Origin: Brevibacillus humidisoli
GTDB taxonomy: Bacteria > Bacillota > Bacilli > Brevibacillales > Brevibacillaceae
Assembly (NCBI RefSeq): GCF_020923435.1
Contig: NZ_CP087263.1
Span: forward strand, 2,747,970-2,811,969
Direction: 5' to 3'
DNA length: 64,000 nucleotides
The notes below the pieces were generated by a model, which was given only the letters and a program-made list of their open reading frames with translations, made no database searches and was not told the DNA's origin. The stretch's first letter is position 1. Each line of letters begins with the position of its first letter. Shown here piece after piece: positions 1 through 64,000 of the stretch. The position numbers and the translations under genes were made by a program.

Positions 1-8
1 TCTCTCTG

Positions 9-1133
9 TCACTGGTTTTTCTCCTCTCCTGGATTGGCGAAAATCGCTCTGATCCGCTCCAGAATGATCTGTTCCTGGTCTTGGAACAAGGGGCGCGGAT
101 CGATGTTGATCACCCCTAGGTTGGCATAGTGATTGCGGGTATAGATAGCGGGATTGCCAGCCTCCAGTCGGCGGATCACCGCATACGCATCTATCCCGGC
201 CACTTCTCTGTCTATGGTGAGTTGTGCCCGGTAGATGGGGCGACCTGCCTCATCCTGAATCACACGGGCGCTCACACCAGACAGCTCGTTGATTCTCTCC
301 GCCAGCCACTCCATCCGTTTTCGTTGCTGCTCGGCCTCCGCTTCGGTGCGGTCGTATCGGGCTAGGGCAGCCAGTAGACCGATGATCGCTTCCTTCCCTA
401 CTTTCATAGCGCGGCCGATCCCCTTGTACTGGGCGCGACACGCTTCGATCAGGTTGGCTCGACCGCAGATCAGACCGGATGTCGGTCCGCCAATCGCCTT
501 TCCCCCGCTGTAGATCACCAGATCGGCACCTGCCTGCACATAACGGGTCAGATCTTCTTCGGCGGCCGCATCGACGATCAAGGGAAGGGCGTGACGATGT
601 GCAACGGCTAGCATCGTCTCGAGGGACTGCATCCCTTTTTGCACGGCATGATGGGATTTGATATATAGCAGGGCAACGGTTCGTTCGTTGATCGCCGCCT
701 CGATGTGCGCTGCTTCCACCAGATTGGCGTGGCCTGCTTCCACTACCTTGCCCCCGCCCAACCGAACCATCTGTGCGACCGATCCGCCAAAGTGAACCGC
801 ATGCCCTTTTTGCACGATCACCTCATTGGCCAGTCCTTCTGATAAAGGAAGTTGCTCAATCAAGCGAAGATTGGTCCCGGCAATCACCGCAGCGGTTGAG
901 ATGGCGATCCCCGCGGCTGCGCCCAAGGTAGGACAGCCATCTTCCGCACCCGTTGCAGCGGCGATTTTTTGGCCGGCTGCTTTGATTAATGCGGCGATAT
1001 CCACGTACTCCATCGCTGCTTCCCCCATCGCCTGGGCGACAGAAGGGTGGACAGCACTGGCTCCCAGTGCTGTCATCTTGCCGCTTGCATTGATCACCTG
1101 GCGCAAACCGTAGCGTTGGTAAATGTTCATCAT
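9..1133 (-). CDS. dgaE: DgaE-family PLP-dependent ammonia-lyase
   Basis: This 374-residue protein looks like a DgaE/SelA-like fold-type I PLP enzyme. The DgaE family eliminates ammonia from D-glucosaminate-6-phosphate to give 2-keto-3-deoxygluconate-6-phosphate. The motif SGGKAIGGP places the likely Schiff-base lysine near residue 212, preceded by a VDAAAEED stretch that would hold the PLP-ring aspartate. The length matches the family. It is the last complete gene of the minus-strand operon; in related clusters a KDGP aldolase follows, which would lie beyond the window edge. The true substrate here is not shown by sequence. DgaE-type family: confident; physiological substrate: inference. Confidence 0.85.
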   Translation of the reverse strand: MMNIYQRYGLRQVINASGKMTALGASAVHPSVAQAMGEAAMEYVDIAALIKAAGQKIAAATGAEDGCPTLGAAAGIAISTAAVIAGTNLRLIEQLPLSEGLANEVIVQKGHAVHFGGSVAQMVRLGGGKVVEAGHANLVEAAHIEAAINERTVALLYIKSHHAVQKGMQSLETMLAVAHRHALPLIVDAAAEEDLTRYVQAGADLVIYSGGKAIGGPTSGLICGRANLIEACRAQYKGIGRAMKVGKEAIIGLLAALARYDRTEAEAEQQRKRMEWLAERINELSGVSARVIQDEAGRPIYRAQLTIDREVAGIDAYAVIRRLEAGNPAIYTRNHYANLGVINIDPRPLFQDQEQIILERIRAIFANPGEEKNQ

Positions 1134-1155
1134 CTGTCCCGCCTTTGTTTCAAAC

Positions 1156-1812
1156 CTATTGGGTGGCGATAGGGAAGATCGCTCCCAGCAGCATCGCCCC
1201 GAGTATCGCTCCGCCCGCGATTGGTTTTTTGTAATAGTAGAAGACAGCCGCTCCGATTGTGGCTCCGATGCCTACCGGGATGGAAGCCATAATCGCCGAG
1301 ATGACGATCAGTGGGCCAAGATAACGGCCGGCCGCATTTCCCGCTCCCATCATCACATCTGCTCCAAACGTAGAGTTGGCCGAATTGATCGTAAACTTGC
1401 GTATCAAGATAATCACGCCACCGATCAAAAGCCCCAGTCCGGCTCCTGTGAGCAGAGCGAGCGGGAACGAAGTAAGCGGAGCCGTAATTCCTGCTCCCAG
1501 CAGCATCGCCGGGATCCCGATCCCTACACCTGTCTGTAAGGAACCGCCAATGTCAAGAATCCCCACCAGCGGCCCTTCCAGGACGCGGGCAAATAAGAAG
1601 CTGGCACCAAACGCAGCTGCCGCGCCAAAACTGCCTCCCTTTAACCCTGCTTCCAGCATGGCCACGACCGCAATGTCGTTAAAGGCCCCTACACGGTAGA
1701 CGTAATAGAGATGAGTCCCGGCAAAAATACCTGCCGACAAGAAAGCCACAAACAGCGGAAAAGCCCATTCGGAATACCAGAAACCTTTCGTCTGTTGATT
1801 GGTTGTTTCCAT
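1156..1812 (-). CDS. DUF4310 family membrane protein
   Basis: A 218-residue very hydrophobic, glycine- and alanine-rich protein with about six membrane segments and almost no polar loops. It matches what I know as DUF4310, found in clusters with DUF4311, DUF4312, a glycine-rich SFCGS protein and DgaE-like enzymes. No biochemical function is established to my knowledge. It starts 2 bases after the DUF4311 gene ends, so the two are probably translated together and may form one membrane complex. A role as channel subunit of a transporter is inferred from hydrophobicity and neighbours. Confidence 0.8.
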   Translation of the reverse strand: METTNQQTKGFWYSEWAFPLFVAFLSAGIFAGTHLYYVYRVGAFNDIAVVAMLEAGLKGGSFGAAAAFGASFLFARVLEGPLVGILDIGGSLQTGVGIGIPAMLLGAGITAPLTSFPLALLTGAGLGLLIGGVIILIRKFTINSANSTFGADVMMGAGNAAGRYLGPLIVISAIMASIPVGIGATIGAAVFYYYKKPIAGGAILGAMLLGAIFPIATQ

Positions 1813-1814
1813 CC

Positions 1815-2600
1815 TTATTTCACCACCGATCCAAAGAATTTGTGCAGATCAATCAGCCATTGTGGCACGTCAACATCGATGCTGTGCAGCAGAGCCGCAT
1901 CGAATCCACGGAAGAATCCACTCAGGACGAACAGCAGCACAACGGCTGTCACCATCGTTTTGGTGAGGCGATTCCAGCCGCTATCATCCACCCCTTTGCC
2001 GATCAAGATCCCTAGCACAATACCGGGTACGGCATTGCCCATGATCAGATGAGACAGACCCCCCAGCACCGTGCCCCATAATCCGGTGCGCTGTCCAGCG
2101 TCGATCGCGGCCATCCAGAAGACGATCGGCATGATCGGGTTAATCAGCCAGTTGGCTGCAGGCACCAGTACCTCGGTAGCCACCAACTGCATCGACACGG
2201 GGATCGCAGCAGCCGTAGAGTTCAGCAGTGTGACGACGACTGCACCCACAGCCGCACCGGCAAAGGCCATTTTTTTCGGGTTGTGCAGCGTCTCCTCCAC
2301 GTTTTTGTTCTTGGACAGCAACACAGCAGCCGCCCAGTTGGGCAAAATCCGGTGTTCGACGTCCTGCGTCAAGGCACCGGCACCGACGACGGAAGCCCAG
2401 GAATTAAACAAAAAGCCAAGACCAAATGAAAAGTGCGAGATAGGGTCCCCGGCGCAGGCATTCAACTCGCCAAAGGTACGGAATGCCCCCATGCCCTGTA
2501 CATTGGGAGCATGAAACATGCGTGCAGCACCGGCACCGACTCCGAAGCCGACTAGCGCCCCAATGATGATTGATTCGACCACAATCATGAACGTGTCCAT
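1815..2600 (-). CDS. DUF4311 family membrane protein
   Basis: A 261-residue polytopic membrane protein assigned to DUF4311. It opens with a long hydrophobic segment, followed by a polar stretch with the motif GELNACAGDPISHFSFG, then further membrane segments and a short cytoplasmic tail. The conserved Cys-Ala-Gly-Asp-Pro and the histidine in this loop could line a substrate path, but that is speculation. An AAGGGGGA ribosome binding site precedes the ATG. Together with DUF4310 it would give a two-protein membrane unit of roughly 12-14 helices. Confidence 0.8.
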   Translation of the reverse strand: MDTFMIVVESIIIGALVGFGVGAGAARMFHAPNVQGMGAFRTFGELNACAGDPISHFSFGLGFLFNSWASVVGAGALTQDVEHRILPNWAAAVLLSKNKNVEETLHNPKKMAFAGAAVGAVVVTLLNSTAAAIPVSMQLVATEVLVPAANWLINPIMPIVFWMAAIDAGQRTGLWGTVLGGLSHLIMGNAVPGIVLGILIGKGVDDSGWNRLTKTMVTAVVLLFVLSGFFRGFDAALLHSIDVDVPQWLIDLHKFFGSVVK

Positions 2601-2627
2601 TCTTTTCCCCCTTGTCTTCTTCTGTCT

Positions 2628-2966
2628 TTATCCCTGCCGCAGCAATTGCTGTACGGTTGAGACCTGATGTTCTTTCTGCTTGAATTCGATTTTGTCCAGC
2701 TCGATCAGACCGAGGCGGACTTGCACAATCGCCTTGATCTCGTACTTGATCCTCGTCCTGGGAAAGAATAGGCCGAAGAATCGCTCCGTGTACGAACTCA
2801 TCACTGCCGACAGCACATCAACCTGCATCGGCTCGATACGGACGACAAGATCGGGAATCTCTCTGGCAATCGTTTTTTTGATCTGACCAAAGATCTGGTT
2901 GAACGCTGCTTCTTTCGTTTCGCCACTTCCGCTTAACGTCAAAGAGTGGATCAGCTCTTTATACAC
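2628..2966 (-). CDS. DUF4312 family protein
   Basis: A 112-residue soluble protein of mixed helix and strand character, assigned to DUF4312 from its length, sequence flavour and position between the SFCGS and DUF4311 genes. It starts with GTG behind a GAAGGGGAG ribosome binding site. It has no signal peptide, membrane segment or recognisable catalytic motif. It may be a cytoplasmic component of the predicted transport complex. Confidence 0.75.
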   Translation of the reverse strand: MYKELIHSLTLSGSGETKEAAFNQIFGQIKKTIAREIPDLVVRIEPMQVDVLSAVMSSYTERFFGLFFPRTRIKYEIKAIVQVRLGLIELDKIEFKQKEHQVSTVQQLLRQG

Positions 2967-2968
2967 CT

Positions 2969-3334
2969 TTATCTCCCCTTCAACTTGATGTACTCTTCTG
3001 TCATCCGTCTGCCCAACTCTTCCGTATCCATAAAGCCGAATCCGACCACCTTGCAGCCGCTGCGCAAGGCGGATATGCCTCCATCAACGGAACGAAGTCC
3101 ATATTCGACGGGATACCCGTATTTCGTCTTTGCCGTCAGGGCACCGGCTCCGCCACTCCCACAAAACGAGAGTCCGAAGTCGGCATTTTCCGCCTGCATC
3201 ACGTCGCCTACTTTCATGTCGGCTCCTACACCTGGAATCACAACGGCAATACCGCCTGCTGCTTCTACACCTTTGGCGATGTTCTGTCCCTTTCCAAGGC
3301 GATCACCGATCACCACTTTTACCTTGTTTTCCAT
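2969..3334 (-). CDS. Glycine-rich SFCGS family protein
   Basis: A 121-residue cytoplasmic protein carrying the family-naming motif LSFCGSGGAGA near residue 55, followed by a glycine-rich AVEYG/SVDGG region. The ATG chosen lies 15 codons inside the longest frame and has a strong GGAGGAG site; the gene then overlaps the upstream PRD gene by 32 bases. The single conserved cysteine in a glycine-rich loop recalls the phosphocysteine loop of PTS EIIB domains. This resemblance is my inference and could be fortuitous. Family function is unknown. Confidence 0.8.
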   Translation of the reverse strand: MENKVKVVIGDRLGKGQNIAKGVEAAGGIAVVIPGVGADMKVGDVMQAENADFGLSFCGSGGAGALTAKTKYGYPVEYGLRSVDGGISALRSGCKVVGFGFMDTEELGRRMTEEYIKLKGR

Positions 3335-3722
3335 CTTCTCCTCCTCCAAGTTCTTCCTGTAGGCTTTTGGCTGTCTCAAAATGAACCGCCATCAGCATGA
3401 TTTCGCTCTGGTCATAACGGCGACTGGTCTTCTCCCCGTACACGTCAAACACACGGGCGCTCAATGAGACCATCTCTGGTGCGATCTCGGCGAACAACGC
3501 ATGGTCGACCGGCGGGAGCGTCTCGCCACTGTTGATCCGACGGATAAACCCCAATAAATGAACGGCTACCGCCAGCCAGCGATCGTTTGGTATCACCAGG
3601 TTTACCTGCAGTGTCTCTGCTTCCACGATGGAGAGCAGTTTTTTTAATTCTGAAATTTCCGTAAATTCTAGCTGGTTCTCTTGCGCGATCTCTGCTACTA
3701 TGTTTTCCATTATCATTTGCAT
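3303..3722 (-). CDS. Stand-alone PRD-domain protein
   Basis: A 139-residue protein that looks like a single PTS regulation domain (PRD) without DNA-binding part. Two histidines sit in PRD-like contexts: AVAVHLLGFIRR in the first half and LMAVHFETAKS near the C-terminus, typical of PRD phosphorylation sites. The ATG follows a GGGAAAGG site, and the frame overlaps the amidohydrolase 3' end by 10 bases and the SFCGS gene by 32 bases. It could tune the PRD activator encoded two genes upstream or sense PTS phosphorylation for the transporter. The role is inferred. Confidence 0.7.
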   Translation of the reverse strand: MQMIMENIVAEIAQENQLEFTEISELKKLLSIVEAETLQVNLVIPNDRWLAVAVHLLGFIRRINSGETLPPVDHALFAEIAPEMVSLSARVFDVYGEKTSRRYDQSEIMLMAVHFETAKSLQEELGGGEDGKQGKSGDR

Positions 3723-4845
3723 TTCAAAACCTTTCCCGATTTGATCGTGTACCTGGGCTCCAGCACCTGCTCTGACGTCATGGCTGCCTGTTCCGAATCG
3801 ATCAGTGAGACCACCCTATCTGTGAGCTGCAAGATTGAGATGTCAGCCACCGTGCTTACCCGCAGTGTCCCCAACTCTTCACCCAGTCGCAAAACGGCAG
3901 CAGGAGCTGTCGTCGCAGCAGCCACAACCTCCTCCAACGGAAATCCGAGGGCCAGAAACTTGGTCATCGTCATCGCCAGGCTGTGTACCGGTCCGCGTAT
4001 GTTTTGACAGTAGATATCGGTGCTGATCGTATACGGTACAACTCCTAATGATCTCGCTTGTCGCATGGTGGCAAAGCTGAAACTGGCTGTGCCGTGTCCG
4101 ACGTCGAACAACACACCACGTTCAAGAGCAGCTTCCCCCTCAGGAATCAGCCTGCCCTCTTCATCGAGGATGCCGCCTTTTTCCCATGAAAGGCGTGTGT
4201 CACTACATCACCTGCTCCCAGCAGATCCAGGATTTCCGTCAGTTTTGGCGGTGCGTTCCCGATATGAACCATGAGCGGTACGTCTGCTAGTTGTGCGGCC
4301 TGTTTGGCTATCTTTAGCGGCTCGATGCCACTCTCTTTTACTACCGATCCGCTCATGCGGGCCTTGATCCCTCGGATCAGCGGGTTCTCGCGAATCAGGG
4401 CGGCCGTCTCAGCAGGTGCCAGTTTGCTCAGGTCGGCCAGTTCGGACAATCCCTCACAGAGCCCCGCACCTGCAATATTGAGATACGCCAGCACCTGTGT
4501 GACCGATGGCTTCACGGCTCTCTCTACAAAACCCGCAAAGGTATGAGCGCCAGCGCTACCAGCATCTACGACAGTAGTAACCCCCTGTTCCACGCCAACC
4601 TGATCGGCGCTGATCCCCAGTGGGGTTTCTCCTACGTATACATGTGTATGCAGATCAATCAATCCCGGAGTGACAAGCATCCCGTCCGCATCCAGCACCT
4701 CTCGCACTCGATCTGTCAGATGATGCTTACCCGTCTCCCGGATGCCGACGATCTTGCCATCAGCCACGGCTACATCGTACCTCCCATTTACCTGCTGCGA
4801 CGGATCAATGACCCATCCATTCGTAATCACCAGGTCGATCTCCAT
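3713..4845 (-). pseudogene. Amidohydrolase/deacetylase-family metallohydrolase, frameshifted
   Basis: The N-terminal part (232 codons from 4845) carries the metal-binding motif LIDLHTHVYVG and later HIGNAPP and VTHAFHGKK. The C-terminal part (VLFDVGHGTASFSF with the metal aspartate, to VLKCK) continues in another frame. The break is in an A5 run at 4178-4182: one extra A restores GKKGGILDEEGRL and a continuous protein of about 377 residues, the normal family length. The family acts on N-acyl or dihydroorotase-like substrates; the substrate here is unknown. Either a recent inactivation or a homopolymer sequencing error. The start overlaps the activator gene by 41 bases, so translational coupling is likely. 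Confidence 0.82.
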
Positions 4846-6781
4846 CTCCTCTGATCATGCTCCTCTCCAGTGAAAAATATCTCAGTATGGCACTAATCTC
4901 GCTCTGCGGCAGGTGGAACGGCGTCTCCTCCAGCAGCCTTTGTAAACGATCCCGCAGCACACCGCCCTGTTCCACGCGCGTTTGTTCATCCGGATACAGA
5001 TAAGGCGAGCCAAACGTAAGCCGGTTTACCATCAGCAAGATGTGCAGCACCAACCCGCTGGCAGCCTGCTCTGTCAGATGTTCACGGAATTCGTGAATGA
5101 TCTTTTGACTGAGCTCAAATCCTCTGCAAATCACATCTTGTGAGATACGCTCCAGAACCGGCAAATCCCTTTCATTGAGATCCGTCCCCAGGTCGGTATA
5201 TGCCGGTGTGTGTCGACGCTGTGTCTGTTGCGGATCTTCCGCCGTCTGTTCCAACTCTTTCACCAACTGCTTGATGGCTGCGATATCCTGACGGGTTGGC
5301 AGCGGGTGAACAGTGACCACCGGCAGCGATGACTGCAGCGGCAGTACGGTCACGATAATATCTACTTTTCTCGTCGCCAGGTACTTTTCTACTTCCAGGC
5401 TGGAGCACAGCCCTACCACCCGCAGCGACTTGAGCTCATTTTCCAGATACGTCTTCAAAAAACGGGATGTTCCTCTGCCCGTGCCGCAAACAACCAGCGC
5501 ATTCACTTTTTTCCTCTCCTGCATGCGATCATACGCAGCCTGAAAGTGCAGGACGATGTAGGCGATGTCGGAATCAAGCAAGCGAATGCCATGTCTATGA
5601 AAAATGTGTTCACATTCTTGTTTGACCGCCGCATACATCTGGGGGTAGGAACGCTTGATGTCGTCGACAAACGGATTGGGGTCAAGCACTCCGTTTTGCA
5701 GCTTCACAATCCGGTCTGACAAGTGTGCCAGCAGATAGGCGGACAACTCCGGGTCGTCCTGAAGCGGCAGCCGCAAGCGCGAGCTAAGCAGCTCGATTAA
5801 CTCTGCTGTCAGCGAGTAGAAATCCAGCAGTCTGTTTTCTCCCTCCGGCTGTTTATCAGTGGGCGGCAGGGTCGTGCCAATCAACGGCAGGCAGATAAAC
5901 GATACTTCTACGTCCGGGATGTCCAGACCCATCTCCTGCCCTAGCCCGTGCAATTCTCTGCGGAACAGTTGGTAGATTTGACGTGCCCTCTCATCGCCAA
6001 GCGGTGGGTGGGACAGATGAACCGAATGCAGTCTGTGCATCCGCTGCAGCGACAGGCAGAGACGGATCATCACACTGATCAGTACTCGATCGGAAATATA
6101 CGTCTCCATCTCTGTTTTCAACCTGTTGGCCAAGCGCTCCATCGACCGTCTGATCTGGATGTCATCCTCTTCTGACAATTGAAAGCGCTGAAACCACTCG
6201 CCAACCAGGAGCGGATGCTCCGACTGGAATAAAGCGGTCTGGATCAGCCGATACATTTCACTGCTGTCCAGTGAGGTCTGGATCAGATTCTCCATCGCCA
6301 GGCGCCGCTTTAATTCATCCCCCGTGATTTTAAGCCCGTGACGAGCCTTTCTCTCCAACGCAAGCCCCCAGCTTTCGACAAACGACTCCGCCTCTCTCAA
6401 GTCAGAGATCACCGTGTTGCGGCTAACCAGCAGTGTATCGGCCAGATCGCCGATTCGCAGATAGTCATCGCGGAACAACAGTTCCATCACGATGTGCTGG
6501 ACCCGCTCTTTCTGATTGAGATAGACCTCTCCTGTCCCCGTCTCTGACAACAGGCAGAGCAGTTCAGCCCGCTTCTCGCTTCCTTCTTCAATCCAGATCC
6601 CTTTGTTCGGTTGAGAGTAGAGAGTGACGTTTTGCTCTTTCAACCAGAGACGAATCGCCTCCAGGTCGTACTTGATCGTTCTTTCGCTCACTTGAAACTC
6701 ACGGGCAAGATCTTTGATGCGTACAGGGTGACCAGCATCGATCATCCCTTTCAACAGTTCGCGTGATCGCGAAGAAAGCAT
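4805..6781 (-). CDS. PRD-containing transcriptional activator (BglG/MtlR-like)
   Basis: A 658-residue regulator. Order seen: an N-terminal HTH (RIKDLAREFQVSERTIKYDLEA), a second HTH (RIGDLADTLLVSRNTVISDL), PRD1 (about 190-310), PRD2 (about 315-420, with YLLAHLSDRI and IVLHFQAAYD histidines), a GatB-like EIIB domain (VVCGTGRGTS, phosphocysteine), and a C-terminal PRD-like helical domain. The second PRD1 histidine appears to be replaced (FICLPLIGT). The ATG was chosen 10 codons inside the frame because GAGGGGGG lies 8 bases upstream. It is first in the operon and presumably activates it according to PTS phosphorylation. Confidence 0.85.
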   Translation of the reverse strand: MLSSRSRELLKGMIDAGHPVRIKDLAREFQVSERTIKYDLEAIRLWLKEQNVTLYSQPNKGIWIEEGSEKRAELLCLLSETGTGEVYLNQKERVQHIVMELLFRDDYLRIGDLADTLLVSRNTVISDLREAESFVESWGLALERKARHGLKITGDELKRRLAMENLIQTSLDSSEMYRLIQTALFQSEHPLLVGEWFQRFQLSEEDDIQIRRSMERLANRLKTEMETYISDRVLISVMIRLCLSLQRMHRLHSVHLSHPPLGDERARQIYQLFRRELHGLGQEMGLDIPDVEVSFICLPLIGTTLPPTDKQPEGENRLLDFYSLTAELIELLSSRLRLPLQDDPELSAYLLAHLSDRIVKLQNGVLDPNPFVDDIKRSYPQMYAAVKQECEHIFHRHGIRLLDSDIAYIVLHFQAAYDRMQERKKVNALVVCGTGRGTSRFLKTYLENELKSLRVVGLCSSLEVEKYLATRKVDIIVTVLPLQSSLPVVTVHPLPTRQDIAAIKQLVKELEQTAEDPQQTQRRHTPAYTDLGTDLNERDLPVLERISQDVICRGFELSQKIIHEFREHLTEQAASGLVLHILLMVNRLTFGSPYLYPDEQTRVEQGGVLRDRLQRLLEETPFHLPQSEISAILRYFSLERSMIRGDGDRPGDYEWMGH

Positions 6782-6844
6782 GTACACGTCCCCCCTCTCT
6801 GCGCTGTCCAAACCGATCTTTTGATTACGGCGTGTTTAACCCAC

Positions 6845-6873
6845 ATTATATGTAACCGTTTTCTCTCGGTAAA
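6845..6873 (-). promoter_or_regulatory. SigA-like promoter of the dga-like operon
   Basis: On the minus strand, a -35 TTTACC (6868-6873) and a perfect -10 TATAAT (6845-6850) are separated by 17 bases and lie about 65 bases before the activator start. No other promoter of this quality is seen before the following seven genes. Confidence 0.7.
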
Positions 6874-6886
6874 GAACGATTCTCTT

Positions 6887-6901
6887 CACCATCAGATGGT
6901 G
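6887..6901. promoter_or_regulatory. 15-bp dyad upstream of the operon promoter
   Basis: CACCATC-A-GATGGTG is a perfect 7-bp inverted repeat centred about 20 bases upstream of the -35 box. Its position is that of an activator site, so it is a candidate operator for the PRD regulator. No binding evidence. Confidence 0.4.
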
Positions 6902-6920
6902 CAATTTTCGCTATTCTTTG

Positions 6921-6964
6921 ACAAAAACAAAAAACCTCCCTTCCTTTGGAAAGGAGCAGGGAGG
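6921..6964 (-). terminator. Terminator of gerE
   Basis: Inverted repeat CCTCCC-TTCCTTT...AAAGGA-GGGAGG, followed on the minus strand by TTTTTTGTTTTTG. A classic intrinsic terminator directly after the gerE stop codon. Confidence 0.85.
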
Positions 6965-6979
6965 GTGGGTGGACACGGC

Positions 6980-7201
6980 TCAAATTTTTAATTGTCCAAG
7001 TCGAACTAGTTCGACCACCGCCTGAGACCGGCCTTTAACCCCGAGTTTTTGCATCACATTGCTTATGTGATTACGTACTGTCTTTTCGCTGATGAAGAGT
7101 TGTCCGGCAATCTCTTTTGTCGTCTTGTCTTGGACCAAAAGCTCAAACACTTCTCTTTCGCGATTCGTCAATAACGGCTTGGTTTGGTCACTACCCTTCA
7201 A
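6980..7201 (-). CDS. gerE: Spore germination/coat regulator GerE (LuxR type)
   Basis: A 73-residue stand-alone LuxR/NarL-type HTH protein. The sequence from LLTNREREVFELLVQDKTT on is nearly identical to Bacillus GerE, the last mother-cell regulator, which activates and represses coat genes together with SigK. The TTG start was chosen because AAGGAGG lies 10 bases upstream; a GTG three codons earlier abuts the ribosome site. The length then matches the 74 residues of B. subtilis GerE. In B. subtilis the gene lies next to sdhB; here about 8 kb of other genes separate them. Confidence 0.95.
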   Translation of the reverse strand: MKGSDQTKPLLTNREREVFELLVQDKTTKEIAGQLFISEKTVRNHISNVMQKLGVKGRSQAVVELVRLGQLKI

Positions 7202-7259
7202 TCGTGCCACCCCTCCTTGTGGGCTCTACAGGAACAAGGTTGAGGGATTACAGTCACCT

Positions 7260-7287
7260 TATCCTATGTTGCAGGGGTGGTGGTGGT
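7260..7287 (-). promoter_or_regulatory. SigK-type promoter of gerE
   Basis: On the minus strand CATAGGATA (7260-7268) fits the SigK -10 consensus CATAnnnTA, with an ACC element 16 bases upstream (7285-7287) fitting the -35. gerE is a known SigK-regulon gene, so sequence and expectation agree. Confidence 0.7.
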
Positions 7288-7367
7288 GCCGAAGTGACAA
7301 GGATTTTAGGCTCTTGCCTTACATCCTATTCATCGATCAGCCGATGCGTTCCACTCGCTCGAGCGCT

Positions 7368-8294
7368 CTACAGATACGGCACGCGCTGGTAACGCTGCTT
7401 GGACCGGTCCCGCAGGCCCTTGGCCAGCAGGCTGAAAGCGATGATCGCCAGCATAAAGGCGCCTAACGGAGCGTACAGGATCCACAGGCTGTTGCTGAAG
7501 ATGAAGTTGCGTGCCTGTCCGATCAGCCCCGCCCATTCATGTGTAACTGAATGGTACAGCATAGGGTCGAACTGCATGATGGTACCGCCGACGAACAAGT
7601 TAAACAGGCCCAGCTGCCCCATAAGCGTCATCACGGCAATCACTTCCATGACAAACACGAGCATGATCTCTTCCCGCAGCTGAGGCAGGATGTGGTGCAG
7701 GACGAGCCTGTTACGGCCTGCTCCTAGCGAAACGGCGGCCAGCACGAACGGCATCTCTTTCACCTGTTCCGTTTTTTGGCGGATCGAGGAGACAACGCTG
7801 GGGGTACCCAGGATGGTCACGATGACTACGAACAAACCGATCAATTCGCTCACAGAGAGTTCAGAGTTGAAGTTGATTCCCAGCAGCAGAAAATAGACGG
7901 GCAACACGATCGGAATGTGGCTCCAGGCGTTTTCAACTCCCAGCCACCACCCCTGTCTTCGCTCTGCCATCCCTAAATAAAGCCCGAACAACGTGCCAAT
8001 CAGAATTCTGAGAAATGCGATCAGCAAGGTGACGAGCATGGTGTAACGGGCCCCGTGCAGAAGCAGCGTGAGGATGTCGTACCCCCACTTATCCGTCCCC
8101 AGCCAGTGAGCGGACGACGGCGGCATTGGCGTCTTGATCAGTACCTCTTTGCCATCAATGATCTCGGTACGAACGTTCTCCTGGTATGTGATGTCATAAG
8201 GTGCCAGATAGGGGCCGAACAGCGCAAGCAAGATCAACATCAGCACCATCAGCCCACCGATCCATAGCGACAGCGGATATTTTCCCCTATTCAT
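7368..8294 (-). CDS. ABC transporter permease, OppC/DppC type
   Basis: A 308-residue membrane permease. An N-terminal membrane segment is followed by the short OppC-N region with SAHWLGTDKWGYD, typical of OppC/DppC proteins, then five membrane segments with the permease loop LGAGRNRLVLHHILPQL (the EAA loop that contacts the ATPase). Family members carry peptides or nickel. The ATG lies 8 bases behind GGGGG and overlaps the upstream permease gene by 8 bases. No ATPase or binding protein of this family is encoded nearby, so it must use partners from elsewhere or be defunct. Confidence 0.85.
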   Translation of the reverse strand: MNRGKYPLSLWIGGLMVLMLILLALFGPYLAPYDITYQENVRTEIIDGKEVLIKTPMPPSSAHWLGTDKWGYDILTLLLHGARYTMLVTLLIAFLRILIGTLFGLYLGMAERRQGWWLGVENAWSHIPIVLPVYFLLLGINFNSELSVSELIGLFVVIVTILGTPSVVSSIRQKTEQVKEMPFVLAAVSLGAGRNRLVLHHILPQLREEIMLVFVMEVIAVMTLMGQLGLFNLFVGGTIMQFDPMLYHSVTHEWAGLIGQARNFIFSNSLWILYAPLGAFMLAIIAFSLLAKGLRDRSKQRYQRVPYL

Positions 8295-9150
8295 AGACAA
8301 GCCCCCGTTCAAACACGTAGAGAATCAAGCGGATTGACAGGTAGACCACTGTGGAGAGAACCAGCAGGATAAACAGCCCGATCGCTACCGCATTAAACTG
8401 ATACCCTCCAAAGATAAAGCGTGTCACACCCACCACATTGAGCAGATATTCCACCATGAACAGGTTGGCCAAGGAGACGGAAATCGCTTTTTTCAGATCG
8501 GCGATCAGAAAGGGCTTGATGTTCTTAAAGACGTGGTGCAGATTGATATGCCAGACGTTTAGGCCTTTCGCCAGGGCGGTGCGGATGTAATCCTCGGCGC
8601 TCGTCTGGTAGTACTTGAGTGTAACCAGTTTGAGCAGATACAAGGTTGGACCCAGGGAAAGAACCAGCACCGGAAACCAGAACGATTTGTTTTCACTAAA
8701 CGGAGAGAGCGTAACCAGCCGAATCCCGGTCCACTTGTAAAAGGAGATGGCTAGTGTGAGAGCAAACAGAACCTGGACAAAATCTGGAATCGTCGACATC
8801 ACATCAAAGAAACGCTGCACGATTCTGACTGGCCCAAACCGATGGAGAAAGATCCCGAACACGATACTAATGCCCACAGCGATCAACATACTGGAAAACA
8901 GCAGGAAAAAGGAGTTCTCCGCATACCTCCAGATATCCTCAGCGATCTCTCGTTCGTTCTCCCCTAGATAATAGGTACCCAGCGAACCACTGGAGATGTC
9001 TTCCAGCAGCTTCACCGTATGAATCACAAAACTCTCCGGTTGGATCGTAATCGCTTCGCCCCTGATCCCAATCATCAGCGGCGCCCCCGCCACTGTCAGG
9101 ACGAGCAAAAAGATGACAACCAGTTGCAGAAGTGAGCGCAACAACGACAA
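8287..9150 (-). CDS. ABC transporter permease, OppB/DppB type
   Basis: A 287-residue inner-membrane permease of the OppB family. It has one N-terminal membrane segment, an extracytoplasmic domain, and five further segments with an EAA-like loop (TALAKGLNVWHINLHHVFKN). A typical OppB is about 305 residues. It starts with TTG behind AGGGGG and is translationally coupled to the OppC-type gene. It forms the heterodimeric pore with that protein. Confidence 0.85.
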   Translation of the reverse strand: MSLLRSLLQLVVIFLLVLTVAGAPLMIGIRGEAITIQPESFVIHTVKLLEDISSGSLGTYYLGENEREIAEDIWRYAENSFFLLFSSMLIAVGISIVFGIFLHRFGPVRIVQRFFDVMSTIPDFVQVLFALTLAISFYKWTGIRLVTLSPFSENKSFWFPVLVLSLGPTLYLLKLVTLKYYQTSAEDYIRTALAKGLNVWHINLHHVFKNIKPFLIADLKKAISVSLANLFMVEYLLNVVGVTRFIFGGYQFNAVAIGLFILLVLSTVVYLSIRLILYVFERGLVYE

Positions 9151-9292
9151 GACCCCCTAGTTTGTCTCTTTTTGTATTTTGACTATTCATACACATTTCG
9201 CTATTCCAAAAGATACTACAATCAACAAAAGATTTGCCAGTCGTTAAAATTTATTTTATTTTTCTTTATTATCTTTGGCCTTTACAAATAGA

Positions 9293-9320
9293 TAAACCGT
9301 CAGGGAAAAGCCCTGACGGT
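9293..9320 (-). terminator. Terminator after the iron-siderophore binding protein gene
   Basis: A perfect 10-bp stem, ACCGTCAGGG / CCCTGACGGT, with a 5-base loop, followed on the minus strand by TTATCTATTTG. The U-tract is weak, but the position 30 bases after the stop codon fits. Confidence 0.7.
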
Positions 9321-9349
9321 CCTATTGTTTGTCCGAATTCAAACTCGGT

Positions 9350-10375
9350 TTATTCCGCTTCAAAATACGTTACAAGTTCATCGAGCAGCAGATTGGCCGC
9401 CAATACGCCTCCAGCAGTGTTCCAGATCACTTCGTCCACTTGATACACTTTGTTGGTTTTGGATACATTCAGGTTCTGCCACAGTGGATCTTTCATCCAT
9501 TCGTTTTTGTATTCAGCGGCAGCTTTTGTCTCGTCGTAATCAGACACCCAATAAAACAAGATATCGCCATCCATATCGCGGATGCGCTCCTTCGATATTA
9601 CCTCCATAAATTCATCTTTATCTTGGGAAGCGGGACGTGCAAAGCCGATTTGATCCAGCAGCACACCGGCGAACGTATCTTTCATGTACAAACGCACTTT
9701 GCCGGGCAGGAAACGAACCAACGAGACTTTGCTCTTTGTTTTGTCACCCATCCTGAGCTTCGCCTGTTCAACTTTTTGGTCAAACTCACGCAGGATGTTA
9801 TCGCCTTCCTCTTTTTTGTTAAGAGCTTCGGCGTAGAGACGAAAGTTCACTTTCCAATCACCGGCCAAATCTTCCGAGAAGACAGTTGGCGCCATGCTGG
9901 ACAGTTGGGAATAAACTTTCTCATGAAGCACCTTGTTGCCCAGAATCAAGTCGGGCTTCAAGCTGGCGATCAGCTCCATATTTGGCTGTGTTTCATCACC
10001 CAATACCTCTACGCCCTGCATTCGGTCTTTGATGTGATCGTGCCAGGGGTCGCCCAATCCTGATTGCACTGCTCCCACTGGTTTGACACCAAGTGCGAGC
10101 AAAGCTTCCGTTCCCTCACTGGTCAGGACGACAACCTTTTGAGGTGTTCCACTAAGTTTTGTCTCCCCCATCGCGTGTTTGACAGTTCTCTCTTCACCGG
10201 CAGGCGGCATACTCTCCGCTGTCAGTTTATCGTTTGACTCAGCAGGTGTGTGTTCGGTAGCAGAATGGTGCTGTACCGTTGATTCCGTTCCGCCGCAGCC
10301 TGTCAACAGCAGCAGTAACATAATCAAGCAAATCATCGTTGCTTGAACTCCTAAAAAGCGTTTCTTGTTCAACAT
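9350..10375 (-). CDS. Iron(III)-siderophore ABC transporter binding lipoprotein
   Basis: A 341-residue FhuD/FepB-type substrate-binding protein. It has a lipoprotein signal ending LLLLLTGC, a linker of about 60 polar residues, and a periplasmic-binding fold with KVVVLTSEGTEALLALGVKPVGA and SLKPDLILGNK. The ATG has GGGAGGAG in front and a Fur box lies upstream, so it is expected to be induced by iron starvation. No cognate permease or ATPase is in the window; stand-alone siderophore-binding proteins are common in Bacillales. The ligand cannot be told. Confidence 0.9.
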   Translation of the reverse strand: MLNKKRFLGVQATMICLIMLLLLLTGCGGTESTVQHHSATEHTPAESNDKLTAESMPPAGEERTVKHAMGETKLSGTPQKVVVLTSEGTEALLALGVKPVGAVQSGLGDPWHDHIKDRMQGVEVLGDETQPNMELIASLKPDLILGNKVLHEKVYSQLSSMAPTVFSEDLAGDWKVNFRLYAEALNKKEEGDNILREFDQKVEQAKLRMGDKTKSKVSLVRFLPGKVRLYMKDTFAGVLLDQIGFARPASQDKDEFMEVISKERIRDMDGDILFYWVSDYDETKAAAEYKNEWMKDPLWQNLNVSKTNKVYQVDEVIWNTAGGVLAANLLLDELVTYFEAE

Positions 10376-10411
10376 GAAAAATTCTCCTCCCAAGTTTATT
10401 GCCTTATTAAT

Positions 10412-10426
10412 TGAAATTGATTATCA
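10412..10426. promoter_or_regulatory. Fur box
   Basis: TGAAATTGATTATCA matches the 7-1-7 Fur consensus TGATAATnATTATCA at 13 of 15 positions. It lies about 40 bases before the start of the siderophore-binding protein gene, where bound Fur would block transcription. Confidence 0.8.
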
Positions 10427-10485
10427 TTTGCAACAATAATGTTATGGGGTAGACTCACACTGTCAAGCAAATATTGTTTTTTCAA

Positions 10486-10531
10486 ATAAAAAAACCCTGA
10501 CCGGTGACAGGTTATTGTTCACCGATCAGGG
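10486..10531 (-). terminator. Terminator of the subtilase-cheX unit
   Basis: Long stem CCCTGA-CCGGTGA / TCACCG-A-TCAGGG with an 11-base loop, followed on the minus strand by TTTTTTTATTTG. Strong intrinsic terminator just after cheX. Confidence 0.85.
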
Positions 10532-10565
10532 AAACCACTGTTCCTTTTCTCATATTAAGGTAAGC

Positions 10566-11024
10566 TCAGTTGATGACAAGCACCTGAACCTCCATTTGCC
10601 CCATTTCTCCTAGTGTGAGGGGAATGCTGAGCGCTTTCCCGCTGAAAGTGGGAGGAGCTGATTCGTCGACCAGTATCGGTGGTGAGATGTCGATCTGCAC
10701 TCCGCGGCTGTACAGGAGTGTGCTGGCGTTCCCAGAGATCATGTTGCCTAGTTCGGAGATGGCGCTTTTGCCCATCTCATCTAGATCAGCGATCGGAAAT
10801 CCGCCCATCATCGCCGAAACGATCTTCAGAGCTACTTCTCTGTGAATCCCGAACAGGACGTCACCGGAGAATTGGCCGACCAAACCTACCATGATCCAGA
10901 CGTGATCTTCGCGAAGGGAGACTTCTTTCAACTCCAGCTCTCCGCGCAGCGTCGCAACGTTGCATACCTGTTCAATCACCGTTGCCGCTGATTCGAGAAA
11001 CGGGGTAATGTATTCCGTCTTCAT
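10566..11024 (-). CDS. cheX: CheX-like CheY-P phosphatase
   Basis: A 152-residue protein of the CheC/CheX/FliY family. The catalytic signature E-x2-N is seen in ISELGNMISGNAS near residue 93; there is one such site, as in CheX. The Gly-rich N-terminal half (VGLVGQFSGDVLFG) matches CheX. The family dephosphorylates CheY-P and adapts chemotaxis. No other chemotaxis gene is nearby; it starts one base after an unknown 142-residue gene and is probably cotranscribed with it. Confidence 0.85.
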   Translation of the reverse strand: MKTEYITPFLESAATVIEQVCNVATLRGELELKEVSLREDHVWIMVGLVGQFSGDVLFGIHREVALKIVSAMMGGFPIADLDEMGKSAISELGNMISGNASTLLYSRGVQIDISPPILVDESAPPTFSGKALSIPLTLGEMGQMEVQVLVIN

Positions 11025-11025
11025 G

Positions 11026-11454
11026 TTACGCTTTCTCTCCCCTCCACAGCCTCATTGACCGTTCACCGATTTTGCTTACCAGCACCAGGTAGATCGGGAC
11101 ACCACGAAACAACGAAGCCAATCGCTGGTCTGGCTGTACCGTATAGATGGCATCCACACGACGCAGATCGAGAATCGGCACACCCACTTCCCTAACGCTG
11201 AGCTGCCAAAAAGGGGCTTCCAGCGTCTGAAAGGCAAAGACCGTGTCCCCATACGCGAAGCACTCCTCGACACAACGATGCGGCGGATAATCGTCAGCCG
11301 CTTCCAACAGATGGACAGGCTCCAGCCCAAACTGTTGAAGCAGATGACGCCGATCCGCAAGCTGCTCGTCTCTCTTCGCTGATACGCTCCTGCGAGCTGA
11401 TAATATCGGAAAATGTTTGTATACATATTCCCTGTCTATTCCATGATAAAACAT
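11026..11454 (-). CDS. Hypothetical protein upstream of cheX
   Basis: A 142-residue soluble protein I do not recognise. It has no signal peptide or membrane helix. It has a tyrosine-rich start (FYHGIDREYVYKHFPIL), a cysteine pair (HRCVEECFAYG) and a strand-rich C-terminal half. The ATG was set 27 codons inside the longest frame because GGGAGA precedes it and the longer version would overlap the subtilase gene. Stop and cheX start are one base apart, so a shared function with CheX is possible but unproven. Confidence 0.6.
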   Translation of the reverse strand: MFYHGIDREYVYKHFPILSARRSVSAKRDEQLADRRHLLQQFGLEPVHLLEAADDYPPHRCVEECFAYGDTVFAFQTLEAPFWQLSVREVGVPILDLRRVDAIYTVQPDQRLASLFRGVPIYLVLVSKIGERSMRLWRGEKA

Positions 11455-11494
11455 CCTTTTCTCCCAATCTTTCCTGTGAGTCGTTTTCCCCTGT

Positions 11495-14400
11495 CTATTG
11501 CGAGCGACCTTCCTGCTTCTGTTTGCCGACCACACTGGCCTCGACCCGACGTTCTCGGCGCAATGAATCGGTGGCCGTCACTGACAATTTTGCTTTGCCC
11601 AGTGCAACCTCCTGGAGGACACAACGGAACTCCCCACGGTCATTTACATCAGCGGCCAGTCGATTGTCACCGTAGACAATCTGTAGCCCAATCGGTGCCT
11701 GCCCGACGACCCGCCCGGTGATCACAAGGCTCTCGCCTGCCGCAGCCTCGTATTCGGTCCGCCCAAGATCGATCGACAATGGTTTTGCCTGCTCCGCCTT
11801 GTATTCAATGCGTTGCTCATCATGAAACAACACCAGTGTGCCAGACGATCCATCTAGATAAGCGTGCAGAGCAAGTGCAGTCAGATTACCTGCTTCATCT
11901 CTCCCCTCCAACAGGATCTTATTATCTCCCTGCTGCAGGGCAACAGGCTGGTGAAAGCTTCGCTCCACTGGAAGCTCCAACTGCTCTTCTTCCCAACTGG
12001 CGATCATTTGGCCGTTTACGCTGACATTCCCCTTGAACGTTTTGTCCCGATATTGAAATCTGAGAGGCAGCACAGCTTGCCTAGTGTTGGGATCGAACAG
12101 GACTTCCTCGGTCCCGTCATTTGTGAGCAGCAATTCCGGGGGGGTCTGATCGATGATGATCCGTTGCGTAAACTGGCGGTTATTGCCGTACAGGTCGGTT
12201 GCGCTGTAGGTGATATAGTGGAGCCCTTCCGACAGGCGCAAAATCGTTTCAAACTGCCCATCCCCCTCCACCGGGACCGGTTGTTTGTGAATCGACAGTT
12301 TCACCCGGTCTACCATATCCTCACCTACGATTCGCCCATGAATCGCCACCTCCGGCTGGTCGCTTACCACCACCTGCTCAAACAGATCGTCAGGAAACTG
12401 AATGTACGGAGGGGTCACATCACTTTGTCCGGTGACGGGAACAACTGTGATATTGCCGGCATAATCGTACGCCACCAACGTAATGGTCTTATGCGGTTGA
12501 CTGATAAGTGTGCTATCTACGGAAGCGGAAAACGGACCGCCCACTTTCAATCCGTCCACATAGAGCAGATAGCCCTGCACATCCTTATCCTTGGCGCTCC
12601 ATCGAATCCGATTGCCGTCAAGCGATGCACTGACACGCGGACTCTGCCTGTCTACCTTCACCGGCAGCGTGAGGGTTTGCCATTTGGCGTTTTCCCCGTC
12701 GTTTTTGGAGCGGATAACAAAGTGGTATACACCGTCTGGCACCTGTACATACTCACCTTTTTCTATGGAGTAGGACGTACCATCCCAGGCCCATTCTTCT
12801 TTTTCCGTATAGTAGTAGGGAACACCCAGCTTTGACTGATCGTATTTGTACACCTTCTCATCCCGTACCAACGATCGCACCCGTCTGCCGGACTGGTCAA
12901 AAATATCGATAGAAACCTGCTTCGCATTGCGCAAAAAGGTGATCGAGGGCGAGGCGATGTCATAATGACCGTCTCCGTTAGGAGAAAAGGCGATCTTGTC
13001 CGGATCCACCTGTACCTGTCCGTTGTCGTCGACACCCGTCACACCCAGGTAATCCCGATACTTCCACTTATCGTTTTGCTTGTCATGGTACCAGGTCGTC
13101 TTGACTCCGGTTCGATGCTCCTGACTCGCTCCTGTCCACATCGGCGCATCCATCACCCGCGGGGCCTCCCAATCCCCGTAAAAGCCGTAAAACGGTACAT
13201 GCAGGGTGGGCAGGGAATCGTCTTCAGGCGTGAAGGCAATAAACCCTTCACTGAAGATATTGCGGGGTGCGTCTTCTGGGATCTGCAGGGTTACTTTTAC
13301 CTCCTGCCGTTTTCCCGGCGCAACTGTTATTTTGTCGGTGGAAAACTGCAGCCTGGCTCCCTTTAACGGTACAGAGGTCAGGTAGTTGATGCCGTCATGG
13401 CACAGATCTGTCAGCACACCATAAGCGTCTTTTACCGTGTACGTAAGCGGCTTCTGGCCAAACCGGTTGTCAACAAAGAGTGAGAAGGTAAGCTTGTTGC
13501 CGATTTCCCCCAACGAGACACCGGCTTTCCCTTTGGCGTCGGTGACGATCACCGGTGTTTGGATCGCTTTTGCCACCTGCATCATGCCTGCGCCCTGTAC
13601 TCGTGGGGAATAGGGATGGGGACCGGTTTGTTCGCCGACCGACGCCGTAGCGATTTCTCGCGGATCGAGGATAGGCTGAGCCGTATTCATCGCAGCTGCT
13701 TTGAGGGTTTCCACCAGTGCCCGTCCTTCCAGTTTACGTCCCATCTGTTGATATGCCTGCTTGAGTAGAGCCATCCCACCAGCGACGTGGGGCGTGGCCA
13801 TCGAAGTACCACTTTTGACGGCGTAATCCTTCTGCATCACGGTCGACAAGATTCCACCACCGGGAGCGGTAATCTCCGGCTTGAACTGCAGATTCGGCGT
13901 AGGACCCCAGGACGAAAAGGAGGAAATCGTCCCCCCTGCCGGATACGGCAACGGATTTTGACCGTATTCACCGTCAAACTGCACGCTGATTCGTTTCCCT
14001 TTTTTCAACTGCTCAGCGATCGCTTCACCGGTCTCTTTGAGAATAGAGACAGCTGGCAGCTGCTTCGCTTCATTGGCGCTCATCATCATCGGTCCCGCTT
14101 CGTTATTGTAGACGATCGCCCCTGCCGCTCCCGCTTCCCCGGCCAACTTCAGCTTCTCATCAAAGGGGATGTCGCCCCGCTCGATCAAGACCACCTTGTT
14201 CTTTACCTTCACATTGTAATCTTCCGGCTTACCTTTTCCGACATAGACCAATTCCTTGGCATCAGGCAGTGCCTGCACCGGGTTGACTGCCTCTGCTTCG
14301 GAGGGGCGGGCCGGCAGGTAGACTACCCGCTCCAGTCCCTCTATCCCGTTCAGGCGGAAGCTGACGCCAGCCAGCGTCGTGGCGTTGGCTGAAGCAACCG

Positions 14401-15307
14401 ACAAGGCGTCCGGGGCCAGTCCTGGTGAACCGATCATCCCTACATCAGGGTTTTCCTGCTTCACCTTATCACTGCCGAAGTAGCCGTCATTTCCGGCAGC
14501 GGCGACGACGATCACCCCATGGTCGACGGCCCGTTTGATCGCATGCTGCTCTACGTTGTACTGATCCACGTATCCCGCCGAAGAGCCGAGGCTCAGGTTG
14601 ATCACATCTGCTTTTTTGTTGATCGAGTCGTTGATTGCAAACAGGATCGACTCGCTCAGACCGGCTACTTCTCCCTGGTAGTTGCTGAACACCTTTTGGC
14701 TGAGCAGTTGTGCCTCCGGAGCTACCCCTTTTACCTTGCCATTGGCAGCTACAATGCCTGCTACATGCATGCCGTGCTGGGATTCACCGACGTCTTTGGT
14801 GATTTGATTGCGATCAGCCCAGTTGTATCCGGCGATCACTTTTTCCTGCGTTCCCGTCTTGCGCTGCGCCGCCCGTTTGTCCCGCGGTGGAGGCATATCT
14901 GGGTGCTTGGGATTGATGCCGCTGTCGATGATGGAGATCAACATGCCTTCTCCTTTGACGCCTGCTTCTCGCCAAGCTTTTGTCGCTTCGATCATCTCCA
15001 GGGACGAGGCTGGCCCCTGGGAGACCTGCTCGCCGACAATCACCCGCTTTAAGTCGGTCCACTCATCCGCTCCAGTAAGCGTGATCCCCTGCTGCCCAGC
15101 GGCATGCCCTGATGCGAGCGATGGCCTGGAGTTGCTGTCTTTTGCATGTTTGAGATCCTGAATCACCCGCTTCTGCCATTGGTTCTGCTCCCTGCCTGTG
15201 GCGAGATCCGGTGCTTCGCTCCTCACTCCGTCGCTATTTACCTGGATAGAGAGGGGAAAAAAAAATACGGATAATGCCAGTCCGCAACCTAGTAGATGCT
15301 TTTTCAC
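11495..15307 (-). CDS. Large secreted subtilisin-like serine protease (S8, Vpr-like)
   Basis: A 1270-residue secreted protease. GTG start behind AGGAGGAG; signal peptide with a phenylalanine-rich core; propeptide to about residue 100. Catalytic triad: Asp128 (ISIIDSGINPKHPD), His178 (SQHGMHVAGIVAANG), Ser502 (KSGTSMATPHVAGG), with the oxyanion Asn in AAAGNDG. A PA domain is inserted before the serine (about 365-440). After the catalytic domain comes a C5a-peptidase-like Fn3 region with LHVPFYGFYGDWEAP, a Ca-binding-like FSPNGDGHYD motif, and about 500 residues of beta-sandwich repeats. It presumably degrades extracellular protein. Confidence 0.93.
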   Translation of the reverse strand: MKKHLLGCGLALSVFFFPLSIQVNSDGVRSEAPDLATGREQNQWQKRVIQDLKHAKDSNSRPSLASGHAAGQQGITLTGADEWTDLKRVIVGEQVSQGPASSLEMIEATKAWREAGVKGEGMLISIIDSGINPKHPDMPPPRDKRAAQRKTGTQEKVIAGYNWADRNQITKDVGESQHGMHVAGIVAANGKVKGVAPEAQLLSQKVFSNYQGEVAGLSESILFAINDSINKKADVINLSLGSSAGYVDQYNVEQHAIKRAVDHGVIVVAAAGNDGYFGSDKVKQENPDVGMIGSPGLAPDALSVASANATTLAGVSFRLNGIEGLERVVYLPARPSEAEAVNPVQALPDAKELVYVGKGKPEDYNVKVKNKVVLIERGDIPFDEKLKLAGEAGAAGAIVYNNEAGPMMMSANEAKQLPAVSILKETGEAIAEQLKKGKRISVQFDGEYGQNPLPYPAGGTISSFSSWGPTPNLQFKPEITAPGGGILSTVMQKDYAVKSGTSMATPHVAGGMALLKQAYQQMGRKLEGRALVETLKAAAMNTAQPILDPREIATASVGEQTGPHPYSPRVQGAGMMQVAKAIQTPVIVTDAKGKAGVSLGEIGNKLTFSLFVDNRFGQKPLTYTVKDAYGVLTDLCHDGINYLTSVPLKGARLQFSTDKITVAPGKRQEVKVTLQIPEDAPRNIFSEGFIAFTPEDDSLPTLHVPFYGFYGDWEAPRVMDAPMWTGASQEHRTGVKTTWYHDKQNDKWKYRDYLGVTGVDDNGQVQVDPDKIAFSPNGDGHYDIASPSITFLRNAKQVSIDIFDQSGRRVRSLVRDEKVYKYDQSKLGVPYYYTEKEEWAWDGTSYSIEKGEYVQVPDGVYHFVIRSKNDGENAKWQTLTLPVKVDRQSPRVSASLDGNRIRWSAKDKDVQGYLLYVDGLKVGGPFSASVDSTLISQPHKTITLVAYDYAGNITVVPVTGQSDVTPPYIQFPDDLFEQVVVSDQPEVAIHGRIVGEDMVDRVKLSIHKQPVPVEGDGQFETILRLSEGLHYITYSATDLYGNNRQFTQRIIIDQTPPELLLTNDGTEEVLFDPNTRQAVLPLRFQYRDKTFKGNVSVNGQMIASWEEEQLELPVERSFHQPVALQQGDNKILLEGRDEAGNLTALALHAYLDGSSGTLVLFHDEQRIEYKAEQAKPLSIDLGRTEYEAAAGESLVITGRVVGQAPIGLQIVYGDNRLAADVNDRGEFRCVLQEVALGKAKLSVTATDSLRRERRVEASVVGKQKQEGRSQ

Positions 15308-15386
15308 GTCGGTCTCCTCCTGAAAACATCGTTTCCTCATCTACATCAGTTTTCCATGCAGACGGCGCGGATATTCAGGACAAAAG

Positions 15387-15416
15387 AAAACTCCAACCGG
15401 TGATAACCGATTGGAG
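15387..15416 (-). terminator. Terminator of sdhCAB
   Basis: CTCCAA-C-CGGT / ACCG-A-TTGGAG stem-loop with a GATA loop, followed on the minus strand by TTTTCTTTTG, 20 bases after the sdhB stop. Confidence 0.85.
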
Positions 15417-15437
15417 TGTGAACAAATGACGATCAGA

Positions 15438-16187
15438 TCAGGAGAAGAAGAACGACTTGATCGCGTGTCTGGTTGTTTCTTTGTTCATGTGAGCGATCGA
15501 TGTGGTAAGCGGAATTCCCTTCGGACAAGACTGCACGCAGTTTTGCGAGTTTCCGCAATCGGCGATTCCGCCGTCTTCCATCAGTGCTTCCAGACGCTCA
15601 TGTTTGTTCATCTTGCCCGTAGGATGTTCGTTGAACAAGCGAACTTGCGAAATCGCAAACGGGCCGATGAACGGTGACTTTTCATTCACATTGGGGCAGG
15701 CTTCTAGGCAGACACCACAGGTCATGCACTTGGATAGCTCATACGCCCACTGGCGATCTACTTCCGGCATCCGCGGCCCCGGGCCCAGGTCGTGGGTACC
15801 GTCAATCGGTACCCAAGCCTTGACGCGCTTCAACGCATCAAACATACGGCTGCGGTCCGTCGACAGGTCACGCATGACCGGGAACGTGCTCATCGGTGCC
15901 AAGCGGATCGGCTGCTCCAGCTTATCTATCAGTGCTGTACATGCCTGCCGGGGTTTGCCGTTAATCACCATCGAACAGGCACCGCATACTTCTTCCAAAC
16001 AGTTGGACTCCCACTGTACCGGTTTGGTTTTCTGTCCTTCGGCGTTGACAGGATTCCGCTGAATCTCCATCAAGGCAGAAATCACATTCATATTGGGACG
16101 GTAGGGAATCTTGAACTCTTCCTTGTACGGTGTACTGTCAGGGGTGTCCTGACGGGTAATGATCAGGTGTACGTACTTGTCAGCCAT
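15438..16187 (-). CDS. sdhB: Succinate dehydrogenase iron-sulfur subunit
   Basis: A 249-residue iron-sulfur subunit linking the flavin of SdhA to the quinone site. The 2Fe-2S ligands are in CLEEVCGACSM with a distal cysteine (RQAC), and the 4Fe-4S and 3Fe-4S ligands in CMTCGVCLEACP and CVQSCPKGIPL. Length and motifs match Bacillus SdhB. It is the third gene of sdhCAB, 20 bases after sdhA. Confidence 0.97.
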   Translation of the reverse strand: MADKYVHLIITRQDTPDSTPYKEEFKIPYRPNMNVISALMEIQRNPVNAEGQKTKPVQWESNCLEEVCGACSMVINGKPRQACTALIDKLEQPIRLAPMSTFPVMRDLSTDRSRMFDALKRVKAWVPIDGTHDLGPGPRMPEVDRQWAYELSKCMTCGVCLEACPNVNEKSPFIGPFAISQVRLFNEHPTGKMNKHERLEALMEDGGIADCGNSQNCVQSCPKGIPLTTSIAHMNKETTRHAIKSFFFS

Positions 16188-16207
16188 CGTCTATTCCCTC
16201 CCCTTGC

Positions 16208-17959
16208 TTATTTGTTTTTGCTGTAGTCGCGCTTACGTGGCGTAATCAGCGAAATATCGACGTCTTCGTAGTAGATGTCAGGAGCGAGCGTATCAGGATT
16301 GAACTTGGCCATCGTCGTTTTCAGGAAGTTCTCATCATCGCGCTCCGGAAAATCAGGCTTGTAGTGGGCGCCACGACTCTCGTCACGCTTCAGTGCGCCA
16401 ATGGTGATGACGCGGGCAAGTGCGAGCATGTTCCAGAGATGGCGGGTAAACTGAGCACCCGAGTTGCTCCACTGCTGCGTATCGTTGATGTTGATCTTTT
16501 TCCAGCGCTCCATCAGTTCCTGAATCTTCTCATCGGTTTGCTGCAGGCGATCGTTGTAGCGGACCACCGTGACGTTTTCCGTCATCCACTCGCCCAACTC
16601 GCGATGAATGACATAAGCGTTTTCCGAGCCGTCCATCTTGAGAATGTTGTCGTATTTTTCCTGCTCCTGCTTGACATAACCATCAAATACGGTGCTAGCT
16701 ACGTCACTCGCTGATTTCTCCAGACCGTTCATATACTCGATTGCCTTCGGACCAGCAACCATTCCGCCGTAGATGGCAGAGAGCAGCGAGTTGGCACCCA
16801 AGCGGTTGGCACCGTGCTGTGAGTAGTCGCACTCACCGGCAGCGAAGAGGCCAGGGATGTTGGTCATTTGGTTGAAGTCAACCCACATGCCGCCCATCGA
16901 GTAGTGAACAGCCGGGAAGATTTTCATCGGGACCTTGCGTGGATCGTCCCCCATGAATTTTTCATAGATTTCGATGATCCCGCCCAGCTTCACATCCAGT
17001 TCTTTCGGATCTTTATGGGAGAGATCGAGGTAAACCATGTTTTCCCCGTTGATCCCCAGTTTGAGATCGACGCAGACGTGGAAGATTTCGCGTGTGGCAA
17101 TATCACGCGGTACCAGGTTTCCATAGGCCGGGTACTTTTCCTCCAGGAAGTACCATGGCTTCCCGTCGCGATACGTCCAGACGCGTCCCCCTTCACCGCG
17201 GGCCGATTCGGACATCAGGCGCAGTTTGTCATCGCCCGGAATCGCTGTCGGGTGGATCTGGATAAACTCACCGTTGGCGTAGATAACGCCCTGTTGGTAG
17301 GCGGCAGCTGCGGCCGTACCCGTATTGATGATCGAGTTGGTCGACTTTCCAAAGATGATCCCCGGGCCACCGGTAGCCATGATGACAGCATCGGCACGGT
17401 AGGCAGCGATTTCACCAGTCCGCATGTTTTGGGCTGTGATCCCTCTACAGGTTCCGGCATCGTCAATAATCGCGCCAAGGAAGTCGTAGTATTCGTATTT
17501 GGTGACAAGTCCTTCTACTTCGTAGCGGCGCACTTGTTCGTCCAATGCGTAGAGCAGCTGCTGCCCCGTCGTTGCACCGGCAAATGCGGTACGGTGATGC
17601 TTGGTTCCCCCGAAACGGCGGAAATCGAGCAAGCCCTCCGCTGTACGGTTAAACATCACACCCATCCGGTCCAGCATGTAGATGATCCCGGGTGCGGCAT
17701 CGCACATCGCTTTAACCGGCGGCTGGTTGGCCAGGAAGTCTCCGCCGTAGATCGTATCGTCAAAGTGTTCCCAAGTCGAGTCGCCTTCCCCTTTTGTGTT
17801 GACGGCACCGTTGATGCCGCCCTGCGCACAGACAGAGTGAGAACGCTTCACCGGCACAAGGGAGAACAGGTCGACAGGCACACCTTTTTCTGCTGCTTTG
17901 ATCGTCGCCATCAGCCCTGCCAGGCCGCCGCCGACGACTATGATTTTACCTTTTGCCAC
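16208..17959 (-). CDS. sdhA: Succinate dehydrogenase flavoprotein subunit
   Basis: A 583-residue flavoprotein oxidising succinate to fumarate in the TCA cycle. N-terminal dinucleotide fold IIVVGGGLAGLMA; FAD-attachment region HSVCAQGGINGAVN, with the histidine that carries covalent FAD; active-site segment SARGEGGRVW. The C-terminal helical domain has TRHLWNMLALARVITIGALKRDESRGAHYKPDFPERDD-type sequence, with the arginines that bind the dicarboxylate. Complete and of normal length. Confidence 0.97.
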   Translation of the reverse strand: MAKGKIIVVGGGLAGLMATIKAAEKGVPVDLFSLVPVKRSHSVCAQGGINGAVNTKGEGDSTWEHFDDTIYGGDFLANQPPVKAMCDAAPGIIYMLDRMGVMFNRTAEGLLDFRRFGGTKHHRTAFAGATTGQQLLYALDEQVRRYEVEGLVTKYEYYDFLGAIIDDAGTCRGITAQNMRTGEIAAYRADAVIMATGGPGIIFGKSTNSIINTGTAAAAAYQQGVIYANGEFIQIHPTAIPGDDKLRLMSESARGEGGRVWTYRDGKPWYFLEEKYPAYGNLVPRDIATREIFHVCVDLKLGINGENMVYLDLSHKDPKELDVKLGGIIEIYEKFMGDDPRKVPMKIFPAVHYSMGGMWVDFNQMTNIPGLFAAGECDYSQHGANRLGANSLLSAIYGGMVAGPKAIEYMNGLEKSASDVASTVFDGYVKQEQEKYDNILKMDGSENAYVIHRELGEWMTENVTVVRYNDRLQQTDEKIQELMERWKKININDTQQWSNSGAQFTRHLWNMLALARVITIGALKRDESRGAHYKPDFPERDDENFLKTTMAKFNPDTLAPDIYYEDVDISLITPRKRDYSKNK

Positions 17960-17977
17960 GTTTACTGCCCCCTATCC

Positions 17978-18595
17978 CTATTGAATAAATGCGGCCATCG
18001 CACGCAGACCGATGAACGAGACGACAACGAATACACCCATCGTGAAATAGGTGGCGATACGCTGCGAGCGCGGACCTACCGTGATGCCCCAGTGTACGAG
18101 GAACGACCAGATTCCATTGGAGAGATGAAAGACAGCGGACAGGATCCCGATCGTGTAGAATACCACCATAGCCGGGCTGCTGAGGATGTTAGCCATCATG
18201 TCGTAATTCACTTCTGCCGCTCCAAGCGCCTTTTGCACTCTCGTCTCCCACACGTGCCAGGCGACAAAGATCAGGGTGATCACGCCTGTGATGCGCTGCC
18301 ACAAAAACAAATGGTTGCGAAAGTAGCCGAAGTTGCCCACATTGTGCTTCGCCTGAAACGCGATGTAAAGCCCGTAGATTGCATGAAAGAGTAATGGAAT
18401 GTAGATCAAGCCAAACTCAAGTACCAGCAAAAATGGCAAGCTCTCAATGAAAGCAACGGTCTCATTGAACGCTTCCGGCCCTTTGGTTGCCTGGTGGTTG
18501 GCCGTCAAGTGAAACAACAAGAACAGGCCCACCGGAACCAAGCCTACTAGTGAATGAAGCTTGTGATTGAGAAAGTGCTGGCTGCTCCTAGCCAT
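17978..18595 (-). CDS. sdhC: Succinate dehydrogenase cytochrome b558 subunit
   Basis: A 205-residue membrane anchor with five helices, of the fused Bacillus type that binds two hemes b and needs no SdhD. Likely heme ligands are the histidines in LLFHLTANH, PLLFHAIYG and FVAWHVWETR. It is the first gene of sdhCAB. It passes electrons to menaquinone. Confidence 0.95.
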   Translation of the reverse strand: MARSSQHFLNHKLHSLVGLVPVGLFLLFHLTANHQATKGPEAFNETVAFIESLPFLLVLEFGLIYIPLLFHAIYGLYIAFQAKHNVGNFGYFRNHLFLWQRITGVITLIFVAWHVWETRVQKALGAAEVNYDMMANILSSPAMVVFYTIGILSAVFHLSNGIWSFLVHWGITVGPRSQRIATYFTMGVFVVVSFIGLRAMAAFIQ

Positions 18596-18991
18596 GCATG
18601 GGTCCCTCCTTTTTTTGTCTGTAAACCAGTCTTGTCCCCCTGTAACCCCTACTTTGCTCTTCTCTATCCTGTCCCAATGGAGAATCAGTTAGACACATCC
18701 CACGCATCCCGACGGACAAGGCAGGATCACCACTTTCCTCAAGCCTGTTCGCGGTGTCACGCTTTGCCCCGATGCGGAATCACTGTAGAATTGTGTCAAT
18801 AAAATGGCAAAATGAAGTACAGTATGTGACCAAAACCATTGTACTCCTGTCTCCAGAGAGCGTCAAGCCGATTGGTAGACTTAATCTAACGTTAGAATAA
18901 ACTTAGTTGTACCATCTCTGTGAGTGGGCATGTCTTCCTTCTTTTTCTCATATGTATCCTAGTAAAACCTGCGAGAAAAGGGGAACGACTG
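18596..18991. other. Divergent intergenic region between sdhC and yslB
   Basis: About 400 bases with no convincing gene. A TTGACA box on the minus strand near 18800 could belong to the sdhC promoter, but no good -10 follows at the right spacing. A perfect 12-bp palindrome TCTAACGTTAGA (18885-18896) lies about 95 bases before yslB and may be an operator. Confidence 0.5.
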
Positions 18992-19465
18992 ATGAAACGA
19001 ACGATCGATCCTTTATCTGAACTGCTGTCTCCTGATGCGATCAGACCAATCGAACAGATGAGCATGCCGTATCTCGGCTACTATCTGCTGCGTGAGACGT
19101 TGACCCGCCGACTGCTCGGCGAGAGTGAAGCACCGATTCTGTATTGGACAGGCAAGGAATTGGGCGATCAAATCGTCATCGACTCAGCAGAAGATCTGGT
19201 GATGACTTTTATCCGGCTAGGGCTGGGCAAGCTGGAAGTACTGGAACAACATCAGCAGCTTGTCCGCTTCGGTCTTCAGCACTCTTCGTATGCCTTGATC
19301 CCTGTTGAGCGGTTGACCCAGATGCTCTCGTTGGAAGCGGGGCTTCTGGCTGGAGCGATCGGCGCTTGGAGAGATCAACCAGCCCAGGCAGGGTTAGAGA
19401 TTCACCAGCGATCAGGAAAAAAGCCGGAGGCATTGATCACCGTCCGGCTTCAACCGATGGAATGA
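18992..19465 (+). CDS. yslB: YslB family protein (DUF2507)
   Basis: A 157-residue protein of the DUF2507 family, which has a V4R-like alpha/beta fold. Seen are the typical N-terminal MPYLGYYLLRETL and the central LYWTGKELGDQI. B. subtilis yslB lies in the same place beside sdhC. The function is unknown. The ATG was chosen 24 codons inside the longest frame on the basis of AAAGGGG upstream and family length. Confidence 0.88.
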   Translation: MKRTIDPLSELLSPDAIRPIEQMSMPYLGYYLLRETLTRRLLGESEAPILYWTGKELGDQIVIDSAEDLVMTFIRLGLGKLEVLEQHQQLVRFGLQHSSYALIPVERLTQMLSLEAGLLAGAIGAWRDQPAQAGLEIHQRSGKKPEALITVRLQPME

Positions 19466-19508
19466 GCGATAACTGGAGGCAAGAGGCATTTGATGATGAG
19501 CAATTGGA

Positions 19509-20570
19509 TCAGGCAAAGTAGGGAGCCAATATGTTCCCCATCTTGTGAAACTCGACGAGAAAGCCGTCATGTCCGTATTTCGAGTCGATCGTATAAAAGT
19601 CAGCACGGATGCCATAGGTACGGAGCACGTCTACCATCTCCCGCTGATGATCCAAGGGATACAGCAAATCGTTGCTGATCCCGATCCCCACTACCTGCGC
19701 CTTGATGCCGGACAAGGCATGTTCGATGCCGCCGCGATTACGGCCAACATCGTGCGTATCCATCGCCTTCAGCAAACAGAGATAGCTATTGGCGTCAAAC
19801 CGTTCGACCAGTTTCTCTCCTTGGTACCGCAAATAACTCTCGATTTGGAAAGGGGTGTCAAATGAACTGCTGTCCGCTTGCTCCTGCAGGCTGCGCCCAA
19901 ACCGTTCCTCAAACAGTTCAGCGGTGCGGTAGGTGATCATCCCCAGCATCCGGGCAACGGCGAGGCCGCTGGTCGGCCCTGGACCAGGGTAGTAATCGCC
20001 GCCCTGCCATGCCGGATCGTTCACGATTGCCTGCCTCCCCACATCGTTGTACGCTATGGCGATTGCAGAAAAGCGAGTACACGTAGCGATCGGCACAACC
20101 ATCTTCATGTAGGTGGGATAGGTAATCGCCCATTCATATACCTGCATCCCGCCCATCGAACCGCCGACCACCGCATACAATTGCTCAATTCCCAACGCCT
20201 GAAGAAATCGATGCTGCGTATGGACCATGTCACGAATACTTACCATCGGAAAAGAGGAGCCATACGGTTTGCCTGTATCCGGGTTGATACTGGCTGGCCC
20301 TGTTGTGCCGTAACATCCGCCAAGCACGTTGCAGCAGATCACATAGTACTGATTGGTGTCAATCGGCATCCCAGGCCCTACCAGGCCTTCCCACCAGCCT
20401 GCTTGCGATTCGTCTCCAGCTACATGGACATCGCCTGTCAGGGCGTGACAAATCAAAACGGCGTTGCCCCGCTCTTTATCGTAGGTTCCGTGCGTCTCAT
20501 ACCCCACTTCTACCTCTTTGAGCACTTCACCTGATTCCAGTTCAATATCGCCAATCACCAGCTTCTTCAT
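19509..20570 (-). CDS. metX: Homoserine O-acetyltransferase
   Basis: A 353-residue alpha/beta-hydrolase-fold enzyme transferring an acyl group from acyl-CoA to homoserine, the first step of methionine synthesis. The nucleophile serine is in VVGGSMGGMQ; the family marker LTGDVHVAG is present; the catalytic Asp (ISNDLLYPLDHQ) and His (KYGHDGFLVE) are near the C-terminus. The second ATG, 9 bases behind GGGGGG, is taken as the start. It is controlled by the SAM-I riboswitch in front. Whether acetyl- or succinyl-CoA is used cannot be decided safely from sequence alone. Confidence 0.93.
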   Translation of the reverse strand: MKKLVIGDIELESGEVLKEVEVGYETHGTYDKERGNAVLICHALTGDVHVAGDESQAGWWEGLVGPGMPIDTNQYYVICCNVLGGCYGTTGPASINPDTGKPYGSSFPMVSIRDMVHTQHRFLQALGIEQLYAVVGGSMGGMQVYEWAITYPTYMKMVVPIATCTRFSAIAIAYNDVGRQAIVNDPAWQGGDYYPGPGPTSGLAVARMLGMITYRTAELFEERFGRSLQEQADSSSFDTPFQIESYLRYQGEKLVERFDANSYLCLLKAMDTHDVGRNRGGIEHALSGIKAQVVGIGISNDLLYPLDHQREMVDVLRTYGIRADFYTIDSKYGHDGFLVEFHKMGNILAPYFA

Positions 20571-20624
20571 CGGTTTCATCCCCCCAGAGTCGGTCTGCCT
20601 GTTCGAACAGCGGACCGAGTCAGT

Positions 20625-20658
20625 CAAAAAACCCCCTCTTCTGAAAGAGAAGAGGGGG
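20625..20658 (-). terminator. Riboswitch-controlled terminator before metX
   Basis: Stem CCCCCTCTTCT / AGAAGAGGGGG with a 5-base loop, followed on the minus strand by TTTTTTGACTGAC. It is the expression platform of the SAM-I riboswitch and forms when SAM is bound. Confidence 0.9.
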
Positions 20659-20659
20659 C

Positions 20660-20789
20660 CATCCGTACGCGAGCCAAGTCCCGACCTTATCTTCCAGATG
20701 CTGCATGCACCTGCTGGAATTAGCACCTCTCCGCTCCTGCGGGGTTGCCGGGTTTCATCGGGCCAGTCCCTCCACCACTCTTGATAAGA
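20660..20789 (-). promoter_or_regulatory. SAM-I (S-box) riboswitch
   Basis: Read on the minus strand, the leader holds the S-box core in order: CTTATCAAGAG, GTGGAGGGACTGGCCC, GATGAAACCCGGCAACC and GAGGTGCTAATTCCAGC. It is followed by an intrinsic terminator and then metX. High SAM should stop metX transcription. Confidence 0.95.
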
Positions 20790-20817
20790 ATCGCCTATTT
20801 ACTTGTCATGTACCTTC

Positions 20818-20846
20818 ATCATACGACTGCTGGGGAAGACTGTCAA
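20818..20846 (-). promoter_or_regulatory. SigA promoter of metX
   Basis: TTGACA (20841-20846), 17-base spacer, TATGAT (20818-20823) on the minus strand, about 28 bases upstream of the S-box core. Confidence 0.85.
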
Positions 20847-20858
20847 CCCATACCAATC

Positions 20859-22112
20859 TTACTCGGCGGCTGAACGTCCGTATACGACAGCCGGCTCTTC
20901 GACGTCAAGACCAAATGCCGTGTGCAGCGTACGTACAGCGACAGCGGTCTGCTCGGCCGGAATCACGCAGGACACCTTGATATCGGAAGTGGAGACCATC
21001 TTGATCGAGATCTCCTGTTCCGCAAGCTGACGGAACATCTCTGCCGCCACCCCTGGATTGTTGATCATCCCTGCTCCGACAATGGAAACCTTGGAGAGCC
21101 CGGTCTCATGATCCACTCGTTCAAAGCTGAGCGCTTCCCGATTAGCTTCAAGTACATCCAGTGCCTTATGCAGATCGCCCGCGGACACGGTAAACGAAAC
21201 ATTGGTCATCTCCGCATCATAGGACCCCTGGATAATGATATCCACGTTCACCTGTGACAAAGCAAGCGTATGAAACAGCTTAGACAGCGTACCGCCATTG
21301 GACGGCATGCCGATGACCGTAATTTTTGCCACATTCTCATCATGCGCGACGCCACTCACGACTCTGCCTGTTTCCATATCGGCAACCTCCTCTACATACG
21401 TACCTTCTTCGGTGGTAAAACTGGATCTGACGACCAACCTGACACGATATTTTTTCGCAGCCTCCACGGAGCGGGGATGCAGGACGCCTGCCCCCAGATT
21501 GGCCAACTCCAGCATTTCGTCACAAGAGATGTGCGGCAGCTTTTGCGCGGCAGGAACGACGCGCGGGTCAGCCGTATAGACGCCAGCCACATCTGTAAAG
21601 ATTTCACACTTCTCCGCCTGCAGACTGGCGGCAAGCACTACGGCGGATGTATCGGAACCGCCGCGTCCCAGTGTTGTGATCTCTCCTTCTTCTGAGACTC
21701 CCTGGAAGCCGGCTACGATCACCACTCGCCCGTTCCCCAGTTCATCTCGAATACGCTGATTGTCAATCTCTGTGATCCGTGCGCGGCCGTGTACCGACTC
21801 GGTCCGAACGCCGGCCTGCCAGCCGGTCAGCGAGACAGCGTCACATCCTTTTTGATGGAGCGCCATCGTGAGCAGGGCAATTGAAACCTGTTCCCCGGTG
21901 CTCAGCAACATATCCATCTCCCGTTCCGACGGAAAAACAGCGATCTGCTTGGCCATCTCCACCAACACATCGGTGGACTTCCCCATCGCGGACACGACCA
22001 CTACCAGATCATGACCTGCCTGCCTGTATTCAACGATGCGGTCTGCCACCCGCTGGATTCGTTCAATGCTTCCTACGGAGGTACCTCCGTACTTCTGCAC
22101 GATCAACCCCAT
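20859..22112 (-). CDS. lysC: Aspartate kinase, lysine-riboswitch controlled
   Basis: A 417-residue aspartokinase making aspartyl-phosphate for lysine, threonine and methionine synthesis. The N-terminal kinase motif is VQKYGGTSVGS; the catalytic region contains LGRGGSDTSAV; two ACT domains follow (about 265-400), including GAGMINNPGVAAEMF, used for feedback control. In B. subtilis the same gene also makes a separate beta subunit from an internal start; a similar internal ATG exists here but was not verified. The ATG behind AGGGGAG gives the family length. Confidence 0.95.
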   Translation of the reverse strand: MGLIVQKYGGTSVGSIERIQRVADRIVEYRQAGHDLVVVVSAMGKSTDVLVEMAKQIAVFPSEREMDMLLSTGEQVSIALLTMALHQKGCDAVSLTGWQAGVRTESVHGRARITEIDNQRIRDELGNGRVVIVAGFQGVSEEGEITTLGRGGSDTSAVVLAASLQAEKCEIFTDVAGVYTADPRVVPAAQKLPHISCDEMLELANLGAGVLHPRSVEAAKKYRVRLVVRSSFTTEEGTYVEEVADMETGRVVSGVAHDENVAKITVIGMPSNGGTLSKLFHTLALSQVNVDIIIQGSYDAEMTNVSFTVSAGDLHKALDVLEANREALSFERVDHETGLSKVSIVGAGMINNPGVAAEMFRQLAEQEISIKMVSTSDIKVSCVIPAEQTAVAVRTLHTAFGLDVEEPAVVYGRSAAE

Positions 22113-22197
22113 TGTCGTTCTTCTCCCCTTTATCCCAATCTGATCATATCGCCATGAACACACCTTTATCCGGCCGACTATCTACTCTCTCTCACAG

Positions 22198-22232
22198 AAA
22201 AGGGCAACGACAAGGAAAACCTGCCGCTGCCC
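22198..22232 (-). terminator. Riboswitch-controlled terminator before lysC
   Basis: Stem GGGCAGCGGCAGG / CCTTGTCGTTGCCC with G-U pairs, followed by TTTTCTGT on the minus strand, 85 bases before the lysC start. It is the expression platform of the lysine riboswitch. Confidence 0.82.
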
Positions 22233-22271
22233 TGAATGGACATACATCGTTCCCCCTCCCCCTTTGACGCA

Positions 22272-22295
22272 GACGAAACGGGCGCACCGTTCGTC
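22272..22295 (-). promoter_or_regulatory. Stem-loop between aptamer and terminator
   Basis: GACGAACGG / CCCGTTTCGTC folds immediately 3' of the lysine aptamer. It has no U-tract, so it is not a terminator by itself. It may be part of the antiterminator switch. Confidence 0.45.
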
Positions 22296-22299
22296 CCCG

Positions 22300-22484
22300 T
22301 GAGATAGCCCTCCACCTGCAGCGCGGGTTCTCGCTCAGGTGACAGTCCTGCGTCTGTTCGACGCAGACCCAGCACAGGCCGCCGCGGGTGGCCACCTGCA
22401 CTTCGGCGAATTCCCCTTTCCCATTCCTGTCATCGATTCCCGTCTCTCGAGGAAGGTACTCATGGTTTTCGCGCCTCTACCTCA
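22300..22484 (-). promoter_or_regulatory. Lysine riboswitch (L-box)
   Basis: On the minus strand the aptamer core appears in order: GAGGTAGAGGCGCG, GAGTA, GAAAGGGGAATTCGCCGAAG, GCTGGG, ACTGTCACC and GTGGAGGGCTATCTCA. P1 forms between TGAGGTAG (22477-22484) and CTATCTCA (22300-22307). Lysine binding should favour the downstream terminator and shut off lysC. Confidence 0.95.
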
Positions 22485-22505
22485 CTTCGCATGTGGGAAG
22501 TGAGG
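22480..22505 (-). promoter_or_regulatory. Upstream hairpin overlapping riboswitch P1
   Basis: CCTCACTTC / GAAGTGAGG makes a 9-bp stem whose 3' arm is also the 5' strand of aptamer helix P1. The two structures exclude each other, so this hairpin may tune folding. Confidence 0.5.
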
Positions 22506-22525
22506 TTCCTATTCACTTGTGAGGG

Positions 22526-22554
22526 ATTATACCATGACCTATTCAGAGGTTCAA
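22526..22554 (-). promoter_or_regulatory. SigA promoter of lysC, overlapping the uvrC stop
   Basis: TTGAAC (22549-22554), 17-base spacer, perfect TATAAT (22526-22531) on the minus strand. The -35 box overlaps the uvrC stop codon. Confidence 0.85.
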
Positions 22555-24326
22555 TTGGTTTTTTGCAAATGGGCAATGATCTCTTTGGCCAGCTTGTCGC
22601 CAATCCCCAGTTGACGGTACTCTTCGACCGTTGCTTCGCGCATCTTTTTTAACGAGCCAAAATGCTGGAACAGTTTTTTCCTGCGCCGCTCACCGATCCC
22701 CGGAATCTCATCAAGTCGGGAGGAGAGCAGCGTCTTGCTGCGCGACTGCCGGTGGAAGGTGATGGCAAAACGGTGCACTTCATCCTGAATCCGCTGCAGC
22801 AGGTAAAACTCGTAGCTGTCCCGTCCCAGCTTCACCGGCTGCGGCGGATCGCCGAACAGCAGTTCGGCCGTCTTGTGCTTCTCATCTTTGGCCAATCCAC
22901 AGACTGGGATGTACAGCCCCAGCTCGTTCTCCAGCACATCCATGGCAGCACTGATCTGTCCTTTGCCCCCGTCGATTACGATCAGATCGGGCAGCGGTTG
23001 GTTTTCGCGCAGTAACCGCGTATAGCGGCGACGAATCACTTCCCGCATCGAGCCGTAGTCGTCCGGTCCTTCCACACTCTTGATCTTGAACTTGCGGTAT
23101 TCTTTTTTGTCGGGACGTCCCTGCGTAAAGACAACCATTGCCGAGACTGGCTCCGTCCCTTGTATGTTGGAGTTGTCAAACGCTTCGATCCGATTAGGGG
23201 TGCCGATCCCCAGGATATGTCCCAGATTGTGAACCGCTTGTATCGTACGCGCTTCATCTTTGGACATCAGCGCAAACTTTTCGGACAGAGCGATGCGCGC
23301 ATTTTCGCGGGCCATCTGGATCAGTTCTGCTTTCTTGCCGCGCTTGGGCGTCAGCACCTTTACCCCCAGCCACTGCGCCAGCAGCTCCGGCTCGCTTTCT
23401 TCCGGCAGCAGGATCTCTTTCGGCAGGGCATTTTGCTTATCGTAGTAGAACTGGGCCAGGTAGGACATGAAATCTTCTTTTTCTTCTCCATAATAAGGAA
23501 AAGAGGTGGTCTCACGCTCGATCATTTTTCCTTGGCGGATGTAAAAGACCTGCACGCACATCCAGCCCTTCTCCACGGCAAACCCGATGATGTCGCGGTC
23601 CACGTCGTCCGAAAAGGTTACTTTTTGCTGCTCCATCACCGCTTCGATGTTGCGAATCTGGTCCCGCAGCTCTTTGGCCCGTTCAAACTCCAGATTCTCA
23701 GCCGCCTCGGTCATCTGTTCAGTCAAACGCTGCTTCATCGCCTCGTGTCCGCCGTCGAGGAACTTGACAATCTCATCCACAATTCGTTCATTTTCCGCCT
23801 GATCTACCTCGTAGACACAAGGTGCGAGACACTGCCCGAGATGGTAGTAGAGACATACCTGCTTCGGCATCGTCTTGCACTTGCGCAGCGGGTAGAGACG
23901 ATCCAACAGCTTCTTGACTGCCTGGGCCGCTCCAGCGTTGGCATATGGACCAAAGTACTTGGCTTTGTCTTTTTTCACCTTGCGGGTGATCTCCAGGCGG
24001 GGATGCCTGTCATTGGTTACTTTTATATACGGATAGGTTTTGTCGTCCTTCAGCATCACGTTGTAGCGGGGATTGTGCTTTTTGATCAGATTGCATTCCA
24101 ATAGCAGCGCCTCAATGGCGGAGGAGGTGACGATGTATTCAAAATCAGCGATCTCGCTGACCAGCAACTGTGTCTTGCCGTCATGGCTGCCGGTAAAATA
24201 GGAACGGACCCGATTTTTCAGCACTTTTGCCTTGCCGACGTAAATGATCTCGCCGGCGCTGTTTTTCATCAGGTAACAGCCAGGTTTATCGGGCAACACC
24301 GCCAGTTTTTCTTTGATTCCGCTCAC
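22551..24326 (-). CDS. uvrC: Excinuclease ABC subunit C
   Basis: A 591-residue nucleotide-excision repair nuclease that cuts DNA on both sides of a lesion with UvrAB. It has an N-terminal GIY-YIG domain ([17 protein letters not shown]), a cysteine-rich region, a UVR motif that binds UvrB (about 200-235), an RNase-H-like endonuclease domain with [18 protein letters not shown] and [11 protein letters not shown], and C-terminal helix-hairpin-helix motifs ([25 protein letters not shown]). The GTG start has AAAGGAGG 7 bases before it. Confidence 0.97.
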
Positions 24327-24471
24327 GATCGATCCTCCTTTCATAAGCATGCCTTGGTTGTCGTCGGCACTTTATTCCTAACCTCTATCGTAGCACAAAC
24401 GTTCCCGTCTGCCATCAGAAAAACCTTCCCTGCCTGGTAAACATGCCAATTGCCAGCAGACCGAGCCGGCC

Positions 24472-25137
24472 TCAGTCGGTCAGCGTGACAGTGGCCACAA
24501 ACGCCCACTCGGCTTGCTTTACCGTCTCTTCGGCCGAGTTATAGAACGTCATCGATCTCTTGTCAGTCGCCTGGATACCCCAGATAATCGCTTTTCCGTC
24601 TTCAGGGATCTGCATCGGCTCTTGTTGGCTGATTCCGCCGCGGCTGGAAAATTCCTTTTCAAAGGGAATCTCTCCTTCCCCCATGCTGTATCCCTGCTCA
24701 TCCACAAACGCGTACTTGACAGCGTAGGGAGCCGGTTTCTCGTCCGTCTTCACCTCGTCGATCGTGATAATCAACTCTCCGTCAAATGAGTACACATCGC
24801 TGTCTTCTTTCTGATTCATCGCGCTGCTCATCGAACTGATCGTCTGCACCATTTGGCCGTTTTCCCACACCTCCAGCGAGCACTTGATCATTCGCTTGTT
24901 GCCGGTATAAGCCAGCTTAACAGCTCCGGCCTCACCCAAAAACGGTTTCAGCCTAGCGGCTTCTCCGGTGAATAGATCAACCGGCGTCACGTATAGTACA
25001 CCTGATTCCTTTTCAACTGCCAGCTCATCACGATCGGGCTGCTGGGGCGCCGGATCGGTCGATGAACAGGCAAACAGCCCCAGACTTAACAACACGATCG
25101 CACACAACAATCGAACGTGAGGCATGATGATGGTCAT
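24472..25137 (-). CDS. Hypothetical lipoprotein
   Basis: An approximately 221-residue lipoprotein with signal LLSLGLFAC (lipid-modified Cys about residue 24), a short proline-rich linker, and a single predicted beta-rich extracellular domain. I do not recognise the family. Two ATGs four codons apart (25137 and 25125) share one AAGGAGG site, so the exact start is open. The sequence further upstream in this frame is non-coding. Single gene between uvrC and the liv operon, same strand. Confidence 0.7.
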   Translation of the reverse strand: MTIIMPHVRLLCAIVLLSLGLFACSSTDPAPQQPDRDELAVEKESGVLYVTPVDLFTGEAARLKPFLGEAGAVKLAYTGNKRMIKCSLEVWENGQMVQTISSMSSAMNQKEDSDVYSFDGELIITIDEVKTDEKPAPYAVKYAFVDEQGYSMGEGEIPFEKEFSSRGGISQQEPMQIPEDGKAIIWGIQATDKRSMTFYNSAEETVKQAEWAFVATVTLTD

Positions 25138-25284
25138 CCCCTCCTTCTTCACTGACATTGTACACAATCCGATCCACTCTGCACATATACGCACATCAGA
25201 AAACGGGCAGCAATATTCCATGCCTTGTTCTGCAATCGGTACGTCACCCATCAGCCTGGATGGGTCAGGATCCTTCCTCGCCGA

Positions 25285-25319
25285 AAAGAGAGAAGAGCGA
25301 TACAATAGATCGCTCTTCT
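25285..25319 (-). terminator. Terminator of the liv operon
   Basis: Perfect 11-bp stem AGAAGAGCGAT / ATCGCTCTTCT with a 7-base loop, followed on the minus strand by CTCTTTTCGG, just after the livF stop. Confidence 0.85.
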
Positions 25320-25324
25320 TCCTC

Positions 25325-26042
25325 TCATTCCGCTTTACGGCCGCCCAGATACGCCTCTTTCACCCGTTCGTTGGCCAGCAGTTCCTGTCCTGTCCCGCTG
25401 TGTACGATCCGCCCTGCTTCCAGCACATAGCCATGATCAGCGATTTTTAGCGCCTGCTTCACGTTCTGCTCCACAATCAACACGGTCGTACCTTCCTGAT
25501 TGATCTGACGAATCGATTTGAAAATATCACTGACGACGATCGGCGCCAACCCCATCGACGGTTCGTCAAGCAGCAGCAGTTTGGGGCGTGACATCAAGGC
25601 CCGTGCAATCGCCAGCATCTGCTGCTGTCCGCCTGACATCGTCCCCCCCCAACTGGTTCAGACGCTCCTTGAGAATGGGGAACCAGGTCATCATCTTTTC
25701 CATATCATCTCGGATTCCTTTGAAATCCTTCCGCTGAAAAGCGCCCATCTCCAGGTTCTCCTGCACCGTCATTTGGCTGAGGATCGCCCGTCCCTCCGGC
25801 ACAAGGGCAAGCCCCGCCTGCACCAATCGATGCGGCTTCCAACCTTCCACCCGTTGACCGTTAAACGCGATCGTCCCGCTATCGGGAGTCAGCAGTCCGG
25901 CAATCGTCTTCATCGTCGTCGTTTTACCCGCTCCATTGGCCCCGATCAACGCAACGATCTTCCCCTGAGGCACATCCAGCGAAACATTGCGGATCGCCTT
26001 GATTTGTCCGTAGGAGGTGCTTATGTCGCGTATCTCTAGCAT
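25325..26042 (-). pseudogene. livF: Branched-chain amino acid ABC transporter ATPase LivF, frameshifted
   Basis: The N-terminal part has Walker A (GANGAGKTTTMK) and runs to KERLNQLGG; the ABC signature (MSGGQQQMLAIARAL), Walker B (LLLLDEPSMGLAP) and the rest lie in another frame. The break is in a run of eight G on the coding strand (25643-25650 as C8). Seven G would give LGGTMSGGQQQ and an intact protein of about 238 residues, the normal LivF length. So one base is in excess: a real inactivation, phase variation by slippage, or a sequencing error. Everything else looks functional. Confidence 0.88.
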
Positions 26043-26806
26043 GCTTCTTCCTCCTCCTTGCCCAGATACGCCTCGATCACGTCTGGGTGGTTCTGTACCT
26101 CATCAGGGGTGCCTTCCGCGATCTTGACCCCGAAGTTGATGCAAACCACCTTGTCGCAGAGGTTCATCACCAGTCCCATGTCGTGTTCGACAAGCAGTAC
26201 AGTTGTGCCGTTGTCGCGTATCTTTTGTACCAATTGCATCAGCTCTGCTGTCTCGCTCTCGATCATCCCGGCAGCAGGCTCGTCGAGCAGCAGCAGTTGA
26301 GGCTGTGTAGCCAGAGCACGGGCAATCTCCAGACGGCGCTGCTGCCCGTAAGCCAAGGTATCAGCCCGCACATCGGCAACCTCGGTGAGACCAACAAACG
26401 CCAGCAGTTCTTCTGCTTTCGCACGAACGATCCTCTCTTCCTCCCGCTGCTTGCGGGTATGCAGCAGCGAGGACCAGAAACCGGCCCGCGTCCAAGTGTG
26501 ACAGCCTACTTTTACGTTTTCCAGTGCCGTCATGTGCCCGAACAGACGGATGTTTTGAAACGTCCGGGCAATCCCCAGCCCCGTAATCTTGTGCGAGGGG
26601 ATGCCGTCCAGAGGCTGTCCCTTAAAACGAATCTGTCCGTTGGTCGGTGCAAAGATGCCGGTCACCATGTTGAAGATCGTCGTTTTGCCCGCTCCGTTGG
26701 GGCCGATCAAGCCGACGATCTCACCCTCAGCGACGGCAAAGTTGACATCACGCAAAGCCGTGATCCCGCCAAAGCTCTTGCCCACATTGCTCAGTTCAAG
26801 CAGCAT
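26036..26806 (-). CDS. livG: Branched-chain amino acid ABC transporter ATPase LivG
   Basis: A 256-residue ATPase. Walker A is GPNGAGKTTIFN, the signature LAYGQQRRLEIARAL, Walker B LLLLDEPAAGM, and the LivG-type insertion follows the Q-loop (GLGIARTFQNIRLFG). The ATG, 25 codons inside the frame, has GGAGGGG upstream. It overlaps the livF start by a few bases and pairs with LivF to drive the LivHM pore. Confidence 0.94.
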   Translation of the reverse strand: MLLELSNVGKSFGGITALRDVNFAVAEGEIVGLIGPNGAGKTTIFNMVTGIFAPTNGQIRFKGQPLDGIPSHKITGLGIARTFQNIRLFGHMTALENVKVGCHTWTRAGFWSSLLHTRKQREEERIVRAKAEELLAFVGLTEVADVRADTLAYGQQRRLEIARALATQPQLLLLDEPAAGMIESETAELMQLVQKIRDNGTTVLLVEHDMGLVMNLCDKVVCINFGVKIAEGTPDEVQNHPDVIEAYLGKEEEEAC

Positions 26807-26807
26807 C

Positions 26808-27770
26808 TTACATCCCCTCCTCTGCTTGCTGCGACGGTGTTTTCTTTCGACGGCGGAACAAGCGGGCAAAGGTGTCGGCACCGATCAAGCCGTGCGGTCG
26901 GAACGCCATGACCAGGACCATGATCGCCCCGTACATGATCATTTTGTACTCCGCCACGGCACGCAGCACTTCAGGCAGCGAGGTGAGGATCAGTGCGCCA
27001 AACAGCGGTCCCCAGACCACTTCACTGCCGCCAATTACGGCAAATGAGAGAATCTCTACCACCTTGTGGTAGTTGAAATCGTCAGGTGTGATCGTGGTTG
27101 TGATATGAGCGAACAAGCCGCCGCAAATCCCCGCCAGTACGGCTCCGAGCACAAACGCCAGCATCTTGTAATAGGCAACCGGCAACCCCATCGCCCGGGC
27201 GGCAGTCTCGTCCGCCTTGATCGCTTCAAAGGCGCGACCGATCCTGGAACGATGCAGCCGCAGGGTTAGGAAAAGCACCACAGCAAACAACAACACGAGG
27301 AACAGCAGTGTCAGCGCTGCTTTTATTTCTAATACAGACAGTCCAAACGTGTCGGCATTGAGGCCCAGTCCCTTTATCCGATCGTACAGGGAACTGCCAA
27401 TCGACGGCAGACCGGTGAGACCGAGTGCTCCGTTGGTGATCTCCAGATTGAGAAAAATAACGCGGACTACCTCGCCAAAGCCCAAGGTGGCAATCGCCAG
27501 GTAGAGTCCGTGCAGTTTTAGCGTGGGGGCACCGATCAACAAGGCGATGAGACCGGCAAACAAGCCTCCGGCGATTAGGGCGATCAGCAGCGGGGCGTCT
27601 GCCTGTTTGGTTAAAATACTGGCCATGTAGGCGCCGATGCTCATAAATCCGGCATGACCCAGCGAGAGCTGTCCGGTAGCCAACGTGATGTAGATACTGA
27701 TGGCTAAAATGCCGTTTAAGACGATAAAGGTGATTACCTGCAAATTATACGGGTTAAACAAATCCATCAC
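26808..27770 (-). CDS. livM: Branched-chain amino acid ABC transporter permease LivM
   Basis: A 320-residue permease with 8-10 hydrophobic segments and LivM features: ATGQLSLGHAGFMSIGAY near the start and the EAA-like coupling segment GRAFEAIKADETAARAMG. It lies between livH and livG in the conserved order and ends 2 bases before the livG start. Confidence 0.94.
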   Translation of the reverse strand: MMDLFNPYNLQVITFIVLNGILAISIYITLATGQLSLGHAGFMSIGAYMASILTKQADAPLLIALIAGGLFAGLIALLIGAPTLKLHGLYLAIATLGFGEVVRVIFLNLEITNGALGLTGLPSIGSSLYDRIKGLGLNADTFGLSVLEIKAALTLLFLVLLFAVVLFLTLRLHRSRIGRAFEAIKADETAARAMGLPVAYYKMLAFVLGAVLAGICGGLFAHITTTITPDDFNYHKVVEILSFAVIGGSEVVWGPLFGALILTSLPEVLRAVAEYKMIMYGAIMVLVMAFRPHGLIGADTFARLFRRRKKTPSQQAEEGM

Positions 27771-27782
27771 TCTGCCACCTCC

Positions 27783-28649
27783 CTACACCTTGCGCCCGAA
27801 CAAACCCTGCGGTCTGAACAAGAGAATGAGAATGATCAAGCCGAAGGCAACGGCATCCCGGTAGGACGAATCGCCATAAGCTACAGAGAAAACTTCCGCG
27901 ATTCCGAGCAGGATGCCGCAAACCATCGCCCCGGTGATGCTTCCGACACCGCCGAGGATCAGCACAGCCAGTCCCTTGAAGCCAAGGTTTAAGCCCATCG
28001 ACGGAATCAGCGCAGAATAAGCCAAACCGATCAAGCTGCCGGCCACGCCACCTAACGCGGAGGCGATGACAACGGTAGCAACGATCACCATGTTGGTATT
28101 GATCCCGAGAATGCTGGCCGTTTCGTTGTTTTCAGCCGTCGCTCGGATCGCTTTCCCCATCTTGGTCCGATTGATCCAGAAGTGGAGAACAAACATCAGA
28201 ACCAATGAAACAGTCAAAATGATAAGATCTACGCCTCGTACCTGCACAACTCCCAGATCGTACATTTCACTGCCCAGTGATACGGGAACAGCACGCGAGT
28301 CAGCGCCAAACAGCTTGTGCATCGCTTCCTCCACCAGGATGGCAAACCCGATCGTACTGATCAGGGAGGCCAAGTGGGGTACGTTCTTTTTGCGCAGCGG
28401 CCGCAGTGCCGTATATTCCAGAATCAATCCAAGTACGGCTGATACGATGATAGCCGTCAAAAAGGCAATCCCCAGCGGCATCTCCACCTCCGTAATCAGG
28501 TAGAGGCCTACCAAAGAACCAAAGATGAAGATCTGTCCGTGCGCCATGTTGATGATCCCCAACACCCCGAAGATCAAGGTGTAGCCAATCGCAATCAACG
28601 AATAGGTGCTGCCAACCGTTAGACCGTTGACAAGTTGTTGCCAAAACAC
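27783..28649 (-). CDS. livH: Branched-chain amino acid ABC transporter permease LivH
   Basis: A 288-residue permease. Typical LivH segments are GLTVGSTYSLIAIGYTLIFG, NMAHGQIFIFG and the coupling segment GKAIRATAENNETASILGIN. It is the first permease gene after the binding protein gene and forms the heterodimeric channel with LivM. Confidence 0.94.
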   Translation of the reverse strand: MFWQQLVNGLTVGSTYSLIAIGYTLIFGVLGIINMAHGQIFIFGSLVGLYLITEVEMPLGIAFLTAIIVSAVLGLILEYTALRPLRKKNVPHLASLISTIGFAILVEEAMHKLFGADSRAVPVSLGSEMYDLGVVQVRGVDLIILTVSLVLMFVLHFWINRTKMGKAIRATAENNETASILGINTNMVIVATVVIASALGGVAGSLIGLAYSALIPSMGLNLGFKGLAVLILGGVGSITGAMVCGILLGIAEVFSVAYGDSSYRDAVAFGLIILILLFRPQGLFGRKV

Positions 28650-28732
28650 ATTGTTTCCCCCTTTGAGAGGTAGTAGATAAAGGATGAATGCATGGGACCC
28701 GCAGAGCTTGTTTTACGCCACGGGACAAAGGA

Positions 28733-28756
28733 ATTGCCCGGGAGCCCCCGGGCAAT
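28733..28756 (-). terminator. Stem-loop between binding protein gene and livH
   Basis: ATTGCCCGGG / CCCGGGCAAT forms a 10-bp, very GC-rich stem with a 4-base loop but no U-tract. Such structures often protect binding-protein mRNA and reduce downstream transcription, giving excess binding protein over permease. Confidence 0.6.
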
Positions 28757-28795
28757 GACCCTGTGTTGATGTTCAACTGCCTGATTATCCATTGG

Positions 28796-29974
28796 TTACT
28801 CGAACGGTACGTACTTTCCGCCTTTTCCTACCACGACGACAGCTTCGCCGATCGGATTGCGATTTTCGTCGAACGAGAGTTTGCCAGATACGCCTTCGAA
28901 GTCTTTCAACTGTGCCAACGAGTCGCGAAGTTTGTTGCGATCAGCTTCGCCTGCAGCCAGGAGCGATTGGCTCATGATGTAGAGAGCGTCGTAGGCTTGC
29001 GCTGCGAATTGATCAGGCTGTTTTCCGTACTTGGCCTCGAACGCCTTGACAAACGCCTGCACTTTCTCGTCTTTCTTTTCCGGGCTGAACGGTGTGGCTA
29101 CGATCAACCCTTCCGAAGCATCGCCGGCAATCTCAAACACTTTCGGGTTGTTAAAGCCATTGCCACCGATGATCGTAGACTCAATGCCGAGTTCACGTGC
29201 TTTCTTGACGATCAGGGACCCCTCTTTGTACAGTCCGGAAACCAAAAGCGCATCCGGATTCAGTTCCTTGATCTTGGTCAATTGGGCGGAAAAATCAACG
29301 TCGCCGATGGAAAACGTTGACTCACCCAAGTTTTCCAAGCCAAGCTCTTCCGCTGTCTTTTTCATCGTCTCAAAACCGGAGACAGAAAAGTCGTCATTAG
29401 ATGCGTAAATGAACGCAACACTCTTGATCCCCAGTTTGTCCACTGCCTTTTTCATCGCAGCCGGGATGGCGATCGATTCGGGCAGTGAATTGCGGAAGAC
29501 ATACTCGCCAATATCGTTGATGCCCTCTGCCGTATTGGAGATGCCAAAGATCGGCGTCTCCGCCTCGCTCGCGATCGGCCCCGCTGCAAACATCTCACCT
29601 GACAAAGTTGGACCGATGATGGCAACGACGTTGTCCTGGTTGATCAGCTTGTTGACGGCATTAATGGCGCTCTCTTTCTTGCCGCCGGAATCTTCAAACA
29701 ATAAATCGATTTTCAGCTTGCCTTTGTTGGCCTCATTCAATTCTTCCTGCGCCAGTTCCAAACCGGCCTTTTGCGCCTCACCGTAGGCTGCACCCGATCC
29801 GGAGAGGAAGCTGACGACACCGATCTTGGCATGGATCTCTCCACCGCCGCCAGAGCTGCTCTCTCCTCCGGATTCGCCACCGGAGCTGGTCGTGGCTTGT
29901 CCGCCGCATCCGACCAGAAGCGACGTTCCGAGCAGGATGGATAGCATTGATGGTAACAGCCGTGACTTTTTCAT
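28796..29974 (-). CDS. Branched-chain amino acid type ABC substrate-binding lipoprotein
   Basis: A 392-residue LivJ/LivK-type periplasmic-binding protein with lipoprotein signal SLLVGCGG (Cys about 23) and a serine/glycine linker. The domain starts KIGVVSFLSGSGAAYGE and contains IGPTLSGEMFAAGP and YDALYIMSQSL. It captures amino acids, probably leucine, isoleucine or valine, though the family also binds amides and urea. The ATG is 50 codons inside the longest frame, with AAGGGGGAC upstream. Confidence 0.93.
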   Translation of the reverse strand: MKKSRLLPSMLSILLGTSLLVGCGGQATTSSGGESGGESSSGGGGEIHAKIGVVSFLSGSGAAYGEAQKAGLELAQEELNEANKGKLKIDLLFEDSGGKKESAINAVNKLINQDNVVAIIGPTLSGEMFAAGPIASEAETPIFGISNTAEGINDIGEYVFRNSLPESIAIPAAMKKAVDKLGIKSVAFIYASNDDFSVSGFETMKKTAEELGLENLGESTFSIGDVDFSAQLTKIKELNPDALLVSGLYKEGSLIVKKARELGIESTIIGGNGFNNPKVFEIAGDASEGLIVATPFSPEKKDEKVQAFVKAFEAKYGKQPDQFAAQAYDALYIMSQSLLAAGEADRNKLRDSLAQLKDFEGVSGKLSFDENRNPIGEAVVVVGKGGKYVPFE

Positions 29975-30078
29975 AATGTCCCCCTTGAAAGCACCTAAAT
30001 AGTTATAAGAGATATGTAACATTGTAATGTAAAGATTACGAAAACGCAAACTATTATGTATGCATAGAAAATGGGAAA

Positions 30079-30107
30079 GGCAGCACCGTCTGACGACGTG
30101 TGCTGCC
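30079..30107 (-). terminator. Terminator of trxA
   Basis: GGCAGCAC / GTGCTGCC stem with a 13-base loop, followed on the minus strand by CTTTCCCATTTTC, directly after the trxA stop. The U-tract is interrupted. Confidence 0.65.
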
Positions 30108-30124
30108 AAGCAACCCCCACACAC

Positions 30125-30439
30125 TTAGATGTGTTTGCCAATCGTGGCCATCAAGGCTTCTTTGGGTTGGAAACCGACGATTTTGTCAACTGGTTGCCCA
30201 TCTTTAAAGACCAATAGTGTAGGGATCGACATGATCCCGAAGCGACCCGATGATTCAGGATTCTCATCGACGTTTACTTTCACGATCTTCAACTTGTCGC
30301 CGATCTCTTCGTCAATTTTTTCCAACACAGGTGCAATCATTTTGCAGGGACCGCACCAGGGAGCCCAGAAATCGACCAATACAGCGCCTTGCTCTACTTC
30401 TTGCGTGAATGATTGGTCGGTTGCGTTCACAATTGCCAT
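30125..30439 (-). CDS. trxA: Thioredoxin
   Basis: A 104-residue cytoplasmic thioredoxin with the redox motif FWAPWCGPCKM and the cis-proline segment SIPTLLVFKDG. It reduces protein disulfides and serves ribonucleotide reductase. The ATG has a strong AAAGGAGG site. Its place between etfA and uvrC is the Bacillus arrangement. Confidence 0.97.
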   Translation of the reverse strand: MAIVNATDQSFTQEVEQGAVLVDFWAPWCGPCKMIAPVLEKIDEEIGDKLKIVKVNVDENPESSGRFGIMSIPTLLVFKDGQPVDKIVGFQPKEALMATIGKHI

Positions 30440-30618
30440 CCGTGTAAACCTCCTTTGCTTGTACCTGCCATTGTCACTGACGATTTACAGTATACCATTC
30501 TCTTCCTCAGTTGACCACGCCTCACGACACTTTGCAGCAGTTGCTTTGTGCTCATTTCCCTACACATATTCTGCCCCGGCCTGTTAAAAGATATGGGGAG
30601 GAAAGGAGGGGGCTTCTT

Positions 30619-30930
30619 GTGGCTGCGATTATCGCGCTGTTTGACAGTCGTCCGGAAGCGGAACGTCTGGTTAGCCAACTCTACGCGGAAATCCCGATCG
30701 ATTCACTCTCCTACCTGAGCAGTGAGATCGGACATACGTCTGCCCTTGCCGATCAGTCTGAACGTATCGAACTTTCACTGCCGCAGCTGGGGTTTATCAA
30801 CGAACAATCGGATATGTATCAAAGTGAAATGGCCAAGGGTAAAACAGCCGTTTTGTTTACCTGTTCTGATCCTTCTGCTGCCTTGATTGCGCTTCAAACA
30901 CTTGGCGTGCACACTTACTTTATGGCATAA
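30619..30930 (+). CDS. Hypothetical protein with stress-protein-like N-terminus
   Basis: A 103-residue protein from a GTG, 9 bases behind GGAGGGGG. The N-terminal AAIIALFDSRPEAERLVSQL recalls the first strand and helix of YflT/general-stress-protein-17M proteins, which is only a weak likeness. The C-terminal part (AVLFTCSDPSAALIALQ) looks like a small alpha/beta unit. It has no membrane segment. It is followed 51 bases later by an HxlR regulator on the same strand. Confidence 0.6.
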   Translation: MAAIIALFDSRPEAERLVSQLYAEIPIDSLSYLSSEIGHTSALADQSERIELSLPQLGFINEQSDMYQSEMAKGKTAVLFTCSDPSAALIALQTLGVHTYFMA

Positions 30931-30981
30931 TCTTTATATAAGTAGACATAAGTATCACAAGCAACAATTGGGGGATACGAT

Positions 30982-31296
30982 ATGAACAAGGATTACTCCC
31001 AGATGTGCCCCAAATTTGAAAAGGCGATGGAGCTGATCGGCAAACGCTGGACCGGTCTGATCATGCGGGTACTGATGGACGGCCCCAAACGGTTTAAGGA
31101 AATAAAAGAACAAATCCCGGACATGAGCGACCGGATGCTGACGGAGCGGATGAAAGAATTGGAGAGCTGCAACATCGTCGTGCGGCACGTCTATCCAGAA
31201 ACGCCGGTTCGCATCGAGTATGAGTTGACTGAAAAGGGGAAAGATCTGGAATCGGTAGTAGACGCGATCGGTGAATGGGCGGATCGGTGGGAGTAG
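30982..31296 (+). CDS. HxlR-family transcriptional regulator
   Basis: A 104-residue winged-helix regulator. Typical features are CPKFEKAMELIGKRWTGLI with the conserved N-terminal cysteine (residue 9), the recognition helix MSDRMLTERMKELE, and the wing ETPVRIEYELTEKG. Members with a single cysteine sense electrophiles or disulfide stress (YodB, CatR, HypR), so redox control is possible. The target is unknown; the adjacent small gene may be in its unit. Confidence 0.88.
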   Translation: MNKDYSQMCPKFEKAMELIGKRWTGLIMRVLMDGPKRFKEIKEQIPDMSDRMLTERMKELESCNIVVRHVYPETPVRIEYELTEKGKDLESVVDAIGEWADRWE

Positions 31297-31334
31297 CCCC
31301 ATCCGCTTCCGCCTCCATACGATCTGAATAAATG

Positions 31335-31364
31335 AGAGCCAGGGAATGATGTCTCCCTGGCTCT
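31335..31364. terminator. Bidirectional terminator between the HxlR gene and etfA
   Basis: AGAGCCAGGGA / TCCCTGGCTCT, an 11-bp stem with an 8-base loop between the two convergent genes. Flanking T-tracts on both sides are short. Confidence 0.75.
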
Positions 31365-31367
31365 TCG

Positions 31368-32327
31368 TTATGCCAATACTTTTTTGAACTCCTGGGTTAA
31401 GAGCGGCACTACTTCAAACAGATCACCGACAATGCCGTAGTCAGCTACCTGGAAGATCGGTGCTTCCGGATCTTTGTTAATCGCGACGATCACCTTGGAG
31501 TTGGACATTCCGGCGAGATGTTGGATAGCGCCGGAAATGCCGCAGGCAATGTACAGATCAGGTGTCACGACTTTCCCGGTCTGACCGATCTGCAGCGCAT
31601 AGTCGCAGTAACCGGCATCGCAAGCGCCGCGGGAAGCTCCCACTGCCGCCCCTAACACGTCGGCCAGCTCTTCCAGCGGTTGAAAACCTTCTGCACTCTT
31701 CACGCCGCGACCGCCTGAGATGATCACCTTAGCTTCGGACAGATCCACCTTGCCGGAAGTTTTGCGCACCACTTCCTTGATGATGGAGCGGATGTCCTTG
31801 ATCTCAGCAGCAACCGAAACCACTTCTGCCGTTTTCCCCTGCTCAGTTTCAGCCGGTTGGATGTTGTTCGGACGAATCGTCACCAGCGTTTTCCCCTCGG
31901 TGACTTTCCGCTTCTCGAATGCTTTGCCAGCGTATATCGGACGTGTAAACAGCGGGCCTGCTTCAACTGCTGTCACATCGGAGACAAGTCCGCAACCCAG
32001 ACGTGCCGCCACTTTGGGAAAAAGATCCCGGCCGATCGCGGTATGACCGGCTACGATGGCATCCGGATCCACCTCCCGGATGACAGCCACCAGTGCCTGA
32101 CTGTAGCCGTCCGGTGTATAGTTGGCAAGCGATTCATCTGAAATGGTGTACAACTTGCTCGACCCATGCTCGCCTAGTGCTGCAGCATAGGCGTCCGCTC
32201 CCGGTCCAAACGCGGCTGCCACGATCTCGCCGCCGTCGGCGATTGTGCGCGCAGCCGCCAGTGCTTCAAACGAAACGTTACGCAGTTGACCGTCACGTGC
32301 TTCTGCAAGAACCAGTACTTTTTTCAT
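31368..32327 (-). CDS. etfA: Electron transfer flavoprotein alpha subunit
   Basis: A 319-residue FAD-binding subunit passing electrons from acyl-CoA dehydrogenases to the quinone pool. The C-terminal FAD domain carries [47 protein letters not shown] and [12 protein letters not shown], all typical EtfA segments. It follows etfB by 19 bases, as in the B. subtilis fatty-acid block. Confidence 0.96.
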
Positions 32328-32346
32328 CGTCTATCCCCTCTTCCGC

Positions 32347-33114
32347 TTAGATCACTTTCGCTTCGCTGCGCAGCAATTGGACCAATTCCGACACCTGATC
32401 CTTGATCTCACCGTCCAGTATGCGGCCGGCTTGCTTCTTCGGCGGCAGATACTGGTCTACTACTTCTGTCTTTGCCGTCACCTGATCGGCGGCAAGACCG
32501 AGATCGTCAGCAGAAAGCCGCTCGAGCGGTTTCTTTTTCGCTTTCATAATCCCTGGAAGGGAAGGATACCGCGGCTCATTCAGCCCTTGTTGAGCCGTGA
32601 TCAGGATAGGCAGCGAGGTCTCCACTACTTCCAGATCACCTTCGATGTCACGCTCGACCCTCACTGAAGTTCCATTCACTTCCAGCTTGACCGCAGTCGA
32701 GACATGGTTAATCCCCAGTTCTTCGGCAAGTCGGGGCCCGCCCTGTCCGGCACCGGAGTCAACCGCCATCTGACCGGCAAGGATGATGTCAAAGCCCACT
32801 TTTTGGGCGACAGCAGCCAATACCTTAGCCGTGGTGTATTCGTCGCCAAATAGTGATTCGTCATCAACCAGCACCGCTTTGTCCGCTCCCATCGCCAGTG
32901 CTGTTCTCAGCCGACTCTCCACCCTGTCTGGTCCGATCGAAACGACTGTCACTTCACCGCCATGCTCCTCTTTCAACTTGATTGCTTCCTCTACGGCGTA
33001 CTCGTCATAAGGGTTGATGATGAACTCAACACCATCATCACTGATTTTTCCGTCTTGTATGACGATTTTTTCTTCTGTATCAAATGTCTCTTTTACGACA
33101 ACCAGGATATTCAT
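32347..33114 (-). CDS. etfB: Electron transfer flavoprotein beta subunit
   Basis: A 255-residue EtfB partner of EtfA, with the AMP-binding segment DIILAGQMAVDSGAGQGGP and the conserved NPYDEYAVEEAIKLKE near the N-terminus, plus the recognition loop region with PRYPSLPGIMKAKKKPL. It lies between fadB and etfA. Confidence 0.96.
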   Translation of the reverse strand: MNILVVVKETFDTEEKIVIQDGKISDDGVEFIINPYDEYAVEEAIKLKEEHGGEVTVVSIGPDRVESRLRTALAMGADKAVLVDDESLFGDEYTTAKVLAAVAQKVGFDIILAGQMAVDSGAGQGGPRLAEELGINHVSTAVKLEVNGTSVRVERDIEGDLEVVETSLPILITAQQGLNEPRYPSLPGIMKAKKKPLERLSADDLGLAADQVTAKTEVVDQYLPPKKQAGRILDGEIKDQVSELVQLLRSEAKVI

Positions 33115-33128
33115 CGCAACTGCCTCCC

Positions 33129-33905
33129 TTATCGATCGTTAAACTGGGGTTTTCGCTTTTCCAGGAATGCGGCGACGCCTTCCTTCCGATCCTCTGAGCA
33201 GAATGCTTCGTTAAACAACGCCGCTTCACGGGCAAGACCCTGCTCAAACGTCTCGGTCGTACTGGCCTGAATCGCTGCAAGCGCCAGGCGAAGGGCCACA
33301 CTGCTTTTGTCGGCAATCGCCGCCGCCAACTGACGGGCCTCCGCCAACAGTTGGTCGAGTGGGTAGACCGCGTCAACCAGACCGATGCGATGCGCTTCGT
33401 CTCCCCCAATCATTTCAGAGGTTAGGATCATTTGTGTCGCCTTGCCTCGACCGACTAGTCTGGGCAGTCGCTGTGTGCCTCCGTATCCGGGAATAATCCC
33501 CAGGTTAAGCTCCGGCAAACCCAGCTTGGCTTCTGCTGCTGCCAGGCGAATATGACAAGCCATTGCCAGTTCCAAGCCTCCACCGAGGCAAGCGCCATTA
33601 ATAGCGGCAATAATCGGTTTTGGGTACGATTCAATGCGGTTAAACACCCGCTGTCCGGCTACTGCCATCGCTTCCGCATCGTCACCGCTAAGGGCGGTGA
33701 ACTCTTTGATATCGGCTCCCGCCACAAAAAAACGACCCTCTCCACTCAATACGATAACCTTCACCTGCTGGTCCTGCTCCAGCGAGTCCAGCATGGCTTC
33801 CAGTTCGGTCAGCGTCGATTTGTTCAACGCGTTGGCCGGTGGATGGTCAATCGCTACCAGTGCGACACGGTTTTTGATCACCACTTTCAAGTTGTGATAC
33901 GACAT
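33129..33905 (-). CDS. fadB: Enoyl-CoA hydratase (crotonase family)
   Basis: A 258-residue enzyme hydrating 2-enoyl-CoA in beta-oxidation. The oxyanion-hole segments FFVAGADIKEF and GACLGGGLELAMAC are seen. The acid residues fit ELNLGIIPGYGGTQRLPRLVG. It is the counterpart of B. subtilis FadB (YsiB) by position in fadR-fadB-etfB-etfA. The ATG has GGGGGGAGAG upstream, and a promoter and FadR-like site precede it. Confidence 0.93.
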   Translation of the reverse strand: MSYHNLKVVIKNRVALVAIDHPPANALNKSTLTELEAMLDSLEQDQQVKVIVLSGEGRFFVAGADIKEFTALSGDDAEAMAVAGQRVFNRIESYPKPIIAAINGACLGGGLELAMACHIRLAAAEAKLGLPELNLGIIPGYGGTQRLPRLVGRGKATQMILTSEMIGGDEAHRIGLVDAVYPLDQLLAEARQLAAAIADKSSVALRLALAAIQASTTETFEQGLAREAALFNEAFCSEDRKEGVAAFLEKRKPQFNDR

Positions 33906-33941
33906 GATTCTCTCCCCCCGCTTGTAAAAGATGGGCCCTCC

Positions 33942-33955
33942 TGAACGATCGCTCA
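33942..33955. promoter_or_regulatory. FadR-like operator of fadB-etfBA
   Basis: TGAACGATCGCTCA is an imperfect palindrome matching the FadR site before fadR (TGAATGATCATTCA) at 11 of 14 positions. It lies 15 bases downstream of the fadB -10 box, where a repressor would block initiation. Confidence 0.65.
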
Positions 33956-33970
33956 GATCTGCAATGCTAA

Positions 33971-33999
33971 ATCATATTGTAGCAAAGTCCAACAGGCAA
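33971..33999 (-). promoter_or_regulatory. SigA-like promoter of fadB
   Basis: TTGCCT (33994-33999), 17-base spacer, TATGAT (33971-33976) on the minus strand, between fadR and fadB. Confidence 0.65.
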
Positions 34000-34017
34000 T
34001 TAAAGCGTTTTCTTAGA

Positions 34018-34605
34018 TCAGTGTTTCATCAAACCGTGTAGGAAGAGGTTATGGATGGGTTTCACGTGAGAGACGAGGTCGTACTTGCACTGCTTCATGA
34101 TCCAGGTGGTCGCTGCTTCGTCCAATGTTCCGAAGATCATCATCCTCGCAGAACGGATGTCGATATCCGGACGGAATACCTCCTGCTGCATGCCTTCTCT
34201 CACCACGCTGTCAATCAGATTGAAGTACCCCTTCATCACCTCGCCGATCCCCTCTCGGATCAGCGGATTGGATTGACGCAATTCAATCTGCGTGACGATG
34301 GCCAGTTCCGGAGCTTGGGCCAGCTGGCTCAGGTGTGCATGAATCAGGACGTACACCTTCTCCTCAATCGACTCCGCCTCTTCAATGCGTTGGCGGCAAG
34401 TCTCGATAAATCGCCCCATCTTTTCGTTGAAAAGAGAAATGAGAATGTCATCTTTGTTCTCAAAGTAGAGGTAGATCGTACCGTCAGCTACCTTCGCCTC
34501 TTTTGCGATGCGGGATACCTGTGCGTTGTGATACCCGTGCTTCGCAATCACGCGAACCGCTGCATCGATAATGGCTTGATATTTTTCCCCCGTTTTTTTC
34601 GCCAT
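34018..34605 (-). CDS. fadR: Fatty-acid degradation repressor FadR (TetR family)
   Basis: A 195-residue TetR repressor. The HTH is VSRIAKEAKVADGTIYLYFENKDD-type sequence near residues 25-50; the rest is an all-helical ligand domain. The overall sequence and the position before fadB match B. subtilis FadR (YsiA), which represses beta-oxidation genes and is released by long-chain acyl-CoA. A palindromic operator just upstream suggests autoregulation. Confidence 0.92.
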   Translation of the reverse strand: MAKKTGEKYQAIIDAAVRVIAKHGYHNAQVSRIAKEAKVADGTIYLYFENKDDILISLFNEKMGRFIETCRQRIEEAESIEEKVYVLIHAHLSQLAQAPELAIVTQIELRQSNPLIREGIGEVMKGYFNLIDSVVREGMQQEVFRPDIDIRSARMMIFGTLDEAATTWIMKQCKYDLVSHVKPIHNLFLHGLMKH

Positions 34606-34658
34606 GATGAACCTCCACTTTCTATGCCATGATGTTAGCTGGATGTACTGCCGCTTCT

Positions 34659-34676
34659 AATGAATGATCATTCATT
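34659..34676. promoter_or_regulatory. FadR operator, perfect 18-bp palindrome
   Basis: AATGAATGATCATTCATT, a perfect palindrome matching the TGAATGA-type half-sites of Bacillus FadR operators. It lies between the fadR promoter and gene. Confidence 0.85.
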
Positions 34677-34685
34677 CACGAATCA

Positions 34686-34715
34686 AGTGTAATACATGGC
34701 CAGCACCATTGTCAA
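34686..34715 (-). promoter_or_regulatory. Promoter of fadR
   Basis: TTGACA (34710-34715), 18-base spacer, TACACT (34686-34691) on the minus strand, 10 bases upstream of the FadR operator. Confidence 0.65.
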
Positions 34716-34800
34716 TCCCTTGGAGCCATCATCTGATGACGATCGGGATGCCATCACTGGAGGGTTTGGATCTCATACCGGAACCTGATCACAACGAGCA

Positions 34801-34843
34801 GGGCAGGCCGTTTCCCCATCAGTCGCTTGGAAACTGCCTGCCC
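34801..34843. other. Long stem-loop upstream of fadR
   Basis: GGGCAGGCCGTTTCC / GGAAACTGCCTGCCC gives a 15-bp stem with one mismatch and a 13-base loop. On the plus strand it is followed by a T-rich stretch (GTTCTGTTTGGTTGTTTTG), but no plus-strand gene precedes it. It could end antisense transcription or chitinase readthrough. Role unclear. Confidence 0.55.
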
Positions 34844-34934
34844 CGGTTCTGTTTGGTTGTTTTGTTGCCCCTATGCCTCTTCCTTACTTTCTCGGCATCA
34901 AGAGAGCTACTCATTACCGACTCATTGTCTACAG

Positions 34935-35080
34935 TCTCTAACTGGACTCTCTAACTCAGATACTCTAACTAGTTACTCTAACTACATTCTCTAACTACAT
35001 TCTCTAACTACATTCTCTAACTACATTCTCTGACTACGTTCTCTTGCTAGCTCCCCAACTGCACACACTCTAACTACACT
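34935..35080. repeat. 13-bp tandem repeat array at the chitinase 3' end
   Basis: Consensus TTCTCTAACTACA in about nine clear copies, three nearly identical in the middle and degenerate at both ends. The right end reaches into the last codons and TAG stop of the chitinase gene, whose minus-strand sequence GTGTAGTTAGAG is one copy of the unit. It contains no coding frame. Confidence 0.85.
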
Positions 35081-37142
35081 CTCCAATGTATTTCCAGACG
35101 CCCCACTCACCGCTTTGATCTGGCTGCTCGCCCTGCGTCCACCACTTGGCTTCGTAGATGATACCATTGTAGGTGACACGGTCACCTGCCGTATAGACTT
35201 CTGAGGAACTCCATGCCGGGTAGTCGCAGGTGGCAGCGGAGTTGGTTCTCACCGTAACACTGCTCTCCTGTGACAGATTGCCTGCCGCATCCTTTGCTCT
35301 CACCGTAAAGGTGTAGGACGTGTCTGCTGTCAGGCCACTGACGGTGACGCTGGTCTCGGTCACGTCGAGGCTGGTCGTACCGTAGGCAACGGTGTACCCG
35401 CTTACCCCGACGTTGTCCGTGGAAGCGTCCCATGCCAATGTTACGCTGGTGGAAGTCGTCTCGGTTGCCCGCAGGTTAGCTGGTGCACTTGGCGGTTCGG
35501 AGTCCTCTCCTGCCGGTTCGGTGGTTGCTGTAACCGGACTGCTGGCCGCTGAGACGTTTCCGGCCGCATCTTTAGCCTGTACCGTAAACGTATATGTCGT
35601 ATCAGGCGTCAATCCGGTAATCGTGGTGCTCGTACCGCTCACGTCAACATCGGCAGAATCGTAGGATACGATGTACCCCGCAACCCCGACATTGTCTGTT
35701 GCCGCATCCCAACGGAGTGATACACTGTTGGCTGTTTGACCGGTCACCGTTACATTCTCTGGTGCCGTCGGCGGCGTCGTATCTCCTGGCGCCGACCCCA
35801 GCAGATCGTCGTACACTTTGCTCAACAAGGTGTTGTTCCTATCGGAGCTGAACTCCCAGAACATCGCTCCGGCCAAGCCCTCAGACTTGATGTAGGCCGT
35901 TTTGTATCCGATCGATTCAACATCGTCGTAGCTTATCATGGTCTGCTGGGCAGGATTGTAGAGGAACGGTACCTTTGCCGTGTCATTCCAGTAGCGGGTA
36001 TAGCCGTTTTTGTTGATGTAGTTGGCCTCCAGGTCAGAGAAATCGTATACCCCTTTTTCCCACGTACCAGTGTTAGACGTGCCGGTGCATGTCTGGTACT
36101 CGCCGTTGTTGGCACTGGGGCAGCCACCCCAGCCGCGACCGTAAAACGGCAGACCTGCCACCAGTTTGTTCCCAGGCACACCAGCGGATAGATGGCCCTG
36201 CACAGCAGCAGCTACATGATACGATGCCGCCTGCGGCACTCCCGCCGCTTCCGCAGCCGGATCGAAATAGAGCGGCGCGTTGTGTGCACTAATCGTCTGC
36301 CAGCCGCCATTGAAGTCATAGGTCATGATATTGATCCAATCGACCACCTGAGCAATCTTGTCAAGCTCCGTATTTTGCGCAAAGGCGGGGGAGGCACCTG
36401 AGGCGATCGTTAACAGATACTCCTGACCATCCTCTCGCTCCGCTGCGTCCAGATGCTCACGCACCTCTTGCAGAAGCAGCGTGTAGTTTTGCTTGTCCCC
36501 CGGACGTCTGCTGTTGCCTGGCAATCCGCCTTCTACAGGATACTCCCAGTCGAGATCGACGCCATCAAACTGATACTTGCGAACGAAATCGACCGCCGAT
36601 TTGGCAAAGGTCTCGCGCGTTTGGGCGCTGGCAGCCACATCGGAGAACCGGTTTGACCAGGTCCAGCCGCCTACTGAAATAATCGTCTTCAGGTGCGGGT
36701 TGTCTTGTTTCAGCTTGATCAACTGATTCAGGTTGCCGCGAAGCGGTTGATCCCAGGTATCGCCGGGAAATGACTTCTGAGCGTCAATCCAGGGATCGCC
36801 CAACACAATCGTTCCGTTGGGAACGTTGATCGTCCCGTTTTCATCCTGGCAGGTCCACGTCTGCGGGTTGGGTCCGGTCGGATCCGGGTTGCCATGCCTG
36901 CCATCCCAGCAGATGTCTGCAAATGCGTAGTTGATGTGCGTCACTTTTCCTGCGTCTATCTCCCAAACGTTGTAGTTGCGACCGTATGCACCCCAAGAGG
37001 GGTAGTAGCCGACGATTTTGGCGCCCTCAGCAGCCGCAGCCGGCTGAGCGGAGAAAGCAAACAACGGCAACAGCGACAAAACCAGTGCAGCAATCATGGA
37101 GCAAACGATGCTCCTACTGACAATCCCTTTGTGGAATCTCAT
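35070..37142 (-). CDS. Secreted chitinase (GH18, two Fn3, CBM5/12)
   Basis: A 690-residue secreted chitinase. Signal peptide to about residue 38 (ending QPAAAA). The GH18 domain (about 40-450) has the substrate strand LKTIISVGGW and the catalytic DGVDLDWEYP with Glu200. Two fibronectin type III domains follow (PPTAPENVTV and PPSAPANLRA). A C-terminal chitin-binding CBM5/12 domain has ASTGDRV-like YTAGDRVTYNG and YEAKWWTQGEQP. The layout recalls ChiA1 of Bacillus circulans. ATG with AGGAGG. It interrupts the lcfA-fadR neighbourhood, suggesting insertion. Confidence 0.95.
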   Translation of the reverse strand: MRFHKGIVSRSIVCSMIAALVLSLLPLFAFSAQPAAAAEGAKIVGYYPSWGAYGRNYNVWEIDAGKVTHINYAFADICWDGRHGNPDPTGPNPQTWTCQDENGTINVPNGTIVLGDPWIDAQKSFPGDTWDQPLRGNLNQLIKLKQDNPHLKTIISVGGWTWSNRFSDVAASAQTRETFAKSAVDFVRKYQFDGVDLDWEYPVEGGLPGNSRRPGDKQNYTLLLQEVREHLDAAEREDGQEYLLTIASGASPAFAQNTELDKIAQVVDWINIMTYDFNGGWQTISAHNAPLYFDPAAEAAGVPQAASYHVAAAVQGHLSAGVPGNKLVAGLPFYGRGWGGCPSANNGEYQTCTGTSNTGTWEKGVYDFSDLEANYINKNGYTRYWNDTAKVPFLYNPAQQTMISYDDVESIGYKTAYIKSEGLAGAMFWEFSSDRNNTLLSKVYDDLLGSAPGDTTPPTAPENVTVTGQTANSVSLRWDAATDNVGVAGYIVSYDSADVDVSGTSTTITGLTPDTTYTFTVQAKDAAGNVSAASSPVTATTEPAGEDSEPPSAPANLRATETTSTSVTLAWDASTDNVGVSGYTVAYGTTSLDVTETSVTVSGLTADTSYTFTVRAKDAAGNLSQESSVTVRTNSAATCDYPAWSSSEVYTAGDRVTYNGIIYEAKWWTQGEQPDQSGEWGVWKYIGECS

Positions 37143-37369
37143 ACGAGCAAACCTCCTGTCAAAATGAATGGAATAAACAAAAAAACCAGCCAACAGAAGA
37201 ACAATTCGTTTCCTTTAGAGAACAGACGCATCGACCACCTCCTGCGAGAGACAGTAAAGGAATGGGAAATAAGGGATAGACTCCCTATTTCCACTTTATC
37301 GGAATATTTTGTATTCTCGTAAGGTGGACATTTATGTAAAGAGGGGGAAATTTGCACAAGGCAACAGAA
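37143..37369 (-). other. Upstream region of the chitinase gene
   Basis: About 230 bases between the chitinase start and the lcfA terminator. I see the AGGAGG site and A/T-rich sequence but no promoter with good spacing, no operator-like dyad and no gene. Confidence 0.4.
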
Positions 37370-37407
37370 AAACCACCGTCGTCTTCTTCTGAAAACAACG
37401 GTGGTTT
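37366..37407 (-). terminator. Terminator of lcfA
   Basis: AAACCACCGT / ACGGTGGTTT, a 10-bp stem, followed by TTTTTCTG on the minus strand, about 40 bases after the lcfA stop. Confidence 0.85.
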
Positions 37408-37444
37408 CCCATGAGTAAACGCTTCGATCACAGCATAACCGACG

Positions 37445-39151
37445 CTACGGCGCCATCTCCTGTGCTGAGGCTTCTGCTAGTGTCTGTTGCCGGCTTTCTT
37501 CCTGCAGCTGTCTTCGCAGCACTTTTCCAACCATCGTCTTGGGCAGTTCACTGCGATATTCGTAGATGCGAGGAACTTTATAGGCAGCCAACCGTTTCCT
37601 ACAGTGGGCGTCCAGTTCTTCCTCGCTGGCCGTCTGACCCGGTTTGACGACGACAAAAGCCTTCACTGTCTCGCCACGGTAAGGATCAGGTACTCCTACC
37701 ACTGCCGCCTCCTGCACGGCAGGATGCTCAAACAAGACTTCCTCCACCTCGCGTGGGTAGATGTTGTAGCCTCCCGCGATAATCATATCCTTCTTCCGAT
37801 CGACAATGTAAAAGTAACCTTTTTCGTCCATGTAGGCCATGTCACCGGTCAACAGCCAGCCATCCTGCAGCACCGCTGCCGTATCTTCCGGCCGGTTCCA
37901 GTATCCTCGCATCACCTGCGGTCCCTTTACTGCCAACTCTCCCACTTCGCCCTGCGGCAGTACTTCACCTGTAGCGGGATCAACAATGCGACAATCCGTA
38001 TCTGGCCACGGGAGCCCAATACTGCCGCTAATTCGATGGCCCCAAAGCGGATTGGAGTGGGTGACCGGTGAGCTCTCGGTCAGCCCGTACCCTTCTACCA
38101 GCCTGCCGCCGGTCAGTTCCTCAAAGCGCTGCTGCACTTCCAAAGGAAGAGGCGCAGAACCGCTGACACAAGCTTTGATGGAAGACAGGTCGTATTTTTT
38201 CAGTTCGGGATGATTAATCAAGGCGATGTACATCGTCGGTGCTCCGGGAAAAAGGGTGGGCTTCGCATGGTGGATTGTCTTCAGGATCTCCTTAACATCA
38301 AACCGCGGGATCAGCTGAATTTCTGCAGCCATCTGTATCCCCAGATTCATCACGGTAGTCATCCCGTAGACATGGAAAAGCGGCAGGGCTCCAAGAATCT
38401 TTTCCTGGCCCTTCTTCAGTTTGTAAATGATCGCGAAAGTCTGGACGGCGTTGGCAATCAGGTTTTGGTGTGTCAACATAACCCCTTTGGCCGTTCCGGT
38501 TGTCCCCCCGGTATACTGCAAAAGAGCCAGATCTTCTTCTGGATCGATTTCTACCCGCACGGGAGAAGTGTCCCCCTCGTCCATCAGGGCAGAAAAGGCC
38601 TCCACTCCATTGCCGTACGCCACCTGCGGCCTTTGCCCTTGCTTTCGCTGCACTAGCGGGTACACAAGCCGCTTCAAGGCAGGCAGGTATTCACCCATGC
38701 CGGTCACGATGACGCGACGCAGTGATGTGGAAGATTTGACATTCATAATGCGGGAGAACAACAAGTCGAGTGTGACAATCACTTCCGCTCCCGAATCACT
38801 GATCTGATGAATCAGTTCGCGTTCGGTATAGAGGGGATTGGTCTGTACGACAACGGCACCGGCAAATAAAGCTCCGTAGTAAGAAATGACTGCTTGCGGT
38901 GAATTGGGCAACATGATGGCTACGCGATCACCTTTTTTGACGCCGCGTCTGATCAATGCGTGGGCAAATCGATACGATAGCGACAGCAATTCAGCATAGG
39001 TGATCCGTCTGCCCATAAAGTAAAGGGCATGATTGTGGGGGAATTCTCTGGCAGACTGTTCGAGAAAATACGTCAATGAAACACGGGGGTATTCCAGTGA
39101 CGCAGGTACTTCTACGGGGTAACTGGCAATCCAAGGCTTGGCATTTGACAT
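37445..39151 (-). CDS. lcfA: Long-chain fatty acid-CoA ligase
   Basis: A 568-residue ANL-superfamily enzyme activating fatty acids through an acyl-AMP. Motifs: LLQYTGGTTGTAKGVMLTH (phosphate loop), VEGYGLTESSPV, LLTGDMAYMDEKGYFYIVDRKKD and the catalytic lysine region ELPKTMVGKVLRR. The ATG, 44 codons inside the frame, has GGAGGG upstream. In B. subtilis lcfA directly precedes fadR; here the chitinase gene lies between. No FadR-like site is visible in front. Confidence 0.94.
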   Translation of the reverse strand: MSNAKPWIASYPVEVPASLEYPRVSLTYFLEQSAREFPHNHALYFMGRRITYAELLSLSYRFAHALIRRGVKKGDRVAIMLPNSPQAVISYYGALFAGAVVVQTNPLYTERELIHQISDSGAEVIVTLDLLFSRIMNVKSSTSLRRVIVTGMGEYLPALKRLVYPLVQRKQGQRPQVAYGNGVEAFSALMDEGDTSPVRVEIDPEEDLALLQYTGGTTGTAKGVMLTHQNLIANAVQTFAIIYKLKKGQEKILGALPLFHVYGMTTVMNLGIQMAAEIQLIPRFDVKEILKTIHHAKPTLFPGAPTMYIALINHPELKKYDLSSIKACVSGSAPLPLEVQQRFEELTGGRLVEGYGLTESSPVTHSNPLWGHRISGSIGLPWPDTDCRIVDPATGEVLPQGEVGELAVKGPQVMRGYWNRPEDTAAVLQDGWLLTGDMAYMDEKGYFYIVDRKKDMIIAGGYNIYPREVEEVLFEHPAVQEAAVVGVPDPYRGETVKAFVVVKPGQTASEEELDAHCRKRLAAYKVPRIYEYRSELPKTMVGKVLRRQLQEESRQQTLAEASAQEMAP

Positions 39152-39315
39152 CGCAAATCCCTCCGGTCCTTCGAATAGCTCATCCTTCCCGTGAAAGCGC
39201 ATCCAAAACTTCTTCCTGACTCCATTGTAGTCGAAACCGATTCTATTTTCCAACAATTTTTCCGTTAGGAAACCTCCCCGCATGACACACCGTGATCAGA
39301 GGCGGGACAGCTTCG

Positions 39316-40338
39316 TCAACTGGCGGTCTTCCCCTTTAGTTCTTCCAGCAGGCGGTGTTGGATCCGCTCTTTTTCTGCATGTTCAACCAGATAATACCAC
39401 ACGCGAAGACCGTTCTTCCAGATCCGCTGATCTTGCCCTTTCAGGGTATCGGTTAGGAGCAGGTTTTTTTGAGAATCGCGGTAGGAGATTAGGAGAGAAG
39501 CAATCTCCGCCTCAGACAAATCGGTCTTCACGTGACCGCCTAAAATGTCCATTAGCGAAAATACCTTGATGACCCCCTGCAATGACTCACCTTTTTTCAC
39601 CAATGCCTGCAGAATCTCCTGCTGTCGGGAGATTCGCTCAGCATCACTGTCTTCACGGCCGATGTCACTCTTCCGATAGCGGGCGTAGTCAAGGGCCTGC
39701 TTGCCGTTTAGCACCTGCAGCCCAGGCTCCAGGTCAATACGCGTTCCGTCAGTCGGATCTGTGTATTTCATCCGTTTTTTGATGTTCACCTGGATGCCGC
39801 CCAGCTCGTCCACAACCTGTCGGAACCCTTCAAAATCGACTGTGATATACCGATCAATCGGAACATCAAAGTACTGCTCCAGCGTTTCTTTCAACAAGGC
39901 AGGGCCACCGTACGCCATGGCATGATTTACCTTATCAAACCCTCTTCCGGGCAGTTCCATATAGCTGTCGCGCGGAATGGAGAGGAGATAAATCCGCTGT
40001 CGGACGGGATGAACCGCAGCCAGCATCATCGTATCGGAGCGGGCCCGCTCTCCCTCCCGGCTGTCCACACCGATCAGCAGCAGCGTAAAAGGCTTCAGCG
40101 GTCTCGGCTTGGGAAATAACGGAGTTCCCTGCTCCTCCGGTTGTTCCTGCTTCAGATCGGTGTCGCTCTCAGTGAGGGCAGACGGTTCTTTGGACAGCGA
40201 TTGATACCATTCCCTGGTCATCTTTTTGAACTGATAAGCCGTATAAAACGTATATCCTGCCGCAGAACAAACAATCGCAAGGATCAAGAGGCCGATGACG
40301 GGTTTGGCTGCCCGTCGGTTTATCAAGCGCTTCACCAA
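39316..40338 (-). CDS. LytR-CpsA-Psr family glycopolymer transferase
   Basis: A 340-residue membrane-anchored LCP protein with a short cytoplasmic tail, one membrane helix (about 13-33), a linker, and an LCP domain: LLIGVDSREGERARSDTMMLAA, LLSIPRDSYMELPG, KVNHAMAYGG and DYARYRKSD, with the conserved Arg and Asp that hold the prenyl-phosphate. The family attaches wall teichoic acids or secondary wall polymers to peptidoglycan. Start is TTG or the following GTG. It fits the surface polymer genes further right. Confidence 0.9.
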   Translation of the reverse strand: MVKRLINRRAAKPVIGLLILAIVCSAAGYTFYTAYQFKKMTREWYQSLSKEPSALTESDTDLKQEQPEEQGTPLFPKPRPLKPFTLLLIGVDSREGERARSDTMMLAAVHPVRQRIYLLSIPRDSYMELPGRGFDKVNHAMAYGGPALLKETLEQYFDVPIDRYITVDFEGFRQVVDELGGIQVNIKKRMKYTDPTDGTRIDLEPGLQVLNGKQALDYARYRKSDIGREDSDAERISRQQEILQALVKKGESLQGVIKVFSLMDILGGHVKTDLSEAEIASLLISYRDSQKNLLLTDTLKGQDQRIWKNGLRVWYYLVEHAEKERIQHRLLEELKGKTAS

Positions 40339-40369
40339 TCCCCTTGCCCCCTTTTCATGGCCTCAAAGA

Positions 40370-40405
40370 TGAAAACCCCATCACGCTGATCGCCTGAATG
40401 GGGTT
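40370..40405 (-). terminator. Terminator of the thiolase gene
   Basis: AACCCCAT / ATGGGGTT with a 16-base loop, followed by TTTTCATC on the minus strand, between the thiolase and LCP genes. Confidence 0.7.
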
Positions 40406-40450
40406 CTCTGTTAGTATGGCCTTGAGAGAGTCAGGATATACTTGCCTGTG

Positions 40451-41626
40451 TTACCGCTCCAACACCATGGACATGCCCATGCCGCCGCCCACACAGAGGG
40501 TGGCCAGGCCGCGCTTCGCACCGCTCCGCTTCATTTCGTTCAGCAGCGAAACGACGATGCGGCATCCTGTGCAGCCCACTGGATGCCCGAGCGAGATGCC
40601 GCTGCCGTTGAGATTGGTAATGTCCCGCGGCAACTCCAGCATTTTTTCCACGGCTAGGTATTGGGCGGCAAATGCCTCGTTTACTTCAATCCGCTCCATG
40701 TCATGCAGGGTCAGCCCTGCTTTGGCCAGCGCCTTCTGCGTAGCCGGTACCGGACCATACCCCATCAGATCGGGTTCTACCCCAGCCCAGGCATAGGAGA
40801 TGATCCGTGCCATTGGCTCCAGTCCCATCTCCCGCGCACGGCTTTCCTTCATCAGGAGAACGGCTGCGGCACCATCGTTTATTCCCGAAGCATTTCCAGC
40901 GGTTACGGTCCCATCTTCCCGAAAAGAGGGTTTGAGCGCGGCCAGCCCCTCCAGAGAAATATCGCGCCGAGGGTGCTCATCGGTATCGACCTGGATGGTC
41001 TCTTTTCGTTTCTGGACCGGAACCGGGATGATCTCATCCCGAAACAAACCGCTGTCAATCGCCTGGATGGCGTTTTTATGGCTGCGATAGGCGATCTCAT
41101 CCTGCTCTTCCCGGCTGACCCCGTATTTGTCGGCCAGTCGTTCCGCCGTCTCCCCCATCAGGATCTGGTGATGGGGATCAGTTAACAGCTCCCACAGCGC
41201 ATCGGTCATCTCACCATGCATGATCCGTTTGCCCCAGCGCGTCTGCTTCAAGACATAGGGAGCATTGCTCATGCTCTCTACCCCTCCGGCGATTACGACC
41301 TCGCTGTCTCCCAGCACAATCTGCGACAGCCCGCTGACGATCGCCTGCATCCCCGATGAGCACTGCCGCTGAACCGTGTAGGCGGTCACCTCTTTCCCCA
41401 GTCCGGCATCGATCGCCGCTGTACGGGCGATGTTGGCTTCATCGGTTCGCTGGATGCAGTTGCCAAGAATCACCTCGTCCACGTGAGCAGGGTCGATCCC
41501 CGAACGATCCAGAATTCCTCGGATGACCACTTCCGCCAGTTTGCGAGCGCTTACATCTTTCAGACTGCCGCCAAACGAACCAATCGGTGTTCGCCCGGCT
41601 GCGACAATGACGACTGGATCCATCAT
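40451..41626 (-). CDS. Acetyl-CoA C-acetyltransferase (thiolase)
   Basis: A 391-residue thiolase. The acyl-accepting cysteine is in VQRQCSSGMQA (about residue 88), the catalytic His in GSGISLGHPVGCTG, and the second Cys in LATLCVGGGMGM. Such enzymes either cleave 3-ketoacyl-CoA or condense acetyl-CoA; sequence does not decide between these. It lies 14 bases after a PrmA-like gene. Adjacent ATGs at 41626 and 41623 are both possible. Confidence 0.93.
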   Translation of the reverse strand: MMDPVVIVAAGRTPIGSFGGSLKDVSARKLAEVVIRGILDRSGIDPAHVDEVILGNCIQRTDEANIARTAAIDAGLGKEVTAYTVQRQCSSGMQAIVSGLSQIVLGDSEVVIAGGVESMSNAPYVLKQTRWGKRIMHGEMTDALWELLTDPHHQILMGETAERLADKYGVSREEQDEIAYRSHKNAIQAIDSGLFRDEIIPVPVQKRKETIQVDTDEHPRRDISLEGLAALKPSFREDGTVTAGNASGINDGAAAVLLMKESRAREMGLEPMARIISYAWAGVEPDLMGYGPVPATQKALAKAGLTLHDMERIEVNEAFAAQYLAVEKMLELPRDITNLNGSGISLGHPVGCTGCRIVVSLLNEMKRSGAKRGLATLCVGGGMGMSMVLER

Positions 41627-41640
41627 GTACCCTCTTCCCT

Positions 41641-42627
41641 TCATGCTTTTTTTTCATTATCGCACAGGCGGGTTACAAGCGTCACCCACTCTCCGCTGAT
41701 TCGCTCAGCGATCGGTGAGAATCCTGCTTCCCGGTATGCCTGCTCCACCATCTCTCGGCTCCACTCCACGATCCCCGAGAGAATCACCGTCCCTCCCCAC
41801 GCCAGGGAGCGGAGCACGACCGGCAGCATTGCCACGTCCTCTTCGGCACCAATATTGATCAGGATCAGGTCTGCATCACGGGGCAGCTGTTCTGCTGCCG
41901 CCGGTTCCAGCGGATCTCCGATTACAACCTGTACAGCTTGTTTGGGCAAGTGGTTCAGCGAGCAGTTGTGATCGATCTGATCGGCAGCAGCCGGATTGAT
42001 GTCGATGGCATAGACCGGCCAGGAAGCGCCGTTCTTGGCACAGAAAATAGACAAGATGCCTGAACCGGAGCCGATGTCCAACACACGCTTGTCAGTGAGC
42101 GGAAGCTCCTGCAGCAGGTAGAGGATATCCTGCGTCGTTCCGTGATAACCTGTGCCAAAAGCAGCCCCCGGATCGATCCACAGTACACGTGAAAGATCCT
42201 CAACAACTCCCTCCCCCGACCAGGAAGGAGCGATATGCCACTCTCCGACCTGCACCGGCTCGAACTGCTGCTGCCAGCTCTCGTGTTCTTCCCGTACCTT
42301 CTCTACCTTCAGCAGCGTGACCTGCCCTGCCCACTTCTCCAAAACATGCTGCAACTGCTCTACCCGCTCTTCTTGCCCATCTGTTAACGGTTCGAACAGA
42401 TAGGCCGTCAGGGGTACGTCATCTCTTTCCCGGTAATCATAACCGTTATCAGTCCGGATCACGTCGATGCCTGGTTCCATCCAGCCAAGTGTGTAAGGCG
42501 ATGAGGCCAGTTCTTCCGCAAATGACTCTTCCAACTTCGGATCCAACTGCAGTGTGTATTTCAACCAATACGCCGACAATTCACTCCACACTCCTTCTCC
42601 CTGTATACTCCTACTCACTGTATTCAT
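41641..42627 (-). CDS. Ribosomal protein L11 methyltransferase-like protein
   Basis: A 328-residue class I SAM methyltransferase with PrmA architecture: an N-terminal ferredoxin-like substrate domain (about 1-110), a linker with WIDPGAAFGTGYHGTTQDIL (compare the PrmA motif DPGxAFGTGxHxTT), then VLDIGSGSGILSIF and a catalytic-domain end. The N-terminal part is long and acidic compared with canonical PrmA, and the usual copy lies near dnaJ elsewhere, so this may be a paralogue with another protein substrate. The ATG is set 17 codons inside the frame. Confidence 0.75.
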   Translation of the reverse strand: MNTVSRSIQGEGVWSELSAYWLKYTLQLDPKLEESFAEELASSPYTLGWMEPGIDVIRTDNGYDYRERDDVPLTAYLFEPLTDGQEERVEQLQHVLEKWAGQVTLLKVEKVREEHESWQQQFEPVQVGEWHIAPSWSGEGVVEDLSRVLWIDPGAAFGTGYHGTTQDILYLLQELPLTDKRVLDIGSGSGILSIFCAKNGASWPVYAIDINPAAADQIDHNCSLNHLPKQAVQVVIGDPLEPAAAEQLPRDADLILINIGAEEDVAMLPVVLRSLAWGGTVILSGIVEWSREMVEQAYREAGFSPIAERISGEWVTLVTRLCDNEKKA

Positions 42628-42696
42628 CCTGCAACTGGCTCCCCGCTTGATTACGTGGTAACATACAGAAGGAACCATTACGGGATGGAGGTACAG

Positions 42697-42816
42697 ATGA
42701 TGTTTGATGAATTCTTCTACCGCCGCCGCAAAAACAAAGGGTTGTTCGTTCTCAGCATTTTGTTTATCGCAGCGAGTGCTCTGCTGCTGATCGGCGGAAT
42801 CTACTACCTGAGCTAG
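42697..42816 (+). CDS. 39-residue single-span membrane peptide
   Basis: A small gene with GGAGG 6 bases before ATGATG. The product has a basic cytoplasmic start (EFFYRRRKNKG) and one hydrophobic helix of about 21 residues, then YYLS. It lies divergently from the methyltransferase gene and just before the csaB promoter. The basic-then-hydrophobic pattern and good ribosome site argue for a real gene. Function unknown. Confidence 0.65.
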   Translation: MMFDEFFYRRRKNKGLFVLSILFIAASALLLIGGIYYLS

Positions 42817-42817
42817 A

Positions 42818-42847
42818 TTGCTTTACTCCTCCCCTGCACTCTATTAT
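42818..42847 (+). promoter_or_regulatory. SigA-like promoter of csaB
   Basis: TTGCTT (42818-42823), 18-base spacer, TATTAT (42842-42847), about 110 bases before csaB. Confidence 0.6.
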
Positions 42848-42888
42848 ACTTGAGCATGTCACCACTATTGGGGAAAAAACGTGCTACC

Positions 42889-42924
42889 TGCAACGATCCA
42901 GGGCCGTTGCAACCGCCCTTTTTG
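42889..42924 (+). terminator. Terminator-like element in the csaB leader
   Basis: TGCAACG / CGTTGCA stem with a 9-base loop, then ACCGCCCTTTTTG. It lies between the predicted csaB promoter and gene, so it would act as a leader attenuator or end the small upstream gene. Confidence 0.5.
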
Positions 42925-42955
42925 TGCATGTTTTCTACAGAAAGAAGGTTCTCTC

Positions 42956-44059
42956 ATGCCGCGAATTCTCATCTCCGGATATTACGGCTTTAACAATGCC
43001 GGGGACGATGTCGTACTGTACGGGATCATTACCGGGCTCAGACGGGAACAACCTCATATCTCCCTATCCGTGCTGTCCAACCAGCCTGAGCGCACGACGT
43101 CGTTGTTCGGAATTCCGGCTCACAATCGTTGGCGTCTTGCCACCATCCTGCGGGAATTGAAACGGTGCGACCTGCTGGTGATGGGCGGCGGCACACTCAT
43201 GCAGGATGTAACTAGTCCTCGCAGTGTACTTTACTACCTCGGCATCGTCAGTATTGCCAAGCTGCTGGGAAAACCGGTCGTGTTTTACGCACAGGGATTC
43301 GGCCCGATTCTGCATCGGACAAGCCGGTTTCTCATCAAGCAGGTGGTGAATCGGGTCGACGTGATCACCGTTCGGGATTTTGAATCAGGTGAAGATTTTA
43401 AAGCTTGCGGCGTGACCAAGGCACCGGTTTTTGTAACCGCTGATCCCGCGCTCACCATCCACCCGGCAGACATCGAGGAAGAACAGGGAAAACAACTGCT
43501 CAAAAACCTGTACAGCGACCACAGCAAACCGCTTGTCGCCTTCTCTGTCCGGGATTGGAAGCAAGAGGAGGCATTTAAGCAGATCATCGCCCAGGCCGCT
43601 GATTTTTACATAGAGCAGGGCTGGAATGTTCTGTTTGTCCCGATGCATTATCCGAGCGACCTGACCCCTTCTCGGCAGATCATGTCATTGATGCGTCAGC
43701 CGGGGGCCAAGCTATTGGAACAACCGGTTTCGTTTCACGAGATCATGAGTGTGCTCAAGCAGTGCGACTACGTTGTCGGGATGCGGCTCCATTCGCTGAT
43801 CCTGGCCTGCGTGCTGAACATCCCGTTTACCGGGATCTCGTATGATCCCAAGATCGACCGCTTCGTCGAACGAGCGGGGATGCCGGTTGCGGGACATATC
43901 CGAGATTTAACATCAGAGACGCTGCTTCCGCTGCTTGCCGATCGACTTGTCAATCTGGAGCGGGAACGCGGCATCGTAGCCCATCACTCCCGCCTGCTAG
44001 CCGAGGAGGCGTTGAAAAGCAGCAAACTGGTGCTTCAAGCACTGGCCCAATCTCGGTAA
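42956..44059 (+). CDS. csaB: Polysaccharide pyruvyl transferase CsaB
   Basis: A 367-residue CsaB-type enzyme with GYYGFNNAGDDVVLYG at the N-terminus, LLVMGGGTLMQDVTS, and VVGMRLHSLILA near the C-terminus, all hallmarks of the pyruvyl transferase family. CsaB ketal-pyruvylates the secondary cell wall polymer so that SLH-domain S-layer proteins can bind it. The ATG follows AGAAAGAAGG. A methyltransferase gene follows after 23 bases. Confidence 0.93.
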   Translation: MPRILISGYYGFNNAGDDVVLYGIITGLRREQPHISLSVLSNQPERTTSLFGIPAHNRWRLATILRELKRCDLLVMGGGTLMQDVTSPRSVLYYLGIVSIAKLLGKPVVFYAQGFGPILHRTSRFLIKQVVNRVDVITVRDFESGEDFKACGVTKAPVFVTADPALTIHPADIEEEQGKQLLKNLYSDHSKPLVAFSVRDWKQEEAFKQIIAQAADFYIEQGWNVLFVPMHYPSDLTPSRQIMSLMRQPGAKLLEQPVSFHEIMSVLKQCDYVVGMRLHSLILACVLNIPFTGISYDPKIDRFVERAGMPVAGHIRDLTSETLLPLLADRLVNLERERGIVAHHSRLLAEEALKSSKLVLQALAQSR

Positions 44060-44082
44060 TCCGTCACGGATCGAAGGAGGAT

Positions 44083-44937
44083 ATGACCTTGTCGTTGGCT
44101 TCGTCTCTATTGCTTGCAATAAACAAGTTATTCCCACTGCCTGTCCATCCTTTTAATCTGGCCAATGACGGCAAGATGACCTATACCGAATGGCAGTTTC
44201 AAAAAGGAGATCAGACGATCCAGTTTTTCCTGCCTTATCATTCACAACAGCAGATGTTTGCAGGAAAAACAGTGCTCGACATCGGCTGCGGCGGCGGCGG
44301 GAAGACATGCTATTACGCAACCTTTGGGCCGCAGGAGATCGTCGGGATCGATATCGTACCTCATTATGCAGAAGAAGGCAATGCCTTTGCCCGGGAGAAA
44401 GGACTTGCTGATGTGGCCCGCTTCCTCACGGCCGACGCTTCGGCGATGCCGTTCGACGACAACAGCTTTGACACGATCATCATGAATGACGCGATGGAAC
44501 ACGTCGACAATCCGGAAGCAACACTGGAGGAGTGCTTCCGCGTACTGAAGCCAGGCGGCCATCTCTACATCAACTTTCCACCCTACTTCCATCCCTACGG
44601 GGCACACCTGTCCGACGCGATCGGCATTCCTTGGGTGCATTCGCTATTCTCAGAAAAAACGTTGATCGAATCTTACAAACGTTTGGTGGAACCGCTGCCC
44701 GATGGACCGGAGCGAATCTCGTTCCGCATCAGCCGCAAGGATCAGGGTGAGGAGTATTTCTCCTATATCAACAAAATGACGATCGCCCGCTTTCGTCGCA
44801 TCCAGCAAGGGGTCGCTCATCCTGCCGTCTATGAGCGCGAGGTTCCGCTTCGCCCTCAGTTGGCCGCTCTGGCCAAGCTCCCCGGACTGCGCGAGTATTT
44901 CGTCAAGATGGTTGTCTGTGTCTATCAAAAAACATAA
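44083..44937 (+). CDS. Class I SAM-dependent methyltransferase
   Basis: A 284-residue methyltransferase: TVLDIGCGGGGKTCYYA (SAM loop), IVGIDIVPHYAEEG, AMPFDDNSFDTIIMND and RVLKPGGHLYINFPPYF. The C-terminal third is helical and may bind a lipid or sugar carrier. The ATG lies only 2 bases behind GGAGG; a TTG two codons later has better spacing. It probably modifies a surface glycan, judging from csaB next to it; the substrate is unknown. Confidence 0.8.
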   Translation: MTLSLASSLLLAINKLFPLPVHPFNLANDGKMTYTEWQFQKGDQTIQFFLPYHSQQQMFAGKTVLDIGCGGGGKTCYYATFGPQEIVGIDIVPHYAEEGNAFAREKGLADVARFLTADASAMPFDDNSFDTIIMNDAMEHVDNPEATLEECFRVLKPGGHLYINFPPYFHPYGAHLSDAIGIPWVHSLFSEKTLIESYKRLVEPLPDGPERISFRISRKDQGEEYFSYINKMTIARFRRIQQGVAHPAVYEREVPLRPQLAALAKLPGLREYFVKMVVCVYQKT

Positions 44938-44970
44938 GAAAACGCTCGACCATCTCAGGTGGAACGAAGA

Positions 44971-45004
44971 ACAGCTGCGAGGCTTGGACTCGCAGCTGTT
45001 TCCT
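44971..45004 (+). terminator. Terminator of csaB-methyltransferase unit
   Basis: Perfect 11-bp stem ACAGCTGCGAG / CTCGCAGCTGT with a 7-base loop, followed by TTCCTTCTGTT. It lies 34 bases after the methyltransferase stop. Confidence 0.85.
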
Positions 45005-45052
45005 TCTGTTATCCAAAGCAATCGGATGACCGAAGAGCGTGCCTTGCGTCGT

Positions 45053-45253
45053 TCATTGCGATCCAAACGGCGGTCGGGTTGGACTAGGCAGCGTAATACC
45101 AGCTAAAAACAGCATGCCGCACCCCCAGGCAACCCCCATCCACAGCAGGAACACCTGCGCCTCGCGCTTTCTCCCCTGCTTGGTCCAATAGCGATACTGA
45201 TGGAGTGCAGCGAGGAGAATCGTACAGGTAAACAGCAGCAAGCTTCCCAGCAT
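45053..45253 (-). CDS. Small membrane protein at the end of the ger operon
   Basis: A 66-residue protein with two hydrophobic segments (LGSLLLFTCTILLAAL and VFLLWMGVAWGCGMLFLAG) joined by a basic loop. Its ATG directly follows the gerC stop codon (TAG-ATG), so it is coupled to the ger operon. Small accessory membrane genes occur in some ger operons. I do not recognise the family. Confidence 0.6.
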   Translation of the reverse strand: MLGSLLLFTCTILLAALHQYRYWTKQGRKREAQVFLLWMGVAWGCGMLFLAGITLPSPTRPPFGSQ

Positions 45254-46211
45254 CTACTTTTTCACCTCGCCCTCCGGCAGCGACATGGGCGGACCCGCTA
45301 CTCCAATTGATGAAATGCGGGCATCTACTGTCCACTGAATCTCCTGACGGGTAAACATGTCGGGCCAATCCGCTTCGATTTTTCGCCAATACGCGGGATG
45401 GGAGCGGTATATCATGGCCCCCATGGAAGCACTATCCGTCTTGCAGGTTTTCTGTAATTTTTTAAGCAACCTCTCGTATTCCTGTTTGATGGTTTTGGCA
45501 AATGCATCCGTCACATCTGAAATAATACGGGGATTGCTTAAATCCAGGTTTGTGGTGTTTTCCATCACCCTGCCTTTTGCCTTAACAGTGAACCGGAAGA
45601 CTGGTTTGTCGTTTTGAATGCTTACGTGTTCCTTGGGACGCAGTTCTTCCAATTCGATCGACAACTCCCCTTTCACATCAGGGAGATGAACTTTGATCAC
45701 ACCAAACGGCTCTTTCCCAGCAAACTGTTTAACATGATCGCGGAATTGCCTTCCGCGTACCCGACCAGCTTGTCACCTCGAAACAGGGCGATCGCGTTTA
45801 GTGCAAAGTGGCTGGGATTACTTCCTTTCATCGTAAAGGCAGCAGTGATCGGCTGCGAACCTATACTTGATGACGACAGCAAGACGTCACGCAATAGTGT
45901 GGGTGGGGCCATCTCACGCCGCAGCATCTCCAGCAGTGCATCGGTCGGGGCAGATTTTTCCCCCTTGCAGCCACGATCATCGCCGGGTTCTGCTGTTGTG
46001 CCCCACTCATTCCAGCTTGGACTCCTCCCGCCTGAGTAGGAATTGCGATTCTGACTTTCCCCTGATACGTTCCAGGTTCTTCTCCTGTGTCAAACGTGCT
46101 AACCATCACAAAAGCGACCTCGTTGATCTCCCGACGATCCCAGCATCCGGCAAGGGGGAGGCAGAGCAGGGAAATACACAGACTGATGAGACATTTATTC
46201 CGACCGCTCAC
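45254..46211 (-). pseudogene. Spore germination receptor lipoprotein GerC, degenerate
   Basis: Remains of a Ger(x)C lipoprotein. The GTG start (GGAGGGG upstream) gives a lipoprotein signal LLCLPLAGCWDRREINEV and the start of the N-terminal domain to NPAMIVAARG. Sequence then jumps to LRRE-MAPPTLLRDVLL, so roughly 70-100 family residues are missing. Two frameshifts follow, near 45955-45964 (G5A5) and 45715-45719 (G3), each cured by one extra base. The C-terminal part (KVHLPDVKGEL to EGEVKK) is well preserved. It overlaps the original gerA 3' end by 17 bases. Non-functional. Confidence 0.85.
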
Positions 46212-47703
46212 GGCTATCCCCTCCACGAGGTGCGGCTTGTTTCTTTCGTCTATCATGAACCAGGCGATACAAGTCATATTCACCCGGATCGGTCGGCCTG
46301 GTGCGGCCAGGCTGGGATAGGGTCTGCTTCTTCATCCGCCACAATGGCATCCGTACCAGCATATCCTTCCAGCCGGATAGACGTTCGGGAGCAATCGGAG
46401 CAATCTAAGGCACACCAGCCGAGTAAACCCCTGTCAGGTTGATGGCCAACGCGATGATGCCGAACATAATCCCAAACAACCCCAATGTTCCCGCCAGCAA
46501 GATCAATGGAAAGCGAAGGATTCGCAGGGCAAAACCGACATTGTAGCGAGGAATGGTAAATGATGCAATCCCGGTTAGGGAAACGACGATTACCATGGGT
46601 GCCGAGACGATACCTGCCTCGACCGCTGCCTGCCCGATGACCAACGCTCCCACAATGCTGACCGCCTCCCCAACCGGTGGCGGCAGACGCAACCCGGCTT
46701 CCCGCAGGGCTTCAAAGGTAAACTCCATCATCAACGCCTCCACCAGTGCCGGAAAAGGGGTTGCTTCGCGTGAGGCAGCAACGGAAAACAGCAGGCTTGT
46801 CGGCAGCATGTCTTGGTGAAATGTGGTGATGGCAACATAAAACGACGGCAGCAACAACGCAATAAAGATAAAGATAGCGCGAACGGTTCGTACAAAAGTG
46901 GCAAACAAGTAGCTGCTGTAGTAATCTTCACTCGCCTGAAAACCGCTCCAGAATTGAAAAGGCATAATCAATGCCTGAGGTGAATTGTCCACTAAGATGC
47001 CGATGCGTCCTTCTGAGAGAGCTCCTGCCACTACATCAGGTCGTTCGGTAGATTGAACTGTCGGCAACAAATTGTAGCGATGATCGCGAATCATCTCCTC
47101 AATGTAGTTGCTATCGAGGGCAACGTCCTGGTCAATGGCTGCGATTCTTCGCGAGATTTCTTCAACCAGCCCTGGCTCTGTGATCCCGTCCAGATAGAGC
47201 AGCCTTACTTCTGTACGAGTCAACCGACCGATAAACCATTGCTTGACCCGCAATCGTTCACTGGGCAATCGATATCGAATCAGCGCCATATTGGTCTCTA
47301 GCCGCTCTGTAAACCCCTCGCGAGGACCGCGAATCACCGCTTCCGTCTGCGGCTCTTCGACGCTGCGCTCCGGTATGGAGGTGAGATGCGCCAGCAGTAC
47401 TCGTTCATCTCCCTCTCGACCAATCACGACGTTCCCTGTCAAAAGTGCTTGAACCACCTCGTCCATTTTAGCCGTATCCCGCAGGTTGGCCGCATGTACG
47501 GAATGATCGTCCGGTTCGATGCGGAGCGGCCCGATCACCTCTTCCTGCAGGCGGTGCAGGTCCACTAAACCAGCGATATAGATGACCAGATAGGAGCCAA
47601 AAAATCGAAGGACGAGATCAGGATTGTCGATCAGTCGCAACCTGACATCTTGCATAAACCGATCCAAGCTTCGCAAATCTACATGCTCTGATCTCTGTTG
47701 CAT
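46195..47703 (-). pseudogene. Spore germination receptor subunit GerA, nonsense mutation
   Basis: A GerA/GerKA-family membrane subunit. The frame stops at TAG (46405-46407) after INLTGVYSAGVP, where the family has the conserved GVPY(L/I)SP; the tyrosine codon has become amber. Beyond the stop the same frame continues 69 codons with a normal family end (IAPIAPERLSGWKDMLVRMP), to a stop that overlaps the gerC start by 17 bases, as in intact ger operons. Intact length would be about 502 residues. The truncated 432-residue product keeps the soluble domain and the membrane helices, so partial function is conceivable. Confidence 0.88.
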
Positions 47704-47704
47704 A

Positions 47705-48830
47705 CTACCCTTCCTTTTCGTTCGGTTTGTTTGAACCGAGCACCCGTTTCACCCCAAGTCCCAGGAAAAGCAACAGCGGAATGACGAGAAACAATGGAAC
47801 CCACATGACCCATGGAACCCACATGACCCATGGAACCCACTTGAGACCCGTAAAAATATGACTGGAAAGATTAGGTGCCATATAGGTGGCAAGCAGACAG
47901 ACGAGCAGACAGACCGGCAGAATTACAGCCCGGTAGTTGCTTAGCTTCCATTGTGTGGCAATCCCGGCACAAGCTGCATAAGTGAAGATGAGAACTTTAA
48001 AAATGCCGACGATCATGTAGTTGATCACAATCAACGGGTCTACATTGTCCACAAACTGGCTGACAGCTGTCATCTGAAACGTAGACAGCAATGGATAAAT
48101 CGCTCGCGAAAAGATTTCCGCTCCTAATGTTGCCACGCCTAGCAAATCCAATACCGTGATGATCAGGGTAAACAGTCCACTCGCCCATAGTGCGGCCCGT
48201 CGAAATCCCCGGGGTTGAACAGTCAGATGCCAAAACATCGCAAAGGCGGTTGTCTCACCATACGGAACGGTTACCCCAAGAGGAAATATCGTTGCAGCGA
48301 TCCTGCTCCAATCAGCTGCTACCGGATACAACCAGCGGAATTCCATTACATCCGATATGACAAAAAGATCACCTGCAAAACGAGCAGCAAGAGGACCAAC
48401 GGAATGAACATCTCCCCTAGCCGGGCCATCCGCTCAATGCCAGCAAAACAGGCATAGCCTACAAGTAGTAAAAAAACAAACATGGAAAAGCCTGTCGGTG
48501 TCTTAGGCAGCAGAAAAGAGTCGATCAATTCGCCAAAATCCCGCAATACCCGCCCAGCGACGTAAAGCATGATCACGATGTAAACCAGGGAGAGAGCTCC
48601 TCCCGCCATTTTCCAAATACATGTGTCACTAAGCCACCCCAATTCGCTGTGGGATGCCATTCGTAGAGCTTGCTGTACAGGTAGAGCAGCAGCATACCCA
48701 GCACACCACTCAGCCCTGCAGCAATCCAAGCGTCCTGCTTCGCCACTGCCGCAAAACCAAAGACCACATTACTGCCGATCTGGAAAAGCAGGATCAAGCT
48801 CCAGGTTTGATAAACGGAGAGGAGTCTCAT
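47705..48830 (-). pseudogene. Spore germination receptor permease GerB, frameshifted
   Basis: A GerB/GerKB APC-superfamily permease in three frames. Part 1 (MRLLSVYQTWSLILLFQ to THVFGK), part 2 (MAGGALSLVYIVIMLYVAG to LQVIF) and part 3 (VISDVMEFRWLYPVAADW to NKPNEKEG). The breaks are in an A4 run (about 48607-48613) and a T5 run (48362-48366 as A5); each is repaired by one extra base. The joined protein would have about 375 residues, the family length. A tandem duplication near the C-terminus (WVPWVMWVPWVMWVP) is an added oddity. The ATG has GGGGGG 7 bases upstream. Confidence 0.88.
47795..47840. repeat. 18-bp tandem repeat inside gerB
   Basis: TGGAACCCACATGACCCA occurs twice exactly plus 10 bases of a third copy. 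It encodes repeated WVPWVM units at the end of the last GerB membrane helices; a repeat of 18 bases keeps frame. Confidence 0.85.
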
Positions 48831-48881
48831 ACCTGTACCCCCCAGTTTTTCTTAGTATTACCTCCATTGACATCCCTATGT

Positions 48882-48914
48882 GAAAAAAAGCGCTCCCGTT
48901 CTGCGAACAGGAGC
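48882..48914 (-). terminator. Terminator of the SpoVB-like flippase gene
   Basis: GCTCC-C-GTTC / GAAC-A-GGAGC hairpin with a 3-base loop, followed on the minus strand by TTTTTTTCAC. It separates the flippase gene from gerB. Confidence 0.85.
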
Positions 48915-48941
48915 TTGTCCATCGGTGGTTGCATCGAAACG

Positions 48942-50582
48942 TTACCGACGCAATCCAATTGTCCGTTTTTCGATTGTATCCAGCCACTGCTGCAGTCGAG
49001 CACCGCCCGGTATCCACTCTAGCTCTCTCCGCTCGATCAGCGGTATGGCCAACAACAATCCCAGGTAGATAGATGCGCCGATGGCGATACCGGCAGTCGT
49101 CTCTAGAGCTCCTAACAGCCGAGGGCTGAGTGGAGCAGATGCCAGCAGAAAGGAAACCGTCTCCGTCGTACCCCAAGCCAGCAGCAACATGACATTGGCC
49201 GTAACCAACGGCAGCACCATGTCTAACCGCCATTTCAATTCCACCGTCACCAGTCGGCTGAGCACGCGGTGATTGAGGTAGCAGACAACCGCAGTGGAGA
49301 GCAGCCAGGACAGCGCTAATCCGTCTATTCCCATCCAGGAGGTGAACACAATCGTGGCAACTGCTTTTATCGCGACTCCCCAGGCGAGGTGAATAGCCGG
49401 CTGTTTCTCTCTCCCTAATCCTTGCAGAATGCCGTTCGTTGCCAAAAGCAGTGACAAGGGAACAGCGCTTACCCCCAGGATCGCCATCGCTCGCGTCCCC
49501 TCCGCATCTCCGTACAGGGCTAGATTGGCTCCCTCTGCCACAGCCGTAATGCCCAGACCAGCGGGGAGACCAATCAACCAGGCGAATCGATAAGAAAGCC
49601 GGATCAACATCGTGACCCGCTCTTCATCACCTTGCCGTCGCGCTTCCGCAATCGCCGGCACGATTGACAGCGCGATCGAGGAGCCAAACAAACTGGCCAA
49701 CTGCAGCAGCGGTCCCCCTCTGCTGTAAATGCCGAACCAGCTGTCTGCCGTCCAGCCATCCACGTGCCAGATATAGCGGAAGATATTAATCGCAAAGAAG
49801 GAGTCGACCAGGCTAAAGATCGGGATAACCAGCGCACTGACACAGATCGGCCAGGAGATGCGCCACATCGTCAGATAAAACTGGCGATCTCCCCACCATT
49901 GCAGGCTGCGCCATTCATATTTCACCCGTTGGCCTTTTTGCTTGCGGCTTTGCAGCCAGAGAAATAACAGCAGCACAGCGAGGCTCAGGACGGTGCTCAG
50001 CATCGTTCCGATGTTTACCCCGGTGATCACCGTGTCGGTGTCTTTGCCCAGCGATACCAGATAGAGAGAAAAACATAAAATGAAAGCCACACGCAGGGTC
50101 TGCTCCACCACTTGAGAGACGCCGACGTAAAGCATCTTTTGATGACCGTAGAAAAAACCGCGCAGCACCGCAATCAACGGAACAAACAAGAGCGATGACG
50201 AAATCGCTCGGATCGGCTGCGTCAAGTGAGGATTGCCCATCAGGATCGCGATCAGCGGCGAACTGAGATAGAGCAGTACAAACAGCAGCAGTCCGATCAC
50301 GCCCATCATCAGCATGCTGCGGGCCAGGATCTGGTTTACCAATTCAGGACGACCTTCGGCCAGCGCTTCGGCAATCATGCGCGACAGCGCTACGGGCACA
50401 CCGGCCGTAGCCAGGATGAGAAAGGTTAGATAAAGCGGATATACCTCTTGATACAGACCGAGCCCGTTATTGCCGACAATCTCCTGCAGTGGAATGCGGT
50501 AGAACATGCCGATCACTTTGGACAAGACACCGGCCAAAGCCAGAATCAGCGCACCGCTGAGAAAGTGACTTTTTGCAAACAT
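48942..50582 (-). CDS. Oligosaccharide flippase, SpoVB/MATE-like (MOP superfamily)
   Basis: A 546-residue polytopic protein with about 14 membrane helices. The N-terminus SGALILALAGVLSKVIGMFYRIPLQEIVG and the VALSRMIAEALAEGRPELV segment match SpoVB/YtgP-type MOP flippases. Such proteins move lipid-linked oligosaccharides or peptidoglycan precursors; SpoVB acts in cortex formation. The ATG is 28 codons inside the frame, with AAAGGAGC upstream. Being beside murJ and polymer genes, a surface-glycan flippase is equally likely. Confidence 0.85.
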   Translation of the reverse strand: MFAKSHFLSGALILALAGVLSKVIGMFYRIPLQEIVGNNGLGLYQEVYPLYLTFLILATAGVPVALSRMIAEALAEGRPELVNQILARSMLMMGVIGLLLFVLLYLSSPLIAILMGNPHLTQPIRAISSSLLFVPLIAVLRGFFYGHQKMLYVGVSQVVEQTLRVAFILCFSLYLVSLGKDTDTVITGVNIGTMLSTVLSLAVLLLFLWLQSRKQKGQRVKYEWRSLQWWGDRQFYLTMWRISWPICVSALVIPIFSLVDSFFAINIFRYIWHVDGWTADSWFGIYSRGGPLLQLASLFGSSIALSIVPAIAEARRQGDEERVTMLIRLSYRFAWLIGLPAGLGITAVAEGANLALYGDAEGTRAMAILGVSAVPLSLLLATNGILQGLGREKQPAIHLAWGVAIKAVATIVFTSWMGIDGLALSWLLSTAVVCYLNHRVLSRLVTVELKWRLDMVLPLVTANVMLLLAWGTTETVSFLLASAPLSPRLLGALETTAGIAIGASIYLGLLLAIPLIERRELEWIPGGARLQQWLDTIEKRTIGLRR

Positions 50583-50728
50583 GTATGTGCTCCTTTGGAA
50601 TAACCGGTATGAACTGCAGATAATCCTAATCATACTACCGTAAACGATGCCGTTAGACAAGGGCAAGAAGTCATATCACGCACGTCCGAATCAATCGACA
50701 AACAGGCATTCCCAATAGAGAACACCTG

Positions 50729-52261
50729 TTACTGGCCTCGCCTCGCCGCTTTCTTCCAGACTTTGCCCAAGATTTCCGCCAGCAGTGGTTCTTTCACCAG
50801 ATACAGTATACATGCGTAGACGAGGGCACCAGAGCCCGTATACAGGAAAAACCGAAGCCACGCATACGGCAGAGGTACAAGATATTTCAGCAGCATCACT
50901 GCCGCCGTCATCACCAAGACAGCCATCGTCGTCTTGCCGGCTGTCTTGAACAGATCGGATGATAGAAACGGGCCGACCCGACGTCTTAACGCCACGGCGA
51001 GCAGGGCAATGTTGAGAAACGCCGACAGGGACATGGCCAAGGCAATCCCGCCGTGGTCCAGCCAGGGAACCAACAGCAAGCCTAGCGAGATGAACAATGC
51101 TACGTTGACTGCGGCGAATATCACCGGAGTGCGCGTGTTTTCCAGAGCATAAAAAGCGCGGGTAAACAAGTCGCGGGCAGCAATCGCGAACAGTCCGATC
51201 CCGTAGAAGATCAGCGCCCAGTAGGTAAGCGCAGTATCCTCCGGGCCAAAGTTGTTATTCTGATACAGCATCTCAATCAGCGGTTTGCCCAACAGAAAGA
51301 AGCCAACGCTGATCGGTACCAGCAGGACCAGCAGGTAGCGCAGCCCCAAGGTGAGCACGCGGTTCATCTCCTGCAGATTTTGCTGCTTTACATATTCTGA
51401 GAGCAGTGGGAACAAGGGAACGGTAGCTGCCCCGACCACCATCATCGGCAGCTGCACGATCGTCATCGCATAGGCGAGAGCAGAAATTTTCGCTTCCCCT
51501 AATCCGGAACCGATCATTTTTTCAAAGAAGACCGTGATTTGTCCTAGGATGAGCGCGAATAGGATCGGAATAAAGCGTTCTCCCATGCTGTGCAAGAGCG
51601 GATCGCCGCGCCAGCGGAAGTTGAGGCGAAACGGCATTCCCATGGAAAGAACGGAAGGAAGAAGCGTCGCCGCCGCCAAAGCAAAACCGATCGTAGTCGC
51701 GATCGCCAATCCCGTTGATCCTAGCATCGGGACAAGCAGGTAAAAGCAGAGAATCGTCACCGCGGCATTGACCACTGTACTGAGCGACGAGGCAAAGAAG
51801 CGATCACGGGCATTAAGCAAACTGGACCAGAGGCTGAGCAGCGCGATAAACAGAACCGACGGCCACATCCAGCCCAACTGTGTCGCAACCAACTGCTGCC
51901 CTGCTGCGGAGAAACCCGGTACCAGCAGGTTGGTGACCGGACCGTTCAACAGCCATCCAAACAGGCTGACGCCGCCTCCGATGAGAATCGTCAACGTGAA
52001 CAGCTTGCTGTACAGATCATGGCCCCGCTGTTCCTCTCCAGCAGTCATCAATCCCTTCATCGTCGGGATGTAGAGAGAGTTCACCACCGTCGGAAAGATA
52101 ATCCAGAGCGTCATCGGTATGACGACGGCAGCGTAGTAGGCGCTCGCCTCGATACTCGTCCCATAGGTGGAAGATACAAACAGATTACGGACAAACCCGA
52201 GGACGCGACCAAGCAGGGAGAGAACGAACACCATCGCAACAATTTGTTGGAATCGGCTCAT
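50729..52261 (-). CDS. murJ: Lipid II flippase MurJ-type (MviN family)
   Basis: A 510-residue MOP-superfamily membrane protein with 14 helices. It has LLGRVLGFVRNLFVSSTYGTS at the N-terminus, VVNSLYIPTMKGLMTAG, and the central-cavity segments with conserved arginines and LNARDRFFASS. MurJ flips lipid II. Bacillales often carry several MviN proteins, and in this polymer operon it may flip a polysaccharide repeat unit instead. The ATG is in the 4-base overlap with the upstream glycosyltransferase gene. Confidence 0.85.
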   Translation of the reverse strand: MSRFQQIVAMVFVLSLLGRVLGFVRNLFVSSTYGTSIEASAYYAAVVIPMTLWIIFPTVVNSLYIPTMKGLMTAGEEQRGHDLYSKLFTLTILIGGGVSLFGWLLNGPVTNLLVPGFSAAGQQLVATQLGWMWPSVLFIALLSLWSSLLNARDRFFASSLSTVVNAAVTILCFYLLVPMLGSTGLAIATTIGFALAAATLLPSVLSMGMPFRLNFRWRGDPLLHSMGERFIPILFALILGQITVFFEKMIGSGLGEAKISALAYAMTIVQLPMMVVGAATVPLFPLLSEYVKQQNLQEMNRVLTLGLRYLLVLLVPISVGFFLLGKPLIEMLYQNNNFGPEDTALTYWALIFYGIGLFAIAARDLFTRAFYALENTRTPVIFAAVNVALFISLGLLLVPWLDHGGIALAMSLSAFLNIALLAVALRRRVGPFLSSDLFKTAGKTTMAVLVMTAAVMLLKYLVPLPYAWLRFFLYTGSGALVYACILYLVKEPLLAEILGKVWKKAARRGQ

Positions 52262-53313
52262 CGCGCTCTCTCCGCAAGGCCATATAAGGCGATAATCTGC
52301 TCGGCATAGTCAGGAACCGGGTCTCCCTGCTCGTGGAGAGCACGTTCGCCGTCGAGCACGGAAACGGTCTTGGCCAGAAAATCGTCAAGGTCGCGATCGG
52401 CAAACAATACCGTCTGCGGCGGTCGAATGTCAGCATCGCTGGCCACCACCGGTACGCCCGAATGCAGGGCCTCGTACACGGAAATGCCGTAGCTGTCACT
52501 GTTTGTCGGCCGCAAAAAGACCGCTGAGCGCTTTAGCAGCGTTTGATACTCCGGCGGTGCATGCAAAAAACAAAACACTTCTGTCAGTCCGCGTTCCGAT
52601 ACTTGCTGCTGCAGCTTTTCGTAGTATACTGGATCGGCGACATGGGTCACGCAGTAAATGATCCGCACATCGCGACGCATCCCGGCGAGCCGCTCTGCCA
52701 GATCGACGATCAGATCGATTCCGTACAAGTCGACACCCTTGTGGTAGGTGCCGACTGCACCATTGGCCAACAGCAGCTTGGTATCCGAACTGGCCAGAAA
52801 CGACGCTACCTCAGGGGAGATGGGAATCTCATCCTGCTGTCCATGAATGAACGGTGGGATGAAGACGATCTTCTCAGGATCAACTCCACAGGCCGCCAGC
52901 CGGTCCACAAACTCTGGATTGACCACAATAAAGCGGTATGCCAGTCGGCTGGTCACCTTCACGATCAACCGCTTTATCCAGGAGAGCGGCTGCTCTTCGC
53001 CGCGCATGTTGTGGACGGTGAAGATCACCCGTTTGCCGCGCAGTGCCAATAAGGATAGCAGCAGTCTCACCTGCCAGCGCAGAAAATGGACGTGAATCAC
53101 ATCTTCCCGGCAGCCAAACAGATAGCGGAGCGCCCATGTTTCAATCTTGCCGGTATACTTCACGTCCCGATCTTTTTCACCCGTTGTGTTGTCATAGATG
53201 GTAACGGGGATACCCCGCGCGTCCAAAGCCCGACAGAGGCGTTGGATGTGAACGGATATCCCCCCTACCGGCGGCGGGTAGACACCCACCTGAGCCAGTT
53301 TACGCTGTTTCAT
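52258..53313 (-). CDS. Glycosyltransferase family 4
   Basis: A 351-residue GT-B enzyme. The N-terminal QVGVYPPPVGGISVHIQRLC is the acceptor-domain glycine loop, and the C-terminal domain has the nucleotide-sugar motif SDSYGISVYEALHSGVPVVASD with the catalytic glutamate pair region. The ATG is set at the AGGAG-preceded position. It overlaps the next gene by 4 bases and the upstream O-antigen-ligase-like gene by 14 bases. Sugar specificity cannot be told. Confidence 0.88.
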   Translation of the reverse strand: MKQRKLAQVGVYPPPVGGISVHIQRLCRALDARGIPVTIYDNTTGEKDRDVKYTGKIETWALRYLFGCREDVIHVHFLRWQVRLLLSLLALRGKRVIFTVHNMRGEEQPLSWIKRLIVKVTSRLAYRFIVVNPEFVDRLAACGVDPEKIVFIPPFIHGQQDEIPISPEVASFLASSDTKLLLANGAVGTYHKGVDLYGIDLIVDLAERLAGMRRDVRIIYCVTHVADPVYYEKLQQQVSERGLTEVFCFLHAPPEYQTLLKRSAVFLRPTNSDSYGISVYEALHSGVPVVASDADIRPPQTVLFADRDLDDFLAKTVSVLDGERALHEQGDPVPDYAEQIIALYGLAERAR

Positions 53314-54637
53314 TCTCCCGACGCTCCTGTCGCAGAATGATCTCAATCGCGCCAATTGCGGCAGCGATCAGCCAAAACGCCATCATCACCCGGTAATCGT
53401 GGAACACATCCTCGGTCATGCCGGCGGCTGCCAGCCCGATCAAACTGGCAAACAATCCGATCCCCCAGATGGAAAGGCGTTTTTGCAGCCGGTTGGCCGC
53501 CACCGCAAAGCTAGTCTTCACTAATTGATAAAACAGGAATAGGAGTGAGCCGATTCCCAAAATCCCGCCGGTAACGAACGACTGAATCCAGATATTATGA
53601 AAGTGGAACACGTTTACCTGCGGCATCTGATAGTCGACATAGACTCGGTTAAAGGTTGTCGTGTCCATGCCGATCCCTGTGACCCAATAGTCGCGGATAA
53701 TGGCTAGAGCAGACAACCATGCCTGCAGTCGCCACTGGCCGGAGGTATCCTCAAACGGATCGGCGATCGATGCGATCCGCTGCTTGATCACATCCGGGAT
53801 CAGATCAAACAAAACGGCAACGACCAAGAGAAGCATACCGGTCAGGATCAGTTTCCGGTCGATCTTGAGCAGGATCAGCACGAACGCAATAGCCGCTGCC
53901 AGCCAGGCCCCTCGCGAAAAGGTGAGCAGCAGCGCCAGTGCTGTCAATCCAAACAGCACAGCGACCAGACATTTCTGCTTAAAGTCACGCACATAGTAGA
54001 TCAGCACAAACGCCAATGGCATGACCAACAGCAAAAACTGAGAAAAAATGTTAGGGTTGCCGAATGTGGCATACACCCGTTTATCCAACAGCGGGTTGGT
54101 TTCCCGGTCCACCCACTTGCCTGGCATCGAGTCCAACAGGAAATACTGCGCCAATCCGTACACAGAGATCAATGCACCGGAGATGACAAAACAAAGCAGG
54201 AAGCGATACAGCACCTGCTTCGATCCGATCATCAGCATCATCACCACCAGCAAGATCAGACTGGGGATGTAGTACAGCACGTATTCCCCGAGACTTTCCC
54301 GCAGATTCACTGACGTAACCGCAGTGATTCCGACCGCTAGGATGAAGAAGGCGGAGGCGAAAAACACTTTGCTGGTCAGTACCTGCTTCAACCGCTGCTT
54401 ATCCACTCCATCCAGCAGGAGCAAAAAAATCAGCACCAGCAGGAAGAACATCAGCGGACGGTAGGTCATGAAGGGAAACGAAAGGGCGAACAGGTACAAG
54501 GCATATTCCTTTTTATATATCCCTGCGAGATAAAAGGCAGCGTACAGGGTAAGCTCCATCGTAAACTCCACTTTCCCCTGGACAACCCCAAAGGCAATCA
54601 ACAGCAGGGCGGGTAAAACGATTTTCCAGTTATACAT
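53300..54637 (-). CDS. O-antigen ligase/polymerase-like membrane protein
   Basis: A 445-residue protein with 11-12 membrane helices and a large loop near residues 290-350. The loop contains the pattern RLQAWLSALAIIRDYWVTGIGMDT, typical of the Wzy/WaaL O-antigen ligase family, whose conserved arginine and histidine act in glycan transfer. It probably polymerises or ligates the surface polysaccharide made by the operon. Confidence 0.85.
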   Translation of the reverse strand: MYNWKIVLPALLLIAFGVVQGKVEFTMELTLYAAFYLAGIYKKEYALYLFALSFPFMTYRPLMFFLLVLIFLLLLDGVDKQRLKQVLTSKVFFASAFFILAVGITAVTSVNLRESLGEYVLYYIPSLILLVVMMLMIGSKQVLYRFLLCFVISGALISVYGLAQYFLLDSMPGKWVDRETNPLLDKRVYATFGNPNIFSQFLLLVMPLAFVLIYYVRDFKQKCLVAVLFGLTALALLLTFSRGAWLAAAIAFVLILLKIDRKLILTGMLLLVVAVLFDLIPDVIKQRIASIADPFEDTSGQWRLQAWLSALAIIRDYWVTGIGMDTTTFNRVYVDYQMPQVNVFHFHNIWIQSFVTGGILGIGSLLFLFYQLVKTSFAVAANRLQKRLSIWGIGLFASLIGLAAAGMTEDVFHDYRVMMAFWLIAAAIGAIEIILRQERRENETA

Positions 54638-54642
54638 ACCCT

Positions 54643-54945
54643 TTACTCCTCGTCTTCATCATGGTTCCATAGTTCGATACAGATGCGGACGGGCCAACTG
54701 CCGGTCAACCATCCCTGCTTGTTGTAATACTTCACCACGAACAGGATACTGCCCGCTACGACGGAGCCAATGGTAAACAAAAGGGAGAAGATATATCCCT
54801 CAAACATCAACTGAACGATCATGTGTATCAAGGTGGTGACAAAGGCGACAATACTGACAAATGCCCAATACGGATGGGCGGCCAGCAATGCCTGCAGCCG
54901 CTGCTGCCAGGATGTGCGAATGACTTGCTCAATCCATTCGATCAT
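54643..54945 (-). CDS. Small membrane protein in the polysaccharide operon
   Basis: A 100-residue protein with three hydrophobic segments (AFVSIVAFVTTLIHMIVQL, IFSLLFTIGSVVAGSILFVV and the start) and an acidic tail DEDEE. Stop and start codons abut with both neighbours, so it is an integral part of the operon. No family recognised; it may assist the polymerase. Confidence 0.65.
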   Translation of the reverse strand: MIEWIEQVIRTSWQQRLQALLAAHPYWAFVSIVAFVTTLIHMIVQLMFEGYIFSLLFTIGSVVAGSILFVVKYYNKQGWLTGSWPVRICIELWNHDEDEE

Positions 54946-55436
54946 CAGCCGTTCCCCTCCTTCTTGTCCTCAATCCCAATAACCCGCGTTTTGATCGAAG
55001 CGTGATTGGTCCATAGAGGAAGGTATTGGTTTAGTTCGACGACACCGTTGTGGATCAGGACATTGCCGTACGGCGAACGGGACGTGGTTGCTTCAATCGT
55101 GACAAACACGTCGTAATGTTCAGGTGCTGTGCCGATCTTGGTCCTACCAGTAGCCTGATCGACTGCAGGCATCTTGGCCGGTTTGGCCTCAACATCGACG
55201 ATCTTGCCGAACAATTGATTGATGTCATTTTTTTTAAAGACGTGATCACCGACGAGTACGGCATCAGCGATGAACTTCTCCACACCCTCCGCCGAGACGG
55301 TGATGAGCGTTTGACGAGGGCCTTCTCCCAACTCGGAGCGAATTGCCAATTTTTCCCCTGTCACCCAACCGAGCACGATAACCAACAAAATAATCAGAAC
55401 CAACCGGGCAGGTCGAATCCGGATCGACTTTTGCAT
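54945..55436 (-). CDS. DUF4330-like membrane-anchored protein (second copy)
   Basis: A 163-residue protein with one N-terminal membrane helix (LVLIILLVIVLGWVTG) and an extracytoplasmic beta-rich domain of the DUF4330 type. It is a distant paralogue of the adjacent upstream gene: both have the pattern of a helix, a strand-rich start, then DVFVTIEATTSRSPYGNVLI- and VYITVEGKAS-type segments. Function unknown. It may be an assembly or scaffold part of the polymer export machinery. Confidence 0.7.
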   Translation of the reverse strand: MQKSIRIRPARLVLIILLVIVLGWVTGEKLAIRSELGEGPRQTLITVSAEGVEKFIADAVLVGDHVFKKNDINQLFGKIVDVEAKPAKMPAVDQATGRTKIGTAPEHYDVFVTIEATTSRSPYGNVLIHNGVVELNQYLPLWTNHASIKTRVIGIEDKKEGNG

Positions 55437-55454
55437 GGGCTCTTCACCCTCTCG

Positions 55455-55943
55455 TTACTTTTGTTGCACCTTGGAGATGACGCTAAACATCGTAAAGCTT
55501 GTCCCTTTGATCTTTAGTTCGTGCCCAGCCAATAGCGGTGTATTGCCGGCATGCGGAATGTTGTTGACCAGGCTGGCTTTCCCCTCTACCGTAATGTAGA
55601 CGCTGAACTTGTCGGGAATCTTGCTGATTACGGTTCGTCCGTCAGCGGTGGAAACAAGGTTGATGGCATCGTTGACCTGAATGTCTACAATCTTGCCGAT
55701 GACGTCGTTGGTATCGAGTGAGCGAATCGTGTCGCCTTCCTTTATATTCTCAATTACAAACGGATACAGCGCATTTCCATAAAATTGTACGGATACGTTT
55801 TTCTCAGGGGCATTGATCACCACTTCCCCCTGGGTCATTTTATAGGCGCCAAACGCCACCGCCCCCAAGACAACGAGAATCAGCAGAAAATCGATTAGGT
55901 TTACTTTTCCGAAGAGTCGGCCTTGGTTGTCAATCAGGCGCAT
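55455..55943 (-). CDS. DUF4330 domain protein (first copy)
   Basis: A 162-residue DUF4330 protein: MRLIDNQGRLFGKVNLIDFLL is the family N-terminus, followed by one membrane helix and an extracytoplasmic beta domain containing DTIRSLDTNDVIGKIVDIQV. It is the first gene of the minus-strand polysaccharide operon. The family co-occurs with polysaccharide genes in Firmicutes; its function is not established to my knowledge. Confidence 0.85.
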   Translation of the reverse strand: MRLIDNQGRLFGKVNLIDFLLILVVLGAVAFGAYKMTQGEVVINAPEKNVSVQFYGNALYPFVIENIKEGDTIRSLDTNDVIGKIVDIQVNDAINLVSTADGRTVISKIPDKFSVYITVEGKASLVNNIPHAGNTPLLAGHELKIKGTSFTMFSVISKVQQK

Positions 55944-56197
55944 CTTGTTTCCTCCTTTAAGAACGGTTCATTTACCAACATTTCCGAAAAACTCACTTGT
56001 TTACCATACCATATCTGTAGCCGAAAGAAAATCCAGCCAAAGGACAAATCTCGAAAGAAAAATCACCCTTTTTGTCTGATGCTGACAAATCACGTCTAAA
56101 TATGCAACTTCTCCACCCGAACCCCCGACAAAAGGGAGAATGGGTGTAGAATCGACGGTCCGCCAATCATAGCATAGAGAAAAAGGAGCGTGGTCCA

Positions 56198-56803
56198 TTG
56201 AGATATAACGGACTTGTCGCCAGCATCACCGAACAGGTCATCAGGAGGCCACCGATCACCTTTCGCTATCCGCGGGTCGCAGGGCTGCCTGCTAGCGCTG
56301 TAGAACGGCGCATCAACGCAGCCATCCAGCAGCTTGTCCTCTCCATGATTCGCCAGCAGAACGTCCCAGGGCTGCAGTATCTAACCGGTACGTACATGCT
56401 TCCCGTCAATCGGAGGGGCGTACTAAGCGTGGTGTTTGATACGGACAGCTATTCCGGAGGCGCCCACGGCATGCAGTACAAACGATCGCTCACCTTTAGC
56501 TTGCGGACTGGAAGAATCTATCAGTTGGCTGACCTGTTCCTGCCCGGCAGCGACTGGAAGAGACGGATCGATGCCTATATCAGACGGCAGATCGAGGCCC
56601 AAAACATCCCGCTGATTGCCCCTTTTCGCGGAATAGGCAGCGATCAGCCGTTCTACCTGACGCAACATGCCCTTGTCATCTACTTTCAACTCTATGAGTA
56701 CACCCCGTATGCTTACGGGTTCCCTCTATTTGCCATGCCCTACACGCTGTTCCGCGACATCGTCAACCCCGGCGGACCGATCGCCAGGCTAATGCGGGCG
56801 TAA
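56198..56803 (+). CDS. DUF3298/DUF4163 (RsiV-like) domain protein
   Basis: A 201-residue protein with TTG start behind AAAAGGAG. It has FRYPRVAGLPASAVERRINAAIQ (DUF4163-like), then DTDSYSGGAHGMQYKRSLTFSLRTGRIYQLADLF and QPFYLTQHALVIYFQLYEYTPYAYG (DUF3298). This is the RsiV/lysozyme-binding type domain. Unlike RsiV it has no membrane helix or signal peptide, so it would be cytoplasmic. Single gene with its own terminator. Role unknown. Confidence 0.82.
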   Translation: MRYNGLVASITEQVIRRPPITFRYPRVAGLPASAVERRINAAIQQLVLSMIRQQNVPGLQYLTGTYMLPVNRRGVLSVVFDTDSYSGGAHGMQYKRSLTFSLRTGRIYQLADLFLPGSDWKRRIDAYIRRQIEAQNIPLIAPFRGIGSDQPFYLTQHALVIYFQLYEYTPYAYGFPLFAMPYTLFRDIVNPGGPIARLMRA

Positions 56804-56806
56804 AAG

Positions 56807-56844
56807 AAGACTGTTGCCACGACATGCCAGCAACAGTCTTTTTT
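56807..56844 (+). terminator. Terminator of the DUF3298 gene
   Basis: Perfect 10-bp stem AAGACTGTTG / CAACAGTCTT followed by TTTTCTG, starting a few bases after the stop codon. It may also serve the convergent glycosyltransferase gene. Confidence 0.88.
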
Positions 56845-56906
56845 CTGTGCATGGATGGGTCACACCAACTGCTGAAGCAACCTGCTCATTGTGAACACAG
56901 GAATCC

Positions 56907-58274
56907 CTAGTCCTGAGCCTCAATCAATTCATCCATCAATCGGGCCAACTGCCTCGCCTGCTCCCGTCGTTCATAAGGCTTGACTCGCTCAGCCATATCG
57001 TCAGCCGGCAGACGGATATCCGTGATGCTGGCTGACGACTGCCGCTCACGCCGCCATGCTTCATATAGCTGCAAATAGGCCTGTTTGATCGCGGCCTTGT
57101 CCGTAGGATCAGCCACCTGCCCCAGTCCAAAGCGCTCGATAATCTCTGTCGCTTCTCCCGGCATGTTGAGCGCCAAAATCGGCTTGCCGACGCCCATATA
57201 TTCATACAGCTTGCCAGGAATATAGGCGCCTGCGTCTGGGGATACATCGCTGACCAGCAGCAGCGTATCGGCGCTCTTCATCAGGCCGAGCGCCTCTTTG
57301 TGCGGCAGATTGCCCAATACTTCTACGACGTCGCTCAACCCCAGACGTTTCACACAGTCGACGTTGTCCGAATAACCGGGATAATCAAACACACCGGCAA
57401 ACGACAGCAGGATCTCGTCGCGCTGAACCCGTCCTTCGTCGATCAATTCTTTGACCGCTTCCAACAGGAGCCGGGGATTTCGCTTCTGATAGAAGATTCC
57501 GGCATAGACCGCCCTGAACTTCTCGTCAGTTCTCGGCACCTCCCCCAAATGGGCAAAGTCAGCGCGGTCAAACCCGTTGTAGATCAACTCCAACCGCTTG
57601 ATCAGCGATCCATACTTTTGGCGAAAGTTCTCCGCAAAGGTAGCGGTCACCGTTGTCAGCGCATCGGCACGCTCCATCACCCGGGCTTCCATCCGCTCTT
57701 CCAGCCGCTCGCGCCAGAGAATCCCGGAGCGGTGCATGTTCTGTGTCCAGGGGTCGCGGAAATCGACGATCCACTTACAAGGAAACGACTCCGCCAGTTT
57801 CAGCGCGACGAGATGGTCGGTAGCGGGGCCGGAAGTGGAGAAGATCACATCGATTTTCTCTCGGCGCATGATCTCCCGCCCCAGTCTGACCGCGGCAGGG
57901 TACCAGAGTATGTTTTCGTCGGGTATTAGCAGGTAAGGCTTTGCTTTCTTTAATACAGAGACCACCTGCTGTTTGATCCGTTCAGTCAAGGACGGATGGC
58001 TGCCAGATGGCCTCCCGGCGTCCGTCGCCTGCGCTGGCGCCGGTTTGGGCAGCAGCGGGATCTCTTTGGCCCGATAAATCTTCACCTGTTCCGGAACTTC
58101 AGCAAGCAGGGAGCGATCCAGCGTCGCATGATAACTGGGATCGACCGTCAATACGTGGACGTTCCAGCCAAACTCGCCCAGATACTTAGCCATCTTCAGC
58201 GGTCTTGGCACTCCGCCGCCGCCAATCGGCGGAAAAGCGTATGCGATCATCAGCACATGTTTGTTTCTCGTCAT
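56907..58274 (-). CDS. Glycosyltransferase family 4 (WcaI-like)
   Basis: A 455-residue GT-B glycosyltransferase. The N-terminal MIAYAFPPIGGGGVPRPLKMAKYL matches WcaI/FnlC-type GT4 enzymes. The middle has VIFSTSGPATDHLVALKL and WIVDFRDPW, the C-terminal domain YIPGKLYEYMGVGKPILALN. The ATG is set where GAGGAAG lies 6 bases upstream. It is divergent from another GT4 gene. It builds a surface polysaccharide; donor and acceptor are unknown. Confidence 0.88.
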   Translation of the reverse strand: MTRNKHVLMIAYAFPPIGGGGVPRPLKMAKYLGEFGWNVHVLTVDPSYHATLDRSLLAEVPEQVKIYRAKEIPLLPKPAPAQATDAGRPSGSHPSLTERIKQQVVSVLKKAKPYLLIPDENILWYPAAVRLGREIMRREKIDVIFSTSGPATDHLVALKLAESFPCKWIVDFRDPWTQNMHRSGILWRERLEERMEARVMERADALTTVTATFAENFRQKYGSLIKRLELIYNGFDRADFAHLGEVPRTDEKFRAVYAGIFYQKRNPRLLLEAVKELIDEGRVQRDEILLSFAGVFDYPGYSDNVDCVKRLGLSDVVEVLGNLPHKEALGLMKSADTLLLVSDVSPDAGAYIPGKLYEYMGVGKPILALNMPGEATEIIERFGLGQVADPTDKAAIKQAYLQLYEAWRRERQSSASITDIRLPADDMAERVKPYERREQARQLARLMDELIEAQD

Positions 58275-58331
58275 CGTATCTTCCTCATCCAGTAAAATAA
58301 CCGCTATTACCATACCACAAGTCTCACTTTA

Positions 58332-58360
58332 TTGCGAATCCCCTGACCATCTGCTATAGT
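58332..58360 (+). promoter_or_regulatory. SigA-like promoter of the glycosyltransferase-epimerase pair
   Basis: TTGCGA (58332-58337), 17-base spacer, TATAGT (58355-58360), 35 bases before the ATG. Confidence 0.65.
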
Positions 58361-58394
58361 GAAAATGGTTTGTTGGAAAGGTTCGGTGGATCAA

Positions 58395-59561
58395 ATGAAC
58401 AACAAAACGCGCGTCCTCCACGTGATCGGCGGAGGAGAATTTGGAGGAGCCGAACAGCATATTCTCAACCTTCTATCGTCCGTTCCCGGAGACGAAATTG
58501 AGGCCCAGGTGGTCTGTTTCTATGATTCCGTCTTTGCCGGCAAACTGCGTGAGGCAGGGATTCCTGTGGTTGCGCTGAGCCAATACGGACGTTTTGACGT
58601 GCGGCTGCTGGGCGGACTCTCCCAGGTGATCCGCAAGTACCAGCCGGACATTGTCCATTCGCACGGGGTAAAAGCCAACCTTTTTGCACGGCTGGCCTCC
58701 ATCCGCAAGGTGCCGGCCATCCTGACCACGGTCCACAGCTACCTGCGTTATGACTATGTCCATCCGCTCGCCTTCCTGATCGTCTCGATCCTGGAAAAGG
58801 CGACTCGCCCGCTTAATGATTACTACATCGCGGTTAGCGCCGCGATTCGGAACATTTTACATAAAGAAGGCATACAGGACGAGAAGATCAGTTTGATCTA
58901 CAACGGAATTCAGATTGCGCCATTTCGCCAAACGGAGCAGCGCGACACCGACCGGGCCCGGTTGCTGAGTGAATGGGGCCTGCCGCCCGATACCCTGGTC
59001 TATGGCACGGTCGCCCGTTTTGTCCCGGTTAAAGGGTTGACCTATATGATTGAAGCGTTTGCCGAAACCGCCAAACGGCTCGCCCCTGCTCCCTGCCATC
59101 TGGTGATGGTCGGTGACGGGCCAGAGCGTCAACTGTTGGAAGAGACAGCACAGCGACTTGGCGTGGGCGACCAGGTGGTGTTCACCGGTTTCCGCAATGA
59201 TATCCCTGCCTGCCTGCATGCCTTTGATACGTTTGTGATGTCATCACTTCATGAGGGCTTGGCCTACACGATCCTGGAGGCGGTCGCCTCGGAGGTGCCG
59301 GTGGTAGCCACGGCGGTTGGGGGCATCAAAGAGTTTGTTGATGACGAAGAGACAGGTCTTTTGGTTCCATCCGCATCGGTCAGCGAATTGGCCCAGGCGA
59401 TGCTGCGCTTCGCTGAGGATCCCGCCCTTCGCGCCCGCCTGTCAGCAGCAGCGTTCCGCAAACTGCTGCAGTCGTATACGATTGAACAGATGACGGCACA
59501 GACCGTCGATCTCTACCACTCGCTGGCCAAAAAGAAGCCGGACAGGAGCGTGAATCCATGA
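58395..59561 (+). CDS. Glycosyltransferase family 4
   Basis: A 388-residue GT4 enzyme. The N-terminal HVIGGGEFGGAEQHILNLL is the typical glycine loop, IVHSHGVKANLFARL the acceptor region, LIYNGIQIAPF follows, and the C-terminal VMSSLHEGLAYTILEAVASEVPVVATAVGG includes the E-x7-E motif. The ATG is at the GGTGG-preceded position. It overlaps the epimerase gene by 4 bases, so the two act in one pathway. Confidence 0.9.
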   Translation: MNNKTRVLHVIGGGEFGGAEQHILNLLSSVPGDEIEAQVVCFYDSVFAGKLREAGIPVVALSQYGRFDVRLLGGLSQVIRKYQPDIVHSHGVKANLFARLASIRKVPAILTTVHSYLRYDYVHPLAFLIVSILEKATRPLNDYYIAVSAAIRNILHKEGIQDEKISLIYNGIQIAPFRQTEQRDTDRARLLSEWGLPPDTLVYGTVARFVPVKGLTYMIEAFAETAKRLAPAPCHLVMVGDGPERQLLEETAQRLGVGDQVVFTGFRNDIPACLHAFDTFVMSSLHEGLAYTILEAVASEVPVVATAVGGIKEFVDDEETGLLVPSASVSELAQAMLRFAEDPALRARLSAAAFRKLLQSYTIEQMTAQTVDLYHSLAKKKPDRSVNP

Positions 59562-60490
59562 ATGTACTGGTTACAGGGGGAGCCGGTTTTATCGGCTCCC
59601 ATCTTGTTGAAAAGCTGCTTGCAGCAGGGCATCGGACAATCGTCGTCGACAACGAAAGCAGCGGCCTGCGGCAGTATGTCCCTGCTGATGCGATCTATTA
59701 CAACCTCGACATCTGTGATGAGCGCCTGCGCGATGTAATCAAAGAGGAGAAGCCGGAGATCATCGTCCATCTGGCGGCACAAAGTGTCGTCCCGGTCTCG
59801 GTACGCGATCCTGCATTAGACGCCCAAATCAATATCCAGGGATTGATTGGATTGTTGGAAGCAGCCCGACAGCAGCAGGTTCGCAAAGTGATCTACGCTT
59901 CTACCGCAGCTGTCTACGGTGAGCCCGCCAGCGTGCCGATCGTCGAGGAGATGGCCGGCCATCTGCTGTCTCCCTACGCGGTCAGCAAATACGCTGGCGA
60001 AGGGTACCTTGCAGCGTATCATCATCTGTACGGCATAGCTTACACAGCCTTTCGCTTTGCCAACGTGTACGGACCGCGACAGCTGGCCAAATCGGATGGC
60101 GGAGTGGTGGCGATCTTTACGGAACTGATTCGTTATGGCAAAACGCTTACGATCAACGGAGACGGCGAGCAAACCCGCGATTTCATCTTCGTCGGTGATG
60201 TAACCGATGCGATGATCAGAGCTTTCGACAAGGCCGACAACCAGGTGCTTAATCTCAGTACCGGATTGCCTACCTCAATCAATCAACTGATCGATGAACT
60301 GGAGCAGGTTGCCCGGACCCGAGTAGCCCGCGAGTACGGACCGCCGCGTCCCGGCGATATCCGGCACAGTTGTCTGTCCAATGAAAAAATGAAGCAACAG
60401 CTTGCGTGGGAGCCGCGCTATACGCTTCGCCAAGGGCTTGCTGCCACGTGGGAAGGGTACGAATTGGAAAAACCCCCAGGGGAAAAGTGA
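59558..60490 (+). CDS. NAD-dependent sugar epimerase/dehydratase
   Basis: A 310-residue extended SDR. NAD loop TGGAGFIGSHLVEKLL, catalytic STAAVYG and YAVSKYAGE (Tyr/Lys), and FRFANVYGPRQ near the substrate site. Length and motifs fit GalE-type UDP-glucose/UDP-N-acetylglucosamine 4-epimerases. The exact sugar cannot be assigned. It is translationally coupled to the preceding glycosyltransferase. Confidence 0.9.
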   Translation: MNVLVTGGAGFIGSHLVEKLLAAGHRTIVVDNESSGLRQYVPADAIYYNLDICDERLRDVIKEEKPEIIVHLAAQSVVPVSVRDPALDAQINIQGLIGLLEAARQQQVRKVIYASTAAVYGEPASVPIVEEMAGHLLSPYAVSKYAGEGYLAAYHHLYGIAYTAFRFANVYGPRQLAKSDGGVVAIFTELIRYGKTLTINGDGEQTRDFIFVGDVTDAMIRAFDKADNQVLNLSTGLPTSINQLIDELEQVARTRVAREYGPPRPGDIRHSCLSNEKMKQQLAWEPRYTLRQGLAATWEGYELEKPPGEK

Positions 60491-60530
60491 AGTCCCCTGA
60501 CGGTTCTTTGCTTTGGACGAGCATAAGTGG

Positions 60531-60752
60531 AGGGCGAAAGAGAAAAACAGATTCGCTCCGCTCGTGCCAGAGCCGCGGGGAAGCCGGGATGACCGTCTCC
60601 GCTCCAACAAAACGGTACGGCGGCCAAAAGCCCTCAAGGGGCGAATGCATCTCAGGGAAGCAGTCGGCCGCCAAGCGTGTACCGCTTTGTTTCCGCTCCG
60701 ACTCTGTGGGCACTGACAAGGCTTTCGCTCATCTGTTTTTCTCTTTCGCCTC
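60531..60752. repeat. MITE-like inverted repeat element 1
   Basis: Terminal arms GGGCGAAAGAGAAAAACAGAT and its inverse at 60731-60752 differ by one base. Inside lies a second pair, ACAAAACGGTAC with GTACCGCTTTGT, and GGCGGCC with GGCCGCC. The whole 222 bases can fold into one branched hairpin. No target-site duplication was recognised. Confidence 0.6.
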
Positions 60753-60820
60753 GCAACGTTGGCATTAGCCGAGAACGTCGGGAATCTTGGTCTCCTACCT
60801 ATGCCATCACTTATCCATTT

Positions 60821-60860
60821 CGTTAAAAAAATGCAGCCAACTTGCCAAGTTGGCTGCATT
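60821..60860 (-). terminator. Hairpin with poly-T tail, terminator of gbs genes
   Basis: AATGCAGCCAACTT / AAGTTGGCTGCATT, a 14-bp stem with a 3-base loop, followed on the minus strand by TTTTTTTAACG. A strong terminator reading from the gbs side, about 320 bases beyond gbsB. Confidence 0.8.
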
Positions 60861-60889
60861 AGCGTGGGAGACAAAGCCTTGGTCCAGGA

Positions 60890-61094
60890 GGAGAGTCGCT
60901 CTTTTCCGGAAGGAGCGACTTTTGCCAACCAGCCTAGCGGAGCCAATACGCAAGCGGGGGCTTTCGGGCGCAACCCTGCGATACTTCGTAGCTGTACTCC
61001 TTTTGCGACCGCCCGCTTCGGATTGGCGCAGCGGACAGTCCCCGCTTCCCTGCAGGTTGGCAACGGAGCGACTGGAGGAAAAGAGCCACTCTCC
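60890..61094. repeat. MITE-like inverted repeat element 2
   Basis: Arms GGAGAGTCGCTCTTTTCC and GGAAAAGAGCCACTCTCC pair at 17 of 18 positions; inside, TTGCCAACC with GGTTGGCAA and GCCAATACGCAAGCGGG with an inverse copy also pair. The element lies exactly between the two related terminator-like hairpins. Confidence 0.6.
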
Positions 61095-61121
61095 CCGCGC
61101 CGCTCCCCTTTACCTACAGAC

Positions 61122-61154
61122 TAATGCAGCCAACTGACAAAGTTGGCTGCATTA
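61122..61154. repeat. Second copy of the terminator-like hairpin
   Basis: TAATGCAGCCAACT / AGTTGGCTGCATTA, 14-bp perfect stem with a 5-base loop, nearly identical to the hairpin at 60830-60860 but without a T-tract. It lies about 27 bases after the gbsB stop. Confidence 0.75.
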
Positions 61155-61180
61155 CGCATGTGATTTTCTTTTTAACCGTT

Positions 61181-62386
61181 CTACAACGTGGACGGCTCCA
61201 GGTTGTAGCAGCGGCGATAGATCCATTCATAGCCTTTGACACTCATATCCCGTGGGTTGCCGACGGTTTGCGGATCGTTCATCGCTTCCTGTGCCAGGCG
61301 AGGGATCATATCGGCCGGTACTCCCTGTTCATCCAGGGTCGGAATTCCCACATCTTCTACCAATTCATAAACCGCTTTGACTGCGGCCTTGGCTGCTTCT
61401 TCCAGGCTCATCCCATGCGTATTGACACCCATCGCTTGTGCGATCCGCGCAAATTTTTCAGGCTCGCCCATCCAGTTGTATTCCATCACCGGACCGAGCA
61501 TCGCGGCTACGCATGGACCGTGAGCAACCGGAATGATGCCGCCCAAGGTCTGGGCCATCGCATGTGCCGCACCTGCAGATTCGCTTCCATAGGAAAGGCC
61601 GGCCAGCATCGCAGCTTGCGCCATCCCGTACCGCGCTTCGATGTCATGCCCGTTGGCCACCGCTCGACGCAGGTACTTGGCTACATACTCAATCGCAAGC
61701 AGAGCGACGGCATCTGTGATCGGCTGTGCATAGTGGCAGGTGTAGCATTCAATCGCATGGGACAAGGCATCGATACCTGTCGCTGCAGTAATGTGAGGAG
61801 GCATCGAGACATGCATCTTCGGATCGATGATCGTCAGGTGAGCGGCAATCAGCGGCCCTCCCGTATTAAACTTAAACTGGCGCTGCGGGTCGGTGATGAC
61901 CGCCCACTGTGTCACTTCACTTCCTGTCCCGGCTGTCGTCGGAATCGTCGTCAACGGTGGAATCCGTTTTTCCAGCGGTTTTTTGCCTTCCGCCGCTTCA
62001 TAGTTCAAGACCGGCTCACCGTGGACCACCTCTACCCCGATCGCTTTGGCCGTGTCCATCGAGCTGCCGCCGCCGACCGCAACCAGTCCATCGCAGCCTT
62101 CTGCTTGATAAAGAGCTGTTCCTTCAGCGACTACGTTGATCGATGGGTTGGGTTCTACCTTGTCAAAGAGGACGACTTCCATGCCGGCTGCTATCAGGCT
62201 TTCTGCCACCGGATCGATCAGGCCTACTTTTTTCACGCCCGGATCGGTCACCAACAGTACCTTGGTCACGCCAAGCTGTTTCACTTCTTCCCCTGCATAC
62301 TGGATCACACCGATCCCATGCTTGACAACCGTCGGCATCTCAAATCCTTTTAATCTCTCCATCCGTTCAAAACGCATGTTCATCAT
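61181..62386 (-). CDS. gbsB: Iron-dependent alcohol (choline) dehydrogenase GbsB
   Basis: A 401-residue type III iron alcohol dehydrogenase. The NAD site GGGSSMDTAKAIG and the metal region GIDALSHAIECYTCHYAQP and AHAMAQTLGGIIPVAHG carry the histidines of the iron site. Next to gbsA and of the same length as B. subtilis GbsB, it should oxidise choline to betaine aldehyde. GAGAGGAG precedes the ATG. Family: certain. Choline as substrate: inferred from the neighbour. Confidence 0.9.
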   Translation of the reverse strand: MMNMRFERMERLKGFEMPTVVKHGIGVIQYAGEEVKQLGVTKVLLVTDPGVKKVGLIDPVAESLIAAGMEVVLFDKVEPNPSINVVAEGTALYQAEGCDGLVAVGGGSSMDTAKAIGVEVVHGEPVLNYEAAEGKKPLEKRIPPLTTIPTTAGTGSEVTQWAVITDPQRQFKFNTGGPLIAAHLTIIDPKMHVSMPPHITAATGIDALSHAIECYTCHYAQPITDAVALLAIEYVAKYLRRAVANGHDIEARYGMAQAAMLAGLSYGSESAGAAHAMAQTLGGIIPVAHGPCVAAMLGPVMEYNWMGEPEKFARIAQAMGVNTHGMSLEEAAKAAVKAVYELVEDVGIPTLDEQGVPADMIPRLAQEAMNDPQTVGNPRDMSVKGYEWIYRRCYNLEPSTL

Positions 62387-62431
62387 TCATTTCTCCTCTC
62401 TCATCCTGTTTATGGCTCAGCTATCTATGGC

Positions 62432-63898
62432 TCAATCAAACCATTTCATCGGCTGCGGATTGATGTTTTGGTATACGTGCTTCGTCTCCGTGTACTCTTC
62501 CAACCCGATCAATCCCAACTCCCGACCGATCCCGGATTGCTTGTATCCTCCCCATGGAGCCTGCGGGAAGTACGGGTGGTAATCATTAATCCAAACAGTA
62601 CCCATTCGCAGCTCGCTGGCCACTCTTTGAGCCCGATTCATCTCTTGCGTCCAGACTGCTCCCGCCAGACCGTAGAGGCTATCGTTGGCCAAGCGAATCG
62701 CTTCCTCTTCGGTTTGAAAGGTTTCCACCGTCAGCACAGGGCCGAACACCTCTTCCTGCACAATCCGCATGTGCGTCCGGCAGTTGGTGAATATCGTCGG
62801 CTCGATAAAGAATCCGTTCTGCAATTCAGGATCATCCGGTCGTTTACCGCCCAAGACCAATCTCGCCCCTTCTTCTATCCCCAGTCGAATGTAGCCTTCA
62901 ATCTTGGCTAGATGTTCCTTGGACATGACAGGCCCCATCTGCGTCTTTTCATCAAATCCACTGCCCATGCGAATCTGCTTCGCTTTTTCCACCACTGCCT
63001 CCACAAACGAATCATGGATCGATTCCTCTACCAGCAGTCTGGCACCTGCCGAGCAGACCTGCCCAGCATGGAAAAAGACAGCATTCAAGGCATAGTCGAC
63101 GGCTGTGTCAAAATCGGCATCAGCAAACACAATGTTGGGATTCTTGCCGCCTAGTTCAAGCGACAGCTTTTTGAAGTTGCCAGCCGCTGCCTGCATGATT
63201 TTTCGCCCCGTGACGCCGCCGCCCGTAAACGAGATCAGATCCACATCATGGTTTTCAGCCAACTCAGCCCCTACTGTGGCCCCGGGACCTAAGACGATAT
63301 TGACAACCCCAGGAGGAAATCCCACTTCCTCAAAGATTTCGGCGATGCGGATCGTCGTGAGCGGCGTAATCTCGCTTGGTTTCAGCACGACGGTGTTCCC
63401 GGCTGCCAATGCAGGCGCCAGCTTCCAGGATGCCTGCAACAGCGGGTAATTCCATGGTGTGATTTGTCCGCACACCCCTACCGGTTCCCGCACGAGACAA
63501 CTTCTCGTATCCGGATTGGGAGATTGGATGACGACCCCCCCATCTTTGTCGGCCAGACCGGCATAGTACTGAAAGACCGCAGCAATCCCTTCCATATCGG
63601 CTTCACTTTCAACTACGGTTTTTCCAGTATTCAAGGTTTCCAGTTCTGCCAGCTCCCGCTGATACTGTTTGATTTTTTCTGCAACCTGGTACAGGAGATC
63701 TGCACGCTGAGTGGCATTCCATTGTCGCCACTCGCCTTTGTCAAAAGCATCTCTGGCTGCTTGAATGGCCGCTTTGGCGTCTTGCTCTCCTCCCTCGGCA
63801 ACCTGTGCGATCACCTCCTGATTATACGGGTTGATAATCTCCCGTATATCACCGGAACGGGCTTTTACCCACTTCCCGTTTATATACATTTTCTTCAT
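62432..63898 (-). CDS. gbsA: Betaine aldehyde dehydrogenase GbsA
   Basis: A 488-residue aldehyde dehydrogenase. The catalytic Cys is in FFHAGQVCSAGARL (about residue 286) and the general-base Glu in LSLELGGKNPNIV. NAD contacts are in GQITPWNYPLL and LKPSEITPL. It converts betaine aldehyde to glycine betaine, an osmoprotectant. The sequence is of the GbsA type and it precedes gbsB, as in B. subtilis. A dyad lies just upstream. Confidence 0.95.
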   Translation of the reverse strand: MKKMYINGKWVKARSGDIREIINPYNQEVIAQVAEGGEQDAKAAIQAARDAFDKGEWRQWNATQRADLLYQVAEKIKQYQRELAELETLNTGKTVVESEADMEGIAAVFQYYAGLADKDGGVVIQSPNPDTRSCLVREPVGVCGQITPWNYPLLQASWKLAPALAAGNTVVLKPSEITPLTTIRIAEIFEEVGFPPGVVNIVLGPGATVGAELAENHDVDLISFTGGGVTGRKIMQAAAGNFKKLSLELGGKNPNIVFADADFDTAVDYALNAVFFHAGQVCSAGARLLVEESIHDSFVEAVVEKAKQIRMGSGFDEKTQMGPVMSKEHLAKIEGYIRLGIEEGARLVLGGKRPDDPELQNGFFIEPTIFTNCRTHMRIVQEEVFGPVLTVETFQTEEEAIRLANDSLYGLAGAVWTQEMNRAQRVASELRMGTVWINDYHPYFPQAPWGGYKQSGIGRELGLIGLEEYTETKHVYQNINPQPMKWFD

Positions 63899-63921
63899 CT
63901 CATCACCACCAAAATTTGTTT

Positions 63922-63945
63922 TTTGTTAAATAAATTATTAACAAA
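63922..63945. promoter_or_regulatory. Dyad upstream of gbsA, candidate GbsR-type operator
   Basis: TTTGTTAA-8 bases-TTAACAAA is a perfect inverted repeat with 8-bp arms, 24 bases before the gbsA start. A choline-responsive GbsR repressor controls gbsAB in B. subtilis; no gbsR gene is in the window and the binding site was not compared. Confidence 0.5.
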
Positions 63946-64000
63946 TTGAATTTACTAAATCGTATCATCCGATCCGTCTATCTGTCAAATGCGTTGAAAA

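Follow-up and report, generated by a model that had tools for sequence, protein, structure and literature searches.

Has Brevibacillus humidisoli genuinely lost one of its germinant receptors and, if so, by what route? The question is raised by a GerA-type germinant-receptor operon with the gene order B-A-C-D, located on the minus strand at 45053–48830 of the window, by which we mean the whole 64,000-nucleotide stretch of the B. humidisoli chromosome that was analysed. The operon matches the Pfam families GerA, Spore_permease and Spore_GerAC. It is bordered by a polysaccharide-type flippase gene on one side (48942–50666, minus strand) and by a convergent methyltransferase gene on the other (44083–44937, plus strand). 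A related genome, G009, has an intact syntenic orthologue in which the Pfam A, B and C subunit families are all recognised. We therefore mapped the lesions by frame-aware DNA alignment against the proteins of the intact G009 operon.

Lesions in three receptor genes and an open fourth gene

The gerB pseudogene (47705–48830, minus strand) corresponds to a spore germination permease, the B subunit. It matches PF03845 in three pieces, each over the cut-off, which lie in different frames (48609–48830, 48361–48612 and 47705–48355). Over the alignment it is 54% identical to the intact GerB of G009, and the same alignment places frame breaks near 48608 and near 48360, in agreement with the two frameshifts reported in the initial annotation. 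That annotation had not included an in-frame 18-bp tandem duplication of 2.8 copies (47794–47844, minus strand), which is absent from all 11 other GerB proteins aligned. Two further apparent breaks, at 47760 in gerB and at 46325 in gerA, were not counted because they sit in divergent C-terminal tails of the G009 alignments.

The gerA pseudogene (A subunit; 46195–47703, minus strand) is open for 432 codons, followed by an in-frame TAG (46405–46407, minus strand) and 69 more open codons (46404–46198), about 27 of which still align with G009. The position of the stop corresponds to Tyr 444 of G009, and a tyrosine is found there in 43/43 other GerA-family proteins aligned, just as expected from the earlier description of a nonsense codon at a conserved tyrosine. 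The gene matches Pfam GerA (PF03323) with 559 bits and the one internal TAG. Among 102 well-conserved GerA columns, it departs from the consensus at five, the stop included, compared with four in G009; the 43 control proteins have a median of one departure, and eight of them reach at least five. This 43-homologue comparison replaced a test of invariant columns, for which 30 homologues gave only four columns.

In gerC, which corresponds to the lipoprotein C subunit (45254–46208 with an approximate 5′ end, minus strand), some 70–74 residues are missing, with a change of frame at that place, near 45950, and a second frame break near 45708. The two frameshifts and the missing segment noted previously are thus both present. 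The missing segment falls in the N-terminal domain and is retained in 13/13 other GerC proteins aligned; the match to PF05504 scores 91.7 bits and covers profile positions 29–167.

The last gene of the operon, as in G009, is an open frame of 66 amino acids (45053–45253, minus strand) that was absent from the initial annotation. We refer to it as gerD, a putative receptor D subunit, on the basis of its position, size and apparent topology. The protein is 44% identical to its counterpart at the matching place in G009 and, judged by eye, apparently has two membrane helices; it matched no Pfam family at E ≤ 0.001. According to PMC4661057, D subunits are small proteins that have two transmembrane helices and whose genes lie within or next to the operon, a description that the predicted gerD product appears to fit.

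The receptor genes are preceded by two further features. Between the flippase gene and gerB there is a terminator-like hairpin (48892–48914, minus strand), and upstream of gerB there is a SigG-like promoter (48853–48881, minus strand) consisting of ACATA, a 17-nt spacer and AATACTA, whose −10 box deviates from the consensus at one position. G009 has a similar motif at the matching place (ACATG, 17 nt, CATACTA). The scan relied on what we take to be the SigG consensus, a site this good occurred in 5% of shuffles of the stretch, and 6 of the 12 ger upstream regions scanned had one, so that the putative promoter and its G009 counterpart are suggestive only. No structured RNA was found at the gathering threshold within 40000–54000.

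The coordinates, kinds and numbers of lesions listed in the initial annotation were right. Its description of the whole operon as being in decay stands for gerB, gerA and gerC, all of which are broken; it does not extend to gerD, which is open, or to the promoter-like site, which remains. A functional germinant receptor would have open A, B and C genes, and here all three are damaged; a working receptor is therefore not expected. Each of the three subunits is described as essential (PMC4661057), as is the case for GerA of B. subtilis (PMC8038838), and the B subunit has been proposed as the nutrient sensor (PMC8617281). Damage to A, to C and to the proposed sensor B would leave nothing from which a working receptor could assemble.

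Assembly error, recoding and the timing of decay

Might intact genes merely look broken through errors of assembly or sequencing? Such errors may be present nearby. In a livF-like gene for a branched-chain amino acid ABC ATPase (window 25325–26042, minus strand), the reading frame shifts within eight consecutive G. An amidohydrolase gene (window 3713–4845, minus strand) falls into two frames; its break, near 4180, is located in a short G/A run. Since both genes break in runs, the assembly of the window contains some indel errors or other pseudogenes. Both halves of the livF-like gene are >90% identical to the gene of the genus-mate G002, and its break is due either to faulty assembly or to a recent or phase-variable change. 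Within the operon itself, short homopolymers (four A, five T) adjoin the gerB breaks, and others (five G, five A) adjoin the edge of the gerC deletion.

On the other hand, the TAG in gerA, the loss of some 70 codons from gerC and the in-frame 18-bp duplication in gerB are not homopolymer errors; for the first two, this argument had already been made in the initial annotation, and we agree with it. The genome is a single contig with 99.97% completeness, and the background of broken genes is low. A survey of the surrounding 400 kb covered 109 genes that have an orthologue in G002: 8 were flagged as broken, only two or three of these look like clean frame breaks, and two of the latter are the livF-like and amidohydrolase genes. 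The reverse count in G002 gave 3/157. These counts required identity of at least 70% and coverage of at least 75%, starting from 274 and 310 frames of at least 150 amino acids, and the ger operon is outside them because G002 does not have it. A first, less strict count (33/131 here and 10/172 in G002) was discarded, as many of its entries looked like shadow frames, read from the wrong strand, or like frames with over-long starts; a gene at about 2981–3716, beside the amidohydrolase gene, was flagged as broken in that count and not in the strict one.

Assuming independence, the chance of three adjacent genes being broken is about 0.0004 at the upper background of 8/109 and about 0.00002 at 3/109. 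Five inactivating lesions of three kinds in three adjacent genes are far above this background, which makes an erroneous assembly of intact genes highly improbable. A scan of a collection of genome contigs returned only four loci, distant relatives at 39–48% identity. The three kinds of lesions, the low background of frame breaks and the intact syntenic orthologue together give good support to the earlier claim that the operon is really degenerating.

We next asked how long the operon may have been decaying. Compared with G009, pN is 0.25 for gerA, 0.28 for gerB, 0.35 for gerC and 0.41 for gerD, with pS of 0.74–0.82, whereas both values are lower in three flank genes (pN 0.14–0.19, pS 0.68–0.69); as silent sites are saturated, these values provide relative timing only. 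Because signs of constraint are still visible between the lesions, the operon appears to have been under constraint for most of the time since the split from G009, and its inactivation would be recent relative to that split.

Relative-rate counts, given as changes on the B. humidisoli branch to changes on the G009 branch, were obtained with two outgroups, G373 and G148. They are 48:37 and 51:35, respectively, for gerA, 33:53 and 35:32 for the summed pieces of gerB, and 41:26 and 33:34 for the summed pieces of gerC. There is no consistent excess, and accelerated protein change was accordingly dropped as proof of a long decay. The gerC excess obtained with G373 lies in the first two pieces (14:3 and 12:5), and perhaps it was gerC that became relaxed first.

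The constraint between the lesions could also be taken to mean that programmed frameshifts and stop readthrough keep the receptor working. However, such recoding would need at least four separate events plus tolerance of the large gerC deletion, while the frames are simply open in G009 and in the other homologues compared, and six other operons of the same genome need no recoding. We consider recoding hardly conceivable. By far the best account of the locus is that a vertically inherited GerA-type operon of the B-A-C-D order has recently lost its function.

History of the site in relatives

If the operon was inherited, traces of it might be expected at the same site in relatives, which were sampled at one genome per species. 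The flanking flippase is present in 33 of 39 family genomes at E ≤ 1e-180. In 23 of these 33 genomes, the flippase and methyltransferase matches are only 37–192 bp apart, although one of them (G018) shows only fragments of the methyltransferase match. The B-A-C-D operon occupies the site in two genomes, intact in G009 and broken in B. humidisoli, and a different ger operon is found there in one, G004, with the order A, C, small ORF, B (locus L073, 6001–10086). Five genomes have a gap of 0.8–2.8 kb without a match to any G009 Ger protein at E ≤ 0.01, and in the remaining two no methyltransferase was detected in the sequence retrieved. In both genus-mates, G001 and G002, the site is empty.

With G009 GerA as a query, only the query itself and the B. 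humidisoli copy were detected among the 39 family genomes at E ≤ 1e-150, and at E ≤ 1e-145 there were 10 genomes, G009 and B. humidisoli included, among 398 genomes of the class. In a tree of three flank proteins from 12 genomes, G009 is placed beside this genus (support 0.90) and G000 is grouped with G002 (0.88); other parts of the tree are weak, such as the placement of G004 (0.46). Read together with the pattern of presence, this tree suggests one old operon that has been lost at least twice in the genus, with a third loss under way. The ancestor of G009 and this genus would have carried the operon, which would then have been lost separately in the two genus-mates and would now be disappearing from B. 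humidisoli. Selection on it was presumably relaxed, in a genome where six further receptors still have A, B and C open.

The patchy presence of the operon, with the flanks abutting in 23/33 relatives, could also stem from separate acquisitions at a site able to take up ger operons, followed by decay after arrival. That G004 carries a different ger operon between the same flippase and methyltransferase genes agrees with such a history. Yet the B. humidisoli operon shares with that of G009 its gene order, orientation, site and fourth gene, and its divergence from G009 is only somewhat above that of the flanks (DNA identity of 67% for gerA and 64% for gerB, compared with 70–72%). The flank genes are in turn nearer to those of the genus-mates (77–82%) than to those of G009. 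Independent acquisition therefore seems rather unlikely to us. A recent transfer from the G009 lineage is not favored either, as flank identity shows no imported patch.

With inheritance and repeated loss as the preferred history, one chromosomal site displays three stages of receptor loss: intact in G009, decaying in B. humidisoli and gone in G001 and G002. Such a staged series opens two questions to study: the order of failure among the subunits, and any effect of a leftover gerD on other receptors.

Other receptors of the genome and comparison with known systems

The initial annotation had named other ger operons of the genome as a point to check. There are ten GerA-family matches in the genome, including that of the window, and six operons have open A, B and C genes (L044, L046, L047, L049, L050 and L075). 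The last of these (2728–9389) comprises a single gerA together with two genes each of the gerC and gerB type, all of them open. The change in triggering nutrients proposed in the initial annotation may be buffered by these six operons. At another locus, L048, a GerA relative lies beside genes resembling spoVAC and spoVAD, and from this resemblance we take the relative to be probably spoVAF.

Damage is also seen at other receptor loci. At L045, gerA and gerB are open and gerC is split into two overlapping frames (5756–6887; genome 4708755–4709886). At L051, part of a gerA N-terminal domain survives as a short remnant that includes a stop (3039–3353; genome 2966038–2966352); no gerB or gerC matches were found near it. 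In the genus-mate G002, a gerA gene (L117, 4574–6145) has an in-frame TAG within an otherwise long frame, as does gerA of the window; in contrast to the latter, it belongs to a non-orthologous receptor at another place, and its stop is mid-protein. Receptor loss thus extends beyond the operon of the window. The broken operon is a pseudogenised operon of a known type, a real and ordinary loss of one redundant member of the receptor family, caught part-way. As such, it reflects ordinary turnover in a multi-copy, fast-changing gene family, and it is useful because both the intact and the empty states of its site are known.

Could the fourth gene have outlived its receptor by acquiring a role with the others? 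No second clear copy of gerD was found in the genome, where only two weak matches (E about 0.25) were detected. In B. megaterium, swapping D proteins between receptors had outcomes that ranged from tolerance through weak harm to strong inhibition (PMC4661057), and an effect of an orphan gerD on other receptors is therefore possible. That the frame has stayed open because an orphan D subunit now tunes germination through the remaining receptors is nevertheless a conjecture that we rate as quite improbable.

Like GerK of B. subtilis and GerU of B. megaterium, the operon combines A, B and C family genes with a small adjacent gene, whose product apparently has two membrane helices. It differs from them in that A, B and C are broken and in that the D assignment is based on position, size and apparent topology. 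Disrupted ger genes have been described before: a clostridium is reported to carry, next to a ger cluster, a gerA-like pseudogene that is disrupted (PMC4161481), and B. megaterium an apparently non-functional GerK3 operon as well as a D gene adjacent to a truncated B gene (PMC4661057). Unlike in those cases, the B. humidisoli operon has three of its genes broken, and both intact and empty forms of the site are found in relatives. The B-A-C-D operon of B. humidisoli did not appear in open-access titles or abstracts among the matches listed, and the portions available of PMC5083711, PMC13068155, PMC4896439 and PMC3485630 held nothing decisive. Elsewhere in the window, a 13-bp unit is tandemly repeated 8.8 times (34929–35044).
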